Below are positions 1 to 64,000 of a stretch of 64,000 nucleotides of DNA, piece after piece; within the stretch, counting starts at the first letter, position 1, and each line of letters starts with the position of its first letter. A program made the position numbers and the translations under genes. The notes beneath the pieces are model-generated. The model was given only the letters and a program-made list of their open reading frames with translations, ran no database searches and had not been told where the DNA came from. The stretch is taken from contig NZ_CP017718.1 in the NCBI RefSeq assembly GCF_001854405.1, positions 2,542,001 to 2,606,000 on the forward strand. Direction: 5' to 3'. Source of the stretch: Hyphomonas sp. Mor2. Its GTDB lineage: Bacteria > Pseudomonadota > Alphaproteobacteria > Caulobacterales > Hyphomonadaceae.

Positions 1-1930
1 CGCCCGCCTTACAGGCCGCCACATATTCCCCCATACTGTGACCGATAAAGGCGTCGGGCTCGAGCCCCCACGACTCGTACAAGGTCGTCAGCGCATAAGT
101 CGTCGTGAACAAGGCTGGCAAGGTCAGTGAAGGTTGTTCCAGGGTGCGGGTCGCCGCATCCACCTGATCAGCCGGCGGATACATTAGTGGCTTGAGGTCG
201 CGTCCAAGTTTCGGCGTGATAATCGCCAGGCACGCCTCGACAGCGTCGCGATAGACCTCGTCCTGCTCATACAGCTCGCGGCCCATACCCGCATATTGGG
301 CGCCGCCGCCCGGGAACATGAAGACTGTTTTTGGTCGATCCGCACTGCTCTCAAGCGTCGCAGACATCTTGTCTGACGGGTCCCGCAGCCGCGCCACGGC
401 GTGCGCCAGATCATCCGCGACGATGGCCCGGCGATGCGGCATGGGTCGCCGTCCCAGCGCCAGCGTGTAGGCCGCATCCGCCAGATCCACATCCGGATTC
501 GCTTCAAGGTGATCGGCGAGATTCGCCGAAGCACGAGCGAGCGCGTCCTTTGTCTTGGCCGACAAGACAAGCAACTGATCTTGCCGGGCATCCTCGCCTG
601 GCAATGCAGCGGGTGCCTCTTCAAGGATCACATGGCAATTGGTGCCGCCGGCGCCGAGCGCGGTGATCCCACAACGCAGCGGTCCTTCACCGGTCCAGTC
701 CTGCAGCGACTGATTCACATAGAAGGGGCTTTGCTCCAGATCCATGGCCGGGTTGGGTGATTCAAAGCCGAGACTGGGCGGTAACTGGCGGTGTTTGAGC
801 GCCATGATGGCCTTGATCAGGGATGCGGCCGCAGCCGTCTCGCCCAAGTGTCCAATATTCGATTTGACCGAACCAATGCCGCAATAGCCGGTTTTGTCCG
901 TATGCTGACCATAGGCTTCGTTCAGCGCCTCCACCTCAATCGGATCACCGACCAGCGTGCCGGTGCCGTGAGTCTCAATATAAGTGACGCTTTCACCCGG
1001 GACGTTCGCTGCCTTCAGCGCATCCGCGATCACATTTGCCTGACCATCGACGCCTGGCGCGAGATAGCCAACTTTCAATGCGCCGTCATTGTTGATGGCG
1101 GAGCCTTTGACGACGGCATGGATCGTGTCGCCATCATCCAGCGCATCATCAAGGCGTTTGACGATCAGCGCTCCTGCGCCGCTGCCAAACACGGTGCCGG
1201 CGCTCTTGGCATCAAATGGGCGGCAATGACCATCTGGCGACAGGATTTCGCCATCGCGATACATATAACCCTGGCCTTGCGGGAACAGAATCGTCGCGCC
1301 GCCTATCAGGGCCAGATCGCACTCGCCCTGACGCAGGCTTTGAGCGGCCATATGCAGCGCAACCAGCGCCGAAGAACACGCGGTCTGGACGTTCATGCTC
1401 GGTCCGCGCAAGTCCATTTCATAGGACACGCGCGTGGCCAGGAAGTTCATATCATTACCGGTATGACGGACGAGGAAATCGCCCATCGAGTCCATGATCT
1501 CCGGATGCGTTCGAACATTCTGGACATAATAGTCCGGTGCACCTGCGGTCGCGAACACCCCGACCTTTCCGTCTTCCGGCAGAGCTGTGTAACCGGCATT
1601 CTCGAATGCGGCCCAGGCGATCTCGAGAAACACCCGATGCGCGGGATCCATGACCGAGGCTTCGCGCGGATTGAAGCCAAAAAAGCTCGCATCGAACTTG
1701 TCGACATCGGTCAAGAGCGGGCAGACTTTGACATAGTCGGGATGGTTGAGATCAGCTTCGCTGACTCCCGCTGCGCGCAAGGCCTCATCATCCAGGGGCA
1801 AGATGGATTCGACGCCATCGCGGACATTGGTCCAGAACGTCTCGACATCCGGCGCACCGGGAAAGCGCGCGGCCATGCCGATAATGGCAATATCGGTCGA
1901 ACCGAGTGGAAGGGCGCCGGTATCTGCCAT
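1..1930 (-). CDS. Type I polyketide synthase, N-terminal part (KS-AT), cut by window edge
   Basis: The frame is open from the ATG at 1930 to the left edge, giving about 643 residues and no stop. A ketosynthase domain fills roughly residues 12-440. It shows the catalytic Cys in TACSSALVAL (about residue 182) and the two His in ETHGTGT and KSNIGH. A KS-AT linker follows, then an acyltransferase starting near residue 540 (FMFPGGGAQYAGMG) with the active-site Ser in GHSMGEY near residue 630. Such modules condense and load malonyl-type extender units in polyketide assembly. The ATG directly abuts the TAG of the upstream NRPS gene, so the two are co-transcribed and probably translationally coupled. 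This suggests a hybrid NRPS-PKS line in which the PKS extends the amino acid loaded upstream. Later domains and the release step lie outside the window. Confidence 0.95.
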   Translation of the reverse strand, partial: MADTGALPLGSTDIAIIGMAARFPGAPDVETFWTNVRDGVESILPLDDEALRAAGVSEADLNHPDYVKVCPLLTDVDKFDASFFGFNPREASVMDPAHRVFLEIAWAAFENAGYTALPEDGKVGVFATAGAPDYYVQNVRTHPEIMDSMGDFLVRHTGNDMNFLATRVSYEMDLRGPSMNVQTACSSALVALHMAAQSLRQGECDLALIGGATILFPQGQGYMYRDGEILSPDGHCRPFDAKSAGTVFGSGAGALIVKRLDDALDDGDTIHAVVKGSAINNDGALKVGYLAPGVDGQANVIADALKAANVPGESVTYIETHGTGTLVGDPIEVEALNEAYGQHTDKTGYCGIGSVKSNIGHLGETAAAASLIKAIMALKHRQLPPSLGFESPNPAMDLEQSPFYVNQSLQDWTGEGPLRCGITALGAGGTNCHVILEEAPAALPGEDARQDQLLVLSAKTKDALARASANLADHLEANPDVDLADAAYTLALGRRPMPHRRAIVADDLAHAVARLRDPSDKMSATLESSADRPKTVFMFPGGGAQYAGMGRELYEQDEVYRDAVEACLAIITPKLGRDLKPLMYPPADQVDAATRTLEQPSLTLPALFTTTYALTTLYESWGLEPDAFIGHSMGEYVAACKAG

Positions 1931-4900
1931 CTACTCTACTTGTTCCCGTCGCTTTGCCCGGCGCTTGGCCGCGGCTTCTTCGCGTCTGTTTGGTTTCCTG
2001 GCGGTTTCCACCGGTTTCGTTGCAGGACCTGAAGTCTCTTCGCCAAGATAAGCGGCGAGCGCCTCCACCGTTGGATACCGGAACATCGAGACCAGGGATA
2101 CACGTCGCCCCAGCGCCTTGGACAGGCGTTGATTGGCCTGCGCCGTCATGATCGAGTTGGCGCCAATGTCGAAAATATTGTCGCTTCGTCCGACCTGGGC
2201 GAGTCCGAGCAGCTCCATCCAGATCCCTGCAATTGTCGTCTCGAGCGCATTCGATGGCGGGACGTACGCCGTCTGCTCGGGCTCAGCAATTGCTGTTGGC
2301 GCTGGCAGCGCATTGCGGTCAATTTTGCCATTCGGGGTCAGTGGAAAGGCGTCCATTGCGACAAACGCGGACGGGATCATGTAATCCGGTAAATGCTCAC
2401 GCAAATGCGCACGCAACTGGTCGGCAAGCTGGCTTTGACCTCCGGCCTGCGCCGCGGGTTGGTTGGCATAAGCGCGAGCGGTTTTCAGCGATGGCATGTC
2501 GACATTCGGAGCAACACGTTTTTCAACTTGCGACGTGTGGCACAGCACCACATCGAAAGCCGAGGGATCGGCACGATTGAAACGCATCTCTGCAACCTGA
2601 TAATCGGAATGCAGGCCAAAAAGGGAATCCGGGTCCACGCCGGACTCTCTCTCATGCTCAAGCAGGCCCCGCAGGTCGGCAGCGCTAGTGCACGCTCTGT
2701 CATCCAAGACCGCACGCGCTGAATAGATCGGTAACAGACGCGCATTGTTTAGCCCTTGGAGGAGAATGACAGGCGCGCCTTCGGCCAGCAGTGTTTCGAC
2801 ATCCGCCAATGTCTCTGCGGTCTGCGGCGCGGGCAATTCCAGCACTTCCACCGCCTCGGACCCGACGTGCAGGACGACATCATATCGGTAATCCGTCATC
2901 TCATTCGCGTGGGTGCCGCGCTTCAGTGTGACGGTCAGGCCCTGGAGACGTGGAACATCGCGCAACAGCGCGTGGAAGAAGTCTTCACCCAGCAACAGTT
3001 CGCTTTCGCGCTGCAAGCGTTTCGCGATCCGGCTGTTCAGCGCCGCAGCATCCAGATGCGCGGGTGCCTGGTGCAGTTCCACCGCTGTGTGGAAGGCGGT
3101 CAATTGTTCGAGGCTGCGCACATCGCCAATGAAAATCTGGCCGCCATCAGCCACCAGGTCCGCGGCGCGCGTCAGGACATCAACAAGATAGTCCGCGTTC
3201 GGAAAATACTGCGCCACCGAGTTGATCACCACCGTGTCGAAGCGGCCGGCCTCAAACTGGCCGATTGCATCGGCTGACATTTTCCGCAGCGCCACCTTGC
3301 TCTGCTCGGCCGGTGTCAGTTCTTCGCCAATCCGCTCCAATGCATTCGCTGAGACGTCGATGCCGGTATAGTGCTCAACCTGATCGAGGACCGAGAACAG
3401 GACCATGCCTGTGCCACAGCCAATCTCGAGCACCTTGCGCGGGTCGAGATCCAGGATCGTGCGTTGCGTGGCGTCCCGCCATTCCCGCATCTGAATTTCA
3501 GGGATCGGCGCTCCCGTATAGCTGTCATTCCAGCCGGAGAAATTGAAACGCGCCTCGCGATCATCATCGCTTTGCAGATAGGCCGCATCCCAAAGACCCT
3601 GCCAGTGATCGACCAGATCCACATCACCTTCCTGGCCTTGCGACGAGGCGTAATAAGCGACCAGTTGCGACACGCCATTTTCCGTATGCGCCGCGACCAC
3701 GCTTTGCCAGATGTCCGGATGACGGCTGAGCTGCGTTTCGATCTCGCCAAGTTCGATCCGGTAGCCATTCAGTTTGACCTGTTGATCCATCCGGCCAAGA
3801 TATTCAAGCTCACCAGACGCCTTGTATCGGGCCAGGTCGCCGGTGCGGTAGAGGCGCTCTCCCGGGGCATAAGGGTCATCAACAAACCGTTCGGCGGTCA
3901 GATCATCGCGGCCGAGATACCCCGGTACGACGCCATCTCCGCCAATGCATAACTCACCCGACTCGCCCAAGCCGACCATGTTTCCTCCCGCATCCAGCAG
4001 ACGGATGGTCGTGTTGGCGATCGGGCGCCCAATCGTAATCGGCTCGCCTTTGATGACGGGTGCGGTGGTCGACCAGATCGTCGTTTCGGTGGGGCCGTAC
4101 ATGTTGGTGAACTGACCGGTCAGCACCTCGTGCAGCTGATCGGCAAGATCGCTTGGCAAGGCTTCGCCGCCCAGCATCAAATGCTTCAGCGATCCGAACC
4201 GAGCGAGGATGTCCGGATCATCAATCAACATGCGGGCCATGGACGGCGTGCACTGCAAGTGGGTGATCTCGTGTGTCTTGAATGTCTCACCAACAGTGAC
4301 GAAGGCGTTTTCATCCGCGCTGGCGCGACCAGAATGGGCCAATTCTCTGAGACGGTTAAGGTGTGGAAGGCTGTCCAGCACGAGGTCGGACTCGATGCCG
4401 AAATCAACCAGGCAGGCAATCTCATTAACGCCAATCGCTTTTAGTTTCTCAACCATGCCGAGCGCATGTTCCGGCGCCCCGAACAGACCCGCCGTTTCGA
4501 AATAGCGGTCAAAGGCGTGATCCATCAGCGCCGCAATGTCGTCATCAGTGAATTGCGATGTATCGAGCTGCGCTTCGGCCCCGTCCAGAGAGGGACGCTT
4601 GAAGGCCGGGAACATCCAGGGGGCAACTTTGACCAGATCGAACGAGCTCTGCAGATAGTTGCAGAACGGCTCTCGCGCGATCTCTCGCGCCTGTTCGGTA
4701 TTCTCGCAAACATAGGTGTGGAGCATCAGCGAGACCTGGCCTGGTCCGTCAAACCCTGCGTCAGCCCGGGCCTCGCGATAGGCCGCCAGTTTGGTGCGCA
4801 GGTCGTCCAGATCCTGGCCCAGCATATTGGTCAGAATGTTGGCCCCCAGACGACCGGCGGCTTTGAATGTTTCGATATTGCCCGCAGAGGCGATCCAGAT

Positions 4901-7774
4901 TGGCGGACGCTCCTGAATGGGACGTGGAAAGGTCGAGACCTTGATCCTCTCGCCTTCGCCATTGGCCACTTCAACTTCTTCGCCCGCCCAGAGTTTGAAG
5001 ACTGTGTCGATGCTCTCAACCATGATCTCGCGGCGGCGTTCATAGTTTTCAGGCATCAAAGCAAAATCATTGGCATGCCAGCCGGATGCGAATGAGAGGC
5101 CCACACGGCCATTCGACAATTGGTCGATCATCGACCAGTCTTCAGCCACACGGATCGGATTGTGCATGGGCAGAACGACGCTGCCCGCGCGCAAGGCGAC
5201 ATTCTCAGTGATCGTCGCCAGCGCCGCCGTCGTTACCGCTGGGTTCGGGAAGATACCGCCGAATTCGTGAAAGTGCCGCTCCGGTGTCCAGACGGATTGG
5301 AAGCCATTGGCATCGGCAAACTTCGCGCCTTCGAGAAGCACCTTGTAGGTCTCACCCGGACGCGCATCGCCTTGCGAGGAAGAGAAATAGAACAGACCGA
5401 AATCCATCGGCGTGTCTGAAACTTCAATGCGCGCCGCGTCGGCAAGGCTACTCTGATCGGTTTCGCCCTGAATGATCACCTCAAAGCCGCGCGCCAGTGT
5501 CCAGAAGATCTCCAGAACCGAGATGTCGAAACTGACGCTTGTAACCGCCAGCCAAACGCCCGGTTCAGTGCCGATCACATCGTCCATTCCGGCAAAGAAA
5601 TTCGCGACATTGCGATGCGCGACCTTGACCCCTTTCGGGCGCCCGGTCGAACCGGACGTGAAGATAATATAGGCCAGATGGTCTGAATTCACTGCGACGT
5701 GCGGCGCGCTCGCGTCCGCGTCCTGGGCGATCGCGTTTAGCGTCACCATCTCGGCGTTTGCGGCCGGTAGCCTGCCCGCCAGTCCGGTCTCGGTCAGCAG
5801 CACTTTCGCCTGTGAGTCTTCCAGCATGATGGAGAGACGATCCTGCGGATAGGATGGATCCATCGGCACATAGGCTGCACCCGCCTTCATCACGCCGAGC
5901 AATGCGGCGACCAGCTCGGTAGAGCGTTTGACGCAGACCGCGACAAAGTCGCCGGGCACAACGCCCTTACTGATCAGTGTGTTGGCAATCTGATTGGCGC
6001 GCAGATCAAGCGCGCGATAGGTCAGCGAATGGCCCTGAAATTCTACGGCCGTGGCATCGGGTGTTCGGTCGACCTGCGCCTCGAACAGCTGATGCACGCA
6101 CCGATCCTTGTCGTAAGACTTGACCGATCCGCGGGAGCGCTCGAGCAGCTGACGCTTTTCGTCTTCTGGCAGCAGATTGAGCTGCGAAATCGGCGACTCG
6201 GGTTGCTCCCCTGCTTCGACAAGTAGTGTCTCAACGCGCGCGGCGAGCGCGAGAACCGCGGCTTCCGAAATCGCGTTCCGGTCATAGCTGAACGTCGCGA
6301 CGTCCGACGTGTCGGTAACATGCAGAGTCAGGGCTGAGTCTGGTAACAGATCTGGCGCCCCGTCCAGTTGAATTCCGATCGGCAGCGTCAACACCGTCGA
6401 CGGGAGGTCACGCAACCGCTCGTAGCGCGCCCGCATGTCGCGGGCAAAGGTTCCGCGTTTTTCGATTAGCTCCAGCGTGCTTCCAACTTGCCGGCGCACG
6501 GCGTCAAACGGCGCGGCCTGATCCACATCGACCCGCAAAGGCACCGAGGTCGCATAAAACGCATCGGCTCCTTCCGGCAGCGACGTGGATAAGGCGAGAT
6601 CAAATACTGAAGCCTCTCCCGCGCACGCGATGTAGACGGATAGCGCGGCCAGATAGTCCTGCGCACCATGCCGGCGATTGATCGAGAACTGGCCTTTTAC
6701 CGGTGTCTGTGAAGCTTCCCTCAGCTGCGCCAGCACCGGCGCCGATTGCTCAGCGACCCGCCGCACCCAGAAACGCTCATGCTTTGTCTGGGCGGTGTCA
6801 AAATCTGCGAGTTGTGTCTGCGTCGCGGTCAAAGACGAAAGCGTTCGATTGACCGCGCCACTGAGTTCGCTCGTATCCAGAGGCCGTCCATCGAGACGGG
6901 TCAAACCGCTCAAGCGCACCCCACCATCCGTGGCCGCGACCGTAAGCGTGTTCTCGTGGGCATTCAGCACCCGACCCGGCTCGGACGCTGCCTCGGAAGG
7001 AACCAGGTCGGCATGATCGACGAGGTAAAAGGTCTCACCAATTTGCAGCTTGGGCAGGCACATCCAATTGTCTTCGCGACCAAGGTGCAGGCCGCGCACA
7101 AACCGGCTGATCGCGACAGCCGATTGGTTAAAATCGATCACACCCACTCCAGGCCGATCAGAGCGCAGATGGAATCCACCTTGATCGCTCTCGGCTTTCG
7201 GCGCCATCGCCTCGCCAGACAGGGTCCCGGCTTCAATCTCGATCAAAAGATCCGCAAACGACTCGCGGCAGGCATTGGCGCATTTCACGCCCAGAGAGAA
7301 AGCGGTGTCTTCAGCGGAGATCCCAAACGTCTTCTGCAGCAGAATATCACCGCCATCGACCTCTGCGGTCATCGCGTGCCAGGTCACGCCATGACTGTTC
7401 GCCCCCTCAATGATCGCCCAAGAGGTCGCGTTAAAGCCGGCATAGTCGGGCAATGCCGAGTCGTGATAATTGATCGCACACTGCTTTGGCAGGGCCAGCA
7501 ACTCATCTGGCAGAATGGCATGGTTGATGATCGAGAACAGGTAATCGAACGCGACACCTGAAAGCGCTTGGACGAGATCCTGCTTCGCGGAAACAAGACG
7601 AATATCGGTGCTCGACAACCAGGTGGCGACGTCCGGACAGTCGCTGATGACGGACTCGACGGCATGCCCGGCTGCAAGCCATTGCCGCACGCAATCGATG
7701 AGCACCTGCGTGCTCCCGATAAAGACGGCCTTGTTCTGCATCCCTGACATTTTGTCGTTTACCCTACGCAGCAT
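1931..7774 (-). CDS. NRPS module: formyltransferase / half-C / A domain interrupted by luciferase-like monooxygenase / methyltransferase / PCP
   Basis: This 1947-residue single-module synthetase has an unusual order. Residues about 15-190 are a methionyl-tRNA formyltransferase-like domain with the catalytic Asn, His and Asp in NYHDSALPDY and EVDGGDIL, followed by a formyltransferase C-terminal-like part to about 295. Residues about 310-510 resemble only the second half of a condensation domain; no HHxxxDG is seen. The adenylation domain begins near 540, with A3 FTSGSTGRPKG near 705 and A4 FDISVLEIFW near 747. It is then split by a luciferase-like FMN monooxygenase (about 790-1125, of the kind called MupA/Atu3671 family). 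It resumes with NMYGPTET near 1225 and A8 LNGYRIELGEIE near 1335. A SAM methyltransferase (VLEIGCGTGM near 1448) precedes A10 NGKIDRNALP near 1815, and the carrier-protein Ser is in GANSIM near 1870. A basic tail ends the protein. Starts at 7750 or 7741 are also possible. The substrate is not predicted. Confidence 0.93.
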   Translation of the reverse strand: MLRRVNDKMSGMQNKAVFIGSTQVLIDCVRQWLAAGHAVESVISDCPDVATWLSSTDIRLVSAKQDLVQALSGVAFDYLFSIINHAILPDELLALPKQCAINYHDSALPDYAGFNATSWAIIEGANSHGVTWHAMTAEVDGGDILLQKTFGISAEDTAFSLGVKCANACRESFADLLIEIEAGTLSGEAMAPKAESDQGGFHLRSDRPGVGVIDFNQSAVAISRFVRGLHLGREDNWMCLPKLQIGETFYLVDHADLVPSEAASEPGRVLNAHENTLTVAATDGGVRLSGLTRLDGRPLDTSELSGAVNRTLSSLTATQTQLADFDTAQTKHERFWVRRVAEQSAPVLAQLREASQTPVKGQFSINRRHGAQDYLAALSVYIACAGEASVFDLALSTSLPEGADAFYATSVPLRVDVDQAAPFDAVRRQVGSTLELIEKRGTFARDMRARYERLRDLPSTVLTLPIGIQLDGAPDLLPDSALTLHVTDTSDVATFSYDRNAISEAAVLALAARVETLLVEAGEQPESPISQLNLLPEDEKRQLLERSRGSVKSYDKDRCVHQLFEAQVDRTPDATAVEFQGHSLTYRALDLRANQIANTLISKGVVPGDFVAVCVKRSTELVAALLGVMKAGAAYVPMDPSYPQDRLSIMLEDSQAKVLLTETGLAGRLPAANAEMVTLNAIAQDADASAPHVAVNSDHLAYIIFTSGSTGRPKGVKVAHRNVANFFAGMDDVIGTEPGVWLAVTSVSFDISVLEIFWTLARGFEVIIQGETDQSSLADAARIEVSDTPMDFGLFYFSSSQGDARPGETYKVLLEGAKFADANGFQSVWTPERHFHEFGGIFPNPAVTTAALATITENVALRAGSVVLPMHNPIRVAEDWSMIDQLSNGRVGLSFASGWHANDFALMPENYERRREIMVESIDTVFKLWAGEEVEVANGEGERIKVSTFPRPIQERPPIWIASAGNIETFKAAGRLGANILTNMLGQDLDDLRTKLAAYREARADAGFDGPGQVSLMLHTYVCENTEQAREIAREPFCNYLQSSFDLVKVAPWMFPAFKRPSLDGAEAQLDTSQFTDDDIAALMDHAFDRYFETAGLFGAPEHALGMVEKLKAIGVNEIACLVDFGIESDLVLDSLPHLNRLRELAHSGRASADENAFVTVGETFKTHEITHLQCTPSMARMLIDDPDILARFGSLKHLMLGGEALPSDLADQLHEVLTGQFTNMYGPTETTIWSTTAPVIKGEPITIGRPIANTTIRLLDAGGNMVGLGESGELCIGGDGVVPGYLGRDDLTAERFVDDPYAPGERLYRTGDLARYKASGELEYLGRMDQQVKLNGYRIELGEIETQLSRHPDIWQSVVAAHTENGVSQLVAYYASSQGQEGDVDLVDHWQGLWDAAYLQSDDDREARFNFSGWNDSYTGAPIPEIQMREWRDATQRTILDLDPRKVLEIGCGTGMVLFSVLDQVEHYTGIDVSANALERIGEELTPAEQSKVALRKMSADAIGQFEAGRFDTVVINSVAQYFPNADYLVDVLTRAADLVADGGQIFIGDVRSLEQLTAFHTAVELHQAPAHLDAAALNSRIAKRLQRESELLLGEDFFHALLRDVPRLQGLTVTLKRGTHANEMTDYRYDVVLHVGSEAVEVLELPAPQTAETLADVETLLAEGAPVILLQGLNNARLLPIYSARAVLDDRACTSAADLRGLLEHERESGVDPDSLFGLHSDYQVAEMRFNRADPSAFDVVLCHTSQVEKRVAPNVDMPSLKTARAYANQPAAQAGGQSQLADQLRAHLREHLPDYMIPSAFVAMDAFPLTPNGKIDRNALPAPTAIAEPEQTAYVPPSNALETTIAGIWMELLGLAQVGRSDNIFDIGANSIMTAQANQRLSKALGRRVSLVSMFRYPTVEALAAYLGEETSGPATKPVETARKPNRREEAAAKRRAKRREQVE

Positions 7775-7851
7775 TCAGTTTCGCTCTCAACATTCCCGGA
7801 TCGCCCGCAGACTCTGGTGTTTCGAAGCAAAATTCGTTCCAACTGATACCT

Positions 7852-8643
7852 CTAGTTCCAATTTTTCGCGTGGTAGGTGATTTTGGGAGTTCTCCCACAA
7901 GAATTCACAGCCAAGGCGAACCACAGATCAGGCTTGATCTGGCGGGCCTTAAAGTCCCAATTTTCTACGGCTTCAGGCGCTCCCGCGACCCTCAAAACCG
8001 CCGGTTTCGCACCGAATGCCGACATGTCGAAATCTTCGAGCGGAAACGACACGCCCAAGCCCAAAGCCTTGATGAACGCCTCCTTCAGGGTCCAGTAACG
8101 AAAGAAAGCCTGATGGCGATCTGACGGCGCGACGCGTGCGAGATCAGCGCGTTCGCGCGGCGAGAGCGGCCAATCCATTTCTTCGCGATCGAGATGTTGA
8201 ATTGATTCAATATCAACACCCACCGACGCATCGCGGCTCACGGCCAGTACGGTCCAGGACCCATCATGGCTGACGCTGAAAGACAGGTCTGATCCGACCA
8301 GGCATGGCCGACCAAAGTCGTTTTCCTCAAACTCCAGCGCGCGAGGGTCGCTACCCGTTATGACGGCCAGATGTTCGCGGACCTGGGCGCGCGATATCGC
8401 CCAGTGCCTGCCTTTTTCAGGAGAAAAATGCCGGTCCCGACGCGCCAGTTCCATCTCGTTCAAGGATTTGAACAAAACCGCCGATCGATCAGTCTCATCT
8501 GCATTGTTCCAAAACCAGAGATCGACGCTCACTTCACTTTCGATCTCAGCGCTCACCCTGTTCCGCGCGTCTTCGCCCATATCGCGGAACGCAGGCGAAA
8601 AAGCGCGGGACTCGTCGGCCGATGGATTCTGGTTCTTCAACAT
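7852..8643 (-). CDS. 4'-phosphopantetheinyl transferase, Sfp/AcpT type
   Basis: A protein of 263 residues that should transfer phosphopantetheine from CoA to the carrier-protein serine of the neighbouring synthetases. The metal- and CoA-binding signatures of the family are present: GVDIE in the middle and WTLKEAFIKALGLG towards the C-terminus. The size fits the Sfp class, not the smaller AcpS class. A good ribosome site (GAGGGGG about 8 bases upstream) supports the ATG at 8643. The gene lies 12 bp after the glycosyltransferase and 77 bp before the NRPS on the same strand, so it is most likely a dedicated activator within the assembly-line operon. Confidence 0.93.
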   Translation of the reverse strand: MLKNQNPSADESRAFSPAFRDMGEDARNRVSAEIESEVSVDLWFWNNADETDRSAVLFKSLNEMELARRDRHFSPEKGRHWAISRAQVREHLAVITGSDPRALEFEENDFGRPCLVGSDLSFSVSHDGSWTVLAVSRDASVGVDIESIQHLDREEMDWPLSPRERADLARVAPSDRHQAFFRYWTLKEAFIKALGLGVSFPLEDFDMSAFGAKPAVLRVAGAPEAVENWDFKARQIKPDLWFALAVNSCGRTPKITYHAKNWN

Positions 8644-8655
8644 CGAACGTCCCCC

Positions 8656-9792
8656 TCACCGCGTCATCATCATGAAGCGAACAAGCTGAACCAGATCACT
8701 TATTCTGCCGCCCATTGCGGCTCGTTTTGCACGCCATCGCACCGACCGCCCCAATTCCCCGATGATCTTACGCCCAAGCGGCGACGACGCCTTCAGATCC
8801 TTGACTTTCTGCTGGACCTCCTCGGACTCCAGCAGCGGCGCACAGCCAAGACCATAGCTGGTCGACATCCGGATTCGTTTGATTTCATAATCGCTCAACG
8901 GCTCGTTCGCAGAGGGATCAATATTTGCCCAGGTCTCCAGCGCTTCGTCCCACAAGACGTGGCGACCCAGCACCGATCCTCGACGGATCAGCGCGGCCCT
9001 GGAGCGTTTTGTCTTCTGCTTCGGGTCGTTCCAGATATCGGTGGGCAAGACCTCTTCGTCGGGCAATTCATCGAGCAATGGCTTGATGATCTGGCGGTGA
9101 TACTTGATCCACTTTCGGTTGGCATCCTTCATCGCAAATCGCTCGCCGCCATACCCGCGCGTCCCCTGGTGTTCGCGATGCAGAAACACGACGTGCGGCA
9201 CCACGCGTCCGGCCCCGTGGCGGGCGAGTCGCAGCAACATATGATAGTCCTGAGACCGCTTCAGGGTCTCGTCAAATGCGCCAATCCGCTCATAAAAAGC
9301 GCGCCGGACGATCAGGCCCGGTTGGAAGATATGACAGCCATCCAGCGCATCCGAGAATATCTCGTCAGGACGGGACGCTTTGGAGTAACCCGGCTCCTTC
9401 CGCACGATTTCTCCTGACGCCTCGTCGACGAAAAAATCCTCATGCAGACCAGCACAGAAATCGAGCTCTGGATCCGCCTCCAGCTCCTGCATTAGGCTTT
9501 CGCAGGCATCGGGCAGAACCAGATCATCATCATCACAGATCCAGACAAAGTCCCCCTCAATCATCGTCATGGCCAGGTTGAGTGCGGCTGATTTCCCACC
9601 ATTTTCGGTCCGGTGATAGCGAACCTTTTCGCCAAACGACGCGATGCGTGCTGCCGTATCATCCGTGGAGCCATCATCGATGATGAGGATTTCATCCGGC
9701 GCGCGCGTTTGCGCGAGCAGGCTGTCGAGCGTATCCGTAATCAGGTCCGCGCGGTTAAAAGTGGGCAGGATGACACTCACACGACTGTCCAT
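8656..9792 (-). CDS. Family 2 glycosyltransferase heading the NRPS/PKS operon
   Basis: A GT-A fold transferase of about 378 residues. The N-terminus reads SVILPTFNRADLI, followed by IIDDGSTDDT and the metal-binding acidic run WICDDDDLVLPDA. Family members transfer sugars from nucleotide donors in the cytoplasm, usually at the inner membrane. The ATG at 9792 is chosen because the fold begins immediately after it and GGGGAG precedes it; an in-frame start at 9846 would add a run unlike the family. It is the first gene of the minus-strand operon. It may decorate the NRPS-PKS product, or it may belong to the polysaccharide locus that begins on the other side of the divergent gap. Acceptor and donor are unknown. 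Confidence 0.88.
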   Translation of the reverse strand: MDSRVSVILPTFNRADLITDTLDSLLAQTRAPDEILIIDDGSTDDTAARIASFGEKVRYHRTENGGKSAALNLAMTMIEGDFVWICDDDDLVLPDACESLMQELEADPELDFCAGLHEDFFVDEASGEIVRKEPGYSKASRPDEIFSDALDGCHIFQPGLIVRRAFYERIGAFDETLKRSQDYHMLLRLARHGAGRVVPHVVFLHREHQGTRGYGGERFAMKDANRKWIKYHRQIIKPLLDELPDEEVLPTDIWNDPKQKTKRSRAALIRRGSVLGRHVLWDEALETWANIDPSANEPLSDYEIKRIRMSTSYGLGCAPLLESEEVQQKVKDLKASSPLGRKIIGELGRSVRWRAKRAAMGGRISDLVQLVRFMMMTR

Positions 9793-10065
9793 CGGTCTCC
9801 CCATCACGCAATCTACATCCCACACTTCAGGTTCTTCGACCAACACTCAGTCCATGACCGAAAACGAGGCGCCCCACGTATCCCTCAGGCGCGCTCGCTC
9901 TTAAACGCAATTTATATGCCACTACACCCATACAGTATATGCAATTGTTTTTTGGCACTTTCATGACCTGAGCAGTCAGTCTGTCCAGGCCTTGAGCAGA
10001 CCTCGTTCTGGCACGTGACTTGCTCCGAGCACACTTGCTTTCGCGCGTCTGGACAGCCACAAAAA
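9793..10065. promoter_or_regulatory. Divergent intergenic region between the NRPS/PKS operon and the polysaccharide locus
   Basis: About 270 bp separates two divergently read glycosyltransferase genes, so it must hold promoters for both directions. An AT-rich stretch lies around 9905-9950. I see no convincing paired -35/-10 boxes, operator palindrome or RNA gene. Confidence 0.4.
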
Positions 10066-11229
10066 ATGAAGATGAAATTTGACGCTCTGATCCTCACAGA
10101 TCCCCGGTTTTCAGGTGGCACGTCGGCGGCCGTTGCAGCGGACGTCAAAGCCATGTCCGCCGCCGGGCTCTCGATCGGCGTGGCCTTAGTCCAATCCATT
10201 GGTTTCTTTCAGGATTTTGACAAAGAAAATGACAATATCCTGAGTCTCGGCGCCCTCCCCGGGGTCACATTGCTCGATCTTGAGCGCACGCGGGCGGTCG
10301 ATTGCGAGCTGGCCTTCTTTCATCATCCATCCGTATTTGAGAACCGAGTTGAACGCAGCCTCAAAGTCCAGGCGAAACGAAGCGTACTGGTGGCACATCA
10401 GCCCCTGTTTCTGGGGGATAGCGCGCTCGCCTTCGATCCGTTCAGAGTTCAGCACAACATCCGCCGACAGTTTGGCCAATCATTGCTCTGGGCGCCGGTG
10501 TCCGGGATTTGTCGCCAGCAGTTTCGCGCCTACGCTCCCATGCTTCGACTGACCAGTCAGGATTGGCCGAACGCTTTCGATGTCAGCCACTGGCAACCGC
10601 AGCGCGAGAAACTGCAAAGCGCTGTGCTGACGATAGGACGACACGGTCGTCCGCATCCCGACAAATGGCCAACCTCAGGCGCGGACATCGCGCTCAGTCT
10701 GCCATCTGATCCTCAGAGCAAGGTTTCGATCATGGGCGCCGATCGAAGATTTCTGCAGGAAAAACAGGTCGATACGACTGGCTGGACCATTCTGGATTTC
10801 AACGAGATGCCGGTCTCGCAGTATCTCGATACGCTTGATGTGTTCTCTTATCATCACTCCCCGCTATGGGTCGAAGCCTTCGGGCGGACGATTGCGGAGG
10901 CCATGCTCATGGGGGTTCGGTGCGTCCTTTCACCGGCCCTGAAGTCTACCTTTGGGCCGCATGCGCTGTACGGTGAACCACGCGAGGTGCCAGCCATTCT
11001 CGATCACATTCGCGCCAATCTCGACTCAGAACGCGCCGCGGCCCTCGCCGCCCGCGATTACTGTATCAAAGCCTATGCGACCGACACGATCGTTCCACGA
11101 CTGAAAGCCTTGAAATCAGACACCGGCACCATTTCACGCAAGCCTCGGCCTGACGTGACACCGCTCATCGCGATGAAAAAACTGGTTGGGTTTCGGCGCC
11201 GTCGCTGGCAGGCTCGAAAAGAGGTTTAA
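10066..11229 (+). CDS. GT4-like glycosyltransferase (GT-B fold)
   Basis: A protein of 387 residues from the ATG at 10066. An upstream in-frame start at 10015 would add 17 residues unlike the family. The C-terminal half has the GT-B donor-site pattern SPLWVEAFGRTIAEAMLMG followed by VRCVLS, in which the E-x7-E arrangement typical of family 4 is visible. The N-terminal acceptor half is divergent. It probably adds a sugar to the lipid-linked repeat unit on the cytoplasmic side. The gene is the first of a plus-strand pair and ends 3 bp before the sulfotransferase ATG, so the two are co-translated. Confidence 0.82.
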   Translation: MKMKFDALILTDPRFSGGTSAAVAADVKAMSAAGLSIGVALVQSIGFFQDFDKENDNILSLGALPGVTLLDLERTRAVDCELAFFHHPSVFENRVERSLKVQAKRSVLVAHQPLFLGDSALAFDPFRVQHNIRRQFGQSLLWAPVSGICRQQFRAYAPMLRLTSQDWPNAFDVSHWQPQREKLQSAVLTIGRHGRPHPDKWPTSGADIALSLPSDPQSKVSIMGADRRFLQEKQVDTTGWTILDFNEMPVSQYLDTLDVFSYHHSPLWVEAFGRTIAEAMLMGVRCVLSPALKSTFGPHALYGEPREVPAILDHIRANLDSERAAALAARDYCIKAYATDTIVPRLKALKSDTGTISRKPRPDVTPLIAMKKLVGFRRRRWQARKEV

Positions 11230-11232
11230 CTG

Positions 11233-12093
11233 ATGGCGCAATCCCCTCCCCTTTTCATTGTCGGCGCGCCGCGCTCTGGCAATACTCTGACGCGGCGCGT
11301 TTTGATGGCATCCGACCAGATCTACATTCCGCCCGAGACCTATGTCCTGGGCGAAATTCTGACTCGCTGGCGCAAGTGGAATGGGCTGACCTGGCGTGAG
11401 CGGGTCTGGTTGTTTTGCGCCTATTTTGATCGTCACAAGAAATTCGGTGATTTCGATCTAGAGAGCCTTTCACCGTTCGCCGCGGAGGCGATCGATTTCA
11501 ACAAGGCGCAGCAGAGCCTGCATCATCTCCTAGATCGGTTCTACGCATTCATGGCCCGCGAACATGGCTTTACCGAGCAGCGCTGGGGAGACAAGACTCC
11601 CTGGAACACGGTGCACCTCAAGGACATCGTCAAGGCCTATCCTGATGCCTATTTTCTGTATCTGAAGCGCGATGGCCGCGATGTGGTTGCCTCTCAGATA
11701 AAATCCGACATGCGGGATTTCGAGGCTTCAGCGCAACGTTGGATCGATGCAAACACGGCCTGTCGGCGGCATTTGAAACGCGCGCGACGCACGCCGATGG
11801 AAGTCGCTTATGAAGGACTCGTTCGCCGCCCGGAGAAGGTTTTCAGATCGATTTTCGAGTGGGCGGATCTTGAATATGACGTGGACTATCTGACCCGCGT
11901 CCCTGCCCGGATGGGCGACGTTGATCGTCACGAACATCATGCCGCCGTCACGCAGCCCATCACGGCCAGCTCGATCGGAAAATGGCAGCACAGCCTGTCT
12001 GCGGACCAGTTCGAATCTTTGCCACCAGCGTTCGAAGAGATGATGAAACTCCTCGGCTACCCTGAACAGGGTGACGCTGCTACATCCAGTTAG
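11233..12093 (+). CDS. PAPS-dependent sulfotransferase family protein
   Basis: A 286-residue cytoplasmic protein with both cofactor signatures of the sulfotransferase family. The 5'-phosphosulfate loop FIVGAPRSGNT is at residues 8-18, and the 3'-phosphate motif YLKRDGRDVVAS is near residue 142. The family moves sulfate from PAPS to hydroxyl or amino groups. The tight spacing after a glycosyltransferase suggests that a sugar of the exopolysaccharide repeat unit is the acceptor, which would make the polymer sulfated, as is common in marine bacteria. The acceptor itself cannot be read from sequence. Confidence 0.88.
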   Translation: MAQSPPLFIVGAPRSGNTLTRRVLMASDQIYIPPETYVLGEILTRWRKWNGLTWRERVWLFCAYFDRHKKFGDFDLESLSPFAAEAIDFNKAQQSLHHLLDRFYAFMAREHGFTEQRWGDKTPWNTVHLKDIVKAYPDAYFLYLKRDGRDVVASQIKSDMRDFEASAQRWIDANTACRRHLKRARRTPMEVAYEGLVRRPEKVFRSIFEWADLEYDVDYLTRVPARMGDVDRHEHHAAVTQPITASSIGKWQHSLSADQFESLPPAFEEMMKLLGYPEQGDAATSS

Positions 12094-12104
12094 ACAAAGG
12101 CGCT

Positions 12105-13031
12105 CTATTTGGCGGCGATTGTGTCTGGCGCCCCGTAATACTCGGCTTCCTTGACCGAGAAGAAGGCCGCAATGATGCCGCTATGAAACACGGCACGGAT
12201 ATAATGGCGACGGCTGGTGGCTTTCGACCAAAAGGTCAGTGCCGCGAGCCCCATCAGATACGCGACTTTCGCCATAGACGCTGCGAGCTTGAGTAGATTA
12301 CGCACAAGATTGTCTTTGTAGACGATCACTTTTCCGTACGTGATTCCCGATCGGAACTTGTTCTTGACGAGCCAGTCGAGGGAGAGGCGATTATCCGCCA
12401 CCGGTTCATGAACGACCGCTTCCCTGGTCTCATCGATTTTCACGCCGCCCAGGAAGCACTGATAGAAGAATTGGGTATCCTCGCCGCCCGATCGGCCGCG
12501 ATCCTCACTAAAGCGCAGCGGCGCAATCGCCGGATGCTGGCGCTTGAAGAAAGCGTTGCTGGTATGTCCTGTCAGAATGGGCTGCAGGTGGCCGACACTG
12601 ATCGAGTGCAAGTCAATCTCGCGAATCCAGGCCGGCGTGTGGTCGGGGTAAATCGAGATGACAGGGCCGAATGACAGATCGAGATCGTTCTGCATCGCGC
12701 CGTCATAATGATGCTGCAGCCATTGATCGCTGGCGATCTCATCATCGTCAATGAAAGCGATCCATTCGCCGCGGGCATTCTCGACGCAGGCATTTCGCGC
12801 GATCGAAATATTGCGTGCCGGAGCGTGGACGTAAGTCAGTTCAAGGTTGGGAAACCGCGCTGCCGTTTCTTCGACATAAGGCCGCGCGGTTGGCTCGACA
12901 TCATTGTCGACCACGATCACTTCGAAACTGATCTCCGGATCAAGTTTCTGGTGCGCGATCGACTCTATCGTCTCGCACACGGATCTGCGCCGAAACGTGC
13001 ATATGCAGACGCTGATGAGCGGAGATGTCAT
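12105..13031 (-). CDS. Family 2 glycosyltransferase with C-terminal hydrophobic segments
   Basis: A 308-residue GT-A transferase. It starts SVCICTFRRRSVCETIESI and continues with VIVVDNDVEP, then the metal-binding FIDDDEIAS and the base-region GGEDTQFFY. Near the C-terminus, around residues 240-275, a hydrophobic stretch may associate with the membrane. The ATG at 13031 is preferred: the open frame runs upstream to 13205, but the extra 58 residues overlap the neighbouring gene and have no glycosyltransferase character. It lies 16 bp downstream of the GT4-like gene in a minus-strand run that also contains the tyrosine autokinase. The sugar donor is unknown. Confidence 0.87.
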   Translation of the reverse strand: MTSPLISVCICTFRRRSVCETIESIAHQKLDPEISFEVIVVDNDVEPTARPYVEETAARFPNLELTYVHAPARNISIARNACVENARGEWIAFIDDDEIASDQWLQHHYDGAMQNDLDLSFGPVISIYPDHTPAWIREIDLHSISVGHLQPILTGHTSNAFFKRQHPAIAPLRFSEDRGRSGGEDTQFFYQCFLGGVKIDETREAVVHEPVADNRLSLDWLVKNKFRSGITYGKVIVYKDNLVRNLLKLAASMAKVAYLMGLAALTFWSKATSRRHYIRAVFHSGIIAAFFSVKEAEYYGAPDTIAAK

Positions 13032-13047
13032 TGTGCCAGTCCTCGCT

Positions 13048-14241
13048 TCAGGCCTGATCCAGTTGCCCGATCGCGATCGGCGTCTTGGACATTGGCCCCT
13101 TGGCGTCGAGGATCTGATCCAGGATATCTTCCATGAATCCATCTGGCTCAACCAGGGCTGTTTGCGGCATTGATCCGAGCGCCTCGCGACGGGATTGAAT
13201 CGCATCGCGATCAGACATCAATTCACGTAATATGACGATCAAGCTCTCTTCAATTGGTTCGGCAACGACAAATCCGGCTTCGTTGTCCAGCACCCAATTT
13301 GCGGTTTGCGTCTCGGCCGGTGCGATCGGTGGAACGGCAAAATAGCCGCCCTCGTAAATCCGGTTTGGTAACAGCCATTTGGAATTGAGGCCGGCTTCCA
13401 TGAAATCACCGGACCAGACCAGATCAAGCTCACCATAAATACCCGGCAGGTCACCTGGGGCCTTGTACGACCCGAAGAATGAAATGTTGTCGACACGCTC
13501 TATCGTGTCGTGAAAATTCGGCACGCTCCAGAGGTCTGGTTTGCCATGCACTCTGATTTCAATCGCATCGCCAAATGCTTGCGCGGCGCGCACCATCAGA
13601 TCGAGCGTGCGCTGACAGCGCAAAATACCAACCCATCCGAGGCGCAAGGGCCTCGAGGACGCGGGTTGAGGATCGAGTGTTGGACGCCCCACCGAACGGG
13701 CAAAGCTTGACAGCAATCTGTTCTCGATCAGGAAAAACCTGAAGCCATCATCATAATGGCGATCAAAATGCTCTCTTACAAAAGCCGGCGAACTGACAAT
13801 GACACCGCGGCTGCGTTTGAGGAAGGCCGCCTCGAACTTGCGTGCGATCCAGCCGATCAGATCCTTTCGACACAACATGCGGTGGACATCCAGACACTCA
13901 TATACGACGGGCGTACGCAGCCCGGTCAGGCGTTTGGTCAGAAACGCCGTGGCGAGCATATCCAGATTTCGCGCAACGATCAGATCAGACTCGGTCAGGG
14001 CCTGCTTGTGTTTAGCCGCTCGAAAGGCCCCTCGAAAAATACTCCAGATTCGATCGAAATACGCGCCATTCTCGGTCTCGCCGAGCGCAACATTTTCCCA
14101 ATCCGGCTCGGGCCCATCGAGCCGCTTGTTCATGAAGCCGAGAACCTCGACGCCGCATCTCTGGAACGAGTGGACCCGTTTGCGGATGCCTGCGTCTGAC
14201 GAGTCATGCCCAAAATAGGAGATGCGCTTCGTCTTAGCCAT
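13048..14241 (-). CDS. GT4/ExoL-like glycosyltransferase
   Basis: A 397-residue GT-B type protein. The N-terminal half carries ISYFGHDSSDAGIRKRV and DLIVARNLDM. The C-terminal half has LRLGWVGILRCQRTLDLM, DLVWSGDF and the donor-binding NRIYEGGYFAVPPIA. The last pattern resembles succinoglycan ExoL-type transferases, where N-R-x-Y-E stands in for the classical EPxG loop. Its ATG overlaps the end of the tyrosine autokinase gene by 8 bp, a sign of translational coupling. It probably adds one residue of the repeat unit. The specific ExoL assignment is inference. Confidence 0.83.
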   Translation of the reverse strand: MAKTKRISYFGHDSSDAGIRKRVHSFQRCGVEVLGFMNKRLDGPEPDWENVALGETENGAYFDRIWSIFRGAFRAAKHKQALTESDLIVARNLDMLATAFLTKRLTGLRTPVVYECLDVHRMLCRKDLIGWIARKFEAAFLKRSRGVIVSSPAFVREHFDRHYDDGFRFFLIENRLLSSFARSVGRPTLDPQPASSRPLRLGWVGILRCQRTLDLMVRAAQAFGDAIEIRVHGKPDLWSVPNFHDTIERVDNISFFGSYKAPGDLPGIYGELDLVWSGDFMEAGLNSKWLLPNRIYEGGYFAVPPIAPAETQTANWVLDNEAGFVVAEPIEESLIVILRELMSDRDAIQSRREALGSMPQTALVEPDGFMEDILDQILDAKGPMSKTPIAIGQLDQA

Positions 14242-16600
14242 TGTTCAACATGGAACGCAGCTGGGTTGAAGTTTCCTCGTCCTCTCCCGGCACGTTAGGC
14301 TCATTCAGGTTTGCCGCTGGCAGTTTGGTGACCGTCCGATTGCGACGCGGGTTCAGCCAGCGCCAGCGGGATTCGGACGTATAGTATTTTCTGTAAGCAG
14401 AAGACGTCGAGGCCTGTTCGGTGTGGTGACGACGCTTGGTCAGGTCGACCATATTGAGGCCGATACCGAGCACTTCAGCTTTCATGCTCTTGAGCATTTC
14501 CAGGGCGCGGCGCACCGACGATCGACGCGACTTCATCCAGCGGACAATCAGAATGGTCTTGTCCGTTTTGCTGGCAATCACGCCCGCTTCGGCGATCAGC
14601 AGCAACGGCGCCGTATCAATCAGGATCAGATCATATTGCTCTTTGAGCTGCTCCAATAGGGAGTCGAATGCGCGCGTCCCGAACACATCGTACAAGGTTC
14701 GCCCATTCAGGGTCAGCGCCAACAGGTCGAGACCCGTATGTTCTTCACGATAGATGGCATCTTCCAGCTCACACTCACCGGACAGGTATTCGACCAATCC
14801 GGTTTTCGGATTCAGGCCAGCCGAAGCCGTCAGCTGACGGCGGCGGAAGTCGCCATCGATGACCAGCGTCCTGTCACCCGACAGAGCCGACATGCGGCCG
14901 AGGCTCAAGGTCAGGCTGGTCTTGCCTTCGTCGGGCAGAGACGAGGCAATGGTAACCGTTTTGGTTTGGTCTTCCATGGCTGAAATGGCAATCGATGCGC
15001 GAATATAGCGCATACTTTCCGCATAGGCGGATAACGGGTCCTGAACCAGGAAGTCCGCTGGAACCTTGCTGCCGAATCCCAGGAATTTCAGCGACTTGAT
15101 CAGCGGCACGGCGCCGAGACTCGGGAAGCCGAACTTGCGTTCAATCTCTTCGACAGAGCGGATCTGATTGTTGAAGATCTCGAGAACGATTGCGAGCCCT
15201 GCACCCGTCATGGCCCCCAGCATAAGTCCGACAATCAGGTTCAATCTGGTGCGCGGCGATGACGGTCCCCATGGGATCGCGGCCGGCGACAAAATGCGTG
15301 AGTCGGGTTGTACCAGCTCATCCTGTTCACGTGTTTGCGTGAAACGCTGCTTGAATTCTTCGAGAATCAGGCGGCTAGCATCGGCCTCGCGCTGCAGCTC
15401 GTTCAATCGGACTTGCGACCGGTTGTTGCGGGCCAGAGTGGCGCGCGACTGACTGATGCGGCGATCTAGTGAGGCGATCTGGTCATTCGCGACCGCAAGC
15501 TCGACCCGCAAATTGTCGATGATACGGCTCATCTCGGCGTTGATCTGAGCTTCGTAGTCTGCGATTTCGCTGTCCACAGCAATCATGCGCGGGTGTTCGG
15601 GCCCGAGCGATGTGGACAATTCGGCCTTGCGACGCTGGGCGTCCGACAACTGGTTCTTGAGCGAATTGACGACCGGGGAGCTGAGCACTTCACCAATCGC
15701 ATCGGCGCCGGCACCGGAATTCAACTGGCGACGCATCCCGTCATAGCGGGCGCGAATACGCGCAACCTCCGCTTCTTGGTTCACTTTCTGGCTTTGCAAT
15801 TGCGCGATACTGGCTTCGGTCAAAGTCGTACCCTGCGCCGCCAACAGACCGGATTCTGTCCGGAAATTCTCAACGATGAGCTCCTTGGCGGTCACTTCCG
15901 ATTCGAGAACCTCGACGCGTTCAGCCAGGAAACGAGTGGCTCGGGCGGTCGCTTCGAGCTTCACTTCCAATTGCTCAATCCCGTATTGCTCCGCCACGGC
16001 ATTCGCCAGACGGGCTGCCATTTCCGGCGACTTACTGGTGACCCGGATCTGAATGAGATAGGTTGCGCCGACACGGCTGACCCGCACCATGCCGCCCAGA
16101 CGACCTACGGCGCGCTTCTTCAACTGGTCTTCCGTCGGAGGTGGAGGCGCAGGCTCTGAAGAGTCTTCCCCCCCACTCAAAAGACGATCCAGGAAACCCG
16201 GCTCTTCTGGCGGCAGAAGCAGCGGATTAAACTCCGGCTCGTTGATCAGGTTTTCCTTCTCGACCACTTTTGACAAAAGCGCCTGCGATCCGATCACGCG
16301 CACCTCTGTATCCAGCACGGACGTGCTGAGGGACGTGCCACTGAGAACGTCTCCCAAGTCGATGACATTGGTCCGCTGGCTATCGACAATGACGGTCGAT
16401 GTGGCCGTGTAGAGCGGCGTTTGCGAGAAGGTGTAATTGGCAATCGCTGCGAACACCAAAACGGCGGTGATTGAGATCAGCATGAACCGGCGCAGCGCCA
16501 GTTCGACGATCGATTTCACATCCCGAAAGATGTTGTCACTCATCGAGTCTGAATGCTCTTTGAAGTCCGGAGCAAGCTCGAAGCTAATCTTCTGTGACAT
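14234..16600 (-). CDS. Polysaccharide co-polymerase / bacterial tyrosine autokinase (Wzc/ExoP type)
   Basis: A 788-residue inner-membrane protein controlling chain length and export. The first membrane segment is near residues 38-60 and starts the Wzz domain. A long periplasmic coiled-coil part follows, and a second membrane segment lies near 445-465 after the proline-rich ILSPAAIPWGPSSPRTRL. The cytoplasmic BY-kinase has Walker A SLPDEGKTSL, Walker A' LVIDGDFRRR and Walker B LILIDTAPLL. Near the C-terminus, AYRKYYTSESRW supplies a short tyrosine cluster for autophosphorylation. Kinase and Wzz are fused, as in proteobacterial Wzc. It leads a minus-strand group with two glycosyltransferases. 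No LMW tyrosine phosphatase of the Wzb kind is seen, but a PPP-type phosphatase is encoded at 24346. Confidence 0.94.
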   Translation of the reverse strand: MSQKISFELAPDFKEHSDSMSDNIFRDVKSIVELALRRFMLISITAVLVFAAIANYTFSQTPLYTATSTVIVDSQRTNVIDLGDVLSGTSLSTSVLDTEVRVIGSQALLSKVVEKENLINEPEFNPLLLPPEEPGFLDRLLSGGEDSSEPAPPPPTEDQLKKRAVGRLGGMVRVSRVGATYLIQIRVTSKSPEMAARLANAVAEQYGIEQLEVKLEATARATRFLAERVEVLESEVTAKELIVENFRTESGLLAAQGTTLTEASIAQLQSQKVNQEAEVARIRARYDGMRRQLNSGAGADAIGEVLSSPVVNSLKNQLSDAQRRKAELSTSLGPEHPRMIAVDSEIADYEAQINAEMSRIIDNLRVELAVANDQIASLDRRISQSRATLARNNRSQVRLNELQREADASRLILEEFKQRFTQTREQDELVQPDSRILSPAAIPWGPSSPRTRLNLIVGLMLGAMTGAGLAIVLEIFNNQIRSVEEIERKFGFPSLGAVPLIKSLKFLGFGSKVPADFLVQDPLSAYAESMRYIRASIAISAMEDQTKTVTIASSLPDEGKTSLTLSLGRMSALSGDRTLVIDGDFRRRQLTASAGLNPKTGLVEYLSGECELEDAIYREEHTGLDLLALTLNGRTLYDVFGTRAFDSLLEQLKEQYDLILIDTAPLLLIAEAGVIASKTDKTILIVRWMKSRRSSVRRALEMLKSMKAEVLGIGLNMVDLTKRRHHTEQASTSSAYRKYYTSESRWRWLNPRRNRTVTKLPAANLNEPNVPGEDEETSTQLRSMLNNG

Positions 16601-16632
16601 AATCGACCACCACGTTCTGTATCATCAATTTA

Positions 16633-17673
16633 TTATTCTTCGGCATTCGTCGCCTTTACGACGTCGCGCCTTGCACGTCCTGTGCCGAATTTTGCCAGTC
16701 CCACGATAAAGCCGAACCCCCATGGCATATGCATCGCCGCGAGCGCTGGACCGGTCCAAAGACCGCATAGACTCTTTCTGGCAATCGCAAAGGCGACTGA
16801 TACGCACAAGAGCAAGGTAAAGTAACTCAATGGAAGTAAAGCAAGCCAGGGCGTCACCGGCAATAAGGCAATCCCGAAAATCGTGCCCAAAAACGCCAGA
16901 ACCGGTATCATTTGGCGAATTTTCGGGCGCATCGCATGTTTCAGGGTCGTCCGTGCACGGCCTTTCCCGTAATTATAGTACTGACGGGCCAGCGCGCTGA
17001 GCGATCCACGCGGCGTATATTCGATCCGAATATCCGCATCGAGATAGACCTTTCCTCCGGCCAGGCCGAGGCGGTGATCATATTCAGCGTCCTCATTATG
17101 CGTGAACGCCTCGTCATACCCGCCAATCCTGCGAAACCAGTCAATATCAAATCCTGCATGATGACCATGATCGACATAGCCGGATCTGGAACCACCCCGA
17201 TGCGCCGAACCGCCCGACCCGAGTGGCGTGTCCACCACCCAGGCATTGGCTTTCTCGAAACAGGTTTCACCAACTGAATCCATAACAGTGACAACAGATG
17301 CAGCCCCTGTCGCCTCGAGGCTTTCAACGACGCGCGCGATAAAATTGTCAGGGTAAATTGAGTGGGCGTCGCACCTCACAACATAGCGCGTCTGATCGGT
17401 GCCCAGCGTTGCGACGGCATGATTGATCGCCGCCGATTGCAGGCGCTTTTCATTGTCGAGAAAATGTAGCTGCGGGTAAGTGTCCTGCAGTCCCATGACG
17501 ATCTCACGCGTTCTGTCCGTGCTCAGGCCATCGCAAACAACCATGGCGCAATTCAGACCGCCTTCGCCCAATAGTGACCGAATACAGGCTTCGATATGAT
17601 CTTCCTCATTGAACGTCGGAATGATCGCGAGAATGCGCTCGGTCTCCGGAGTCTGGCTGGGCATTTGATCCAT
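16633..17673 (-). CDS. ExoA-like family 2 glycosyltransferase
   Basis: A 346-residue GT-A protein with ILAIIPTFNEEDHIEACI, VVCDGLSTDRT, VRCDAHSIYP and HNEDAEYDHRL. The C-terminus carries several membrane segments (about residues 260-325). The ending motif AAMHMPWGFGFIVGL closely recalls succinoglycan ExoA, a beta-1,3-glucosyltransferase. The ATG at 17673 has GGAAG five bases upstream, which decides against the earlier in-frame start at 17709. The gene sits 32 bp upstream of the tyrosine autokinase start and is read with it. ExoA-like identity is from pattern memory, so the linkage made here is uncertain. Confidence 0.86.
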   Translation of the reverse strand: MDQMPSQTPETERILAIIPTFNEEDHIEACIRSLLGEGGLNCAMVVCDGLSTDRTREIVMGLQDTYPQLHFLDNEKRLQSAAINHAVATLGTDQTRYVVRCDAHSIYPDNFIARVVESLEATGAASVVTVMDSVGETCFEKANAWVVDTPLGSGGSAHRGGSRSGYVDHGHHAGFDIDWFRRIGGYDEAFTHNEDAEYDHRLGLAGGKVYLDADIRIEYTPRGSLSALARQYYNYGKGRARTTLKHAMRPKIRQMIPVLAFLGTIFGIALLPVTPWLALLPLSYFTLLLCVSVAFAIARKSLCGLWTGPALAAMHMPWGFGFIVGLAKFGTGRARRDVVKATNAEE

Positions 17674-17837
17674 ATGTCTTCCGTGCACCTGACTGGCGGC
17701 TGAACGCAATGTGAAATGACGTCAAATGACAATCTGTCCCGTCAGTTGCGTCTGCGCCACCCGCGTACAAGTCTTGTGCCAGAGCGCCCTCGCCCGCAAT
17801 TGCCTGGTGAGGCGTGTGTGCCGATCTGAAACGGCGA

Positions 17838-18815
17838 TCAAGGCGCCGTTGGGCCTGACCTTGCGGGTTTGAGTTTCTGGCGCAGGGCACGCATCAGGAA
17901 TCCTGGCGCGTGCCTTGAGATGAACAGCCCCGAGATCAGCTTGATCGGATTACGCTCTCGCACCGCTTCGATCAGTGTCCAGTTCGCCCACTCCTTTTTT
18001 GAATAGGCAAAATGCCCCTTGATCGCGCGGCGTTCACCCGGCGACAAATCCCGGCGATTCAGGAACTCACGATCGATCATCGCGACCTTGCGATGCTCAG
18101 CTCCCGCCTGCGAACGTGAGCTGCTAAAATCGCGCTGAATGAAGTAATATCCCAGCCCATCCGTGAGGACCGCCTTCGCGCCATCCAGGAGCAGGCGGGT
18201 GTACAACTCATAATCCTCTGCGAAGCGAATCTCGTTGCGATAAGGCTCATATGGATCGCTCAGGACTTTCCGCGAGATCAAGGGTTTCAGATATCCGAGT
18301 TCTGACCGCGGTTCGGGCATGTCATAGGAATGACTGATAAAATACTCGGCCGTCATATGGACGATCCCATCGGGTTTTGATGGCCACAGGGGCCGAACAA
18401 TCTCAAACGGTTGATCGGCATGCGTGATGTAAAGATTGTCGGCAACGATATCCGCCTGTTCCGTATTCGCGATGGCCAGCAATTTGCCAAGGCGCTCAGG
18501 GTCGAGTGCATCGTCACTGTCCAGCGGCATGTACCAGGCCGCATCGCTGTTTCGAAGCGCCTCATTCCGCGCCCCGGACGGACCGCCATTCTGCGCCAGT
18601 TGCAAAACGCGCGCGACCGGAAGCTCAGCACACACCGCCGACGCTATTTCATGAGAGTCATCCGTCGAGCAATCGTCGACCACGACAACGTCCAGCGTGA
18701 TTCCGTCCGGCACCACCTGCGCTGCGGCCGAGCGAATGGCGCGCTCGATATTTGCGCGATCATTATAGACTGCGATGATGATGGCGACTTTGGTGTCAAC
18801 GAGCGGGCGGTCCAT
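17838..18815 (-). CDS. Family 2 glycosyltransferase
   Basis: A 325-residue GT-A protein. The signatures are VAIIIAVYNDRANIERAI, VVVVDDCSTDDS, NGGPSGARNEAL and the DxD-type PLDSDDALDPERL. The catalytic-base region is FAEDYELYTRLL. The ATG at 18815 begins MDRPLVDTKV just before the fold; an open upstream extension to 18920 overlaps the neighbouring gene and looks non-coding. There are no obvious membrane segments. It sits between two other family 2 transferases on the minus strand and probably adds another residue of the exopolysaccharide repeat unit. Confidence 0.88.
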   Translation of the reverse strand: MDRPLVDTKVAIIIAVYNDRANIERAIRSAAAQVVPDGITLDVVVVDDCSTDDSHEIASAVCAELPVARVLQLAQNGGPSGARNEALRNSDAAWYMPLDSDDALDPERLGKLLAIANTEQADIVADNLYITHADQPFEIVRPLWPSKPDGIVHMTAEYFISHSYDMPEPRSELGYLKPLISRKVLSDPYEPYRNEIRFAEDYELYTRLLLDGAKAVLTDGLGYYFIQRDFSSSRSQAGAEHRKVAMIDREFLNRRDLSPGERRAIKGHFAYSKKEWANWTLIEAVRERNPIKLISGLFISRHAPGFLMRALRQKLKPARSGPTAP

Positions 18816-18849
18816 GGGCGAGTTCGGCTTTCGTCGTCTCGTGGGGAAT

Positions 18850-19923
18850 CTAACGCCGCAACAGACGTTTGACAAAACGCCCCATGGCCTGGAACCAGCG
18901 CGGGCGGGCATCGGCATCAATGGCGGGTTTGATCAGAGCGATCCGAAGCCCCCGGGGGGCCATTTGCAACAGCGTCCACCAACCGAATTCCCAGACTTTC
19001 TTCATGCCGCCAGCCTGCTGGATCTTGCGCGCTTTCGAGGTCGCCAGAAGCTGCTTGAGCGTGTCCCCTTCGATCGGGTGCTTGTCCGGCTCGATAATCA
19101 TCGAAACGACCCGTTCCTGAAGTGCGAAATCGTCATCATCGAACAGGTTGGGATTGACCTCCAGATTCAGTTTTTCGGCGTGCACTCGCGTCGAGTTGTG
19201 GCGATCCATTGTGTGCTTCAGGCGCCATCGGGCACGTTCTGCATAGACTTTGCTGAACTGTGAATGCTGGCGGGTGTGTAAGCGATAGGCTGACATGGGT
19301 GTGGCGATGGTGACGCTGTCGCCATAAAGCGGCACCGTGGAGCAAAGATAGCCGTCTGCGCCGTACCGGTAGGTTTCTTCGTTCATGGGCATGACATTCG
19401 CGACGGCTTCACGGGAAAAAACCAGGCCTGAAGTGACCGTGCCATCATAGTGCCCGGTCGTGCGCAATCGCTCGGATACATTCCCTTCGGCAAGCGGTCG
19501 TTCGACCGGCGGATAGAGACCATAAGTGCCGCCCTCCTCATCCCCATAATGCATGCGGTAATGGTAAATCGCGACGCCGGTCTGGTAATTGGACAGGATC
19601 GTCTCGACGCCGCCCGGAATGAGAAAGTCGTCGGCATCCAGGAACATGACCAGTGTCCCGGTGGCCACGGCGAAACCGACATTCAGCCCCCCGCCCTGTC
19701 CGCGATTTTCTTGCAGTAAGATGGTTTCGACGCGATCGGCATACTGATTGATGACGTCGACCGAATTGTCGGTCGAAGCATCGTCAACGACGATGACCTG
19801 GACGTCCGGGCCTTGCGACAAAACACTTTCAATCGCCGCGCCCACGAATTTCTCGTAATTGTAATTGGCGATGATCACAGACAAGGTTGGGGAGTCAGAG
19901 GTCGTCAATTTCACACCTGGCAA
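18850..19923 (-). CDS. Family 2 glycosyltransferase
   Basis: A GT-A protein of up to 357 residues. It shows LSVIIANYNYEKFVGAAI, VIVVDDASTDNS, NRGQGGGLNVGF and the metal-binding MFLDADDFLIPGG. The first codon at 19923 is TTG; a GTG at 19914 and a TTG at 19908 are alternatives, and no ATG lies close to the fold. It is the promoter-proximal gene of the minus-strand glycosyltransferase group and faces the GH16 gene across about 250 bp. The C-terminal part (about residues 300-350) is basic and may lie on the membrane. Confidence 0.87.
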   Translation of the reverse strand: MPGVKLTTSDSPTLSVIIANYNYEKFVGAAIESVLSQGPDVQVIVVDDASTDNSVDVINQYADRVETILLQENRGQGGGLNVGFAVATGTLVMFLDADDFLIPGGVETILSNYQTGVAIYHYRMHYGDEEGGTYGLYPPVERPLAEGNVSERLRTTGHYDGTVTSGLVFSREAVANVMPMNEETYRYGADGYLCSTVPLYGDSVTIATPMSAYRLHTRQHSQFSKVYAERARWRLKHTMDRHNSTRVHAEKLNLEVNPNLFDDDDFALQERVVSMIIEPDKHPIEGDTLKQLLATSKARKIQQAGGMKKVWEFGWWTLLQMAPRGLRIALIKPAIDADARPRWFQAMGRFVKRLLRR

Positions 19924-20176
19924 TCACGGGTCGTTTCCTTCTGGCCGTAGCAGCCATGCCTTTCAAGCATGTTTATCCGACCGATCCATTCCGGCCCATT
20001 CATCCCTTATGCCAGACGGCCAAATCCGGTCTTTCTGGTCGCGAGAAAGTCCCGGATTCTCCGCCACCACAGGGCGTTCAGCAATGGCACTGAGTTTGCA
20101 GTCGACTTTTAATCATCTAAGGTGAAAGCCGTGATTGTGCTATTCGTGTGCAGTTTGTGTAGAGTGAGGCGTGACG
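19924..20176. promoter_or_regulatory. Divergent promoter region between glycosyltransferase group and GH16 gene
   Basis: Some 250 bp separates the minus-strand glycosyltransferases from the GH16 gene, so it should drive both. TTGCAG near 20094 is a possible -35 for the plus strand, but I see no good -10 at the right distance and no clear palindrome. Confidence 0.35.
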
Positions 20177-21037
20177 ATGCAGGGACTTAGAACATTCGCA
20201 ATATTATCATTGGCTTCGGCCACACTGGCATCATGTGCCAGCGTCGATCCCGCCAATCAAACCGCGACGGCGTCAGGCACGTCATCGCAGAACAGCGTGG
20301 CGGATGGTCCTTCCGACCCGATTGAACCTGCCTTTTTTGTCGACTGGACACAGCAAGCGATAGATTCCCGCTGGCGCGTGGCCAATCACAATACAAGACA
20401 AGGCGTTTGGGAGAGTGACTGGCGCAGCAAGAATGTTGTGGCGCTGCCGAACGGGCTGAACCTGCAAATGACCGCAAAAACCCCTTCAAACGGCGAATGG
20501 CCATGGGCGGCAGGTCAGATCCAGACGCGTGAGCGCCTCGGTTTCGGCGAATACCAAATGGTCATGCGCGCCGCAGAGGGGTCCGGCCTGACGAGCGGTT
20601 TCTTTACCTATACCGGCCCGTTCTACGGCGATGCACATAACGAAATCGATGTAACTTTTGTCGGTTTGTCGCCCAATGAAGTTCAGCTCAACGCCTTCAA
20701 TGAGGGCATGCAGGCGGGTGTCATGAAATACCCGCTCGACTTCGATACGACCAAGAATTTTGCCCTGTATTCGTTCATTTGGGAGCCAGATCGCATCACC
20801 TGGTATGTAAATGGCGAGTTTGCCCATGAAGTAACGGCGGAAAACTTTGCAATTCCACAAACGCCGGGTATCCTGTTTGCCAACGTCTATCAGGCGCGAA
20901 ACAAGCAGTGGGTGGGAGAGTCGAACTTCAGCGACGGTGCGACGGCGACATATCGTTGTATGTCCTATCGTCCTTTAGGGGACTCATCCTCACGCACATG
21001 CGCGGACACTTATGCGTCCTATATTGTGGGTGAGTAG
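20177..21037 (+). CDS. GH16-family lipoprotein, ExoK-like, with altered acid/base residue
   Basis: A 286-residue protein with a lipoprotein signal: a hydrophobic run, then the lipobox LASC near residue 20, then a Ser/Thr/Asn-rich linker. The rest is a GH16 beta-jelly-roll fold, with a typical GFGEYQMVMRAA strand and the active-site strand HNEIDVTFVG. In the canonical ExIDxE motif (for example HDEIDIEF) the first Glu is the nucleophile and the second the acid/base. Here the nucleophile Glu and the Asp are kept, but Thr stands where the second Glu is expected. ExoK-type enzymes trim succinoglycan. This one may have changed mechanism or act as a binder. The ATG at 20177 has GAGG seven bases upstream. 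It is followed 3 bp later by the next gene. Confidence 0.85.
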   Translation: MQGLRTFAILSLASATLASCASVDPANQTATASGTSSQNSVADGPSDPIEPAFFVDWTQQAIDSRWRVANHNTRQGVWESDWRSKNVVALPNGLNLQMTAKTPSNGEWPWAAGQIQTRERLGFGEYQMVMRAAEGSGLTSGFFTYTGPFYGDAHNEIDVTFVGLSPNEVQLNAFNEGMQAGVMKYPLDFDTTKNFALYSFIWEPDRITWYVNGEFAHEVTAENFAIPQTPGILFANVYQARNKQWVGESNFSDGATATYRCMSYRPLGDSSSRTCADTYASYIVGE

Positions 21038-21040
21038 AAG

Positions 21041-22390
21041 ATGGGACTGAACACACTTGTACTGGAATTGAACGAGCTTTGCCCTCCACTGCTCGATCGT
21101 TTCATTTCCGAGGGGCACTTGCCCAATTTCGAGAAGCTGAAAAAGGGCGGAGCGACGTTCGTTACCCATACCGACGATGAGAGCCTGGAACCCTGGGTTC
21201 AGTGGGTCTCATTTCATACCGGTCTGACGCAGGACGCACATCAGATCACCGAACTTGATCAGGGCCATATCCTGAAACAACCGAGCCTCTGGGACAAACT
21301 GGCTGAAGATGGCCAGACCAGTCTGGTGTTCGGTGCAATGAATGCAGGCCCGTCCTCGAATGACCTGGTCACGATCGTTCCGGACCCATGGTCGAAGAAC
21401 GTCCCGGCATCGAAGCCGGAATTTGGCGCCTTTCACAAATTCATCGCCCGACAGGTCGCAGAGCATTCCAATCCGGATGACAAGATCACCTTGTCGGAAC
21501 TGACCAAATTCGGCGTGTTCTGCCTGCGCAATGGCCTGTCTCTGGAAACCGTCTACAAGGCGGTCAAGCAGATCCTCAGCGAGAAAGTCAGTTCACGCGA
21601 TCTGTACTGGAAACGCGCCTGTCTTCTGGATGACCTGCTCTGGGATGTGTTCTCGACCACCGTCAAACGCCAGAAGCCTCAGAACGCCTTCTTCTTTGGC
21701 AATTCTGTCGCCTTCCTCCAACACCGCTATTGGCGCCACCTGATGCCTGAAGTGTACAAGGTGAAGCCATCGGAACAGGAAATGTCATCCTATGGCGACG
21801 CGGTCTTGCACGGCTACAAGCGCTTCGACCGAACCATAGGCAAAGCCTTGCATTTGCTCGGCGATGATGGCGTTCTGGTGCTGGTCACCGCGCTCAGCCA
21901 GGAACAAAATCTGCGCTATGAAGAGCAGGGTGGCAAGTTCGTCTATCGCGCCCGAAACTTCGAGAAAGTGCTCGACTTTATCGAGGCCCCTGCGGGTGTC
22001 ACGGTTGAGCCTGTCATGACCCATGAAGCCTGGGCAACGTGCGAGAATGATACCGATGCGGAGACCTTGCTGCAACGCTTTCAGGATATGCGCCTGAAGC
22101 ACTCAAATGCGCCGATGTTCGGATATCGCGAAGCCAAAGGCAGCCGTGTCATGTTCTGGTGTGATCTGGAGACCAAGATCCCGGATGAAACAGTGATCGT
22201 TGACACCAAAAGCGGCCGCGAGATCGCCTTTTTCGATCTGTTTGCCAGCGTTGGTCAGGTCAACAATTCCCAGCACAATCGCGATGGCGCGTTCTGGGTC
22301 TATCGCAGTCCCGTCAAATGGGAGGCATCGGACGAGAAGATTGATCTGACCGATGCCACGCGCATGGTTTTGGAAGTCGCGCGCGCTTAA
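21041..22390 (+). CDS. Alkaline-phosphatase-superfamily-like protein, function unknown
   Basis: A 449-residue soluble protein starting 3 bp after the GH16 gene and so co-translated with it. The N-terminus, LVLELNELCPPLLDRF then HLPNFEKLKKGGATF, recalls the opening strand and loop of type I phosphodiesterase/alkaline-phosphatase folds. However, the usual metal-binding Asp and the later DHG motif are not obvious; VLVLVTALSQEQ stands where the latter might be expected. No signal peptide or membrane segment is visible. Its position suggests a role in modifying or handling the polysaccharide, but I do not assign one. Family placement is tentative. Confidence 0.6.
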   Translation: MGLNTLVLELNELCPPLLDRFISEGHLPNFEKLKKGGATFVTHTDDESLEPWVQWVSFHTGLTQDAHQITELDQGHILKQPSLWDKLAEDGQTSLVFGAMNAGPSSNDLVTIVPDPWSKNVPASKPEFGAFHKFIARQVAEHSNPDDKITLSELTKFGVFCLRNGLSLETVYKAVKQILSEKVSSRDLYWKRACLLDDLLWDVFSTTVKRQKPQNAFFFGNSVAFLQHRYWRHLMPEVYKVKPSEQEMSSYGDAVLHGYKRFDRTIGKALHLLGDDGVLVLVTALSQEQNLRYEEQGGKFVYRARNFEKVLDFIEAPAGVTVEPVMTHEAWATCENDTDAETLLQRFQDMRLKHSNAPMFGYREAKGSRVMFWCDLETKIPDETVIVDTKSGREIAFFDLFASVGQVNNSQHNRDGAFWVYRSPVKWEASDEKIDLTDATRMVLEVARA

Positions 22391-22430
22391 AACCAATTCT
22401 ATTCAATCACTTGGATCGAGTGAACGTGTC

Positions 22431-23438
22431 TCAGGCGCTTTCGCTTTTCTGGTGGTACTGACCGTACGGGCGGAAGCGGTACAGGTAGCTGGGCACCAGG
22501 GCTTCGATGGATTCCAGTGTCGTCACGCCAAGCTCTGACAGCGTAAGAGCCCCCTCTGACACGACATTGTCAAATTTGAGCATCTCGACCTGATCGCCGG
22601 TAATCGGCGGCGCGCCGAGAATGCCGGACGAGAGGGGCCAGATGAAACGATAGATCGTCCCGAATGCCAGGCCGAGCGGTTTGGCCACGAAGAAGGGGAG
22701 CGGCAATGGGAAGCGCTTGCGATCAATGGTTTCCCCGATGAAGGCATAGAGCTCTTTCATCGAATACACGCTCGGACCGCCAAGCTCGTAGGTGTTTCCG
22801 CGCGCATCATCGCGACCGATGGCGTTCGCAATCGCATCCGCCACATCACCCGCATAGACGGGCTGCAATTTGGTTTCACCACCGCCAATCGCCGGCAGAA
22901 CCGGAAAGAGATTGGTCAGGGGATGTGTCGACAGCGCCGCGAACCGATTGAAGAATTCGTCTTCAGGGCCGAACACTATGGATGGGCGCAGAATAGTCGC
23001 GGTCGGCAAAACCTCACGAATAGCGGATTCAGCTTCGCCCTTGGTTTCGGCATAATCGGCCTTGCTGGCCGGATCGGCGCCGATCGCAGACACATGCACC
23101 AATGTCTTAATCCCGGCCGCCGCGCAGGCCTCAGCCACATTGATGGCCCCATCGCGCTGCGCACTTTCAAAACTCTGGCGGCCTTTCTCGTAGAGAATTC
23201 CGACCAGATTGACGACGGCATCAGCGCCCTCAAGTGCGGCCTCGACGGACGCCTTGTGACGAACATTGGCCTGGACAATATCCACCCAGCCCGGGGCGCC
23301 GGCGAGCCGCACATCTCCGGCCAGATGCGGACGACGAACGGCCACCCGGACACGGTAACCGGCTTTGACCAGGCTGCGGGCCGCATAGCGTCCGATGAAG
23401 CCGGATCCGCCAAACAGAGTAACCAGTCCTTTGGGCAT
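22431..23438 (-). CDS. Complex I NDUFA9-type NAD(P)-binding protein (extended/atypical SDR)
   Basis: A 335-residue Rossmann-fold protein with the nucleotide-binding LVTLFGGSGFIGRYAARSL at its N-terminus, then ADAVVNLVGILYE and the substrate-side VHVSAIGAD and SKADYAETKGEAE, where a YxxxK is kept. Bacterial homologues are named for the NDUFA9 accessory subunit of respiratory complex I; their exact role in bacteria is not settled. AGGAG seven bases upstream supports the ATG at 23438 over a GTG one codon earlier. It is monocistronic and interrupts the polysaccharide locus, converging on the AP-like gene. Confidence 0.87.
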   Translation of the reverse strand: MPKGLVTLFGGSGFIGRYAARSLVKAGYRVRVAVRRPHLAGDVRLAGAPGWVDIVQANVRHKASVEAALEGADAVVNLVGILYEKGRQSFESAQRDGAINVAEACAAAGIKTLVHVSAIGADPASKADYAETKGEAESAIREVLPTATILRPSIVFGPEDEFFNRFAALSTHPLTNLFPVLPAIGGGETKLQPVYAGDVADAIANAIGRDDARGNTYELGGPSVYSMKELYAFIGETIDRKRFPLPLPFFVAKPLGLAFGTIYRFIWPLSSGILGAPPITGDQVEMLKFDNVVSEGALTLSELGVTTLESIEALVPSYLYRFRPYGQYHQKSESA

Positions 23439-23637
23439 CACTTGTCTCCTGAAAGATCAGAATGAATTGGTCTGGCGGCGTTTGATCATGAGCCTCGCAA
23501 AATGTCCATGTTCAACAGGTGTGACTTGCTGCCCAAATGCAGATTGAAATGCGGCCGCAGAACAGATTATGGTTGAGATATGGCAATCGAGATCCAAAAC
23601 GGACGATTGTGCCGGGTAAATGCGAGGACTCTATTCA

Positions 23638-23997
23638 ATGACTGATCAATATGACCCGCTGGAAGTGATCGACAATTTCCTCGGCGCCTTGCGGTCTGAA
23701 CTCGCCGCAAATCCGGAAATGGCTTATCGGATCATCAAGGCGCTGCCCGTTAACGTGACTTTCGAAGCTGCCGACATGGCGGAAATCGTCAATCCGCTGG
23801 AACTGATCTCTCAGAACGGCACCGAGCGCGCGCGCGAACAGCTGCTGGCGTTCAAACCGGCAGATCTGAAAAAGATGGCTCGCCGGATCAACCTGGCCAG
23901 CAGCACCGATATGAACCGGCTGTCCAAAGAGGATCTGATCGATCTGATCATCAGCCGCGGCGCCCGAAAAATTGCCGAACGCTCGTCGACTGGTTGA
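23638..23997 (+). CDS. Conserved-looking small hypothetical protein
   Basis: A 119-residue acidic, mostly helical, soluble protein that I do not recognise. The C-terminal 40 residues (DLKKMARRINLASSTDMNRL, then SKEDLIDLIISRGARKI) look like a SAP- or Rho-N-like helix-extended-helix that could bind nucleic acid, though this is only a resemblance. GAGGA nine bases upstream supports the ATG at 23638; another ATG lies at 23620. It stands alone between the NDUFA9-type gene and a long non-coding stretch. Confidence 0.7.
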   Translation: MTDQYDPLEVIDNFLGALRSELAANPEMAYRIIKALPVNVTFEAADMAEIVNPLELISQNGTERAREQLLAFKPADLKKMARRINLASSTDMNRLSKEDLIDLIISRGARKIAERSSTG

Positions 23998-24345
23998 GTC
24001 GAAAACGGAACACTCGCCTCAGGCACGAAGATCGAATTCAATTCGACATTTCTTGATCTCGGAAAACGCGAACGCCAGGACGCGACGAAACTGTGATTTC
24101 CGCACAATCACGGCCTGTGGACAAAATTGCGAGCCTGTGGACAAAAATATGGTGCAAAAAAACCGCGCAGTTAAGGTTCATTCGTAAGCATTTGATTTTT
24201 TTCTGCTTTCAGAACCATTTTTGTCATCGTCTTGTCTTAGTTCAACGCGAAAAATCTGGTATATTAATTGCACACGGGACACAGGGGACGGGTTTCAAGC
24301 CCAATCGATTGGTTTTCGCGTCAAGTCGGACGTTCAGAGTTTTTG
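23998..24345. promoter_or_regulatory. Non-coding AT-rich region ahead of the phosphatase-export genes
   Basis: These roughly 350 bp hold no convincing gene. They contain two copies of GCCTGTGGACAAAA (24113 and 24133), a T/A-rich block around 24150-24235 and a -10-like TATATT at 24260-24265 without a good -35. It is the likely promoter of the operon beginning at 24346 and would give a long leader. Confidence 0.45.
24113..24146. repeat. Two tandem 14-bp repeats resembling DnaA boxes
   Basis: The string GCCTGTGGACAAAA occurs at 24113-24126 and again, identically, at 24133-24146, exactly 20 bp apart (about two helical turns). TGTGGACAA differs from the reverse complement of the consensus DnaA box by one base. 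It could be a DnaA site or a site for another regulator. Confidence 0.5.
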
Positions 24346-25290
24346 ATGGACTATCTGTATAAAAAATTGACAGGGTTCTTCTCGGCGCTGTTTGGGTTTC
24401 TCCCATTCGTGCGGCGCCGCAAGGCCGAGTCTCTCAGCAGATCCGAAACGCCTGCGCGAACCGTGGCAAAGTTCCAGCGCCTCAGCGATGTCAACCGCCG
24501 CGAAACGGCCAGTCGTGCCCATCATCATTTCGAAGGCAGCATCATCCATGCCCCTGAGCTGCCATTCGCGGCACCGGTCTATGCGATCGGAGACGTGCAT
24601 GGCCGTGCGGATCTTTTGCACGCCTTGATCGACGTCATCACGCATGACGCCAAATCCAGCACAGAACGTGCGCATCTGGTGTTTCTTGGCGACTATATCG
24701 ATCGCGGCTTTCAATCGCGCGATGTAATCAGCACATTGATCGAGCTTGGCCGGGACAACACGTTCGAAACCGTCTTCTTGAAAGGCAATCACGAACAAGC
24801 CATGCTGCGGTTTCTGCGCGATCACAAAATTGGCCCCGACTGGGCCAATTTCGGCGGTCGCGAGACTTTGATTTCTTACGGAATTTCACCTCCCAAATCA
24901 GTTAACGCTGTTGAAGAATGGCAGGAAATCCAGGCTGAGCTGGTCAAGACTATTCCAAACCAGCATGTTGAGTTTCTCGAAAAACTTGAAGTCAGTCACA
25001 AGATCGGCCCTTATGGGTTTGTTCATGCCGGTGTGAAACCTGGCATTCCTTACGAACAACAGACGGACGAAGACAGGATGTGGATCCGCGATGAGTTCCT
25101 CAACGCAAAAGACAAGGAAGATCTGTTTATTGTGCACGGGCACACACCGGTAAATGCACCCTATTCGGATCATCGCCGCGTCAATGTAGACACGGGCGCG
25201 TACTTTACAGGCAGATTGACGGCCGTTAAAATTGAAGGCGATAAAATGTCCTTTTTAACCAACCAATTCCAGGCTCGGGAGGCATCATAA
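24346..25290 (+). CDS. PPP-family metallophosphoesterase (serine/threonine phosphatase type)
   Basis: A 314-residue phosphatase with the complete metallophosphoesterase signature in order: YAIGDVHGRADLL, FLGDYIDRGFQSRD, LKGNHEQAMLRFL, FVHAGVKPGIPY and IVHGHTPV. About 70 N-terminal residues precede the domain. They begin MDYLYKKLTGFFSALFGFLP, a short amphipathic or membrane-touching stretch, and continue with a basic segment. The ATG at 24346 begins this run; an upstream extension lacks sense. The stop codon overlaps the ATG of the Wza-like gene (TAATG). That coupling suggests it works with polysaccharide export, perhaps reversing the phosphorylation made by the tyrosine autokinase. Confidence 0.9.
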   Translation: MDYLYKKLTGFFSALFGFLPFVRRRKAESLSRSETPARTVAKFQRLSDVNRRETASRAHHHFEGSIIHAPELPFAAPVYAIGDVHGRADLLHALIDVITHDAKSSTERAHLVFLGDYIDRGFQSRDVISTLIELGRDNTFETVFLKGNHEQAMLRFLRDHKIGPDWANFGGRETLISYGISPPKSVNAVEEWQEIQAELVKTIPNQHVEFLEKLEVSHKIGPYGFVHAGVKPGIPYEQQTDEDRMWIRDEFLNAKDKEDLFIVHGHTPVNAPYSDHRRVNVDTGAYFTGRLTAVKIEGDKMSFLTNQFQAREAS

Positions 25291-25886
25291 TGACACGAGA
25301 GTTACGGGGCGTTCTGCAATTGGTTGTTAGCGTGCTTTTCCTGGGCCTAGCGACCGCATGCCAGACGGCTCCGACCGTGTCCGCGCCGACTCAAGGCACG
25401 TCTGATCCTTCCAGTTCGGTTTATGATGGCGAATACCGCCTCGGGCCTGCCGATCAGCTTCGGGTCACGGTCTTCGGCCACGATGACCTCTCGAACCAGT
25501 ATACGGTTGCCAGCAATGGGACGATTTCATTTCCGCTGATTGGCGACATAGAAGCCGCAGGCCTGACCGTGGCTGAATTCCAACGGTTGACCGAAGACCG
25601 TCTCAGCCAGGGATATTTGAAATCGCCACGAGTCACGGCCGAGATCATGACGTTCCGCCCATTCTATATCCTGGGCGAAGTGAGCCGCGCAGGCGAATAT
25701 CCATACACAAACCGCCTGACAGTCCTAAACGCGATTGCGACCGCGGGAGGGTTCAGCCATCGCGCCAATCGCCGGGTCGTCGCGATCAAGGGGTTTGATG
25801 ATATCGAGGAGCGCCGGGTTGAACTGACGCCCACGACGTTCGTGCAGCCAGGCGATACGATCCGCGTCCTGGAACGCTTTTTCTAG
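25290..25886 (+). CDS. Polysaccharide export lipoprotein, Wza/GumB/ExoF type (short form)
   Basis: A 198-residue protein with a signal peptide ending in the lipobox LATAC (Cys near residue 24). The poly_export domain follows: YRLGPADQLRVTVFGHDDL, GTISFPLIGDIEAAGLT and the SLBB-like part FYILGEVSRAGEYPYTNRL. It should form the periplasmic/outer-membrane export channel with the tyrosine autokinase. It lacks the extra SLBB repeat and C-terminal helix of E. coli Wza, so an outer-membrane partner is needed. The beta-barrel protein encoded 78 bp downstream is the obvious candidate. It is translationally coupled to the phosphatase. Confidence 0.92.
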   Translation: MTRELRGVLQLVVSVLFLGLATACQTAPTVSAPTQGTSDPSSSVYDGEYRLGPADQLRVTVFGHDDLSNQYTVASNGTISFPLIGDIEAAGLTVAEFQRLTEDRLSQGYLKSPRVTAEIMTFRPFYILGEVSRAGEYPYTNRLTVLNAIATAGGFSHRANRRVVAIKGFDDIEERRVELTPTTFVQPGDTIRVLERFF

Positions 25887-25964
25887 TCAACGATTCACGC
25901 GCATTTAAGGGTGAGCGCGTAACAGGAAATCATCCTTCAGTTTGGTCAAAGGGGTAGAGTACCA

Positions 25965-27260
25965 ATGTCGAAATTTACGTCAGCCGCGGTGGCGGCCTTA
26001 GTGCTCAGCAGTTCGACATACGCGTTCGCACAGGTCGCTGATCGATCCTATTATGGTGGCGCCACCGTTTCATCCCCGAGTGCCGGTCAATTTTTTGCTC
26101 GCGATCGCTACACGGCTGCGAATGCCCGCTCCTATCCCGGGATCGATCCGGTTCCGGTGGACCTGGGCGCCTTTCAGGCCCGGCCAGTCCTTTTGCTCGG
26201 CTCCCGCACCCGCAGCAACGTGTTCCTGACCGATACGAACGAACAGTCAGATACGGTCGTCAGAATTCAGCCTTCCATCTCGGTTGCCTCGACCTGGTCA
26301 AGACACCGCCTGGGCTTCGACGCCGCCGTCGAGCATGAGGAATTTCTCGACCTCGCCAATCAAAGTGAAACGACTTATGGCGTCCGGGGATTCGGCGAAT
26401 TGGATGTCACATCGAACTTTGCCGTGGCAGGCTCTCTCACGCACCAGAACGAGCGTGAAAGCCGCCTGTCCATTGGCGGATTGTCGGGTACAAGCCTGTC
26501 CGAACGGGTTGAGTTCGACCGCAATGGCGGCGAAGTGAATGCCCTTTACGCAACAGATCGAATTCGCCTGACCGGCCGCGTTGCCGTGAACGAATTGGAT
26601 TATTCGGATACGAGCGGTCCATCCGGAGTTATTATCGATCAGGATTTCCGCGATCAGGAAGCGGTGACGGTCACCGCGACCGCCCAATATGCCGTCACCC
26701 GCGACTGGGCGATCATCGGCGAAGTTCAGACCGAGGATCGCGAATATAGTGCAGCCGGCTCCAATCGAGACATTTCAGGTATCACCTATCGCGCCGGGGC
26801 AAACTTTGAGCTTCCGGTCAATTTGCGCGGTCAGGTTACCGCTCAGTATCAGGACTTTGACCCTGATGATCCAACCCTTGCCAACATTCAGCAAACGGGC
26901 CTGAGCGCATCGGTTCAATGGTTCCCGACTCAGCTGACAACAGCAACCTTTATCGCTTCGCAAAGTGTTTCGGATGCGGGCAACACAGCAGACTCAAACG
27001 TCCTCGTCACGCGCTACGGCGTCGGGCTCGACCATGAGCTACTCAGAACCCTGGTTCTGTCCAGTGACATCTATCTCGAAAACCGGGAATTTAATCCGTC
27101 CAATCGCGAGGACGATCAGACCGTGTTTTCTGCTCGTGCGAACTGGAAAGTAAACCCGAACATGCAGATTGGGGCCGGCTATCGCTTTGCGACACAGGAC
27201 TCGCCGGTCAATCCGTTCGATGATCATTCCGTATCAATTACTGTTCGGTTCTTCCCGTAA
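25965..27260 (+). CDS. Outer-membrane beta-barrel protein of the polysaccharide locus
   Basis: A 431-residue protein with a cleavable signal peptide (cut after TYAFA). The rest is full of alternating amphipathic strands such as HRLGFDAAVEHEEFLDL, NFAVAGSLTHQNERESRL and LVLSSDIYLENREF. It ends in aromatic SVSITVRFFP, the terminal-Phe-type signature recognised by the BAM machinery (here followed by a Pro). It resembles the putative beta-barrel porin 2 group that accompanies short Wza proteins in alphaproteobacteria. Position after the Wza-like gene suggests it gives the polymer passage through the outer membrane. A strong terminator follows it. Confidence 0.85.
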   Translation: MSKFTSAAVAALVLSSSTYAFAQVADRSYYGGATVSSPSAGQFFARDRYTAANARSYPGIDPVPVDLGAFQARPVLLLGSRTRSNVFLTDTNEQSDTVVRIQPSISVASTWSRHRLGFDAAVEHEEFLDLANQSETTYGVRGFGELDVTSNFAVAGSLTHQNERESRLSIGGLSGTSLSERVEFDRNGGEVNALYATDRIRLTGRVAVNELDYSDTSGPSGVIIDQDFRDQEAVTVTATAQYAVTRDWAIIGEVQTEDREYSAAGSNRDISGITYRAGANFELPVNLRGQVTAQYQDFDPDDPTLANIQQTGLSASVQWFPTQLTTATFIASQSVSDAGNTADSNVLVTRYGVGLDHELLRTLVLSSDIYLENREFNPSNREDDQTVFSARANWKVNPNMQIGAGYRFATQDSPVNPFDDHSVSITVRFFP

Positions 27261-27296
27261 ACGGAACGCGCCGTAAGAGCGGAAACGGAATAAAAC

Positions 27297-27335
27297 GAAA
27301 AGGCACATGTGGACGGAAATCACATGTGCTTTTTT
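27297..27335. terminator. Bidirectional rho-independent terminator
   Basis: A stem GCACATGTG (27303-27311) pairs with CACATGTGC (27321-27329) across a 9-base loop. It is preceded by an A-run and followed by TTTTTT, so it works in both directions. It lies between the convergent beta-barrel gene and the Wzy-like gene. Confidence 0.9.
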
Positions 27336-27362
27336 GTTCGAGCCCTATTGAGTTTTGAGCGA

Positions 27363-28619
27363 TCAGGCCGCAACCGGCTCCCTTGAGACCATGTTGCCAA
27401 TATAGCTTCGCCGCTCGCCCCGCGCGTAGACCGCGCCGCTGACGAAGAACAGAAACGCCTGAATGTTAAAGCCCGACCAGAGAGACGACTCGGTGAAAGA
27501 AGTAATGACCGACACCGCAATAATCGCACAATACCCCACCGCCGCCATATCCGGGCGCGTGAAGAGTTGTTTCAGAGCCAGCCAGATCACAAACAACATG
27601 GACAGCAGAAATCCGCCATATCCCACCAGACCGACATGTACCAGGACTTCAAGATGCACGTTATGGAACGTCAATCGAGTGCCGATGGGTTTATGGTCAT
27701 TCTCGTTCAGGGTCTGAGCCGATCCAACGTCATATTGCCAGAATCCATCCAGCCCGACCCCAAGGATTGGGCGCATACTGATTTGTCGCCCGGCCTCCTC
27801 CCAGAGACTGGTTCGACCCGTCAGACTTGAGTCTTTACCAAACCTGCCGAGAAAATCGTCGATCACTTGCGCATCCACAAAGGCAAGGGCGGCGTATAGC
27901 AGCAATAGTCCAGTCATCAGCACGATGACGGCGAGCAAACTGGACAGGTTCTGAACCGCTCGACTGTCGACGAAAAACACTCTCATCCCAAAAATCAAAC
28001 CCGCACTGCCCATCAACATCAACAATGCGGTCGTGGAGTTTGCGGCCATCACCTGAGAGGCAAATACTGGCATGAGCGCCGCGCCCAACCATCGAAGTTG
28101 TTTCAACTCCTTGGGGTTCAGCGCCACGGCAGCGCCGACAATAAACCCGGTCAGCATGAATTGCGCGGCATAGTTCTTACTGCCAAAGCCGGCGCCGCGA
28201 TTGATTGGAATGTCTTGCGAGAAAATGTACAAAATCACCACTGCACACGCGATCATCACGCAGCGAATGATCTGACCGGGGGTGAATTTCGACGCCACAA
28301 CGACAGTCACGATCGTGGACAGAATAAGCAGCATCGAAGATCGAACCGCCTCTGAGGCATAAGGTGACCAGAAGATCGACAGGAAGGCGACAATCTGAAA
28401 GGGCCATAACCACCAGGTCTTTGCCAGCCCTGTCAGAATATTGCGCGTATCGAACAGGAAGAAGCTCAGGAAGTACATGATGAACAAGTATCTGAACGGC
28501 GTCAGCCCATTCATCGGCAGACCGATCACCAGAAACCAGATGACCAGCAAGGCCTGATCATACAGTCTTCCGCCAGAAAATCGTTGATAGACTCGCGCAA
28601 TGAGCTGTTCTGACTGCAT
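27363..28619 (-). CDS. O-antigen ligase/polymerase family membrane protein (Wzy/ExoQ-like)
   Basis: A 418-residue protein with about ten membrane segments. Between the later helices lies a large periplasmic loop carrying GRTSLWEEAGRQISMRPILG and VGLDGFWQ, then FHNVHLEVLVHVGLVGYGGF. This is the conserved Wzy_C signature, with the key Arg and His residues. Such proteins join lipid-linked repeat units, or ligate them, on the periplasmic side. With the tyrosine autokinase, Wza-like and ExoY-like genes nearby, a polymerase role is the simplest reading. It is last in a minus-strand run after the sugar transferase and a small membrane protein. Confidence 0.9.
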   Translation of the reverse strand: MQSEQLIARVYQRFSGGRLYDQALLVIWFLVIGLPMNGLTPFRYLFIMYFLSFFLFDTRNILTGLAKTWWLWPFQIVAFLSIFWSPYASEAVRSSMLLILSTIVTVVVASKFTPGQIIRCVMIACAVVILYIFSQDIPINRGAGFGSKNYAAQFMLTGFIVGAAVALNPKELKQLRWLGAALMPVFASQVMAANSTTALLMLMGSAGLIFGMRVFFVDSRAVQNLSSLLAVIVLMTGLLLLYAALAFVDAQVIDDFLGRFGKDSSLTGRTSLWEEAGRQISMRPILGVGLDGFWQYDVGSAQTLNENDHKPIGTRLTFHNVHLEVLVHVGLVGYGGFLLSMLFVIWLALKQLFTRPDMAAVGYCAIIAVSVITSFTESSLWSGFNIQAFLFFVSGAVYARGERRSYIGNMVSREPVAA

Positions 28620-28781
28620 CTCAGGTCTCGCTGTCCACTGTCTTACGCATCAAAGCGTCGGGGCTCGGCGATTGAGCGGTATCAGCAGCATTCTGCCGAC
28701 ACATCCACCGTTGACCTGACGCTCGGGATTAACCTCGTCATTGTGACTGTATGCATCCATCATACCAATGCAAAGGCTGCA

Positions 28782-28988
28782 TTAGAAAATGATGCTGAAC
28801 AATGCCGTCCAAAATGTGGCGCAGAACGCGATGACGCCCAGAACCGTCCACCACAGGGGCCACTTTTCATTGCTCGCGGGCTGAGCCACATCGTGATAGG
28901 ATGACGCCTCTGCGAATGCCCCAATGCTGGACCCCGACAATTCCATCGACGTGGCAGCGGCATTGGAAGATCCGGTCAGATAGGTCAT
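28782..28988 (-). CDS. Small membrane protein in polysaccharide locus
   Basis: A 68-residue protein that I do not recognise by name. Its first 40 residues are Ser/Ala-rich and polar. The rest is a single membrane helix beginning KWPLWWTVLGVIAFCATF. GAGAG lies just before the ATG at 28988; an upstream ATG at 29039 would add a Cys-rich stretch with no ribosome site. It lies between the ExoY-like and Wzy-like genes on the same strand, so a role in the polymer machinery is plausible but unproven. It could be a chance frame, though the sharp polar-then-helix pattern argues for a real gene. Confidence 0.55.
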   Translation of the reverse strand: MTYLTGSSNAAATSMELSGSSIGAFAEASSYHDVAQPASNEKWPLWWTVLGVIAFCATFWTALFSIIF

Positions 28989-29095
28989 CAAGCTCTCGTC
29001 ACAAGGCGCTGCGGGGCAGCTGCAATCGAAAGCAAACATAGATTGGCTTTGTTGATCAGACCTTAAGGCGACCCGGAAGTTTTCGGAGATTGAGT

Positions 29096-29785
29096 CTACC
29101 GTGCACCGGCCCGGCGAAGGACGGCGGGTATCGTCATCAACAGGATCTTGAAGTCCAGGAAGAACGTGTTCACGGCGACATATTCGACATCGAGCTGGAC
29201 CCGCGTTTCATATGTGGTCTCGCTCCGCCCGCTGACTTGCCAAAGCCCCGTCAATCCTGGGCGAACTGAACAATAATGCTCGAAATACTCGCCATACTTT
29301 TCGATTTCACCTTTGGTAATCGGGCGCGGCCCAACCACCGACATCTGTCCATTCAGAATGTTCAGAATTTGAGGCAGTTCATCGAGTGATGAACGGCGAA
29401 GGAAATTCCCGAACGAGGTGATGCGAGGATCATTTTCGAGCTTGCGCGTGGCGTTCCATTCGGCCCGCGCATCAGCATCTGTTTCGAGCAGTCGCTCCAG
29501 ACGTTCGGCGGCATCCGGGACCATGGAGCGGAACTTGTAGAGCATGAACTCCTTGCCGTCCCGGCCAATGCGCTTGTGCCGGAACAGGACCGGACCGCCA
29601 TCAGAGACTCGCACGATGATTGCAATCGGAAGCAGGATTGGAAGCAGGAAGAGACCGGCAGAGAGCGCTACGACAATATCCAGGACGCGTTTGGCAAAAT
29701 TCGACACAGGCCGAGCCGAAGTCTTGCTGTCCTTCGCGGCATACTCTGCATTCTGCAAATCACCCGTGTACGGTTGATAGCCCAT
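29096..29785 (-). CDS. Initiating sugar-phosphate transferase (ExoY/WcaJ type)
   Basis: A 229-residue enzyme that moves a sugar-1-phosphate onto undecaprenyl phosphate to start each repeat unit. It has a reentrant membrane helix (LDIVVALSAGLFLLPILLP) and the catalytic patterns LFRHKRIGRDGKEFMLYKFR, then RRSSLDELPQILNIL, SVVGPRP and VRPGLTGLWQVSGR. It is of the short, single-anchor ExoY kind. The frame stays open upstream to a TTG at 29911; the ATG at 29785 is preferred because GGGACAAG precedes it and the upstream part is polar and unconserved-looking. It heads the minus-strand run that includes the Wzy-like gene. Confidence 0.93.
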   Translation of the reverse strand: MGYQPYTGDLQNAEYAAKDSKTSARPVSNFAKRVLDIVVALSAGLFLLPILLPIAIIVRVSDGGPVLFRHKRIGRDGKEFMLYKFRSMVPDAAERLERLLETDADARAEWNATRKLENDPRITSFGNFLRRSSLDELPQILNILNGQMSVVGPRPITKGEIEKYGEYFEHYCSVRPGLTGLWQVSGRSETTYETRVQLDVEYVAVNTFFLDFKILLMTIPAVLRRAGAR

Positions 29786-30168
29786 TTCTTGTCCCACACC
29801 GATCTCGATCTTGAGGTTTTCTACATAGCTCCCAGAGCGTTGAGCAATTTTCCTGCCAACTTGCTCGTTCGAGCTACTGTCCCCGTGAAAATCTCTGGAT
29901 GTCGACCACAAAAGATACGTTTACCAATTCTTTATGTTTCAGGATCTCTGCCAATGCAAATTACTTCGCCTGTGACGCGAGTGATTTTCTCAGTTTGATT
30001 GAAGATCATTCAAATGCCCGACCCACGCCATGCCCCTGACACGCGAGTGAACAGTCAAGGACGCGGGCGCGGCAAAAGAAAGCATTCAATTGCATCTCTG
30101 CAATGCGGATCGGCCCTTTCGGGATCGAATAAGATATGCCAGAACGAGAGCTCAGGGAGACTGTTTCA
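29786..30168. promoter_or_regulatory. Divergent region between ExoY-like and ParA-like genes
   Basis: Up to about 380 bp, depending on the true ExoY start. It must hold promoters for both directions. An AT-rich stretch lies at 29905-29960. I see no repeat, terminator or RNA gene. Confidence 0.35.
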
Positions 30169-31092
30169 ATGCCAGCTACAATTGCGGCGATCGCCAACCT
30201 GAAGGGCGGCGTTGGCAAATCCACGACCACGCTGATGCTCGCCGATGGGCTGGCATACTATTACGGGGCCGATGTGCTGGTGGTCGATCTGGATCCCCAG
30301 GCAAATTCAAGCCAGATGCTCCTGACCGATCGCGGATTGCAGCTGGCATTCGAGCAAGGCAAGGGTGTACACCATTTGCTGGAGCAGTTTGCTGCCAATC
30401 AGCCGCCCAATATCGCAAATCTGATCCTGCCTAATGCCGTCACCCTCGAGGAATTGAGACGAGCGGAAGAACGCGATGAAAGACGGGGATGGATTTCCAT
30501 CCTGCCGTCGCACACCCAGCTGCGACTGACCGAAATGGAGCTGGAAGAAAAGATCTACACCAAAGGCATGGCCCCCAGCCGTCTTGCCAGCTATCTCGCG
30601 GACCATATCGCTAAGGCGCTCGAACCGTTGACCAATCTTTATGATGTCATCCTGATCGACACACCGCCATACCTCTCGCCGGTCTCTCGCGCAGCTCTGT
30701 CAATCTCGGATCAGTTCATCACACCAACCCTTGCCGACTCCGTTTCGATTTGGGGCACCAAACAGTTTTCCGACTGGATAACGGCCAACGTGACGCCGCA
30801 TTTGGCCTCGCGCAACTTCGTTGTCATCACCCGGTTCAAAAATACACGCTACGCTCGCAATGCCGAAATGGAGCTGAAAGAGATCTATCTGAAAGATCGC
30901 ACATTCGGCCCGACCATCCCGGAATCCGTTCAGGCGTTGAGTGCCATGGATCGACCAGATCTGGACAGTTATGATTCCATTCGCGGCAAGTATGGCCGCC
31001 TGCGGGGCGAGGTGAAACGCCTGTCTGAGAGCTTCGCGGAATTCCTCGCCAAGCGCAGCAATGTCGCGCCGCCAAAGCGGGTGCGAGATTGA
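30169..31092 (+). CDS. ParA/MinD-like AAA ATPase
   Basis: A 307-residue ATPase with the deviant Walker A NLKGGVGKST carrying the signature Lys. It also has Walker A' VLVVDLDPQANSSQ and Walker B YDVILIDTPPYL. These proteins dimerise on DNA or membrane with ATP and position cargo. AGGGAG ten bases upstream favours the ATG at 30169 over one at 30136. No ParB partner or parS site is evident, so it is an orphan. Its place beside the polysaccharide genes suggests it may position or regulate that machinery, but a separate role is equally possible. It converges end to end with the pseudouridine synthase gene. Confidence 0.88.
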   Translation: MPATIAAIANLKGGVGKSTTTLMLADGLAYYYGADVLVVDLDPQANSSQMLLTDRGLQLAFEQGKGVHHLLEQFAANQPPNIANLILPNAVTLEELRRAEERDERRGWISILPSHTQLRLTEMELEEKIYTKGMAPSRLASYLADHIAKALEPLTNLYDVILIDTPPYLSPVSRAALSISDQFITPTLADSVSIWGTKQFSDWITANVTPHLASRNFVVITRFKNTRYARNAEMELKEIYLKDRTFGPTIPESVQALSAMDRPDLDSYDSIRGKYGRLRGEVKRLSESFAEFLAKRSNVAPPKRVRD

Positions 31093-32103
31093 TCAGAGCG
31101 CGTTCAGAGCCGCCCGCAACTTCTGGAGGTCCGGCGGCAAAGGCGTTTCAATGAAAATACGTTCTCCGCTTACCGGATGCGCAAAGCCGAGACTGGCCGC
31201 ATGCAGGGCCTGGCGCGTCAATTTCCGGGCCAGACCCGTAGCGGTGTCAAACGCCTCGCCACGACCATGCGCCTTGATGCCACGATGGCGACCATAGACC
31301 GGATCCCCAATCAGAGAGCAATTCTGGTGTGCCATGTGAACCCTGATCTGATGCGTGCGCCCTGTCTCAAGCCGACACTCAATCAACGCCGCCGCCGGTC
31401 GGGCTTCAACCTTGCTGATCTCGCCATAGGTCTCCAGCGTCTTGTAGTGAGTGATCGCACTGCGTCCCTCGCCATCGGGGACGACCGCCATTTTCTTGCG
31501 GTCCTTCGGGCTGCGCGCGATATCGGTTTCAACCGTTCCAGCACCCGGTCGCGGCGCCCCGCGCGTCAAAGCCAGATAGGTGCGGTCAATGTCGTGTGTC
31601 GCAAACAGATCCGATAGGCCCTTATGGGCCTGCTCCGTTTTGGCGACCACCAGGACACCCGTCGTATCCTTGTCTATCCGGTGGACAATGCCGGGCCGCT
31701 CCACCCCGCCAATTCCAGGCAGCGCGCCCTGACAATGATGCAACAGCGCATTGACCAGGGTTCCCTGCCAGCTGCCCGGAGCCGGATGAACCGCCATTCC
31801 GGCGGCCTTATTGACCAAAATGAGGTGCTCGTCTTCGAACAGCACATCGAGCTCGATGGCTTCGGGTTGGGGAATGGCGGGCACCGGGGCAGGCATGTCG
31901 AGTTGATACATGACCCCCGGTTCGACGCCTTTGCGGGGATCGATCTGCACCGCGGATTTCCCCCCACGCTGCTCTGTCACACGTCCCTCTTTGATGAGCG
32001 TCTTCGCACGCGATCGGGACAAGGACTCGATCTGTTCGCTGAGGAATCGATCAAGCCGGGTTCCCTTATCGGATTCGCCTGCTAAAGCTGATAAATCTGT
32101 CAT
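31093..32103 (-). CDS. rluD: RluA-family pseudouridine synthase (RluD-like)
   Basis: A 336-residue enzyme with an N-terminal S4 RNA-binding domain (RLDRFLSEQIESLSRSRAKT). The catalytic domain carries HRIDKDTTGVLVVAKT, where the Asp is the nucleophile, then LETGRTHQIRVH. RluD-type enzymes make pseudouridines in helix 69 of 23S rRNA. The domain order and length fit RluD better than RluA or RluC, though RluC cannot be excluded. The start at 32103 is chosen over an open extension to 32139. Its stop directly abuts that of the ParA-like gene. Confidence 0.88.
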   Translation of the reverse strand: MTDLSALAGESDKGTRLDRFLSEQIESLSRSRAKTLIKEGRVTEQRGGKSAVQIDPRKGVEPGVMYQLDMPAPVPAIPQPEAIELDVLFEDEHLILVNKAAGMAVHPAPGSWQGTLVNALLHHCQGALPGIGGVERPGIVHRIDKDTTGVLVVAKTEQAHKGLSDLFATHDIDRTYLALTRGAPRPGAGTVETDIARSPKDRKKMAVVPDGEGRSAITHYKTLETYGEISKVEARPAAALIECRLETGRTHQIRVHMAHQNCSLIGDPVYGRHRGIKAHGRGEAFDTATGLARKLTRQALHAASLGFAHPVSGERIFIETPLPPDLQKLRAALNAL

Positions 32104-32180
32104 CAGATGGGTATAAACCCACGGGGCACGGAAGGACATGCTGTAATCGCAATAGCGGCAGCGAGCGGAGAGACTGGTTC

Positions 32181-33911
32181 ATGAGTAAACTGACACGACG
32201 CGGCCTGTTGGGCGCCAGCACGAGTATATTTGGCTTGGCGGCCTGTAATCGCGATCCCATTCTCGATCCAGAAACGCGCATTTTGGTCAGCGCGGACGAG
32301 CGTCCAGCTTATCCAGGCACAGTCAGCTTTATTCATGGCGTGGCGTCTGGAGACCCGCTGCCGGACAGTGTCATCATCTGGACACGGGTCACCCCGGACG
32401 CGGCCTATCCAGGCATGCGAGTTCCAATCAGCTATGACGTCTTTGAAGACGCCGAAATGCAACGCGCGGTCAAATATGGTCAGGGCTATGCGGTCATTGA
32501 GCGCGACTATACGGTCAAGGTGGAACTCAGAGAGCTTGAACCGGACAAGGCGTACTATTTCCGGTTCCGTGCGAAAGTCACATCTGGCGACATCCTCTCG
32601 CCTTCTGGCCGGGCCAAGACCACCGCTGCCAGCGGCGACAAGCCGGTCAAGTTTGCGGTTATTTCGTGCTCAAACTATCCGTTCGGCTTCTTTCATGTCT
32701 ATCGCGAGATCGCCAACACGCCGGATCTTGATGCGGTTATCCATCTTGGCGACTATTTGTACGAGTACGGCATAGACGGCTATGGCGGCACCACCGGTCA
32801 GGCGCTTGATCGCAATCATGAACCGCCCCTGGAGATCGTCAGTCTGGACGATTATCGCGCCCGTCACGCACAATACAAAACCGACCCGGACTTGCAGGCA
32901 GCCCATGCGGCGGCGCCCTGGATTACCACTTGGGACGATCACGAAAGCACCAATAACTCCTATCGCTCTGGCGCCGAGAACCACAATCCGGAAGCGGGCG
33001 AAGGCAACTGGACTGATCGCAAGCAAGCCGCCGTTCAGGCGTATCTGGAATGGATGCCGGTCCGCGACCCGGAAGTCGGTAAGCCAAGAGAGGCGCTGTA
33101 TCGGCGGTTTGATTTCGGCGATGTGGCTTCGGTCATGTGCCTGGAGACGCGTCTCACCGGACGCTCTGACGAGATCAGCTGGTTCACGGAGATTGGTGGG
33201 CTTCCGGCAGCGGACGTCCCAATGGCGGCGGCCGCAACCATGGTTAAAGTCCGAGACCCCGAGCGGACCATGCTGGGGGCGACACAGGAAGCGTGGCTAG
33301 ATGCCGAACTCAAGGATTCCACGGCCAAGGGCAAAGCCTGGCAAGTGCTGGCCAACCAGATTGTCATGGCCCGTGTACGCCCACCGAATTTTGAGCTGAG
33401 CATGACAGACGAACAGAAGGCCGCGCAGGATGTGGGTTATATCCAGCAATTGATCCCTTTCAGCCAACTTGGCCTGCCTTTCAATCTCGACGCCTGGGAC
33501 GGGTTCCCAGCCGCCCGCGACCGACTTTATGCCAGCGCCAAAGAAGCTGGCGCGCGCCTGGTGACGCTGACCGGTGACACCCATACCGCCTGGGCTAATA
33601 CTCTGGTCGATGACGATAATGAACGCCGGGGCGTCGAGTTTGGATGTACATCCGTCACCTCTCCCGGCCTCGGCACCTATATCAAGCAAGTGCCAGATCT
33701 TGGACCGCAATTTGCCGATGCAAATCAGGAAGTCGATTATCACGACCCGTTCGACAGCGGCTGGATTCTGGTCACGCTGACTGGAGACGAAGCCCGTGCG
33801 GACTTCAAGAAAGTGACAGATGTCACTCAGCCTACTTACACAGCGAACGATGTCGCCAGCTACGCCGCGCAGCGTGACGGGGACAGCCTCACGGCGCTGT
33901 CACAGGCATAA
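32181..33911 (+). CDS. phoD: PhoD-type alkaline phosphatase, Tat-exported lipoprotein
   Basis: A 576-residue secreted metallophosphatase. The N-terminus has the twin-arginine pattern TRRGLLGAS followed by a hydrophobic run and the lipobox LAAC. A PhoD N-terminal beta domain (VSFIHGVASGDPLPDSVIIW) precedes the catalytic part, which shows AVISCSNYPFGFF, HLGDYLYEYG, TWDDHEST and LTGDTHTAW, the metal-binding residues of the family. It releases phosphate from diesters and monoesters outside the cytoplasm, usually when phosphate is scarce; no PHO box is obvious upstream. It stands alone, diverging from rluD. Confidence 0.93.
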   Translation: MSKLTRRGLLGASTSIFGLAACNRDPILDPETRILVSADERPAYPGTVSFIHGVASGDPLPDSVIIWTRVTPDAAYPGMRVPISYDVFEDAEMQRAVKYGQGYAVIERDYTVKVELRELEPDKAYYFRFRAKVTSGDILSPSGRAKTTAASGDKPVKFAVISCSNYPFGFFHVYREIANTPDLDAVIHLGDYLYEYGIDGYGGTTGQALDRNHEPPLEIVSLDDYRARHAQYKTDPDLQAAHAAAPWITTWDDHESTNNSYRSGAENHNPEAGEGNWTDRKQAAVQAYLEWMPVRDPEVGKPREALYRRFDFGDVASVMCLETRLTGRSDEISWFTEIGGLPAADVPMAAAATMVKVRDPERTMLGATQEAWLDAELKDSTAKGKAWQVLANQIVMARVRPPNFELSMTDEQKAAQDVGYIQQLIPFSQLGLPFNLDAWDGFPAARDRLYASAKEAGARLVTLTGDTHTAWANTLVDDDNERRGVEFGCTSVTSPGLGTYIKQVPDLGPQFADANQEVDYHDPFDSGWILVTLTGDEARADFKKVTDVTQPTYTANDVASYAAQRDGDSLTALSQA

Positions 33912-33995
33912 CTCCGGATCGCCTCGCGGTACCCTTGCCTGAGCGGATAATCCATGCTGACACAGCGCGGATTAAGACAAGATATGGAGGTCGCG

Positions 33996-34919
33996 ATGGG
34001 TGTTTTGGATGGCAAAGTGATTTTGGTCTGCGGTGGCGGCAACGGCATCGGCAAGGAATGTGCTCTGCTGGCCGCTCGGGAAGGCGCAAAAGTCCTGGTC
34101 AACGATCTTGGCGGCGCACTTACCGATGACGGTGCCTCAGCCGGCGATGCCGGCCTGGCCGCGCAGGTCGCGCAGGAAATCAAAGACGCCGGAGGCGAGG
34201 CCGCGTCCAACTCTGAAAGCGTCACCGACATGAACGCGGTCCAGGGCATGGTCGAACAGGCCAAGGATACGTTTGGCGGCTTGCACGGCATCATCAACCC
34301 TGCGGGTATTCTGCGCGACGGCATGTTCCACAAGATGAGCGAAGATGACTGGAAATCCGTCATCGATGTTCACCTACACGGCTCGTTCAATGTCACCCGC
34401 GCTGCGGTCGAACATTTTCGCGAGCAGGAAGATGGCAGCTTCGTTCTGTTCACCTCGACCTCCGGCCTGATCGGCAATATTGGCCAGGCCAATTATGCGG
34501 CGGCCAAGATGGGCATTGCTGGACTGTCCCGGATCATCGCCATGGAAGGCGCGCGCAAGAATGTGCGGTCGAACATCATCGCACCCTTTGCCTGGACGCG
34601 AATGATTGCTTCCATCCCGGTCAAGGATGAAGCGGGGGCGGAACGGGTCGAGCGAATGCGCACCGGAATGCGGGCCGACCAGGTGGCACAACTGGCGGTG
34701 ACGCTCTGCGCGGATGGCGCCAAGCATGTGAACGGACAGATCTTCAGTGTCCGCGGCAATGAGGTCGTTCTGTTCAGCCAGCCACGGCCGGTGAAATCAG
34801 TTTCACGCATGGAAGGCTGGACGCCGGACTCCCTGATTGAACAGGGCTTCAGCGCGATGGAAGGCAGCTTTACCGATCTCGGCGCCACAACCTCTGTGTT
34901 CCCTTACCCGCCCGTCTGA
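33996..34919 (+). CDS. Short-chain dehydrogenase/reductase (3-hydroxyacyl-CoA dehydrogenase-like)
   Basis: A 307-residue SDR. It has the cofactor loop LVCGGGNGIGKECALLA, where the usual TGxxxGIG Thr is a Cys. The sequence then shows NPAGILRDGMF and the active site STSGLIGNIGQANYAAAKMG with Ser, Tyr and Lys. The GALTDDGASAGDAG insertion and the pattern after the first strand resemble the dehydrogenase domain of peroxisomal multifunctional enzyme type 2 and its bacterial relatives in fatty-acyl or steroid oxidation. GGAGG five bases before the ATG at 33996 fixes the start. The substrate is not known. Confidence 0.88.
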   Translation: MGVLDGKVILVCGGGNGIGKECALLAAREGAKVLVNDLGGALTDDGASAGDAGLAAQVAQEIKDAGGEAASNSESVTDMNAVQGMVEQAKDTFGGLHGIINPAGILRDGMFHKMSEDDWKSVIDVHLHGSFNVTRAAVEHFREQEDGSFVLFTSTSGLIGNIGQANYAAAKMGIAGLSRIIAMEGARKNVRSNIIAPFAWTRMIASIPVKDEAGAERVERMRTGMRADQVAQLAVTLCADGAKHVNGQIFSVRGNEVVLFSQPRPVKSVSRMEGWTPDSLIEQGFSAMEGSFTDLGATTSVFPYPPV

Positions 34920-34977
34920 GCTATCCCGAAAGGCGTAGGGCTTACAGAAGGTCAGCCTTTGATAGAGTGCGCCGCAA

Positions 34978-36447
34978 ATGGAAAATGAAGATCAGATTCA
35001 GGTCGAAGGCTGTGTCACGATAGAGGACCAGCGTGTGTGCGGGGAGAATCTGTCGGTCACCGAAGTCGCCGTCACTTCCGAAACGGCGGGTGAGGGCACT
35101 CAGCAAACGACGGTCGAACCCGGCTTGCTCGACTGGGCTGAGCCGATTCTGAACGACCCCATGGCCTGGGTGAATGAGAACCTGCTGGACATGACCGTGC
35201 TGTTGCCAGTGCTCTGGCAAGTCAGCGCGATTCTGGCGGCGCTGGCGCTGGGTGTCCTGTTCGCCCCGCGCGCACGTGATCTGGTCCTGTCCGGCCTGGC
35301 CCGGGTACCGGAAGGCACACGAACCATGGTCGACGAGACTCTGCCGCGGCTGGTGCGACCGGCGCTGTGGGCGGCGTTTCTCTATGCAGCTCAAGCGGCC
35401 ATGGCCGGCAATGGCATGGACAGCGCACTGGTCCGCGTTGCCTCCTCACTGGCCGTGGCCTGGCTGCTGATCCGCCTGGTCACGACCTTCCTGCCTGATG
35501 CATTCCGAAAACCAGCAGGATGGGTCATCTGGATCTTCGCGGCCTTGTACGCGTTCGGCATTCTCGATGAAGTCATGACCTGGCTCAGCAGCATCGGGCC
35601 ACCGTTCGGAAATCGCACGATCAGCCCGGTCTTTGTGGTTCAGGCGATCGCCACCGTCGCCCTGTTCATGTTCGCCGCGAACTGGCTCGCCAAGAAACTC
35701 AAGACCCGCGTCGACGATTTGCCGCAAGTCGAGCCATCCCTGCGCATCCTGATGGGGAACGCTGTACAGGTCGGCCTGTTCTTTGGAGCGGCGCTGCTCG
35801 CCATGGCCGGATTGGGCATCCCGCTCTCAGGTCTGGCCGTGCTCGGCGGCGCGATCGGGGTGGGGCTTGGCTTCGGGATGCAACAGATCGTCGCCAATTT
35901 CATTTCCGGCGTCATCCTGCTCACCGATCGCTCGATCAAGCCGGATGATGTCATCGAGGTGGACGAAACCTATGGGGTCGTGAAATCGCTCGGGCTTCGG
36001 TATGCCTCTGTGATCACGCGCGATGGCAAGGAACATCTCATTCCGAACGAGATGCTGATCACCGACAAGGTGGTCAACTGGTCCTACTCGACCAAGGAAG
36101 TGCGCGTGAAGCGGCGCCTGCGCGTCGAGTATGAATCCGATCTGCGCCAGGCCGTCGAACTGGTTCAACAAGGCGCGATGGAGACCGACCGCGTCCTCGC
36201 GCGCCCTGCCCCGAAATGTCTGGTGATGGAATTTGGCGATGAAGCCATCGAGATCGAAGTCCGTTTCTGGATCAATGATCCGGAGAATGGCGTCTCCAAT
36301 GTCTCGTCCGCGGTGATGCTGAACATCTGGGACAAGTTCAAGGAGGCCGGCATCGACATTCCGCTGCGCCACGAAGACGTCCTGATTACGCCCGGATCGA
36401 CCCTGAAAGTCGAAATGGTCAAGCAATCCAAGGATGAAGACGCTTAG
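34978..36447 (+). CDS. MscS-family mechanosensitive channel
   Basis: A 489-residue inner-membrane channel with an acidic N-terminal 60 residues and about five membrane segments. The pore helix and beta-domain signature is LSGLAVLGGAIGVGLGFGMQ followed by QIVANFISGVILLTDRSIKP and DDVIEVDETYGVV. The cytoplasmic vestibule follows to residue 489. These channels release solutes on hypo-osmotic shock. The length, with extra N-terminal helices, is greater than E. coli MscS (286). It follows the SDR by 58 bp with no evident terminator. Confidence 0.93.
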   Translation: MENEDQIQVEGCVTIEDQRVCGENLSVTEVAVTSETAGEGTQQTTVEPGLLDWAEPILNDPMAWVNENLLDMTVLLPVLWQVSAILAALALGVLFAPRARDLVLSGLARVPEGTRTMVDETLPRLVRPALWAAFLYAAQAAMAGNGMDSALVRVASSLAVAWLLIRLVTTFLPDAFRKPAGWVIWIFAALYAFGILDEVMTWLSSIGPPFGNRTISPVFVVQAIATVALFMFAANWLAKKLKTRVDDLPQVEPSLRILMGNAVQVGLFFGAALLAMAGLGIPLSGLAVLGGAIGVGLGFGMQQIVANFISGVILLTDRSIKPDDVIEVDETYGVVKSLGLRYASVITRDGKEHLIPNEMLITDKVVNWSYSTKEVRVKRRLRVEYESDLRQAVELVQQGAMETDRVLARPAPKCLVMEFGDEAIEIEVRFWINDPENGVSNVSSAVMLNIWDKFKEAGIDIPLRHEDVLITPGSTLKVEMVKQSKDEDA

Positions 36448-36521
36448 GGCGCGACGCGTCGCAAACCAATATTAATGATGACCTGCTAGGGGTTCCGCAC
36501 TGCGTAATCCGAGAGCGAACT

Positions 36522-38288
36522 GTGTTTCATGCCCTGAAATCGCACCGGCGCCTGGTCGTCTGTGCCTGCCTGTTGAGTGTTGGCCTGCTGGTGTTCCATG
36601 GACTCACGGGCACGCCCGAAGGCAATTCCTACAAGTATAATCTGCCCTGGTTTGACGCCTTTTTCAGCGCCTTCTGGCAGGGCGACCTGTATCCACGATT
36701 CTCGCCGGAGCTGTGGTACAGCATGGGCGCACTGGACTTCTATTTCTACGGCCCTCTGCCTTTCTGGATGGGTTCAACACTCGGCGCCGCAAGCTGCCCG
36801 GGCTGCGATACGGCAACGGTGTTCTCGTTGACAGGCGCCTGGATTGTCATCCTTTCGGGCATTTCATTCTTCGCCTTCGCCCGCCGATTCTTCGAGACGA
36901 GATGGGCGGGGTTTGGTGCGATTGCCTACACGATCCTGCCTTATCACTACATCGCGGACTGGTATGATCGTCAGGCCGTTGGCGAGCTGACCGCCTACAT
37001 CTTCATCCCGCTGATTGCGCTTGGCGCCACCAAGTTGATCGAGGATCGAAAAGGTGGCGTCTTGTTCGCCCTGAGCGTCGCCGGGCTCGCCTTCAGCCAT
37101 TTGCCGTCAACGCTCATCGTCGGACATCTGATGGCAGCGATTGTGATCTGGGCCGTCGTTCAGCTGGAGCGCTTCATGGACCGGGTCGAGATGCTGGCCC
37201 GCTTCGCCGTGTGGGGCGGTCTCGGCATTGCGTTGAGCGCCATATACTGGGTTCCGGCCCTCGGCCTGCTTGGGACTGTGTCACCCGACATGCTGGCGAC
37301 CGATTATTATGATGCGACCCGCTGGCTTCTGCTCGATGGCCTGCCGGAGATCACGCCGGAAACCTCCAATTTCGTCAAAGCCTGTCTGGCCCTGATCGTC
37401 GCCGTGACGGTCATCTCAGGCCTGATCTTGAAACAGGTAAAAGCCCCGAATGCGCTCTGGCTCTGGATCATTGGCCCCAGCCTGTTTGCCTTCTTCTGCA
37501 TGACCGTATTTTCCTACCCGATCTGGAAGTTCTGGATTCTCAACAAGGTCCAATTCCCCTGGCGGACTCTGATCGTGGGTGAATTGTCGCTCGCGCTCGG
37601 AAGCATCGTGGTCGCGAGATATGTGGTTCAAAACTGGACCGGCGCGCAGCGGCTGCGGGCGCAGGTCTTCGCAATCGTTTCGATCGGGCTTCTGGCCACA
37701 GCCTATCTCGTCCAGGCCCCCCGGACCCTCCAGACCCTGGAAGACAGCGCCGTCCGCGCTGGAACTTTCGAGCCCGTCGGCACGCCTGAATATGTTCCGC
37801 CGAGAACGTTGGAACTCGCACTGACCAGATTTCGCGCGGTCGCCAATGACAGCCATACCAGCGAGGAACGGTTCTATCTCTTTTTCGACGAGATGGAGCG
37901 GAGCGCTGAAATCGCCAAGCGGGCCTTCCAGGACGATGCCCCGGGCGCGACCCTGACCGCGCATCCGCATGATCGCCTGACGCTGACAGCGACTCTCACG
38001 GAAGCCGCCGACATTCGCTTGCCGATCGCTGCGTGGCCCTATTGGCGGGCAGAGACATCCGATGGCCGGATGCTGATTCTGGGCGAAGATGAAGCATTGG
38101 GCCTTGTGACGATCCATCTGCCTGCAGGGGCCTCGGAAGTGGATGTCTATCTGGCGACGACACCGCCCGAGAGACTGGGTAGCCTGCTCAGTACACTCGC
38201 CTTGATCTTACTCATTGGCGGTGCGTTGCTTCGCCAGATCCTGCTTAATTCCAGACCCGAAAAGCCTTTGGCAACTTCTCTGCGCTAA
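36522..38288 (+). CDS. Polytopic GT-C-like membrane protein (PTPS-related membrane family)
   Basis: A 588-residue protein with about ten membrane helices and a soluble C-terminal third. The first periplasmic loop, PWFDAFFSAFWQGDLYPRFS followed by PELWYSMGALDFYFYGPLPF, has acidic and Arg residues in the place used by polyprenyl-phosphate-sugar transferases. It matches the membrane family loosely named after 6-pyruvoyl-tetrahydropterin synthase. The first codon is GTG. It ends shortly before a DPM1/GtrB-like gene, so the pair probably makes and transfers a lipid-linked sugar on the periplasmic side. Its acceptor is unknown. Confidence 0.75.
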   Translation: MFHALKSHRRLVVCACLLSVGLLVFHGLTGTPEGNSYKYNLPWFDAFFSAFWQGDLYPRFSPELWYSMGALDFYFYGPLPFWMGSTLGAASCPGCDTATVFSLTGAWIVILSGISFFAFARRFFETRWAGFGAIAYTILPYHYIADWYDRQAVGELTAYIFIPLIALGATKLIEDRKGGVLFALSVAGLAFSHLPSTLIVGHLMAAIVIWAVVQLERFMDRVEMLARFAVWGGLGIALSAIYWVPALGLLGTVSPDMLATDYYDATRWLLLDGLPEITPETSNFVKACLALIVAVTVISGLILKQVKAPNALWLWIIGPSLFAFFCMTVFSYPIWKFWILNKVQFPWRTLIVGELSLALGSIVVARYVVQNWTGAQRLRAQVFAIVSIGLLATAYLVQAPRTLQTLEDSAVRAGTFEPVGTPEYVPPRTLELALTRFRAVANDSHTSEERFYLFFDEMERSAEIAKRAFQDDAPGATLTAHPHDRLTLTATLTEAADIRLPIAAWPYWRAETSDGRMLILGEDEALGLVTIHLPAGASEVDVYLATTPPERLGSLLSTLALILLIGGALLRQILLNSRPEKPLATSLR

Positions 38289-38321
38289 GAGTTCAGATTG
38301 AGGTCAACGGGAGCGCGTACG

Positions 38322-39296
38322 ATGCCGACACTGTCCATCATTGTTCCGATGTATAATGAAGAAGAGGCCATGGATGGCTTTTTCAAACGGGTTCAACGTG
38401 TGCTCCAGACCGTGACCCCGTCTTATGAAATTATCTGCGTCAACGATGGCAGCCGCGACCTCACCCTGGCTCGATTGCGCCAGAGAGCGGAGCAGGACGA
38501 ACGGATCAAAGTGGTCAATCTGTCCCGCAATTTTGGTAAGGAGATCGCGCTCTCAGCGGGGATTGATCATGCCACCGGCGACGCGGTGATTCCGATAGAT
38601 GCCGATCTGCAGGACCCACCTGAAGTCATCCCATTGATGATCGCAAAATGGCGCGCCGGAGCGAAGCTCGTCCTCGCAAAGCGACGCGATCGCTCCTCCG
38701 ATGGCTGGTTGAAGCGCGTCACGGCAAATGGTGCCTATTGGCTGTTCTCCAAGCTCACCCATCCGCGCATTCCGCAAAATGTCGGCGATTTTCGTCTGAT
38801 GGACCGGGATGTCGTCAACGCGATCAAGCGCTTGCCAGAACGCTCGCGTTTCATGAAAGGCCTGTTCGCCTGGGTCGGCTATGAGGCCGAGATGGTCGAA
38901 TATGACCGAGAAGCGCGCTCGGCAGGCGAGACGAAATGGAACTATTGGAAACTGTGGAACTTTGCCCTTGATGGCATCACTTCATTCTCCTCCCTGCCGC
39001 TGCGCATATGGTCCTATCTCGGCTTCGGCGTGAGCCTGTTCGCGATGGCGTATCTCGGGTTTACCGTCGCCAAGACCATGATTTTCGGGCTCGACGTGCC
39101 AGGCTATGCCTCACTGATGAGCGTCATTCTATTCTTCAATGGCATTGTGCTGGTCGGTATTGGCGTGATTGGCGAGTATCTCGCGCGCATTTTCACCGAG
39201 GTAAAAGCCCGCCCCCTCTACATCGTTTCCGAGACGATCGGTCTGAAGGCGGCGACGGCGACACAGGACGACCTGCCTCACCAAAAAGTCGGCTAG
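38322..39296 (+). CDS. GtrB/DPM1-like polyprenyl-phosphate glycosyltransferase
   Basis: A 324-residue family 2 transferase with LSIIVPMYNEEEAMDGF, IICVNDGSRD, NLSRNFGKEIALSAG and PIDADLQDPPEVI, the last being the metal-binding DADLQDPPE hallmark of GtrB and DPM1 relatives. VGDFRLMDRDVV follows. Two C-terminal membrane helices end with IGVIGEYLARIFTEVK. It should make polyprenyl-phosphate-hexose in the inner leaflet. GGGAG precedes the ATG at 38322; an upstream TTG at 38298 is less likely. It sits 33 bp after the GT-C-like gene as part of one cassette. Confidence 0.9.
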   Translation: MPTLSIIVPMYNEEEAMDGFFKRVQRVLQTVTPSYEIICVNDGSRDLTLARLRQRAEQDERIKVVNLSRNFGKEIALSAGIDHATGDAVIPIDADLQDPPEVIPLMIAKWRAGAKLVLAKRRDRSSDGWLKRVTANGAYWLFSKLTHPRIPQNVGDFRLMDRDVVNAIKRLPERSRFMKGLFAWVGYEAEMVEYDREARSAGETKWNYWKLWNFALDGITSFSSLPLRIWSYLGFGVSLFAMAYLGFTVAKTMIFGLDVPGYASLMSVILFFNGIVLVGIGVIGEYLARIFTEVKARPLYIVSETIGLKAATATQDDLPHQKVG

Positions 39297-39339
39297 TTCG
39301 GAACGCCCGAAAGTTTAACAAAGAGTCATATTTTCCCTA

Positions 39340-39368
39340 TTGACCACATTTGTAGTCACGTCTATTGA
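39340..39368 (+). promoter_or_regulatory. Probable promoter of the BlaI-M56 operon
   Basis: TTGACC at 39340-39345 and TATTGA at 39363-39368 are separated by 17 bp and fit a housekeeping promoter. The two BlaI-type operators cover the -35 and the -10, as expected for autorepression. Confidence 0.6.
39342..39357. promoter_or_regulatory. BlaI-type operator 1
   Basis: GACCACATTTGTAGTC is a near-perfect dyad of the form GACnACAnnTGTnGTC, the kind bound by BlaI/MecI repressors (TACAnnTGTA core). It overlaps the -35 box. Confidence 0.75.
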
Positions 39369-39382
39369 CCACAACTGTAGTC
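39367..39382. promoter_or_regulatory. BlaI-type operator 2
   Basis: GACCACAACTGTAGTC repeats the dyad of operator 1 exactly 25 bp downstream and ends 13 bp before the repressor start codon. It overlaps the -10 box. Confidence 0.75.
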
Positions 39383-39395
39383 AAAAGGTGAGATG

Positions 39396-39764
39396 ATGAG
39401 TCTACAAATCACGCCAGCCGAACTTGAAATCATGAAGGTGCTTTGGAAGCAGCCCGACATTGGTGCCTCCGAAATTGTCGATGCCCTGGACGGCGAACAG
39501 GATTGGAGTCCGCGGACCGTCAAGACGCTGCTGTCTCGCCTGGTCGAGAAGGGCGCGCTGGAGACCGAGGCTGATGGCCGGCGCTATCTCTACCGCCCGA
39601 CCGTCGCCAAACGTGACTATCAGAAAAAGGAAGCCGGACAGCTGATTGACAAGCTGTTTGGTGGCCGCGCCGCCCCGCTGGTGGCGCAACTGGCTGATGC
39701 CCGCGGGCTCAGCGATGACGATATCGAAGAACTCGAAGCTTTGTTGGGGAGACTGAAGCAATGA
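39396..39764 (+). CDS. blaI: BlaI/MecI/CopY-family transcriptional repressor
   Basis: A 122-residue winged-helix repressor: ITPAELEIMKVLWKQPDIGA, then the recognition helix region RTVKTLLSRLVEKGAL, the wing GRRYLYRPTV and a C-terminal dimerisation helix pair. In the family, the repressor is cleaved between its two domains when the M56 membrane peptidase senses a signal. Two operators upstream imply autorepression. The stop overlaps the peptidase ATG by 4 bp (ATGA), so both are made together. Whether it controls beta-lactam resistance is not shown; no beta-lactamase lies nearby. The start at 39396 is preferred to 39393 on ribosome-site spacing. Confidence 0.92.
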   Translation: MSLQITPAELEIMKVLWKQPDIGASEIVDALDGEQDWSPRTVKTLLSRLVEKGALETEADGRRYLYRPTVAKRDYQKKEAGQLIDKLFGGRAAPLVAQLADARGLSDDDIEELEALLGRLKQ

Positions 39765-42019
39765 GCTGGACAGAATTTCACCCGCTGGTTCAGGAAGCCA
39801 TTCTAACCACGTTTGCCGTCGGCGTTCTGGTACTGTTGGTCCTGGTGATCCGCAAACCGTTCGCTATGCGCTTCGGCGCCAAGGCCGCTTATTTACTCTG
39901 GGCGCTGCCTCTGGCGCGCTTTGTGACGCCGCCATTGCCCGGGAACTGGTCGCTGGCGGGTCTACTCGGGTTTAACCGACCCACGCCGGTCGAAGAAACG
40001 GCTGCGGTAAATGAGTGGGTCTGGAACCCGGCTGCAGAGGTCACCGCCCATGTTTCGGTCGAGGCTGACACAGCCTTTACCGAACCGTCTGTCTTCCCAA
40101 TCCCTGACGCCGCTGCCCCGACAGCCGCGATGGGTCCAAGCTTGCTGGAGGCCATCCTGGCCCAGGCACCCCTGATCCTGACGTGTGTCTGGTTCACCGG
40201 GATGGTCCTCTGGCTTGGCCGCTCGCTGTATCAACAGCGCCAATTCCTCTGGCTGATCAAAGCCGACTCCGAACCCGCCGAAGCCGCAACTATCGCGGAG
40301 ACCGCACGGATCGCCAAGCAGCTCGGCATCAAGCGCGTACCGGATGTCCGCGCCAGCCTGTTGTGCAGTGGTCCGCTGGTCACGGGTCTGACCAAGCCGG
40401 TCATCCTGCTGCCCATGTGGTTCGAGGAAGACTATGATGCTGCCGAGCGCCGCGATGCCCTGGTGCATGAGTTGATGCACCTGAAACGCCGCGACCTCTG
40501 GGCCTTCCAGGCGGCGCACATCGTCGCCGCGACGCAGTGGTTCAATCCACTGGCGCATGTCGCGCTCCACGCCTTCCGCACCGATCAGGAAGCGGCCTGC
40601 GATGCTGATGTGATCACCCGTGCGAAACTCTCTCCTGCCGCTTATGGCCGGACCCTGGTCAAGGCTGCGCGCCTGGCCCGCCCTTCAGATCGCCGCATCG
40701 CCGCGGCGAGCCTGACCCTCGCTCATCCAATAAAAGAAAGACTAATAATGATGACGCACCCCACTCCCACACTGCGAAGCCGACTGATGGGAGGCACGCT
40801 CGCCGTGGCTCTCGGTGCCGGCGCCATTTTCGCCACGGCCTCCTGCACCTCCTCGGTTGCCCAGGAACTTGACGGCGCGCCGCAAGAACAGGCCCTCAAC
40901 GAAGACGAAAGCCACAATGTCATCGTCGTCGATGGTACCAGCGATATGAGTTTCGCCTTCACTATTGATGGAGAAACCTTCTCCTTCGATATGGCCGATA
41001 TGCCTCCGATGCCACCCATGCCCGAAATGCCTGCCATGCCCGGGTTTGACGGAATGGCCTTCGAGCAGGACGGCAACAGCTTCCATTTCGAGTTTGACAC
41101 CGAAAAGCTGAAAGCCATGGAAGACTCCCCTGAATTCGCCGAATGGGAAGCCAAAATGGAAGCCTGGGGCGAGGAAATGGATGCTTGGGGAGACGTCGTC
41201 GAGGAACGCGCAGAAGCCTGGGCCGAGCAGATGGAGCCACAGATCGAACGCTGGGCCGAACTGCACTCCGAAAACATTGAAAACCAGATCGAGCTGATGA
41301 TCGAGCGCTCAGAACTGCAAGCCGAACGGGCCGAACGTCTGGCCGAGCGCGCTCAGGCTCAGGTCGATCGCGAAGCCGCGCGCGCAGATCGCAAGAATAT
41401 CTGGATCATGCGTGCGCATGGCGATGATGAAGTATCTGGCGGCGTCGAGGCGCCTGAGACGCGCGACTTTGGAAACAGTGATTTCGAACAGGTCGAGGTC
41501 GGCAGCGGCATCTCCATGGTCTACACGCAGGATCCGAATCCATCTGTCACGGCTACTCTGTCTCGCGGCAGCTGGGACCAGGTAGATGTATCAGTGGAAG
41601 ACGGCACCCTGACCGCTAAACGCAAGCAAGGCAGCAATTGGGGTCGCCGCGGGCCGAGCCTCGTCGTCTATGCCGCGTCGCCAAGCCTAACCTCTGTCGA
41701 CACCGCGTCCGGGGCCGCATTCAACGGCAATGTCGTGGCAACCGACCTCGACGTTGACGCCTCGAGCGGCTCGTCTGTGAGCATTGAAGGGGCCTGCCAG
41801 ACGCTCAATCTGGACGCCTCGTCTGGCTCCAGCATCTCGCTGGAAAAACTCGAATGCACGGATGCTGTCGTCGACGCCTCGAGCGGCTCTTCGATCCGCA
41901 TCTATGCCTCGACCAGCGTCGATGTGGATGCGTCCAGCGGCTCGATCATCACCGTGAGCGGCAGCCCTAAAGATGTGACCAAAGACACATCCAGCGGCGC
42001 GACGGTCCGGATCAAATAG
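39761..42019 (+). CDS. M56 (BlaR1-like) membrane peptidase fused to Met-rich, coiled-coil and DUF2807-like domains
   Basis: A 752-residue inner-membrane sensor protease. The N-terminal 330 residues form the M56 domain, with membrane helices near 12-32, 42-58 and 135-155 and the zinc site VHELMHLKRRDLW (near 236) plus the glutamate in TDQEAACDAD. A further helix (GGTLAVALGAGAIFATASC, about 345) puts the rest in the periplasm. In BlaR1 this part is a penicillin-binding sensor. Here it is a Met/Pro-rich stretch (DMPPMPPMPEMPAMPGF), a long charged Trp-containing helix (about 450-560) and a DUF2807-like beta-repeat domain with four DASSGS-type repeats (about 570-752). That points to a ligand other than beta-lactams. 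A strong terminator follows. Confidence 0.88.
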   Translation: MSWTEFHPLVQEAILTTFAVGVLVLLVLVIRKPFAMRFGAKAAYLLWALPLARFVTPPLPGNWSLAGLLGFNRPTPVEETAAVNEWVWNPAAEVTAHVSVEADTAFTEPSVFPIPDAAAPTAAMGPSLLEAILAQAPLILTCVWFTGMVLWLGRSLYQQRQFLWLIKADSEPAEAATIAETARIAKQLGIKRVPDVRASLLCSGPLVTGLTKPVILLPMWFEEDYDAAERRDALVHELMHLKRRDLWAFQAAHIVAATQWFNPLAHVALHAFRTDQEAACDADVITRAKLSPAAYGRTLVKAARLARPSDRRIAAASLTLAHPIKERLIMMTHPTPTLRSRLMGGTLAVALGAGAIFATASCTSSVAQELDGAPQEQALNEDESHNVIVVDGTSDMSFAFTIDGETFSFDMADMPPMPPMPEMPAMPGFDGMAFEQDGNSFHFEFDTEKLKAMEDSPEFAEWEAKMEAWGEEMDAWGDVVEERAEAWAEQMEPQIERWAELHSENIENQIELMIERSELQAERAERLAERAQAQVDREAARADRKNIWIMRAHGDDEVSGGVEAPETRDFGNSDFEQVEVGSGISMVYTQDPNPSVTATLSRGSWDQVDVSVEDGTLTAKRKQGSNWGRRGPSLVVYAASPSLTSVDTASGAAFNGNVVATDLDVDASSGSSVSIEGACQTLNLDASSGSSISLEKLECTDAVVDASSGSSIRIYASTSVDVDASSGSIITVSGSPKDVTKDTSSGATVRIK

Positions 42020-42065
42020 ACCGTTCATCTCCCTGGAACCCTTCGCACAGGTTCCCCCTTGAGAG

Positions 42066-42092
42066 AAAACCCCCGCCGCTGGCGGGGGTTTT
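42066..42092 (+). terminator. Rho-independent terminator after the BlaI-M56 operon
   Basis: AAAACCCCCGCC pairs perfectly with GGCGGGGGTTTT across a 3-base GCT loop and runs into further T residues. It is 47 bp past the M56 stop. Confidence 0.93.
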
Positions 42093-42226
42093 TGCTTGAG
42101 CCGATCCGGCCGGCTGCCGCAAAGACCCATACCAAAACCGCATAATTGAATTCACCCGCCCTGCTCTACCCGCATTGCCGGCGGCGCTCCATCTTGGGGT
42201 CAACGCAACTCTTGAAGGAGGCAAAC

Positions 42227-42922
42227 ATGATTGAAATCAGACGCTTTTCCGATCTCGGCACGTTCGAGAATGACTGGCTGAACGCCCATTACCATTTCTC
42301 GTTTTCTCACTATTACGATCCGGCGCGCCTGGGACACGGCAAGCTGCGCGTATGGAATGATGATACGATCAAACCGCAAACCGGTTTTCCACCGCACGGC
42401 CACCGCGACATGGAAATCATTACCTATGTCCGCACCGGCGCGATCACGCACCAGGACTCCATGGGCAATAAAGGCCGGACAGAGGCGGGCGACGTCCAGA
42501 TCATGAGCGCGGGTCGCGGCATCCAGCATTCGGAATGGAACGCTGAGAATGAAGACACGACGATCTTCCAGCTCTGGATCGAACCGGCTGAAGCGGGTGG
42601 TGACCCGGATTGGGGGGCCAAAGCCTTCCCCAAAGCCGACCGCTCGGGAGAGTGGGCGGTCCTGGCCAGCGGTCGCGGTGAAGCCGACGCTCTGCCGATC
42701 CGGCAAAATGCGGCTGTTCTCGGCGCTACGCTGAAGGCGGGCGAGAGCCTGGATTATGAGGTCAAGGCAGGTCGGTATGGCTATCTCGTCCTCGCGGCCG
42801 GCTCGATCGAGCTGAATGGGGAGACCCTTCATGCCCGCGACGGCGCCGCCATTACGGGGGCTGCGAACCTGAAACTGACCGGGGTCGAGGACGCTGAAAT
42901 CGTGTTTGTGGACACGATTTAA
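42227..42922 (+). CDS. Pirin-family bicupin protein (YhhW-like)
   Basis: A 231-residue protein of two cupin barrels. The N-terminal barrel has the metal ligands in FPPHGHRDMEIITYV and GRGIQHSEWN. The opening IEIRRFSDLGTFENDWLNAH is typical of the pirin group that includes E. coli YhhW, which can oxidise quercetin in vitro; physiological roles are generally unclear. GAAGGAG lies just before the ATG at 42227, which settles the start against an open extension back to 42146. It stands alone after the terminator and ahead of a small secreted protein. Confidence 0.92.
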   Translation: MIEIRRFSDLGTFENDWLNAHYHFSFSHYYDPARLGHGKLRVWNDDTIKPQTGFPPHGHRDMEIITYVRTGAITHQDSMGNKGRTEAGDVQIMSAGRGIQHSEWNAENEDTTIFQLWIEPAEAGGDPDWGAKAFPKADRSGEWAVLASGRGEADALPIRQNAAVLGATLKAGESLDYEVKAGRYGYLVLAAGSIELNGETLHARDGAAITGAANLKLTGVEDAEIVFVDTI

Positions 42923-43008
42923 TCTGGCCCTCTCGGGCAAGTGATTGGAACAGGATGGAATTTTACCCTATATTCTATCCTGTTCTGATCAGGAAAGGAC
43001 TGAAGCCC

Positions 43009-43485
43009 ATGAAGACCATCTTTGCTGCGATCGGCGCCCTGGCCATCCTGCCAACCGCCGCCGCCACCGAAGTCGCTGTGACCTATAGCGAGGATTTCGC
43101 TGAGGAACTCAGCGACAATTATGGCGAACGCGAAGGCGAAACGCTGACCGAAGAGATCATCGAAGATCTTGATCGTGCCTTCGACAAGGCAGGTGTCTCC
43201 CCGGCCCGCGTTGATGTTGTCATTGTTGACGCCAAGCCGAACCGGCCAACCTTCCAGCAATTGTCTGACAAGCCAGGTCTGGATGCCATTCGCTCGATTT
43301 CCATCGGCGGCATGGAATTGACCGGCACCGCTTATGACGCCGACGGCAATGTGCTGGCGACCCAGGAATATGAGTGGTTCGAGAACAATATCCAGGACGT
43401 CATCGGGTCCGGCACCTGGACTGATGCCAATCGCGCCTCGCGCCGCTTTGCGTCAAAATTCGCCAAGCAGCTGACCGACAGCTAG
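43009..43485 (+). CDS. Secreted hypothetical protein
   Basis: A 158-residue protein with a clear signal peptide (MKTIFAAIGALAILPTAAAT). The acidic mature part, with segments EDLDRAFDKAGVSPARVDVV and WTDANRASRRFASKFAKQL, suggests a mixed alpha/beta domain. I do not recognise the family. AGGAAAGGA lies before the ATG at 43009, which fixes the start after the upstream in-frame ATG at 42955. No enzyme motif is seen. It converges on the nitrilase gene with an 8 bp gap. Confidence 0.8.
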   Translation: MKTIFAAIGALAILPTAAATEVAVTYSEDFAEELSDNYGEREGETLTEEIIEDLDRAFDKAGVSPARVDVVIVDAKPNRPTFQQLSDKPGLDAIRSISIGGMELTGTAYDADGNVLATQEYEWFENNIQDVIGSGTWTDANRASRRFASKFAKQLTDS

Positions 43486-43493
43486 ACCGATCC

Positions 43494-44432
43494 TTACCCC
43501 CGGTCCCCGGGATAGATTTCGCGGCCATCGACCTCCAGCCTGAAGAGGTCTGGCCGCGAATAATGACCGGCAGGGTCGCTCGCCACCTTGCAGGCCCGCG
43601 CGAGCGCCAGATCCGCGTCGGTGACCAAAAGCCCCTCTTCATCTCTAAGCAAGCCGGCCACGACTTCGCCGCGCGGATCGATAATCGCCGACCCGCCATT
43701 ATGATCAAACTCATAGAGCGGCTGATAACGCTCCGGCACGTGCGCGTTCATGCGCAATCCCGCTGAACAGATCACCCAGGCCCCCGCCTGACTGGCAAAG
43801 GCCCGGCTGAGCAGCAATTGACGGGCCCAGACCGGCTGAGTTGGGGCCTGTTCCGGCTCGCGCCCCGGCCAGGCCGCGACATGCACATCCACGCCTTGCG
43901 CCATCAGGGCGTATGCGGGCAGCACCGCATTATGCTCCCAGCAGTTCAGGCTGGAGAGCCGCCCCCAGTCCCGTTGCACCGGTGTCAGGCCCTTGGCATC
44001 ACCATCGCCCCAGACGGATCGTTCATGATGGGTTGGTTTGAGCTTGCGATGCCGGTTGAGCAGTGTGCCATCCTTGCCGATGGTCAGCATGGTACAATAT
44101 AGCGTGGCTTCGGTTTGCGGATCGAGTTCATTGACCCCGATGACCAGGTCTGCCCCTGAACGCTTCGCCGCCTTGCACAGTGCCGCGACTTCCGGGCCGT
44201 CCAGGCGCACGCCATTCTTGAGCAACTCACCCGCCGCCTGCCACCAGATATCCGAGAGCGGACTGTCGATAAAGAACGGGTAACCCGGCAGCCAGGCTTC
44301 CCCAAATGCAATTATGTCGGGTTTTTCCTGCGCGGCCTTGTCGATCCAGCTGAGCGCAATCTCGAGGCTATCTCGCTTGTCAAACAGAGCGGGCGCGGCC
44401 TGTACGGCACACAAACGAACAGTATCAGTCAT
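43494..44432 (-). CDS. Nitrilase-superfamily carbon-nitrogen hydrolase
   Basis: A 312-residue cytoplasmic enzyme with the Glu-Lys-Cys triad in order: FGEAWLPGY (Glu45), NRHRKLKPTHHERSVWG (Lys130) and SLNCWEHN (Cys164). The CWEN-type sequence around the Cys and the HRKLxPTxxER pattern place it with true nitrilases (branch 1), not amidases. It should turn nitriles into acids and ammonia; the substrate is not predictable. It is the last gene of a minus-strand set after a tyrosine phosphatase, with a 75 bp gap. Confidence 0.92.
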   Translation of the reverse strand: MTDTVRLCAVQAAPALFDKRDSLEIALSWIDKAAQEKPDIIAFGEAWLPGYPFFIDSPLSDIWWQAAGELLKNGVRLDGPEVAALCKAAKRSGADLVIGVNELDPQTEATLYCTMLTIGKDGTLLNRHRKLKPTHHERSVWGDGDAKGLTPVQRDWGRLSSLNCWEHNAVLPAYALMAQGVDVHVAAWPGREPEQAPTQPVWARQLLLSRAFASQAGAWVICSAGLRMNAHVPERYQPLYEFDHNGGSAIIDPRGEVVAGLLRDEEGLLVTDADLALARACKVASDPAGHYSRPDLFRLEVDGREIYPGDRG

Positions 44433-44507
44433 GCCCCTCGATAGGCCCGATCCTGTCCGACGATCAAGATGATCACAAAAAGTTTGATCCGTTGAGCGAG
44501 GGCGTGC

Positions 44508-45290
44508 CTAGACCAGAAATTTCTTGCGCAGACGATCCTTTTCCGCTGCCCCGACGCCGATCGTCTCGGCCAGGTAAGCATCGAGACCACCTGAGCGATC
44601 AGCGATGCTGTCCAGCGCGCCGTGGAGGAATTCAGCACTGACCCCGACGAACGGATGGTAAACCTCATCGGGAAAGTCCTTGCCGATATGCTGATTGAAC
44701 ATGCGGGCCATTTCCGGCAAGCGTTCGGCCACATTAGCGGCCTCATTGGTCAGCTCGTAGTCGGCAAAAATTGTATCGCGATCAACGCCCAGCACGTGAT
44801 GGGTCAAGGCGCAGAGAATCCCGGTGCGGTCCTTGCCAGCAGCGCAATTGACCACTGCGGCTTCATCGCTTTCGAGCTCTGCAATCGCTGAGAACCAGGC
44901 TGAGAAGGTTTCGATGTGCTGCGGCTTGAACGGTGCCTCGCGATAATAATCCACCATCCAGCCTCGTGCCTGCGGCGCGTCGACGGCGACTTCTGTCAGG
45001 AACCGAACATGGGGGGCTTGTGAAGCTGTCCCGAGATCGCTGGACAGGACGGTCACATCCGCGCCTGGCCAGCGATGGCCATGACGTTCGCGCTCATCCG
45101 GGCGGCGAAGATCGGCCTGCACTTTGATCCGATAGGTTTGCAGCGCCGCCATATCGGCCTCGCTGGCCTCGCCAAACTGCGCTGAACGGAACAGGACCCC
45201 GGTGCGCACGTGTGCCCCATCGGCGCCTTGATAGCCGCCAAAATCGCGAAAGTTTCGGACATTCTCAAAGCTTTTGACGCGGTCCTGCAT
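44508..45290 (-). CDS. Tyrosine-protein phosphatase (Y_phosphatase3 family)
   Basis: A 260-residue cytoplasmic phosphatase. The P-loop VNCAAGKDRTGIL gives the C-x5-R signature with the extra Lys-Asp typical of this bacterial family, which includes Mycobacterium PtpB-like enzymes acting on phosphotyrosine and some phosphoinositides. The N-terminus has NVRNFRDFGGYQGADG, the characteristic opening. AAGGA eight bases before the ATG at 45290 favours this start; the frame remains open to 45383. No adjacent kinase is seen. A link to the tyrosine autokinase at 14234 is possible but speculative. Confidence 0.9.
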   Translation of the reverse strand: MQDRVKSFENVRNFRDFGGYQGADGAHVRTGVLFRSAQFGEASEADMAALQTYRIKVQADLRRPDERERHGHRWPGADVTVLSSDLGTASQAPHVRFLTEVAVDAPQARGWMVDYYREAPFKPQHIETFSAWFSAIAELESDEAAVVNCAAGKDRTGILCALTHHVLGVDRDTIFADYELTNEAANVAERLPEMARMFNQHIGKDFPDEVYHPFVGVSAEFLHGALDSIADRSGGLDAYLAETIGVGAAEKDRLRKKFLV

Positions 45291-45382
45291 GGGCTTGTCC
45301 TTCTGATCCTGCGTCGCTGACATAGGGCGTGCATCAAACGCGGTCCAGCTTGTCGTTGCGCAAGCGGGAGAGCGATCGCGCA

Positions 45383-46075
45383 CTAGTCGAACACGCTGAC
45401 ATCGTGCCCGCCTGTGAAACCGAGCTCCTTGTAAATCGCGACGTTCAGATAGACGCCGATCCCGCCTACCACCGCCGCGAAGGCGGCATCGAGGATCTGC
45501 AAGCTCATTCTACCCTCCCTTTCGGTTGCATCGAAAACGCCGGTCAGCCCGCCGCAAATCAGCATCCCAAAAAAATAGATCGCAATGAGCCCGAGCACCG
45601 GCCAGAAGACCGATTTCAGTCTCGAAAAACTCGCGCCGAGCGCTTCAATCGGATTGGCCCGTTCGACAATCAGGATGGGAAACGCGATGGACCATAAGAC
45701 CCCCAGGGCAATTCCTGGCAGGATCAAAAACAGGATACCCGCAACCACCCCGAGGGTGCTAAGCACGGACAGGATCAGAAGCGGAAGATAGCGATTGAGA
45801 ACAATTCCGAGGCTCACCCCCGGCGTCATGCGATCATGACTCAGGCCGATGACATACAACATGCCAGCGAAAAGAGGTTCGGCCAGCTGCGTCGTACTGA
45901 GCCACGCATCCCCGGGCGTAAGACCAAGCGCTATGTCGATCTGTCGGAGAATGATCCCGCCCGCGAACCAGGCGAGCACCGCAGGCATGATGGCGCGGAG
46001 ATCCCGGCCCAGCAACCACCACCAGCCACGCAAGACGCGGCCAAATTGAAATCCCGAAACCGGGCGCTCGCTCAT
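45383..46075 (-). CDS. Hypothetical polytopic membrane protein
   Basis: A 230-residue protein with about five membrane segments, for example AIMPAVLAWFAGGIILRQI, LPLLILSVLSTLGVVAGILF and VFWPVLGLIAIYFFGMLICG. The central stretch FPILIVERANPIEALGASFS followed by RLKSVFWP recalls the membrane domain found beside some glycerophosphodiester phosphodiesterases and in many unassigned proteins. No catalytic motif is seen. Its ATG overlaps the stop of the AMP nucleosidase gene (ATGA), so the two are translationally coupled, but the functional link is unclear. Confidence 0.8.
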   Translation of the reverse strand: MSERPVSGFQFGRVLRGWWWLLGRDLRAIMPAVLAWFAGGIILRQIDIALGLTPGDAWLSTTQLAEPLFAGMLYVIGLSHDRMTPGVSLGIVLNRYLPLLILSVLSTLGVVAGILFLILPGIALGVLWSIAFPILIVERANPIEALGASFSRLKSVFWPVLGLIAIYFFGMLICGGLTGVFDATEREGRMSLQILDAAFAAVVGGIGVYLNVAIYKELGFTGGHDVSVFD

Positions 46076-47520
46076 CGGAAGGGCGGCTCGTCGAAGGCGC
46101 GCAGCTTGCGGCTATGCAGGGACGCGCCTTCACTGGCCAGTTTCTCAAGTGTCGCAACGCCAATCTGCAAATGCTGACCAATCGATTTCTCGTAGAACTT
46201 GTTCGCCGCGCCAGGCAGCTTGATCTCGCCGTGCAGAGGCTTGTCCGACACGCACAGCAAAACGCCATAGGGCACGCGTAGCCGGAAACCATTCGCCGCA
46301 ATCGTCGCGCTTTCCATATCGATGGCAATCGCCCGCGACTGGTTGAACCGGCGCGCACTATCAGTAAAGCGCAGCTCCCAGTTGCGATCATCCGTGGTGA
46401 CCACGGTGCCCGTGCGCAGGCGCTTTTTCAGATCATCGCCGGATTCGCCGGTGACATCGGCGGCGGCCTCCTGAAGCGCCACCTGAACCTCGGCGATGGC
46501 CGGGATTGGAATATCAGGCGAAAGCACATCATCGAGCACATGATCATCGCGCAGATAGGCGTGGGCGAGGACATAATCCCCGATAGTCTGACTGTGGCGC
46601 AGACCGCCGCAATGCCCGACCATGATCCAGCATTCCGGACGCAGCACCGCAAGATGGTCCGTGATCGTCTTCGCATTGGACGGCCCGACCCCGATATTGA
46701 CGAGCGTGATACCGGAGCCGTCCTCAGCGGTGAGGTGGTAGGCTGGCATCTGGAAACGGCGCCACGGCGCATTACTGATCTGCTTGCGCGCATCCTTGGT
46801 GTCACCATCGACCACCAGACCACCCGCCACCGACAATTTCTGATAGCGCCCGCCATTGCCAAGCTGCTCCAGCCCCCAGTCAACAAAGGCGTCGACATAG
46901 CGGTGATAGTTGGTGAACAGCAAATAGCGTTGGAAATGCTTTACCGGCGTGCCGGTATAGTGCTGCAAGCGCTTGAGAGAGAAGTCCGTCCGCGCGGCAT
47001 CAAACAGGGCCAGTGGTCGATGGTCATAGGGCTCGAACAACTCGCCATCGGCAATCTCGTCGCCGATGTCGGTGAGTTGCGGAGAGGGAAACCATTTGGC
47101 GAGTTCCGCCGGGTTGATCTCATCAAGGCCACTCGCCTGGCCTTGTTCCCAGACATAGGCATAGGGAATTTCTGTCGTCGACCGTCGCACTGAAACAGTC
47201 ACGTCATAGTCCCGTAGCAACAGCTCCAGCTGCTCGCTCAGATATCGACTGAAGAATTCCGGCTGCGCGATCGTCGTCGAATAGGTGCCGGCTTCCGACA
47301 TTTTGCCAAAAGCCCTTGAAATGGGCGGCGGCGCGCCGTCGGGATTGTATTCTATGACCAGTTCCGGATAGCAGAACGCCCCGTTCGCGCGGGCGTCGGG
47401 ATCCGGTGTTTCGCCGTCCTGAAGGAAGTCTTGAAGAGCCGAGCAAAGCGCGTCGACCGCTTCGGAATAGAGCTTTTCCAGCTCACTTATTATATTTTTT
47501 GGATTATCTAGTTTTGTCAT
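46072..47520 (-). CDS. amn: AMP nucleosidase
   Basis: A 482-residue enzyme that splits AMP into adenine and ribose 5-phosphate. The N-terminal alpha/beta domain has the Amn-specific region RAFGKMSEAGTYSTTIAQPE. The C-terminal phosphorylase-like domain shows TLVNIGVGPSNAKTITDHLA, WIMVGHCGGLRHSQTIGDYV and IDMESATIAANGFRLRVPYG. Length and domain order match E. coli Amn. It heads a minus-strand pair with a membrane protein. A ribosome site (GGAGGA) precedes the ATG at 47520. Confidence 0.95.
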   Translation of the reverse strand: MTKLDNPKNIISELEKLYSEAVDALCSALQDFLQDGETPDPDARANGAFCYPELVIEYNPDGAPPPISRAFGKMSEAGTYSTTIAQPEFFSRYLSEQLELLLRDYDVTVSVRRSTTEIPYAYVWEQGQASGLDEINPAELAKWFPSPQLTDIGDEIADGELFEPYDHRPLALFDAARTDFSLKRLQHYTGTPVKHFQRYLLFTNYHRYVDAFVDWGLEQLGNGGRYQKLSVAGGLVVDGDTKDARKQISNAPWRRFQMPAYHLTAEDGSGITLVNIGVGPSNAKTITDHLAVLRPECWIMVGHCGGLRHSQTIGDYVLAHAYLRDDHVLDDVLSPDIPIPAIAEVQVALQEAAADVTGESGDDLKKRLRTGTVVTTDDRNWELRFTDSARRFNQSRAIAIDMESATIAANGFRLRVPYGVLLCVSDKPLHGEIKLPGAANKFYEKSIGQHLQIGVATLEKLASEGASLHSRKLRAFDEPPFR

Positions 47521-47579
47521 GTCCTCCTTTGCCGCAAACGCGTTTCGCGGTCAACGGCGCGGAAGGTAACGCAGAACGC

Positions 47580-49364
47580 CTATTCCGGTTTGACGCGGTA
47601 AAGGCGCACCACGCCGTCCGTCTCGGCCAGCGTGTCAGCCGGTTCGAGCCAATCCGGCAGCTGGTCCTGGTTGAGCTGCGCAGCCAGTCCGTCCGGCCAG
47701 ATCTCGCCATAGCGCGTGGTCTCACGCAGGCCCTTGCAGAACACCAGATGTGTTGCGCCCATGTCCAGCAGTCTGGCATGCGCCTCGTCAACCGGTCCGA
47801 TCAGGACGGCATTGGAGCGATCGATGCCCTCAATATTGCGGTGATATGGTCCGGCCAATACCGTATGCGGCGTCCGGGCAATCAGCGATGACCCAAGTAT
47901 GATCGGCGCATGTAGTCGCATTGGCGCGCGGTCCGCCAGATCCGTATAGGCATCCGGATGAATGCACGCCATGTTCTTCGATGATGGCAGGCGGCTCGGA
48001 ACCTGCGCCGACACCTGTTCCCAGGTGATTGGCGAGAGCAACAATACGCCAGCGACAAAGACGAGTAGCGGCTGCACACCGCCCGCTTCGCGCCATCGCG
48101 AGAACAGCGCGCCCGCCAGCCAGGCCGCGCCAATCGCCGCAAAGACGTGGGAAAAGGATTGCCCGCGAATCTGCCAGATCGTGGTGATCACAGACAGGGT
48201 GAAGAGAAGCGCAATCCCGACGCGCGCCGTGCGCTGCGCGTCCGTCGAAGAGACAACCATTCCGGCCGTCGCCAAGCTGGCTGTGGCGAGAAAGCCGAAT
48301 ACCCAGACCACACGCCCTGGCTCTTCGGCCCAGAGCGTTGAGAGCGGCTTGGCTTCGCCGACCATGCTCAGCCAGGAGACACGCACCGCGTCCGACACAT
48401 TCGCGTACGGGTCTGCGAGACAGCCCGGATTGACCAGATAAATCACACTCAGGGTCGCCGCGCCGGCCATGGCGCCAGCGATCAGCCGAGACGACCAGGT
48501 CTCCAGCGCGCCGCCAAAGACGCCGAGCAATGCCAGCAATCCGCCGCCCAGCATAAATCCTGCCCAATGCGAATTGCCGTAAGCATCACACGCCACCCGG
48601 CCTGCCCCGAGGCCCGGCGCATCGAAAAGATAGTAGCCGGTTGCAAACACCATCAGGGCCAACCCGAATGTCGCCAGACGGACGCCCTCGCGGTGCCCCC
48701 GCACGATCCAGAACAGACCCTTAATCGCGATCAGGCCCGCCACATATGGCAGGGATTCCAGCGCGATGGTCAACATCGACGCGATACTCAGCGCTAGAAT
48801 CGCACCAGATCGACCGGTGAGGCCGGGCGATAATACGGCGACAAGACCGCCAAGCGTCAGCACCACAACCAGACCATGATGATCGATCCGGCCCGGCCAG
48901 AAATTATAAACCGCCGCAGAGGTCGCGAAGCAGATCAGTCCGAAGACCTGCCCGGCCCGATTGATCTGCAATCGGCGCATGATCAGGGTCAAAAAGGTAA
49001 ACGCCGCGGCCAGCAGGAGGATTGGCCAAAGTCCGATGGCGAGCGCTTCGGCCAGGTCGCGTCCGAGCACAGGCTCGGTCAAAAGAATAAATGCGGCGAT
49101 GAACAGATCCGGCAGGCGTGACCAATGCATATCCCCGCCTTCAGGCGTCAGCATCCGCGTCTGGTCGACATTGAACCAGCCCTGCCCATCGAGCAGATCG
49201 CGGATCTGCTGCAGGCGCATCAGATCATCCGCCCCGGGGATCCATCCCGCCAATACATCCGTGATGCGCGGCAGCAGCATGAGCAGGAAGAAACCTGCCA
49301 CAAACCAGACAGCCCATTTACCTTGGATATGCCCGTCAGCCGGGCGAATGTGTGAAGACGCCAT
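47580..49364 (-). CDS. GT-C-like polytopic membrane glycosyltransferase
   Basis: A 594-residue protein with about eleven membrane helices and a soluble C-terminal 130 residues. The first periplasmic loop, GADDLMRLQQIRDLLDGQGW, has the acidic pair followed by Arg seen in GT-C enzymes related to STT3 and ArnT. A GRIDHHGLVVV motif with paired His comes next, as in the oligosaccharyltransferase-like group. It should use a polyprenyl-linked sugar on the periplasmic side. It diverges from a DPM1-like transferase and GtrA, which would supply and flip such a donor. The acceptor is unknown. Confidence 0.8.
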   Translation of the reverse strand: MASSHIRPADGHIQGKWAVWFVAGFFLLMLLPRITDVLAGWIPGADDLMRLQQIRDLLDGQGWFNVDQTRMLTPEGGDMHWSRLPDLFIAAFILLTEPVLGRDLAEALAIGLWPILLLAAAFTFLTLIMRRLQINRAGQVFGLICFATSAAVYNFWPGRIDHHGLVVVLTLGGLVAVLSPGLTGRSGAILALSIASMLTIALESLPYVAGLIAIKGLFWIVRGHREGVRLATFGLALMVFATGYYLFDAPGLGAGRVACDAYGNSHWAGFMLGGGLLALLGVFGGALETWSSRLIAGAMAGAATLSVIYLVNPGCLADPYANVSDAVRVSWLSMVGEAKPLSTLWAEEPGRVVWVFGFLATASLATAGMVVSSTDAQRTARVGIALLFTLSVITTIWQIRGQSFSHVFAAIGAAWLAGALFSRWREAGGVQPLLVFVAGVLLLSPITWEQVSAQVPSRLPSSKNMACIHPDAYTDLADRAPMRLHAPIILGSSLIARTPHTVLAGPYHRNIEGIDRSNAVLIGPVDEAHARLLDMGATHLVFCKGLRETTRYGEIWPDGLAAQLNQDQLPDWLEPADTLAETDGVVRLYRVKPE

Positions 49365-49445
49365 TAGTAATTTGCTCCCGGAGCCTTACCCGTCCTTAAG
49401 TATAGTCGGGCTATCGCATAGTGAGGTTACTGAAAGGCTTCATCG

Positions 49446-50423
49446 ATGCGCCGTGCCTTTGAAGGGTCAAATCCTTACGCCGTCAGCGAGACCGCTGAAC
49501 CACGCATCGCCGTGACCATTCCGTGCTATAATGAAGGTGTTACGATCGCCAAGGTGATTGCCGATTTCAAGGCCGCCCTGCCGACTGCTGAAATTTACGT
49601 CTTCGACAATAATTCGACCGACAGCACGGCTCAGATCGCCCGCGATGCTGGAGCCATCGTCCGCACCGAGCGCCGCCAGGGCAAGGGCCATGTGGTCCGC
49701 CGCATCTTCTCTGATGTGGAAGCCGATATCTATCTGATGGTCGACGGCGACGACACCTATGATGCCACCGTCGCCAACACGCTGATCGAGCTGCTCAAGC
49801 GCAACCATGTCGACATGGTGGTCGGCACCCGCGCCAATGTGACCGAGGATGCTGGCCGTGAAGGCCACGCCTTCGGCAACAAGATCTTCAACAAGATTTA
49901 TGGCCGCCTGTTCGGTAAACAGTTCTCAGACATTTTCTCTGGCTACCGGGTCTTTTCGCGCCGGTTCGTGAAATCTTTCCCGGCCTTGTCGAGCGGGTTC
50001 GAGATCGAGACCGAGATGTCGGTTCATTGCAGCCAGCTCGGCATTTCGACCCTGGAGCGACCGACCCATTACGGTGTGCGCCCGGAAGACAGCCATTCCA
50101 AACTGCGCACCTTCCGGGATGGCTTTCGTATTCTCGGCATGTTCGCCATGCTGGCCAAGGAAACCCGACCGGCCGCCTTTTTCGGCGCCATTGGTCTGGC
50201 CCTGGCAGCGTTTGCCGGCCTGCTCGCCGCGCCGCTCCTGTTGACCTATTTCGAGACCGGTCTGGTCCCGCGCCTGCCGACTGCAATTCTGGCCACGGGT
50301 CTCGTCTTGACCGCGTCTATCTCAGCTGTCTGCGGCCTCATCCTGGACAGTCTGGCGCGTGCGCGCACCGAAGCGAAGCGCGCCGTGTTCTTGAGCTTCC
50401 CGGCGCAGGACTGGACCAAATGA
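49446..50423 (+). CDS. DPM1/GtrB-like family 2 glycosyltransferase
   Basis: A 325-residue transferase with IAVTIPCYNEGVTIAKVI, IYVFDNNSTDST, KGHVVRRIF and the metal-binding MVDGDDTYDA, then IFSGYRVFSRRFVKSFP. Two C-terminal membrane helices span about residues 235-300. It belongs to the branch that makes polyprenyl-phosphate sugars and differs in motif detail from the two other GtrB-like proteins in this window (DGDDTYD in place of DADLQDPPE). Its stop overlaps the ATG of the gtrA gene by 4 bp. It diverges from the GT-C-like gene across about 80 bp. Confidence 0.9.
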   Translation: MRRAFEGSNPYAVSETAEPRIAVTIPCYNEGVTIAKVIADFKAALPTAEIYVFDNNSTDSTAQIARDAGAIVRTERRQGKGHVVRRIFSDVEADIYLMVDGDDTYDATVANTLIELLKRNHVDMVVGTRANVTEDAGREGHAFGNKIFNKIYGRLFGKQFSDIFSGYRVFSRRFVKSFPALSSGFEIETEMSVHCSQLGISTLERPTHYGVRPEDSHSKLRTFRDGFRILGMFAMLAKETRPAAFFGAIGLALAAFAGLLAAPLLLTYFETGLVPRLPTAILATGLVLTASISAVCGLILDSLARARTEAKRAVFLSFPAQDWTK

Positions 50424-50812
50424 ACAAGGCACTGGTCAGCAAGTTCGCCCGCTTTGCCGGTGTCGGCGGCACCGGATTCATTGTCGATACTGGACTGACC
50501 CTTCTGCTGATCCATCGCGGTATTGACCCTTATACATCGCGGGTCTTTGGCATCCTCTTTGCGATGATCACGACCTGGCGCCTCAATCGCGCCCTGACCT
50601 TCGGGGCGAGCCGGACGAGCCAGGCGAGCGAAGGGGCCCGCTATTTTGTCGTGGCCATACTCGCGGCCATACTCAGCTATGTGATCTATGCCAGCTTGCT
50701 GATCGCCTTTACCGGTTTTCCACCGGCGCTGGCCATTGTCATCGCGGTCGGCACGACCACGATGGTCTCGTTTTTTGGCTATAACCGGTTCGCGTTCAGG
50801 ACCGCCGTCTGA
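50420..50812 (+). CDS. GtrA-like small membrane protein (putative polyprenyl-phosphate-sugar flippase)
   Basis: A 130-residue protein with four membrane helices. The GtrA signature starts KFARFAGVGGTGFIVDTGLT and continues through ITTWRLNRALTF to the end [10 protein letters not shown]. Members of the family are thought to flip polyprenyl-phosphate sugars across the inner membrane. It is translationally coupled (ATGA) to the preceding DPM1-like gene. The 3' end overlaps the convergent purK gene by 17 bp. Confidence 0.93.
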   Translation: MNKALVSKFARFAGVGGTGFIVDTGLTLLLIHRGIDPYTSRVFGILFAMITTWRLNRALTFGASRTSQASEGARYFVVAILAAILSYVIYASLLIAFTGFPPALAIVIAVGTTTMVSFFGYNRFAFRTAV

Positions 50813-51863
50813 CCAAATGCCCCATCTTGCGCCCGGGCTTGGCCTCGCGCTTGCCATAGAGCGTCAGCACGCCATCCGTCGCCAGGGCATCCGGCGGCAC
50901 CAGGGCCTCTTCACCGAGCAGGTTCAGCATTTCGACGTCATGAAAGCGAGTTACCGGGCCGAGCGGCCAGCCTGCTACCGCGCGAATGTGCTGCTCGAAC
51001 TGGCCGGTCGCGCAGGCTTCAGGCGTCCAGTGCCCGGAATTATGCACCCGCGGCGCAAACTCATTGGCGAGCAATGTGCCGTCCTCGAGGACGAAGAATT
51101 CCAGCGCCAGGACACCAAAATAATCCATCGCATGCACGAGCGCATCTGCCGCCTGTTCGGCGCGCTTGATCACCTCATCGCTAAGGCCGCAAGGAACAAC
51201 TGACCGTTTCAGGATGCCGTTCGCGTGCTCATTGCGCGGCAGGTCGTAGCAGAGTGTATCGCCGACGGCATCGCGCGCAACAATGACCGAAACCTCTCGC
51301 TCGAACGGCACCATGGCTTCAAGAATACATGGCGCGCCAGCGAGGGCCTTGTGCGCTGCGTCGAAATCATCACCAGTTTCGAGGCGCACCTGACCCTTGC
51401 CGTCATAGCCATCGCGTCTCGTCTTCAGAATACCCTGGCCCCCGAACGTCTCGAGCGGCGCGGCAATATCGCCGGCTGTATTCACCTCGGCAAAATCGGC
51501 TGTCTCGATCCCACAATCTCGCAGAAAAGTCTTCTCGACCAAGCGGTCCTGAGACACTTCCAAAGGCTGCGCCCCGGGACGCACGATGATACCTTCCTCG
51601 ATCAGCGCGCGCGCCGCCGCGACTGGCACGTTCTCAAACTCATAGGTGACGACATCGCAGCCCTCGGCCCAGTCGAGCAAAGCCGCCGCATCATCATAAG
51701 CGCCAAGCGCATGGCTTGCCGCCACCCGCGCGGCCGGGCAGTCATGTTCGGGACAATAGATTGACACATCAAAGCCAAGCTGAGCGGCTGCGCTCGCCAT
51801 CATGCGCCCGAGTTGGCCGCCGCCAAGAATTCCGATCGTGGCGCCAGCGGTCAGAGCGTTCAT
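50796..51863 (-). CDS. purK: 5-(carboxyamino)imidazole ribonucleotide synthase
   Basis: A 355-residue ATP-grasp enzyme of purine synthesis that carboxylates AIR with bicarbonate. Signatures are [42 protein letters not shown] and [16 protein letters not shown]. It is the second gene of a purE-purK operon; its ATG overlaps the purE stop by 4 bp. Confidence 0.97.
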
Positions 51864-52363
51864 GTCTGCGGCGTCTCCTGAACCGCGTCAGTCTGCGCCG
51901 CCCGGAAGGCGTCGAGTTTCTCCGCCACGGAGGTCTCTTCCAGCGCAATGATCGAGGCCGCCAGGATCCCGGCATTCGCCGCGCCAGCTTCGCCAATCGC
52001 CAGGGTTCCGACGGGCACACCTTTCGGCATCTGGGCAATCGAGAGCAGGCTGTCTATGCCGCTCAGCGCCCGAGATTGCACGGGAACGCCCAGCACAGGC
52101 AGTGGGGTCATTGAGGCGGCCATGCCGGGGAGGTGCGCAGCGCCGCCAGCCCCAGCAATGATGACTTTGAGGCCCTTTGCCTTGGCGCCGGTTGCGTAAT
52201 CGTAGAGGCGTTGCGGTGTGCGATGCGCAGACACAATCTGTGCCTCATAGGCAACGCCGAGCTCATCAAGGATGGCGCAGGCTTTTTCCATGACCGGCCA
52301 ATCCGACTGGCTGCCCATGATCACGCCGACGACGGGTGTATCGCTATTTGAAGTTTGGGTCAT
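51860..52363 (-). CDS. purE: N5-CAIR mutase
   Basis: A 167-residue enzyme that converts N5-CAIR to CAIR in purine synthesis. It shows [17 protein letters not shown], the active-site region [13 protein letters not shown] and [18 protein letters not shown], all typical of the class I bacterial form. It is encoded just before purK with a 4 bp overlap and diverges from the diguanylate cyclase gene across about 100 bp. Confidence 0.97.
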
Positions 52364-52464
52364 CCGGGAGGCCCTGTTTCAAAGCGCGCAACATAGAAAT
52401 CTCGCCTGCCGCGTCAACCACTGAGAGTCTGGGCTTCGCAACCAAGTTCCGGTAGGATTCTCAA

Positions 52465-53163
52465 ATGCCTGAATCGCTCGACAAAGCCGCCATGGATCGT
52501 GAGTACCGCGAGCGGTGCCGGGCGCGACGCGACTTGCTCGCTGCGATAGGCCTGGACGCTCAGGATTTGCCGGTTCGGGAACGCGCTGCGATCGAGGCGC
52601 TGGCCGGAGAAGTGCTGAGCCTGCGAGAGGATCGCGCGCGCCTGAAACGGGAGCTTGAAAGCGCGGCCCAGCTGGCGGATCGTGACACGCTCTGCCCGAT
52701 CTTCAATCGCCGCGCTTTTGAGCGCGAGCTCTCTCGTGAGATTTCTCTCGCCGAGCGCTATGGCACACCGCTCTGTATGATTTTCATCGACCTGGACCGG
52801 TTCAAGCTGATCAATGACCGGTTCGGCCACGCCACAGGCGACCATGTAATCAAGCATGTAGCTGAAACCCTGGTCGAGAACCTGCGCCAGAGCGATATTG
52901 TCGGACGGCTCGGCGGCGACGAGTTCGGCATTGCCTTCACCCATGCCGAAGCCTCAGACGCAAAGGCAAAGGCGGCGCGACTGGAAACGCTGATTGGCAG
53001 CATTGTGGTCCGCGACGCCGAAAACAGCGCGATCGAATCAGTCAATCTTGGCGCGTCTTGCGGGGTCGCGGAATGGCGCCGCGGACGGAATGCTGCCGAC
53101 CTGATCGCTGAGGCAGATGAAACCATGTTTCGCAGGAAAAACGAAAAAAAGCGGGCGTGCTGA
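52465..53163 (+). CDS. Diguanylate cyclase (GGDEF), coiled-coil N-terminus
   Basis: A 232-residue soluble cyclase. Residues about 1-70 form charged helices ending in a coiled coil (EVLSLREDRARLKRELESA) typical of the linker that pairs GGDEF domains. The catalytic domain has FIDLDRFKLINDRFGHATGD and the active loop GRLGGDEFGI near residue 150. RQSD lies five residues before GGDEF and forms the inhibitory I-site, so the product c-di-GMP should feed back. No PAS, receiver or membrane sensor is fused, so input is unknown. c-di-GMP often controls exopolysaccharide and attachment, both relevant here, but a link is inference. Confidence 0.94.
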   Translation: MPESLDKAAMDREYRERCRARRDLLAAIGLDAQDLPVRERAAIEALAGEVLSLREDRARLKRELESAAQLADRDTLCPIFNRRAFERELSREISLAERYGTPLCMIFIDLDRFKLINDRFGHATGDHVIKHVAETLVENLRQSDIVGRLGGDEFGIAFTHAEASDAKAKAARLETLIGSIVVRDAENSAIESVNLGASCGVAEWRRGRNAADLIAEADETMFRRKNEKKRAC

Positions 53164-53293
53164 GCCTCTCAGAAGCAAGATTGTTTCTAATTCGAAATTC
53201 ATCGCGCACCTGTCGTGACTCTGGCATCAAGCTATGGTTAGCTGTTGCCGATAAGTCACAGATGCCGTTTAGCGAGAGAGAAGGAGCCTGCCT

Positions 53294-53461
53294 ATGTCAC
53301 TGCAAGGTCGAATCGAAGAGCTTAAGAAACGCCACGAGCAACTCGACGAACAGATCCATGAAGAGCAGAAACGACCGGCGGGCAATGACATCATCCTAAG
53401 GGATTTAAAGCGACAGAAACTTCGACTTAAAGAAGAGATCGGTATGTTGCGCGCGAGCTAG
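53294..53461 (+). CDS. DUF465 (YdcH-like) small coiled-coil protein
   Basis: A 55-residue protein too short for most length cut-offs. It begins MSLQGRIEELKKRHEQLDEQ and has DIILRDLKRQKLRLKEEI, the paired-helix pattern of the DUF465 family. The function of these abundant small proteins is unknown. AGAAGGAG precedes the ATG at 53294. It lies alone, 130 bp after the cyclase gene and 61 bp before the SDR gene. Confidence 0.88.
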   Translation: MSLQGRIEELKKRHEQLDEQIHEEQKRPAGNDIILRDLKRQKLRLKEEIGMLRAS

Positions 53462-53522
53462 GCTCTGACGCGCAACGCAAGCGCTCGGTCAGCGCCTGAA
53501 CACTGCTGCCGGGAGCGCATAC

Positions 53523-54293
53523 ATGGATAAACCTGTCACCCTGATCATCGGGCTTGGAAAGACGGTGGGGGAGTCTGTTGCCCGCCGTTTTCTCGATGAA
53601 GGACACGATGTGCTTGCCGTCGATGCGGACGCAGCAGCGCTGGCCGAATTACGCAAGACCGCCGGCGACAAGGTCGCTATCCATCAAGGCGCAACCCACA
53701 CCAAGCTTGGCCTTCGCAATGCCATGGCGGCGGCGTTGGAAACCTATCATTTCGTGGACAATGTTGTTTGCATCCCACCCCTGCCAGAACCGGATCGACT
53801 GCTTGAACTCGATATGGAAGACTTTGAAGCCGTGCTAATGAAAACGGTCCGCGGGGCAGTCCAGACATTACGCGTGTTTACCCCAGAGCTGATCGCCGAG
53901 CGCCCCGTGACCGAGAATGCCGCCGATCGCTCCCGCCAGACCGGCACGTTCACCTTTGTCTTGTCCCTCGGCGCCCAGTTGTCCCAACCGGGCTGGTTCA
54001 GCGAAAGCGTCTCCCAGCATGCCATTCTCGGCATCGTCAAAGCCGCGGCGATCGAGCTGGCAGACGAGGCGGTCCGCGTCAATGCGATCATCGCCTTGCG
54101 CCCCCGCGCCGAAGGCCGCGAGCCCTGGCTGCGCGAACGCACACCCATGGGACGGCCATCCATCGGCGAAGAGATCGCTGAAACCGCCGCTTTCTTGAGC
54201 AATCCCAATAGCGCGATCATTACCGGCGAAGCGATTACCCTGGATGGCGGTCGCCGGCTTCTGTCAGGCTTGATCGAACGGGACGACGATTAG
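53523..54293 (+). CDS. SDR-fold protein lacking the usual catalytic Tyr-Lys
   Basis: A 256-residue Rossmann protein with SDR topology. The first loop LIIGLGKTVGESVARRF is a changed form of TGxxxGIG. The Ser strand is FTFVLSLGAQLSQPGWFSES. Where YxxxK is expected the sequence reads SQHAILGIVKAAAIELADE, so a Tyr is absent (His in its place) although a Lys follows. The C-terminus AIITGEAITLDGGRRLLSGL is ordinary for the family. It may be a non-oxidising SDR or a cofactor-binding regulator. No operon partner is evident. Confidence 0.8.
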   Translation: MDKPVTLIIGLGKTVGESVARRFLDEGHDVLAVDADAAALAELRKTAGDKVAIHQGATHTKLGLRNAMAAALETYHFVDNVVCIPPLPEPDRLLELDMEDFEAVLMKTVRGAVQTLRVFTPELIAERPVTENAADRSRQTGTFTFVLSLGAQLSQPGWFSESVSQHAILGIVKAAAIELADEAVRVNAIIALRPRAEGREPWLRERTPMGRPSIGEEIAETAAFLSNPNSAIITGEAITLDGGRRLLSGLIERDDD

Positions 54294-54453
54294 CAAATCC
54301 CGATATGACCAATATCACCCTTATGACTGGCGCACTTTTGTGCACAGGCTGGAAAAACATTGGCACTCTTCTTGCTCTTAAGTCTTTGGCTAGACGCAGG
54401 ATTTCCTCGTGGCTAGGGTTTGAGACGGGCTGGGATGGAGTTTGGAGCCGGGG

Positions 54454-55839
54454 ATGAAATCTATTCTGAACAAACTGCTTCAAGATGGGCGTCGCGCATT
54501 CAGTCAGCTCGACCATGCAAAACTTGCATTCATTGGCTCGATAGCGGTCGCTATTTTTCTCGCCGGCATGGTCGCAGGCAGATACCGGTTGCCGCCGTAT
54601 GGCGTTATCAAATTCGTGGTGGATCAATCGAGGGCGAGTGTTTCCGAGCTGACCACGACCCGTCCAGATGTCTTGCGACCCATTCGATATGAGGGTGATG
54701 GTGTCGTACTGAAAAATCAGACCGAGATGGCGCCTGGTCTGACGTTGATGCAAGGATCTTTCAAAGAAGGCGTTCAGATTCGTCTGGTTGATTCCGATGG
54801 TATGATCGTTCACACCTGGGATGTTGTGTTTGATGACATCTGGCCCGATCCATCACATGTTCATCCTCAAGCGTGGGTCCCAAAGAGCCATTTGAACTAT
54901 CACACCCAAGGCATGAAGGCGCTGCCTGACGGGTCGATCGTTTTTAATGTCGGCGAAATGGGTTCAGCAAAGCTGGACAAATGCGGCCGTGTTGTCTGGA
55001 CCATCGATCGCGCCAATCATCATTCGGTCACTCAGGCGTCTGACGGGAGTTTCTGGATGCCGTCCAAGCGGGATTTCAAAACGGTTCCGGACACCTATGA
55101 CATGTTGATTCCCGGCGTCAAACGCGAAGATCTGGGGGACGACATGCTGGCCTGGTATGAAGATACCATCATGAATGTTTCCCCCGAAGGTGAGATCCTT
55201 TCGGAAGTGTCTCTCCTGGAAGCTCTCTACAATTGGGAGTTCGAAACAGAACTCTTTCAATATAGCCACAGCAGGAATGGTGATGCCCCCGAGCCGACTC
55301 ATTTGAACGATGTCGAGATCGTGACACCGGCACTTGCTGCAAAGATAGATGGCGTGCAGGCGGGTGATCTGCTCCTGTCGATCCGGAATCTACACATGTT
55401 GGCGATCCTGAACCCGGAGACGAACAAGATCGTGTGGTGGGATACCGGTCCCTGGTGGCGTCAGCATGACCCGGATATCATGCCGGATGGAACCATTCGC
55501 TTATTCAACAATGGTCCGGACCGTTTCGCACTGGATCGCAAATGGGGATCCAATATCATCTCGTATGACGCAGAAACCCGTCATAGTGAGATCCTTTTTC
55601 CAGCCTCAGGGGAACGCGCATTCTGGTCATTTATCATGGGTGCAGTGGAGACTCTGGAAAATGGCAATTTGCTTATCTCTGAGTCCGTCCACGGTCGGGT
55701 GTTTGAAGTGACCCCTGAAGGACAGATTGTCTGGGATTATGTGCTCCCTTATGACTCCACACACGCCGCCTTGATCGAGATTGCGGCACGAATTCCACCT
55801 GACTACTTTGACGTCGATGACTGGAATTGCGATGACTGA
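54454..55839 (+). CDS. Arylsulfotransferase-like (ASST) beta-propeller, membrane-anchored
   Basis: A 461-residue protein with one N-terminal membrane helix (LAFIGSIAVAIFLAGMVAG) and a large exported domain. The domain is a beta-propeller of the ASST kind, with repeating blade patterns such as GMKALPDGSIVFNVGEMG and GAVETLENGNLLISESVHGR. Conserved His residues lie in LNYHTQGM, RANHHSV, EPTHLNDVE and WRQHDPD. Classical ASST uses a His to pass sulfate between phenols. Here the donor is unknown. It is followed by a tiny membrane protein and a membrane sulfotransferase. GGAGCCGGGG precedes the ATG at 54454. Confidence 0.82.
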   Translation: MKSILNKLLQDGRRAFSQLDHAKLAFIGSIAVAIFLAGMVAGRYRLPPYGVIKFVVDQSRASVSELTTTRPDVLRPIRYEGDGVVLKNQTEMAPGLTLMQGSFKEGVQIRLVDSDGMIVHTWDVVFDDIWPDPSHVHPQAWVPKSHLNYHTQGMKALPDGSIVFNVGEMGSAKLDKCGRVVWTIDRANHHSVTQASDGSFWMPSKRDFKTVPDTYDMLIPGVKREDLGDDMLAWYEDTIMNVSPEGEILSEVSLLEALYNWEFETELFQYSHSRNGDAPEPTHLNDVEIVTPALAAKIDGVQAGDLLLSIRNLHMLAILNPETNKIVWWDTGPWWRQHDPDIMPDGTIRLFNNGPDRFALDRKWGSNIISYDAETRHSEILFPASGERAFWSFIMGAVETLENGNLLISESVHGRVFEVTPEGQIVWDYVLPYDSTHAALIEIAARIPPDYFDVDDWNCDD

Positions 55840-55940
55840 GGGTTGAAACCGATCCAGTCGGTTGAGTAGGAAGAGTGCATTAGGCCCGGCAATTGCAAAG
55901 CGCCTGATGAGACAACTGGGGACACCTATTGGGGACGCCT

Positions 55941-56123
55941 ATGAGAGTATTTCTGTTCTTTTTCATCGCCGCCTTGTTTCCGATGTCGGCGCACGCCTAT
56001 ATCGGCCCCGGCGCCGGCTTGGGGGCCCTGGCCTTTCTGGTTGGGATGATCATTGTCGTCTTGCTGCTTTTTATCGGATTCATCTGGTACCCTCTGAAAC
56101 GTTATCTCAAGCGGCGCAAATAG
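55941..56123 (+). CDS. Tiny YIGPGAG-type membrane protein
   Basis: A 60-residue protein with a signal-like N-terminus (MRVFLFFFIAALFPMSAHA), then YIGPGAGLGALAFL leading into a membrane helix and a basic end (KRYLKRRK). I know this motif from small unassigned proteins beside glycosyl- and sulfo-transferase genes; no function is established to my knowledge. GGGG lies before the ATG at 55941. It sits between the ASST-like and sulfotransferase genes and is probably co-transcribed with both. Confidence 0.78.
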   Translation: MRVFLFFFIAALFPMSAHAYIGPGAGLGALAFLVGMIIVVLLLFIGFIWYPLKRYLKRRK

Positions 56124-56139
56124 CCGATGGACTCCCGGG

Positions 56140-57594
56140 ATGAATGAGATTCTGGTCGCCAGCTGCAGCGTTATCTTTTTCGTCACCGGCTTTCTACTCC
56201 TGAACATTATCGGGCGCTCGCGCGATATTCTGGATGTGGCTGCGGGAGGCCTGAAGGCCCTCACAGATTCGACCATGAGCGAAGACGACAGGGAAGCCGC
56301 TGTGCAACAGGCCGCTCTGTCTCTGCTATTGCGCGTGACGCTCACCACGCTCTGTTTTTTCCTGGTCCTGGGAGCAGCGTTCACACCGATCCTGTTGGCG
56401 GATCTAACAGCATACTCAGAATTGTCCTCCGTCATTGGATTGATGACGAGGCCGTTTTTCCTGATTGGGTCGACACTGATTGCGACCCTCATATTGTGGC
56501 TGTTGTCGAACCTGTTTGGCCGAAAGTCCGCCCCAGAGCAGGACGGTGCGTATAGCGCCGCGGAACAAATGGTTCATATGATCGCCTTCTCTGGCGTCAT
56601 GCAGACGCTGGCGATCGCGTTCGACAATTTCGTGTTTGACCTTTTTGGCAGAAAGGTCGTCGTGGAAAAACACGTCTTCATAACGTCGCTGGCGCGGGGC
56701 GGCACCACAGCCTGCCTGAACGCCCTGGATAGTCTCGAGGCCTGCGCCACGACGACCTACCGTGACATGCCTTTCATTTTCTCACCCTTCACCTGGAACG
56801 GTCTCGGTCGGTTGCTTGGACGAAAAGTCGAAACGCGCGAGCGCGCACATGGGGACGGCCTGGAGATCCACCTGGACAGTCCGGAGGCCTTCGATGAAAC
56901 GTTCTGGCTGCGGTATTGGCCGGACCATTATGAGCAAGACGCGATCAAGCCCTGGACCATTGCGTCACCGCATCGCGCTCAGGCACTGACCCGTTTCTTC
57001 CGCAAGATTGTCGCTATTCGAAGCCGCTCAGCAAACATTTATGTCTCGAAGAACAACGCCAATATTGCCCGGCTACCCGCTTTGCGGTCCCTGTTCCCGG
57101 ATTGCGTCATCGCCATACCGTTGCGACGCCCCGGACCGCATGCTGCATCGCTACACCGGCAACACCTCAATTTCACCAAGCAACAATCCGATGATGCGTT
57201 TGTACAGCGATACATGGAAGATATCGGACATTTCGAGTTTGGCCTGGCGCATCGACCGATCGCATTTCCCGGGTGGCAGAAAGACCAATTCACGCCCGAC
57301 CAAGCCGACTATTGGTTGAATTACTGGATCGCCTGCTTTGAGACAGTGCTTGAGCAGTTAGACCATGTGCAGATCGTAACACAGGATGATCTTCGCGCGC
57401 AGCCCAACCGGGTCTTGCGCGCCCTGCTGACTGCGAACGACATCCCATTCTCCGACGCTCAGGACTTTCGCAGTTTCTTCCGGGCCGGGGAGGACACAAC
57501 CGATGAACAGGTCTTTTCCCCTGATCTACTCGACGCAGCCAATCAGCTTTATCAAAAGATCGTCGACACGGTGAGCGCTCAAAACTTGGTCTGA
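56140..57594 (+). CDS. Membrane-anchored sulfotransferase family protein
   Basis: A 484-residue protein. The first 175 residues hold about four hydrophobic segments (for example ILVASCSVIFFVTGFLLL and PFFLIGSTLIATLILWLL). The rest is a sulfotransferase-like domain with the phosphate loop FITSLARGGTTACLNAL near residue 185 and a 3'-phosphate-type segment CVIAIPLRRPGPHAASL near 325. Such fusion of several helices to the sulfotransferase domain is uncommon; most are soluble. It should act at the inner face of the inner membrane, perhaps on a lipid-linked glycan. It is 16 bp after the tiny membrane protein gene. Confidence 0.82.
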   Translation: MNEILVASCSVIFFVTGFLLLNIIGRSRDILDVAAGGLKALTDSTMSEDDREAAVQQAALSLLLRVTLTTLCFFLVLGAAFTPILLADLTAYSELSSVIGLMTRPFFLIGSTLIATLILWLLSNLFGRKSAPEQDGAYSAAEQMVHMIAFSGVMQTLAIAFDNFVFDLFGRKVVVEKHVFITSLARGGTTACLNALDSLEACATTTYRDMPFIFSPFTWNGLGRLLGRKVETRERAHGDGLEIHLDSPEAFDETFWLRYWPDHYEQDAIKPWTIASPHRAQALTRFFRKIVAIRSRSANIYVSKNNANIARLPALRSLFPDCVIAIPLRRPGPHAASLHRQHLNFTKQQSDDAFVQRYMEDIGHFEFGLAHRPIAFPGWQKDQFTPDQADYWLNYWIACFETVLEQLDHVQIVTQDDLRAQPNRVLRALLTANDIPFSDAQDFRSFFRAGEDTTDEQVFSPDLLDAANQLYQKIVDTVSAQNLV

Positions 57595-57621
57595 TCAGTC
57601 CGAGAGCTCAATCCGATACGC

Positions 57622-59529
57622 TTAATTCTCAAGAATATTGCCAGCTGGACGCGGAGTTTCATAGGGCACAACGAGTTTCATCTCGTCGGCCTCGCGCCTG
57701 GGATTGCGTTCAATCGAGACGGTCTCAAAATCTCGCAGCCTCTTGGACACAACCCGCACACAGGTCCCGTTTACGGGGCTCGATCGGTACTGATGGTGCA
57801 ACATCAGCGACTGCTTCTCGGTCGTTGATACAAAGTCCAGTTTCAAATCTCCTCGATCCAGAGACAGCGTATCGCACTGCGCGGCCGCGAGGATGACGAG
57901 ATCTTCGGTCCAGCACAAAGCCGCTCTGTTCTCGTCCAACCCAACCGGCAGGCATTGATCCAGCGCGGGTGGTCCAGACGAGCGCTCCAGACAGGCATAC
58001 AAGACATCGTCCGACAGGAAGATCGAGCCTGGCGCTGGAAATTCCGGGCAGGCGCGCGGAGAAAACGGAAGCGATCCGGCAGGATTGACCGCGCCGTGGC
58101 GGACCATGAAAATCGAATTCATGTCCACACCCCGATGAAATGTGCTGAGCGTTCTGAAGCGGCCGAATGCCAGATCATCGTATCTGACACCGCCCACAGT
58201 GCGAATTTCGTTCTGTTCGATGTCAAATCCAGGAATGTCCCCGGCCGCCGACAGAATATCGTCCGCCAAAGCGATGTCCCGTGTGGCTGTTTCTCGAAAG
58301 GACGGCCAGAACTGTGCCGACGCCAGAAGCGACGTGGCGGCCACGGCACCAAGGGCGCATATCGCGAACATGGTGGTGCGGAACTTCGACTGCGGCGCTT
58401 CCCACTGGTTGCTGATCGTCTGCACGTTGGCCAGCAAGATGGCAGCGAATAGAAATCCGACCCATCCAATCGAACGCGGGATCAGCCAAGGCTCAGGATA
58501 AACAAACCATAGCAGAGTCGGAAGAAAAGCCAGAACCCCATAGCTGCCCACGAGAATGCGTAAGGCATCTATTGTCACACCCGTCTCTTTTTTCCGGAGG
58601 GTCAGTGCGGCACCGATCAAGGGCAATAATAACACCAAACCCGTCAGGCTCTTGAAGACAATCTGGAAGCGCCCGGGAATACCCAGTAAACCACCGCTAT
58701 AGATCTCGCTGATCCGCCAAGGCAACTGGCGCAGTTTCTGGACGATAATCTCGAGGCTCGGCGCGTCTCCAAAACGGAAATAGGGATCCAGACCCAGTAT
58801 CAATATGACCGCGCTGAGCTGTAGCTGGTTGAGAATGATGGCGAGCGCCGCAGCGATGAGAACGCGCGCGAAATACGGTATCAGTTGGCCAATGGAATAT
58901 TTGTCTGTCCGGATGAGGGCAATGGCCGGCAGCGCGAAACCGAGGAATACAAAGCTCTGATAGAAGCCAAGACTGAGCGCGATCAGTTCCGCGGCGATCG
59001 CAACGCGGATGCATTCCCCCAGAAACGTGGATTTCGATTCACGCGGCTCGATCACAACCTGCGCGCAAACAGACAACAACAACCCTAGCGTGAACCATAA
59101 TGCAAGGGTCTGATAATGCAGAATTTCGGTGAGATAAACATGCAGGCTTCCAGCAAGGAAAAGCAGGACCGCCGTCGCAATCCGTACCCAACTTGTCGAA
59201 CCCGAGAATGCGCGCTGACTGATCAGCCAGGCGACAAAGAACAAGGGAAAGAAGGTCAGACTCGCGTGCGCGAAATCAAAGAAGGCGCCCCCAAACAGGA
59301 CATTGTGCCCGATATGCGTTGCCCATCGCATGTGCACATTCGCAAATTCGACTTCCAGACCCGAGGCAAAACGCCATTCGTCGGGATTGTACCCGGACGT
59401 ATAGATATTGAAGCCGACAAACGGGATGTAGAAGACCAGGCATAGCAGCGCCGCGGTTATCATCGGGCGATTATCGGCAACCGCCTTGAGCCTGGCTCCT
59501 ATCATCTCGAAATCGCCCCCGACTTTCAT
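57622..59529 (-). CDS. GtrII-like polytopic glucosyltransferase
   Basis: A protein of about 635 residues with roughly eleven membrane helices and a C-terminal periplasmic domain rich in Cys. The first loop, YTSGYNPDEWRFASGLEVEF followed by MRWATHIGHNVLFGG, has the Asp-Glu and Arg pattern of the serotype-converting GtrII transferases, which move glucose from polyprenyl phosphate to O-antigen. The ATG at 59529 is a choice; 59505 also fits and has GGGGG upstream, while the frame is open to 59775 through a stretch that overlaps the divergent gene region. Its partner GtrB is encoded divergently across about 300 bp. Confidence 0.82.
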   Translation of the reverse strand: MKVGGDFEMIGARLKAVADNRPMITAALLCLVFYIPFVGFNIYTSGYNPDEWRFASGLEVEFANVHMRWATHIGHNVLFGGAFFDFAHASLTFFPLFFVAWLISQRAFSGSTSWVRIATAVLLFLAGSLHVYLTEILHYQTLALWFTLGLLLSVCAQVVIEPRESKSTFLGECIRVAIAAELIALSLGFYQSFVFLGFALPAIALIRTDKYSIGQLIPYFARVLIAAALAIILNQLQLSAVILILGLDPYFRFGDAPSLEIIVQKLRQLPWRISEIYSGGLLGIPGRFQIVFKSLTGLVLLLPLIGAALTLRKKETGVTIDALRILVGSYGVLAFLPTLLWFVYPEPWLIPRSIGWVGFLFAAILLANVQTISNQWEAPQSKFRTTMFAICALGAVAATSLLASAQFWPSFRETATRDIALADDILSAAGDIPGFDIEQNEIRTVGGVRYDDLAFGRFRTLSTFHRGVDMNSIFMVRHGAVNPAGSLPFSPRACPEFPAPGSIFLSDDVLYACLERSSGPPALDQCLPVGLDENRAALCWTEDLVILAAAQCDTLSLDRGDLKLDFVSTTEKQSLMLHHQYRSSPVNGTCVRVVSKRLRDFETVSIERNPRREADEMKLVVPYETPRPAGNILEN

Positions 59530-59831
59530 CGTCGCCTCGTTTTTGCACCTTTGGCACGCTCCAATCAAATGCCGGGGCCGCAAAAGTCTCGCGTATTGCT
59601 TATCTGCTTGTCTAACTGCTGTATTGGCAAGACTTATGCCAGCCTCTCTGACCGATTTGGCGTGTGATCGAACACTGCCAAACGCGCGTACTAACACGCG
59701 CAGGTAGCGGATTAGCTCAAGTTCCAAGGTCGAGCTTGCTTTTGTCACGGACCCGAGCGAACCATTCCATGGCACAGTTAGTGCATAATCGGATCAAGCT
59801 TCTGCTTGCACCAGGCTGGCGCGGAGGAACC
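59530..59831. promoter_or_regulatory. Divergent region between GtrII-like and GtrB-like genes
   Basis: About 300 bp if both preferred starts are right. Both genes have open in-frame extensions into it, so one start could lie earlier. No palindrome, repeat or RNA gene is evident; promoters for both directions must be here. Confidence 0.4.
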
Positions 59832-60839
59832 ATGAGGACGAAACCGAAAATTGCAACTTCCACAGACGCCGTAGTGACAACTCCGTCGGAGGTCGGGCTG
59901 TCCATCGTTGTGCCTTGCTACAATGAACTGGAAGTTCTGCCGGAATTGGTCGAGCGCGCAACGAAGATCGGTCGGCAGTGCTTTCAGTCAGATTTCGAAC
60001 TCATTCTGATCGATGATGGCTCGACTGATGGAACAACCGAGTTAATCGAGCAGTTTGTCGCTTCAAACGTCAATGTTCGCGGCATAATCCTTTCGCGAAA
60101 TCACGGACACCAGCGCGCACTATCCGCGGGGCTGGCCTATTGCCGCGGGGCGGTGATTCTGGTCATCGATGCAGATCTCCAGGATCCGCCAGAACTGCTT
60201 CCCGAGATGCTTGCTGTACTAGAGGATGGTGCTGACGTTGTTTACGGGCAGCGGACAAATCGTGATGGCGAGACCGCGCTGAAAAAAGCAACGGCTACCA
60301 TCTTCTATCGAACCTTGCGCGGCGTGACGGATGTCGAAATACCGGTCGATACTGGCGATTTTCGATTGATGCGTCGCATAGTGGTTGATTATCTGAACGC
60401 CATGCCGGAAGAAGATCGCTTCATCCGCGGAATGGTCGCCTGGCTTGGCTTCCGACAGGTCGCTTTTCCCTATAGCCGCGCGGCGCGCGTCGCTGGCGAG
60501 ACCAAATACCCGTTTCGCAAGATGCTGCGCCTGGCCATCGATGCGGTGACCGGATTCTCAATTGTGCCGCTACGAATTGCGAGTTGGATGGCGCTTGCCA
60601 TGACCGCTTTGAGCATGGTGCTGATCTTCTGGGTCATTACACAAAGGCTGTGGGGCAATGTGATTTCCGGCTGGGCATCTACGCTGGTTGTGGTCCTTTT
60701 CGTCGGATCCGTACAATTATTGTCGATCGGCGTTCTGGGTGAATATGTCGGCCGTCTGTATATGCAGAGCAAGCGCCGCCCAAGATTCATAGTCGACCGC
60801 GTGATCGCCGCCGAAGAATCCGAATCTACCAAATCCTAG
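59832..60839 (+). CDS. GtrB-type polyprenyl-phosphate glycosyltransferase
   Basis: A 335-residue family 2 transferase. It shows LSIVVPCYNELEVLPELVER, LILIDDGSTDGT, LSRNHGHQRALSAGL, VIDADLQDPPELLPEM and VDTGDFRLMRRIVV, followed by two C-terminal helices and the end pattern GVLGEYVGRLYMQSKRRPR. All of this is typical of phage-type GtrB making undecaprenyl-phosphate-glucose. GGAGG just before the ATG at 59832 decides against the open extension back to 59664. It pairs with the divergent GtrII-like protein; no GtrA flippase gene is adjacent, though one is encoded at 50420. Confidence 0.93.
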   Translation: MRTKPKIATSTDAVVTTPSEVGLSIVVPCYNELEVLPELVERATKIGRQCFQSDFELILIDDGSTDGTTELIEQFVASNVNVRGIILSRNHGHQRALSAGLAYCRGAVILVIDADLQDPPELLPEMLAVLEDGADVVYGQRTNRDGETALKKATATIFYRTLRGVTDVEIPVDTGDFRLMRRIVVDYLNAMPEEDRFIRGMVAWLGFRQVAFPYSRAARVAGETKYPFRKMLRLAIDAVTGFSIVPLRIASWMALAMTALSMVLIFWVITQRLWGNVISGWASTLVVVLFVGSVQLLSIGVLGEYVGRLYMQSKRRPRFIVDRVIAAEESESTKS

Positions 60840-60915
60840 CTCTCAATTTAGGCCAGACGCGCGGGGTCTTTTTTTGGACACGTCCAAGGAGGAGCGTATC
60901 ACACGCCCATCCGCA

Positions 60916-60956
60916 CAAAAAATCCCCCCAAACCACAATGCGGTCGAGGGGGATTT
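60916..60956 (-). terminator. Rho-independent terminator of the P450 gene
   Basis: Read on the minus strand, AATCCCCC (60955-60948) and GGGGGATT (60928-60921) form a stem with a 19-base loop and are followed by a run of T. It lies just past the P450 stop codon at 60985. Confidence 0.85.
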
Positions 60957-60984
60957 GTACAGTATCTTTGAGCCGCTTCGTACT

Positions 60985-62313
60985 CTATTTGCCGTGACAG
61001 ATAACCGGCATCCAGGTGTAGCCCTTCACGAACGCGCCTGAGGTCAGGCTTGGCTCGTCGAGCACCTCGATATGGCTGAAACGCTCCATGATCTCTTCCC
61101 AGAGAATGCGCAGCTGCAGCTCGCCCAGACGGTTGCCGACGCAGCGGTGAATCCCGAAGCCGAAGGACAGGTGGTTGCGGGCTTGTTGGCGGTCAATGAT
61201 CAGCTGGTTGGGGTCCTCTTCCCAGAACCGCTCGTCGCGATTGCCGGAAACATACCACATAGCGATCTGGTCGCCTTTCTTGATCGTCTTGCCGTGCATT
61301 TCGACATCTTCCAGCGCGGTACGGCGCATGAAAGCCAGCGGGGTCTGCCAGCGAATGACTTCCGACACCATATTCGGGATCAAGGATGGATCCTTTTTCA
61401 GCTTGGCATACTCGTCGGGGAACTTGTTGAGGCCATAGACGGACGCGGTCATCGAGTTCCGCGTGGTGTCATTGCCACCCACGATGAGCAAGATGACATT
61501 GCCGAGCAGCTCCATTGGCGCGAGGTCTTTGGTCTTCTCTCCATGCGCCAGAAGGCTGATCAGGTCATTCTTCAGCGGGATGCGCTTACGTTCCTCATAC
61601 ATCTGCATGAAAACTGACAGGCATTCGAGCAACTCCTGCTTCCACTGTTCCTCGCCACCCGGGCAAATGTCCGGGTTTTCTCGATTGGTCACAACATCCG
61701 ACCAGCGGGTCAGCTTGCGACGATCCTCGAAGGGGAAGTCGAACAGGGTTGCGAGCATCATTGTGGTCAGCTCGATCGAAACAGTATCGACCCAATCGAT
61801 TGGTTCGCCAACTGGGATTTCGTCGAGAATTTGCTGCGTACGCGCCCGAATCAGAGGTTCAAATTCTTTGAGCATGTTAGGCGCAACGGCGGGCTGAACG
61901 GTCTTGCGCTGTTCGGAGTGACGCGGCTCGTCCATGGCGATGAACATAGGCAGCTCGAAATCTTCCATCGGCTCACCCAGCACGATGCCGCCATGTTCCC
62001 AGCTGGACGAGAAGCGCTTGTGATCGATATCGATTTTCATCACGTCTTCGTAGCGAGTCACGGACCAGTACGGGCCAACAAAGCTGTCCGGCGTCCAATG
62101 CAATGGATCTTCGTTGCGCATGCGTTCGAACCGGTCCCAGATTTTGCCCTGACGCCACAGCTCCGCATCGACGATATCGAGTGTCGCCAGATCTACTTCA
62201 GACGCCGGGGGAATGTCCGCGCCATACTTGTACCAGGTGTCGTGCAAGGGATCGCGGACCGTGATTTTCGGGCGCTCGAGATTGTGCGGGATCTTGGTGA
62301 GTGTGTCTGCCAT
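60985..62313 (-). CDS. Cytochrome P450, CYP153 type
   Basis: A 442-residue soluble P450. The I-helix is VGGNDTTRNSM (near 276), the K-helix SEVIRWQTP, and the haem loop SFGFGIHRCVGNR places the Cys ligand near residue 389. The pattern EHGGIVLGEPMEDFELPMFI and the ending WMPVICH are what I associate with CYP153 alkane and fatty-acid omega-hydroxylases of marine and hydrocarbon-using alphaproteobacteria. These usually work with a ferredoxin and ferredoxin reductase; neither is encoded here. Two inverted-repeat operators lie upstream and a terminator downstream, so it is a single regulated gene. The substrate is inferred only. Confidence 0.92.
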   Translation of the reverse strand: MADTLTKIPHNLERPKITVRDPLHDTWYKYGADIPPASEVDLATLDIVDAELWRQGKIWDRFERMRNEDPLHWTPDSFVGPYWSVTRYEDVMKIDIDHKRFSSSWEHGGIVLGEPMEDFELPMFIAMDEPRHSEQRKTVQPAVAPNMLKEFEPLIRARTQQILDEIPVGEPIDWVDTVSIELTTMMLATLFDFPFEDRRKLTRWSDVVTNRENPDICPGGEEQWKQELLECLSVFMQMYEERKRIPLKNDLISLLAHGEKTKDLAPMELLGNVILLIVGGNDTTRNSMTASVYGLNKFPDEYAKLKKDPSLIPNMVSEVIRWQTPLAFMRRTALEDVEMHGKTIKKGDQIAMWYVSGNRDERFWEEDPNQLIIDRQQARNHLSFGFGIHRCVGNRLGELQLRILWEEIMERFSHIEVLDEPSLTSGAFVKGYTWMPVICHGK

Positions 62314-62351
62314 CTATGCCTCCGTGTACGCGGTCTGGGATGCCGCAATTA

Positions 62352-62365
62352 TGACGTCAGCGTCA
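62352..62365. promoter_or_regulatory. Operator-like inverted repeat upstream of CYP153 gene, site 1
   Basis: TGACGTCAGCGTCA has the form TGACG-N4-CGTCA. It lies 39 bp upstream of the P450 start codon, in the expected promoter region. Confidence 0.6.
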
Positions 62366-62393
62366 CCTTAACACAGGTAAAATGAAAAAACTA

Positions 62394-62407
62394 TGACGCA
62401 TGCGTCA
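62394..62407. promoter_or_regulatory. Operator-like inverted repeat upstream of CYP153 gene, site 2
   Basis: TGACGCATGCGTCA has the same TGACG-N4-CGTCA arms as site 1, 42 bp further upstream (four helical turns). The 16-bp sequence from 62393 to 62408 is a perfect palindrome. The pair fits a TetR-type regulator. Confidence 0.65.
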
Positions 62408-62419
62408 TTTTTTGCGATT

Positions 62420-62908
62420 TCAGGTCGAATATCGCTCATTTTGGGCACGCTGGATGGCGTTCTCCAGGGCATCTTTCAACGTCTTTCGTTCCTCCGGGGT
62501 CAAAAAACGGCCAATCACCCAGGCCTGTCCGGCATGCGCAAGCTTCAATTCGCTGGGGCGTCGCGCTGGAAACTCCAAGCGCACGCGTGTGAATGCGGTC
62601 GGCAGGCTGGCCGTGCGCGTGGGTTTGCCGGGTTGTGCATGTGCGAGATCAATCTGTTCGGCCGTGACGCGAACCCGAGTTTCCTGCTTCAGATTGCGAA
62701 AGCTCAATCGGAACGCGAACCAGATGGCGAGCGCGTCGAGCCCGAAAAATCCAATCACCGGAAACGCGCCCATGGAGACGAAAGAGAGCCCGGCAATGAA
62801 GCTCATCGCCACCACAACCGCCATGACAATGGTAAAGGCCCGCGGACTGAGCGAACGGTTCGGCGTCAATGTGGCGTCGAAATAGATGGTGTTTTCGGTC
62901 GGCTCCAT
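62420..62908 (-). CDS. DUF2244 membrane protein
   Basis: A 162-residue protein with two adjacent membrane helices (about residues 22-65, SPRAFTIVMAVVVAMSFIAG then AFPVIGFFGLDALAIWFAFR). A soluble C-terminal half follows, with VRVTAEQIDLAH and SLPTAFTRVRLEFPAR. This fits the DUF2244 family of alphaproteobacteria, for which no function is known. The ATG at 62908 is preferred to an open extension to 62965. It is read in the same direction as the P450 gene but separated from it by the operator region. Confidence 0.87.
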   Translation of the reverse strand: MEPTENTIYFDATLTPNRSLSPRAFTIVMAVVVAMSFIAGLSFVSMGAFPVIGFFGLDALAIWFAFRLSFRNLKQETRVRVTAEQIDLAHAQPGKPTRTASLPTAFTRVRLEFPARRPSELKLAHAGQAWVIGRFLTPEERKTLKDALENAIQRAQNERYST

Positions 62909-63009
62909 GCCGGGAAGTATAGCGCGAAAACACCGGCCGGCGGCAAGCGTGGCGGGTGGTCGCAAGAATCGGATGTTCAGCGCACCGGAACTACCCTAGA
63001 TAACTGCCC

Positions 63010-63738
63010 ATGACCGCGACCAAGACCAAAACGAACCGCAAACGCGCGCCGCGCACCTTCGGCAAGGAAAAGGCGGCAGAGCTCTATGCCGAACTCGCCA
63101 AGGTGCGTCCGGATCCGAAGACGGAGCTCGACTTCGTCAATCCCTACACGCTGGTCGTCGCCGTGGCGCTGTCGGCCCAGGCCACGGATGTCGGCGTCAA
63201 CAAGGCGACCAAGGAGCTGTTTAAGATTGCAGACACGCCGGAGAAAATGCTGGCCCTCGGCCTCGAAGGCGTCGAGCAACACGTCAAGACGATCGGCCTG
63301 TGGCGCAACAAGGCCAAGAATGTCATCGCACTCAGCCAGATGATCCTGAACGATTTCGGCGGCGAGGTGCCGCGGACTCGCGAGGAACTTGTTCGCTTGC
63401 CTGGCGTCGGGCGCAAGACCGCGAATGTCGTCCTGAACGAGGCGTTCGGGCAGCCGACCATCGCCGTCGACACACATATTTTCCGCGTCTCAAACCGCAC
63501 CGGTCTCGCGCCTGGCAAGGATCCGGACCAGGTCGAGGCAGGCCTGGAACGCACCACACCGGATGAATACAAACTCGGCGCGCATCATTGGCTAATCCTG
63601 CATGGCCGCTACACCTGCGTCGCCCGCAAGCCGAAATGCTGGGACTGTTCAATCCGTCACTTGTGTAAGTTCAAGGACAAGACCCCGGACCCGGCCAAGA
63701 CGTCGTCACTGGGACCGAATAAAAGAAACCATGTCTAA
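63010..63738 (+). CDS. nth: Endonuclease III
   Basis: A 242-residue DNA glycosylase/AP lyase that removes oxidised pyrimidines. The helix-hairpin-helix LPGVGRKTANVV supplies the catalytic Lys and AVDTHIFRVSNR the catalytic Asp. The C-terminal C-x6-C-x2-C-x5-C set for the 4Fe-4S cluster is in CVARKPKCWDCSIRHLC. A basic N-terminal extension of about 15 residues and a polar tail lie outside the usual core. It diverges from the DUF2244 gene across about 100 bp. Confidence 0.97.
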   Translation: MTATKTKTNRKRAPRTFGKEKAAELYAELAKVRPDPKTELDFVNPYTLVVAVALSAQATDVGVNKATKELFKIADTPEKMLALGLEGVEQHVKTIGLWRNKAKNVIALSQMILNDFGGEVPRTREELVRLPGVGRKTANVVLNEAFGQPTIAVDTHIFRVSNRTGLAPGKDPDQVEAGLERTTPDEYKLGAHHWLILHGRYTCVARKPKCWDCSIRHLCKFKDKTPDPAKTSSLGPNKRNHV

Positions 63739-63807
63739 AATACAACTCACTCGAATCGCAATAAAGTAGGAGCGTCAGTCTTTTAATACAGAGCGCGAAC
63801 CAATAAA

Positions 63808-64000
63808 ATGGAAAATGATCCCCCGCTTGCGAATTTGAGTGCATTGGAATGGTTGTATCATTTTCAATCGCTAGTAGCTGACGTACTAGCTCTGATCGCA
63901 GCGATTGTAACGATTTGGTTCCTTCATCAGCAGTCGTTGAATACGCTAAAACGAGATCATAATGCTGGCCGCGCAAATCTACCTTTAGCACTTAGTTCAT
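63808..64000 (+). CDS. Hypothetical membrane protein, 5' part only
   Basis: An open frame from the ATG at 63808 to the window end, 64 codons with no stop. It begins MENDPPLANLSALEWLYHFQ and has one probable membrane helix (LVADVLALIAAIVTIWFL) followed by a polar stretch. I do not recognise it. The base composition from about 63740 on is visibly more AT-rich than in the preceding genes, which may mark the edge of a transferred segment. No strong ribosome site is seen. Confidence 0.5.
   Translation, partial: MENDPPLANLSALEWLYHFQSLVADVLALIAAIVTIWFLHQQSLNTLKRDHNAGRANLPLALSS

Follow-up and report, generated by a model that had tools for sequence, protein, structure and literature searches.

The window analysed here, a 64,000-nucleotide stretch of the Hyphomonas sp. 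Mor2 genome, is a Wzx/Wzy exopolysaccharide locus. We tentatively propose that three of its genes, encoding a phosphopantetheinyl transferase (PPTase), an NRPS led by a formyltransferase (F) domain and a PKS, form a portable, optional cassette that makes an acyl substituent for the surface polysaccharide. In a fuller version, put forward with added caution, this widespread alphaproteobacterial NRPS–PKS line would make no free product, but an N-formylated, hydroxylated acyl ornament built from glycine and acetate for a Wzx/Wzy polysaccharide, the line being a module that such a locus may carry or lack. The F-led NRPS is not an isolated curiosity, nor does it form an antibiotic cluster of the usual kind; at the level of sequence, the constant NRPS–PKS pairing, the strong link to polysaccharide loci, the domain order and the catalytic residues are established.

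The minus-strand quartet GT2, PPTase, NRPS and PKS occupies positions 1–9846 of the window. The GT2 glycosyltransferase ORF spans 8656–9846 (the start at 9792 given in the earlier note is an in-frame ATG within it), the Sfp-type PPTase (263 aa, identified as an ORF and by domain search, and part of the cassette) 7852–8643 and the NRPS (1947 aa) 1931–7774, while the PKS ORF (2–1930) is cut by the window edge after the first 643 of its 2082 residues, that is, the KS and the start of the AT. Gaps of 12, 77 and 0 nt separate the four ORFs, the PKS ATG directly adjoining the NRPS stop, so that the tight four-gene array described in the earlier note is borne out by the ORF coordinates. Following the sequence to the left of the window, a check proposed earlier, completes the PKS in the host genome (L011:13682-19930, 2082 aa) as KS-AT-KR-DH-ACP-TE, namely one extension module without an enoyl reductase domain and with a TE at its end. 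Of the 16 PKSs compared, 14 have an atypical DH motif, and a cysteine replaces the TE serine in the L026 PKS.

The domain order of the NRPS is F, condensation remnant, A domain with an inserted luciferase-like monooxygenase (LLM), methyltransferase (MT) and carrier protein (PCP), the coordinates in this paragraph being on the minus strand. The F domain (residues 1–303, 6866–7774; Pfam Formyl_trans_N 63–168 and Formyl_trans_C 211–303) is of the FMT/ArnA type with a C-terminal subdomain. Its Asn/His/Asp residues were already said to be retained, and the triad N102/H104/D140 is indeed intact in 42 of the 43 F-led NRPSs compared, that of the window included; the F domain of G399 lacks the triad histidine. 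No complete condensation domain precedes the A domain in the F-led NRPS; a rear-lobe remnant without HHxxxDG is present instead (residues ~310–560, 6095–6847). The possibility that the segment linking F to A is a new domain was considered and rejected, because a profile finds the ends of condensation domains (at E up to 1 it matches 22 chains, of which 21 are NRPSs and one is due to chance) and because an F-less cousin in the alphaproteobacterium G738 carries a full Pfam condensation domain where the window NRPS has F and the remnant. An AF2 model of residues 1–560 (mean pLDDT 73, six sequences) supports the F domain; all 50 Foldseek matches listed are formyltransferase or 10-formyltetrahydrofolate hydrolase folds, and are uninformative on the remnant. 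The A domain is split into a front part (AMP-binding residues 564–774, 5453–6085) and a rear part (1160–1360, 3695–4297) by the LLM (792–1143, 4346–5401), which matches TIGR04020 with 484 bits, well above the cut-off of 244. The MT insert (1388–1681 by its match to 5wmm, 2732–3613; Pfam core 1449–1546) lies between the A core and the AMP-binding_C subdomain (1780–1817, 2324–2437), and is followed by the PCP (1847–1910, 2045–2236) with its serine present.

The A-domain code, spread over both A parts plus K1817, is DILCMGMIWK. The codes of all 43 F-led NRPSs are one to three residues off DILQLGMIWK, the code given for four A domains that take glycine and carry a monooxygenase insert (PMC12283262, in part). 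By this resemblance glycine is the most likely substrate. Among solved structures the MT is best matched by 5wmm (E 1.5e-48, ~294 residues matched), which we take to be TioS, an interrupted A domain with backbone N-methylation; the matched chain has neither F nor LLM, and the TioS product is a free depsipeptide. The LLM is nearest to that of PuwE, whose oxygenase is proposed to assist in making a 2-hydroxy acyl chain (PMC4219810, in part). The A domain would load glycine onto the PCP, where the MT would N-methylate it (in the MT-containing sub-clade only), the F domain would formylate its nitrogen with formyltetrahydrofolate as donor and the LLM would hydroxylate its alpha carbon. The likely intermediate, N-formyl-N-methyl-alpha-hydroxyglycyl-PCP, would be extended by a single malonyl-derived C2 unit on the one PKS module, with the keto group reduced and perhaps dehydrated, and the TE would release or transfer a small formamido-hydroxy acid. 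The NRPS and PKS together probably yield a small acid from formyl-capped glycine; we infer from sequence its substrate, the product, and when and where each tailoring reaction takes place. As a prediction, the starter of the earlier note, an N-formylated, oxidised and possibly methylated amino acid to which a polyketide unit is added, is supported, methylation applying to the MT sub-clade and glycine being the most likely amino acid.

Formylglycine loaders and glycine modules with an LLM in the A domain are already known, each separately. CongA (conglobatin) and OzmO (oxazolomycin), like the window NRPS, place F before an A domain for glycine (the predicted substrate in the window) and a PCP, followed by PKS extension (PMC4504003, in part), and LgrA (linear gramicidin) likewise starts with F-A-PCP; the F domains of these initiation modules and of the window NRPS are related. 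Compared with all three, the window NRPS adds the A-inserted LLM, the MT (in its sub-clade) and the condensation remnant between F and A, and its line has a single PKS module with a TE and a polysaccharide setting. The loading module had been called unusual, which is half right: formylglycine loaders have precedent in CongA and OzmO and the family is common in one order. No description of the combination of F and LLM-in-A in a polysaccharide setting was found in open-licence papers. No CongE/OzmP-type cyclodehydratase was recognised among the Pfam-scanned neighbours of the cassette. In the G738 cousin, A-LLM-MT-PCP is 46% identical to the window NRPS and the PKS, with the same domain order, 44% identical to that of the window; no polysaccharide hallmark lies in its 36 kb, which carry two acyltransferase-3 genes instead. 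In the fabrubactin and anachelin siderophore systems, FbnL/FbnM (Dmaq) genes accompany the LLM line (PMC12971057, in part). The earlier statement that no characterised product is known agrees with our searches of open-licence papers, in which no paper pairing an NRPS/PKS with Wzx was found by title or start of abstract, nor any on Rhodobacteraceae NRPS–PKS plasmids or on Atu3671. Papers on roseobacter NRPS/PKS and exopolysaccharide, and a single match for exopolysaccharide, NRPS and formyl combined (PMC6780248), led no further.

The window and its left flank carry Wzx, Wza, Wzy_C, a Wzc-like protein (by a weak match only) and an initiating sugar transferase. Within the window these are the Wzc-like protein (14234–16600, minus strand; weak match to CpsD/BcsQ-like proteins), the Wza-type export protein (Poly_export, 25290–25886, plus strand), the Wzy_C/O-antigen ligase family protein (27363–28619, minus strand) and the initiating sugar transferase (Bac_transf, 29096–29911, minus strand); a sulfotransferase of the locus lies at 11233–12093 (plus strand). 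The export genes are shared with other Wzx/Wzy-dependent exopolysaccharide loci, from which this one differs by the NRPS–PKS cassette in its middle. The GT2 had been taken as part of the assembly line, which is not borne out: in three relatives that lack the NRPS cassette (G024, G028 and G035) its ortholog directly adjoins a Wzx flippase, so that it more plausibly belongs to the exopolysaccharide locus, and a role as glycosyltransferase of the product was rejected. In 28 of 30 other loci, a GT2 of a different family sits between the PKS and the NRPS. The occurrence of Wzx without the NRPS in the same three relatives also lowers the case for Wzx as obligate exporter of the product. In G013, the cassette occurs together with a lone Wzx-family protein that may serve it as exporter.

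Of the 244 genomes of one order, 100 carry an F-led NRPS; the order is taken to be Rhodobacterales because its members group in the tree with Ruegeria, Paracoccus and Parasedimentitalea. In Phaeobacter inhibens, PKS Inhi_1972 and NRPS Inhi_1974 (PMC4062626) are a candidate pair that may belong to the family. The family PKS adjoins the NRPS in all 17 of the first loci and lies within 2 kb of it in all 30 further loci, and a PPTase lies within 1 kb in 28 of the 30. These 30 loci were hand-picked: 28 belong to the order that includes G082, each with a different genus label, and the other two are G677 and G714. Their genes are mechanical ORFs and, because antisense ORFs hid some genes in GC-rich loci, counting was by tblastn; to the tree and code counts the 30 loci contribute the 26 NRPSs recovered as ORFs of more than 1400 aa. 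At least two classes of polysaccharide-export hallmark lie near the F-led NRPS in 27 of the 30 loci (tblastn), compared with none of ten control stretches (one offset in each of ten of these genomes) and none of nine other NRPS loci, with a bias in favour of the test loci, as the hallmark reference proteins were taken from the locus in the window and from the surroundings of four cassettes. Four named reference genes of L043 were left out as unrecovered. No hallmark class was found near the cassette in G399, G714, G861 and L027, and one class only in G340, G310, G950 and G013; contig ends cut short the loci of G989, G949, G981, G166, L026 and L027. In G013, the cassette and Wzx lie outside a polysaccharide locus that is 28 kb away on the same contig, which lowers its value as a plain counter-example.

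We may wonder whether the product is instead a free secreted small metabolite, of an oxazole or hydroxy-acid type, say, that acts as a signal, as a metal ligand or as an antimetabolite, its position then being due to common regulation or to common mobile hot spots. We consider this a doubtful reading, albeit one of some weight: the PKS ends in a TE, G399, G714 and L027 carry the NRPS–PKS pair without a nearby hallmark, the G013 cassette moves with a possible exporter, and conglobatin and oxazolomycin, made with formylglycine loaders, are free products (PMC4504003, in part). It fits less well with the contrast between 27 of 30 loci and none of the controls having at least two hallmark classes, with a GT2 gene inside the PKS–GT2–NRPS unit in 28 of 30 loci and with the occurrence of Wzx also without the NRPS.

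The same linkage data, one assembly line per locus and the co-movement of Wzx in G013 would also suit a product that primes the polysaccharide or anchors it by its reducing end, rather than a repeating substituent. RkpA, a PKS/FAS-like protein, has a proposed lipid-anchor role in the rhizobial K antigen, and the cassette would by analogy work likewise. This is improbable, since a single extension module without enoyl reductase suggests an acid that is small and polar and would make a poor lipid anchor, and related loci do without the cassette. A further alternative concerns the starter itself: in glycine A domains with a nearly identical code, the monooxygenase, inserted as in the window NRPS, is described as cleaving the glycine backbone to give terminal amides (PMC12283262, in part), and hydroxylation of N-formylglycine by the LLM might similarly cleave the C–N bond, leaving glyoxylyl-PCP with the nitrogen lost. 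We regard this as very improbable, the window module being first in its line, with a PKS and TE next, and not last, and the N-methyltransferase-like insert of the MT sub-clade being pointless if the nitrogen is lost.

The acid may be an exopolysaccharide ornament rather than a free antibiotic-like compound, because related copies usually lie within exopolysaccharide gene sets. In most carriers examined, the host genome included, it would most likely end up as an acyl group on the polysaccharide that the surrounding Wzx/Wzy locus produces. We infer this attachment; no transferase for it was identified, the link is not universal (some loci show zero or one hallmark class) and the TE fits the release of a free acid. 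Rhodobacterales are abundant marine surface colonisers, and about two fifths of the sampled genomes of this inferred order carry an F-led NRPS for which no product was found in open-licence papers. If the pair decorates exopolysaccharide, it would join assembly-line natural products and surface glycans, usually separate fields, explain orphan NRPS–PKS calls in marine genomes and offer a compact two-protein system in which to study an LLM in a starter module.

The four minus-strand genes seen by the earlier note at the left end of the window (GT2, PPTase, NRPS and PKS) are indeed present there as ORFs, in a host genome that forms a single contig of 3.63 Mb. The NRPS (1931-7774, minus strand; 1947 residues) starts with a formyltransferase (F) domain, followed by a remnant of a condensation rear lobe, an adenylation (A) domain interrupted by a luciferase-like monooxygenase (LLM), a methyltransferase (MT) insert, the A C-terminal subdomain and a PCP. 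Its closest named relatives (73-77% identity) are labelled Henriciella, Hyphomonas and Hyphomonadaceae. The start of the PKS directly abuts the NRPS stop, and extension to the left of the window, as the note had proposed, recovered the full 2082-residue enzyme (13682-19930 of L011, a stretch reaching beyond the window), organized as KS-AT-KR-DH-ACP-TE. DH usually precedes KR in PKSs; the order is reversed here. Among 16 PKSs compared, the KS Cys/His/His, AT Ser, KR Ser/Tyr, DH His/Asp and ACP Ser residues are kept in all and the TE serine in 15 (a cysteine in L026, from an uncultured bacterium); 14, including the window's, have an additional residue following the DH histidine relative to genomes G340 and G399.

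The window also encodes Wza, an outer-membrane porin, Wzy_C, an initiating sugar transferase, a Wzc-like protein (weak match) and several ORFs read as putative GT2s, while two Wzx-family flippases and a GT8 lie to its left. Together, these regions are a Wzx/Wzy exopolysaccharide locus. The presence in it of a sulfotransferase (11233-12093) and a GH16 glycosidase (20171-21037) suggests a polymer that is probably sulfated and served by a cleaving enzyme of its own. Also left of the window, L011:3762-8245 holds consecutive genes for a Gfo/Idh dehydrogenase, two DegT aminotransferases and an epimerase, which fit the supply of amino-sugar nucleotides; an acyl group would find its natural acceptor in such a sugar. 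Two minus-strand ORFs of the window, 12105-13205 and 13048-14241, share 158 nt (13048-13205); one of the two starts probably lies further downstream.

The PKS adjoins the NRPS in all 17 loci of a first set (by tblastn only for the Planctomycetota contig L027), with a GT2 gene between the two in the Rhodobacterales loci. In 30 further loci, a PKS of the family is always found within 2 kb of the NRPS, the PPTase within 1 kb in 28, and a GT2 of one family between PKS and NRPS in 28, namely all those from the order of genome G082 (inferred Rhodobacterales). Seven polysaccharide-export hallmark classes were scored by tblastn around these 30 loci, with reference proteins drawn from the window's own locus and from the surroundings of four cassettes, which biases the count: at least one class was found in 28, at least two in 27 and at least three in 22, and none of the seven at the loci of G861 and G714. 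The same count for 12 first-set loci gave at least one class in ten and at least two in seven, with none for G399 and L027. Control stretches 200 kb away in ten of the same genomes had at least one class in two cases and two classes in none, and at least two classes were found at none of nine loci of other NRPSs retrieved with the same query (the G166 locus spans 22 kb only). A family of proteins of about 300 residues matching no Pfam entry, with an 837-residue relative, occurs in 14 of the 30 stretches around the cassette (for example L046:19590-20486 and L055:11203-14693) and is a candidate transferase acting on the product.

The F-led NRPS was found in six of 61 relatives, all from the window's genus (six of its 29 genomes) and split across two contigs in G011; two further genomes matched only through other NRPSs. 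Surveys of the class and the phylum, whose genome draws overlap, gave matches in 14 of 385 and 21 of 398 genomes, respectively, of which seven and 14 (own included in each) align through the F domain, the latter all from the same class. A threshold of E <= 1e-120 retrieves 103 of the 244 genomes from the order of G082, with alignments starting at residue 18 or earlier in 98, at 71-72 in two and only from 391 on in three. L026 and L027 also carry relatives. Three groups make up the NRPS tree of 43 rows. One joins the order of G082 to Aminobacter and G677; its members lack MT and are polysaccharide-linked, G861 excepted. A second, formed by G340, G399 and G714, also lacks MT and shows no more than one hallmark class. 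The third is the MT group (Henriciella-type, L026 and L027; support 100).

The Wzx that adjoins the PKS in the window's genome, and the GT2 that adjoins the PPTase, both occur in all six NRPS-bearing relatives. At E <= 1e-60, Wzx occurs in 11 and GT2 in 12 of the 61 genomes, and in G024, G028 and G035, none of which gave an NRPS match, the two directly adjoin each other. The window's GT2, previously counted with the assembly line, is thus better placed among the genes of the polysaccharide locus. In G035, the pair is also surrounded by the sulfotransferase gene and by Wza, Wzc and Wzy; in G028, only one further gene of the polysaccharide set was found within 36 kb; and the G024 contig measures 3.3 kb. 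These arrangements are not a clean empty site, because gene orientation differs. In G013, the cassette and Wzx adjoin cbb3-oxidase accessory genes. A polysaccharide locus of the same type lies 28 kb away, and a search of it with the two Wzx proteins of the window's genome found no second Wzx; a further member of the Wzx family sits on a separate contig, and the GT2 match of G013 has one stop.

Residues 310-560 of the NRPS, between F and A, have no Pfam match, and a profile of them built from six relatives matches condensation-domain ends (best McyB, E 2.4e-4; NRPS chains account for 21 of the 22 matches at E <= 1). None of the 43 F-led NRPSs has the HHxxxDG motif within its first 600 residues. 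A cousin in G738 (L067:283-5862 and L206:7773-14213) shares A-LLM-MT-PCP (46% identity) and the same kind of PKS (44%), but begins with a full Pfam condensation domain instead of F; this cousin, too, gave no exact HHxxxDG match. Its locus has no polysaccharide hallmark, and two acyltransferase-3 genes lie nearby. The G738 layout is likely to be ancestral, and in the simplest history F would have displaced a condensation domain's front lobe. Another A-LLM-MT NRPS, on a Burkholderia glumae plasmid (L044:13522-21777; 43% over 525-1635), neighbours a thioester reductase, a fatty acyl-AMP ligase, two acyl-CoA dehydrogenases, a P450 and a transporter; the unit is reused there in an unrelated setting.

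The F domain comprises an entire FMT/ArnA-type enzyme and is closer in sequence to the sugar N-formyltransferase WbkC (1e-17) than to LgrA (3e-8). Its Asn/His/Asp triad, already noticed as kept, is intact in 42 of the 43 F-led NRPSs, a Phe replacing the His in G399. The MT matches 5wmm (E 1.5e-48), which we take to be TioS, an interrupted A domain that methylates the backbone nitrogen. The ten specificity residues of the A domain, located by motif, read D I L C M G M I W K. Of the 43 codes, 12 depart from DILQLGMIWK at one residue, 30 at two and one at three; PMC12283262 assigns DILQLGMIWK to four A domains for glycine that carry a monooxygenase insert, and glycine is therefore our best guess for the substrate. 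The LLM (TIGR04020) is nearest to PuwE, whose oxygenase is proposed, with an aminotransferase, to build a 3-amino-2-hydroxy acyl chain (PMC4219810), so alpha-hydroxylation is predicted. CongA and OzmO, described in PMC4504003 as formylglycine loaders extended by a PKS, are the closest working model. These assignments of substrate and chemistry are, as a whole, predictions from sequence.

Among the open-licence papers searched, we found no description of an F-led, LLM-containing NRPS with a PKS in polysaccharide loci. PKS Inhi_1972 and NRPS Inhi_1974 of Phaeobacter inhibens, named in PMC4062626, may be the same pair. A free metabolite remains a serious rival, possible rather than probable, because the polysaccharide link is not universal, no attaching transferase has been identified and the TE suits a free acid. 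On the other side, the linkage is strong, is seen in two of the three tree groups and does not extend to other NRPS loci; the NRPS-PKS product is therefore probably made for the polysaccharide, in the simplest case as an acyl substituent.
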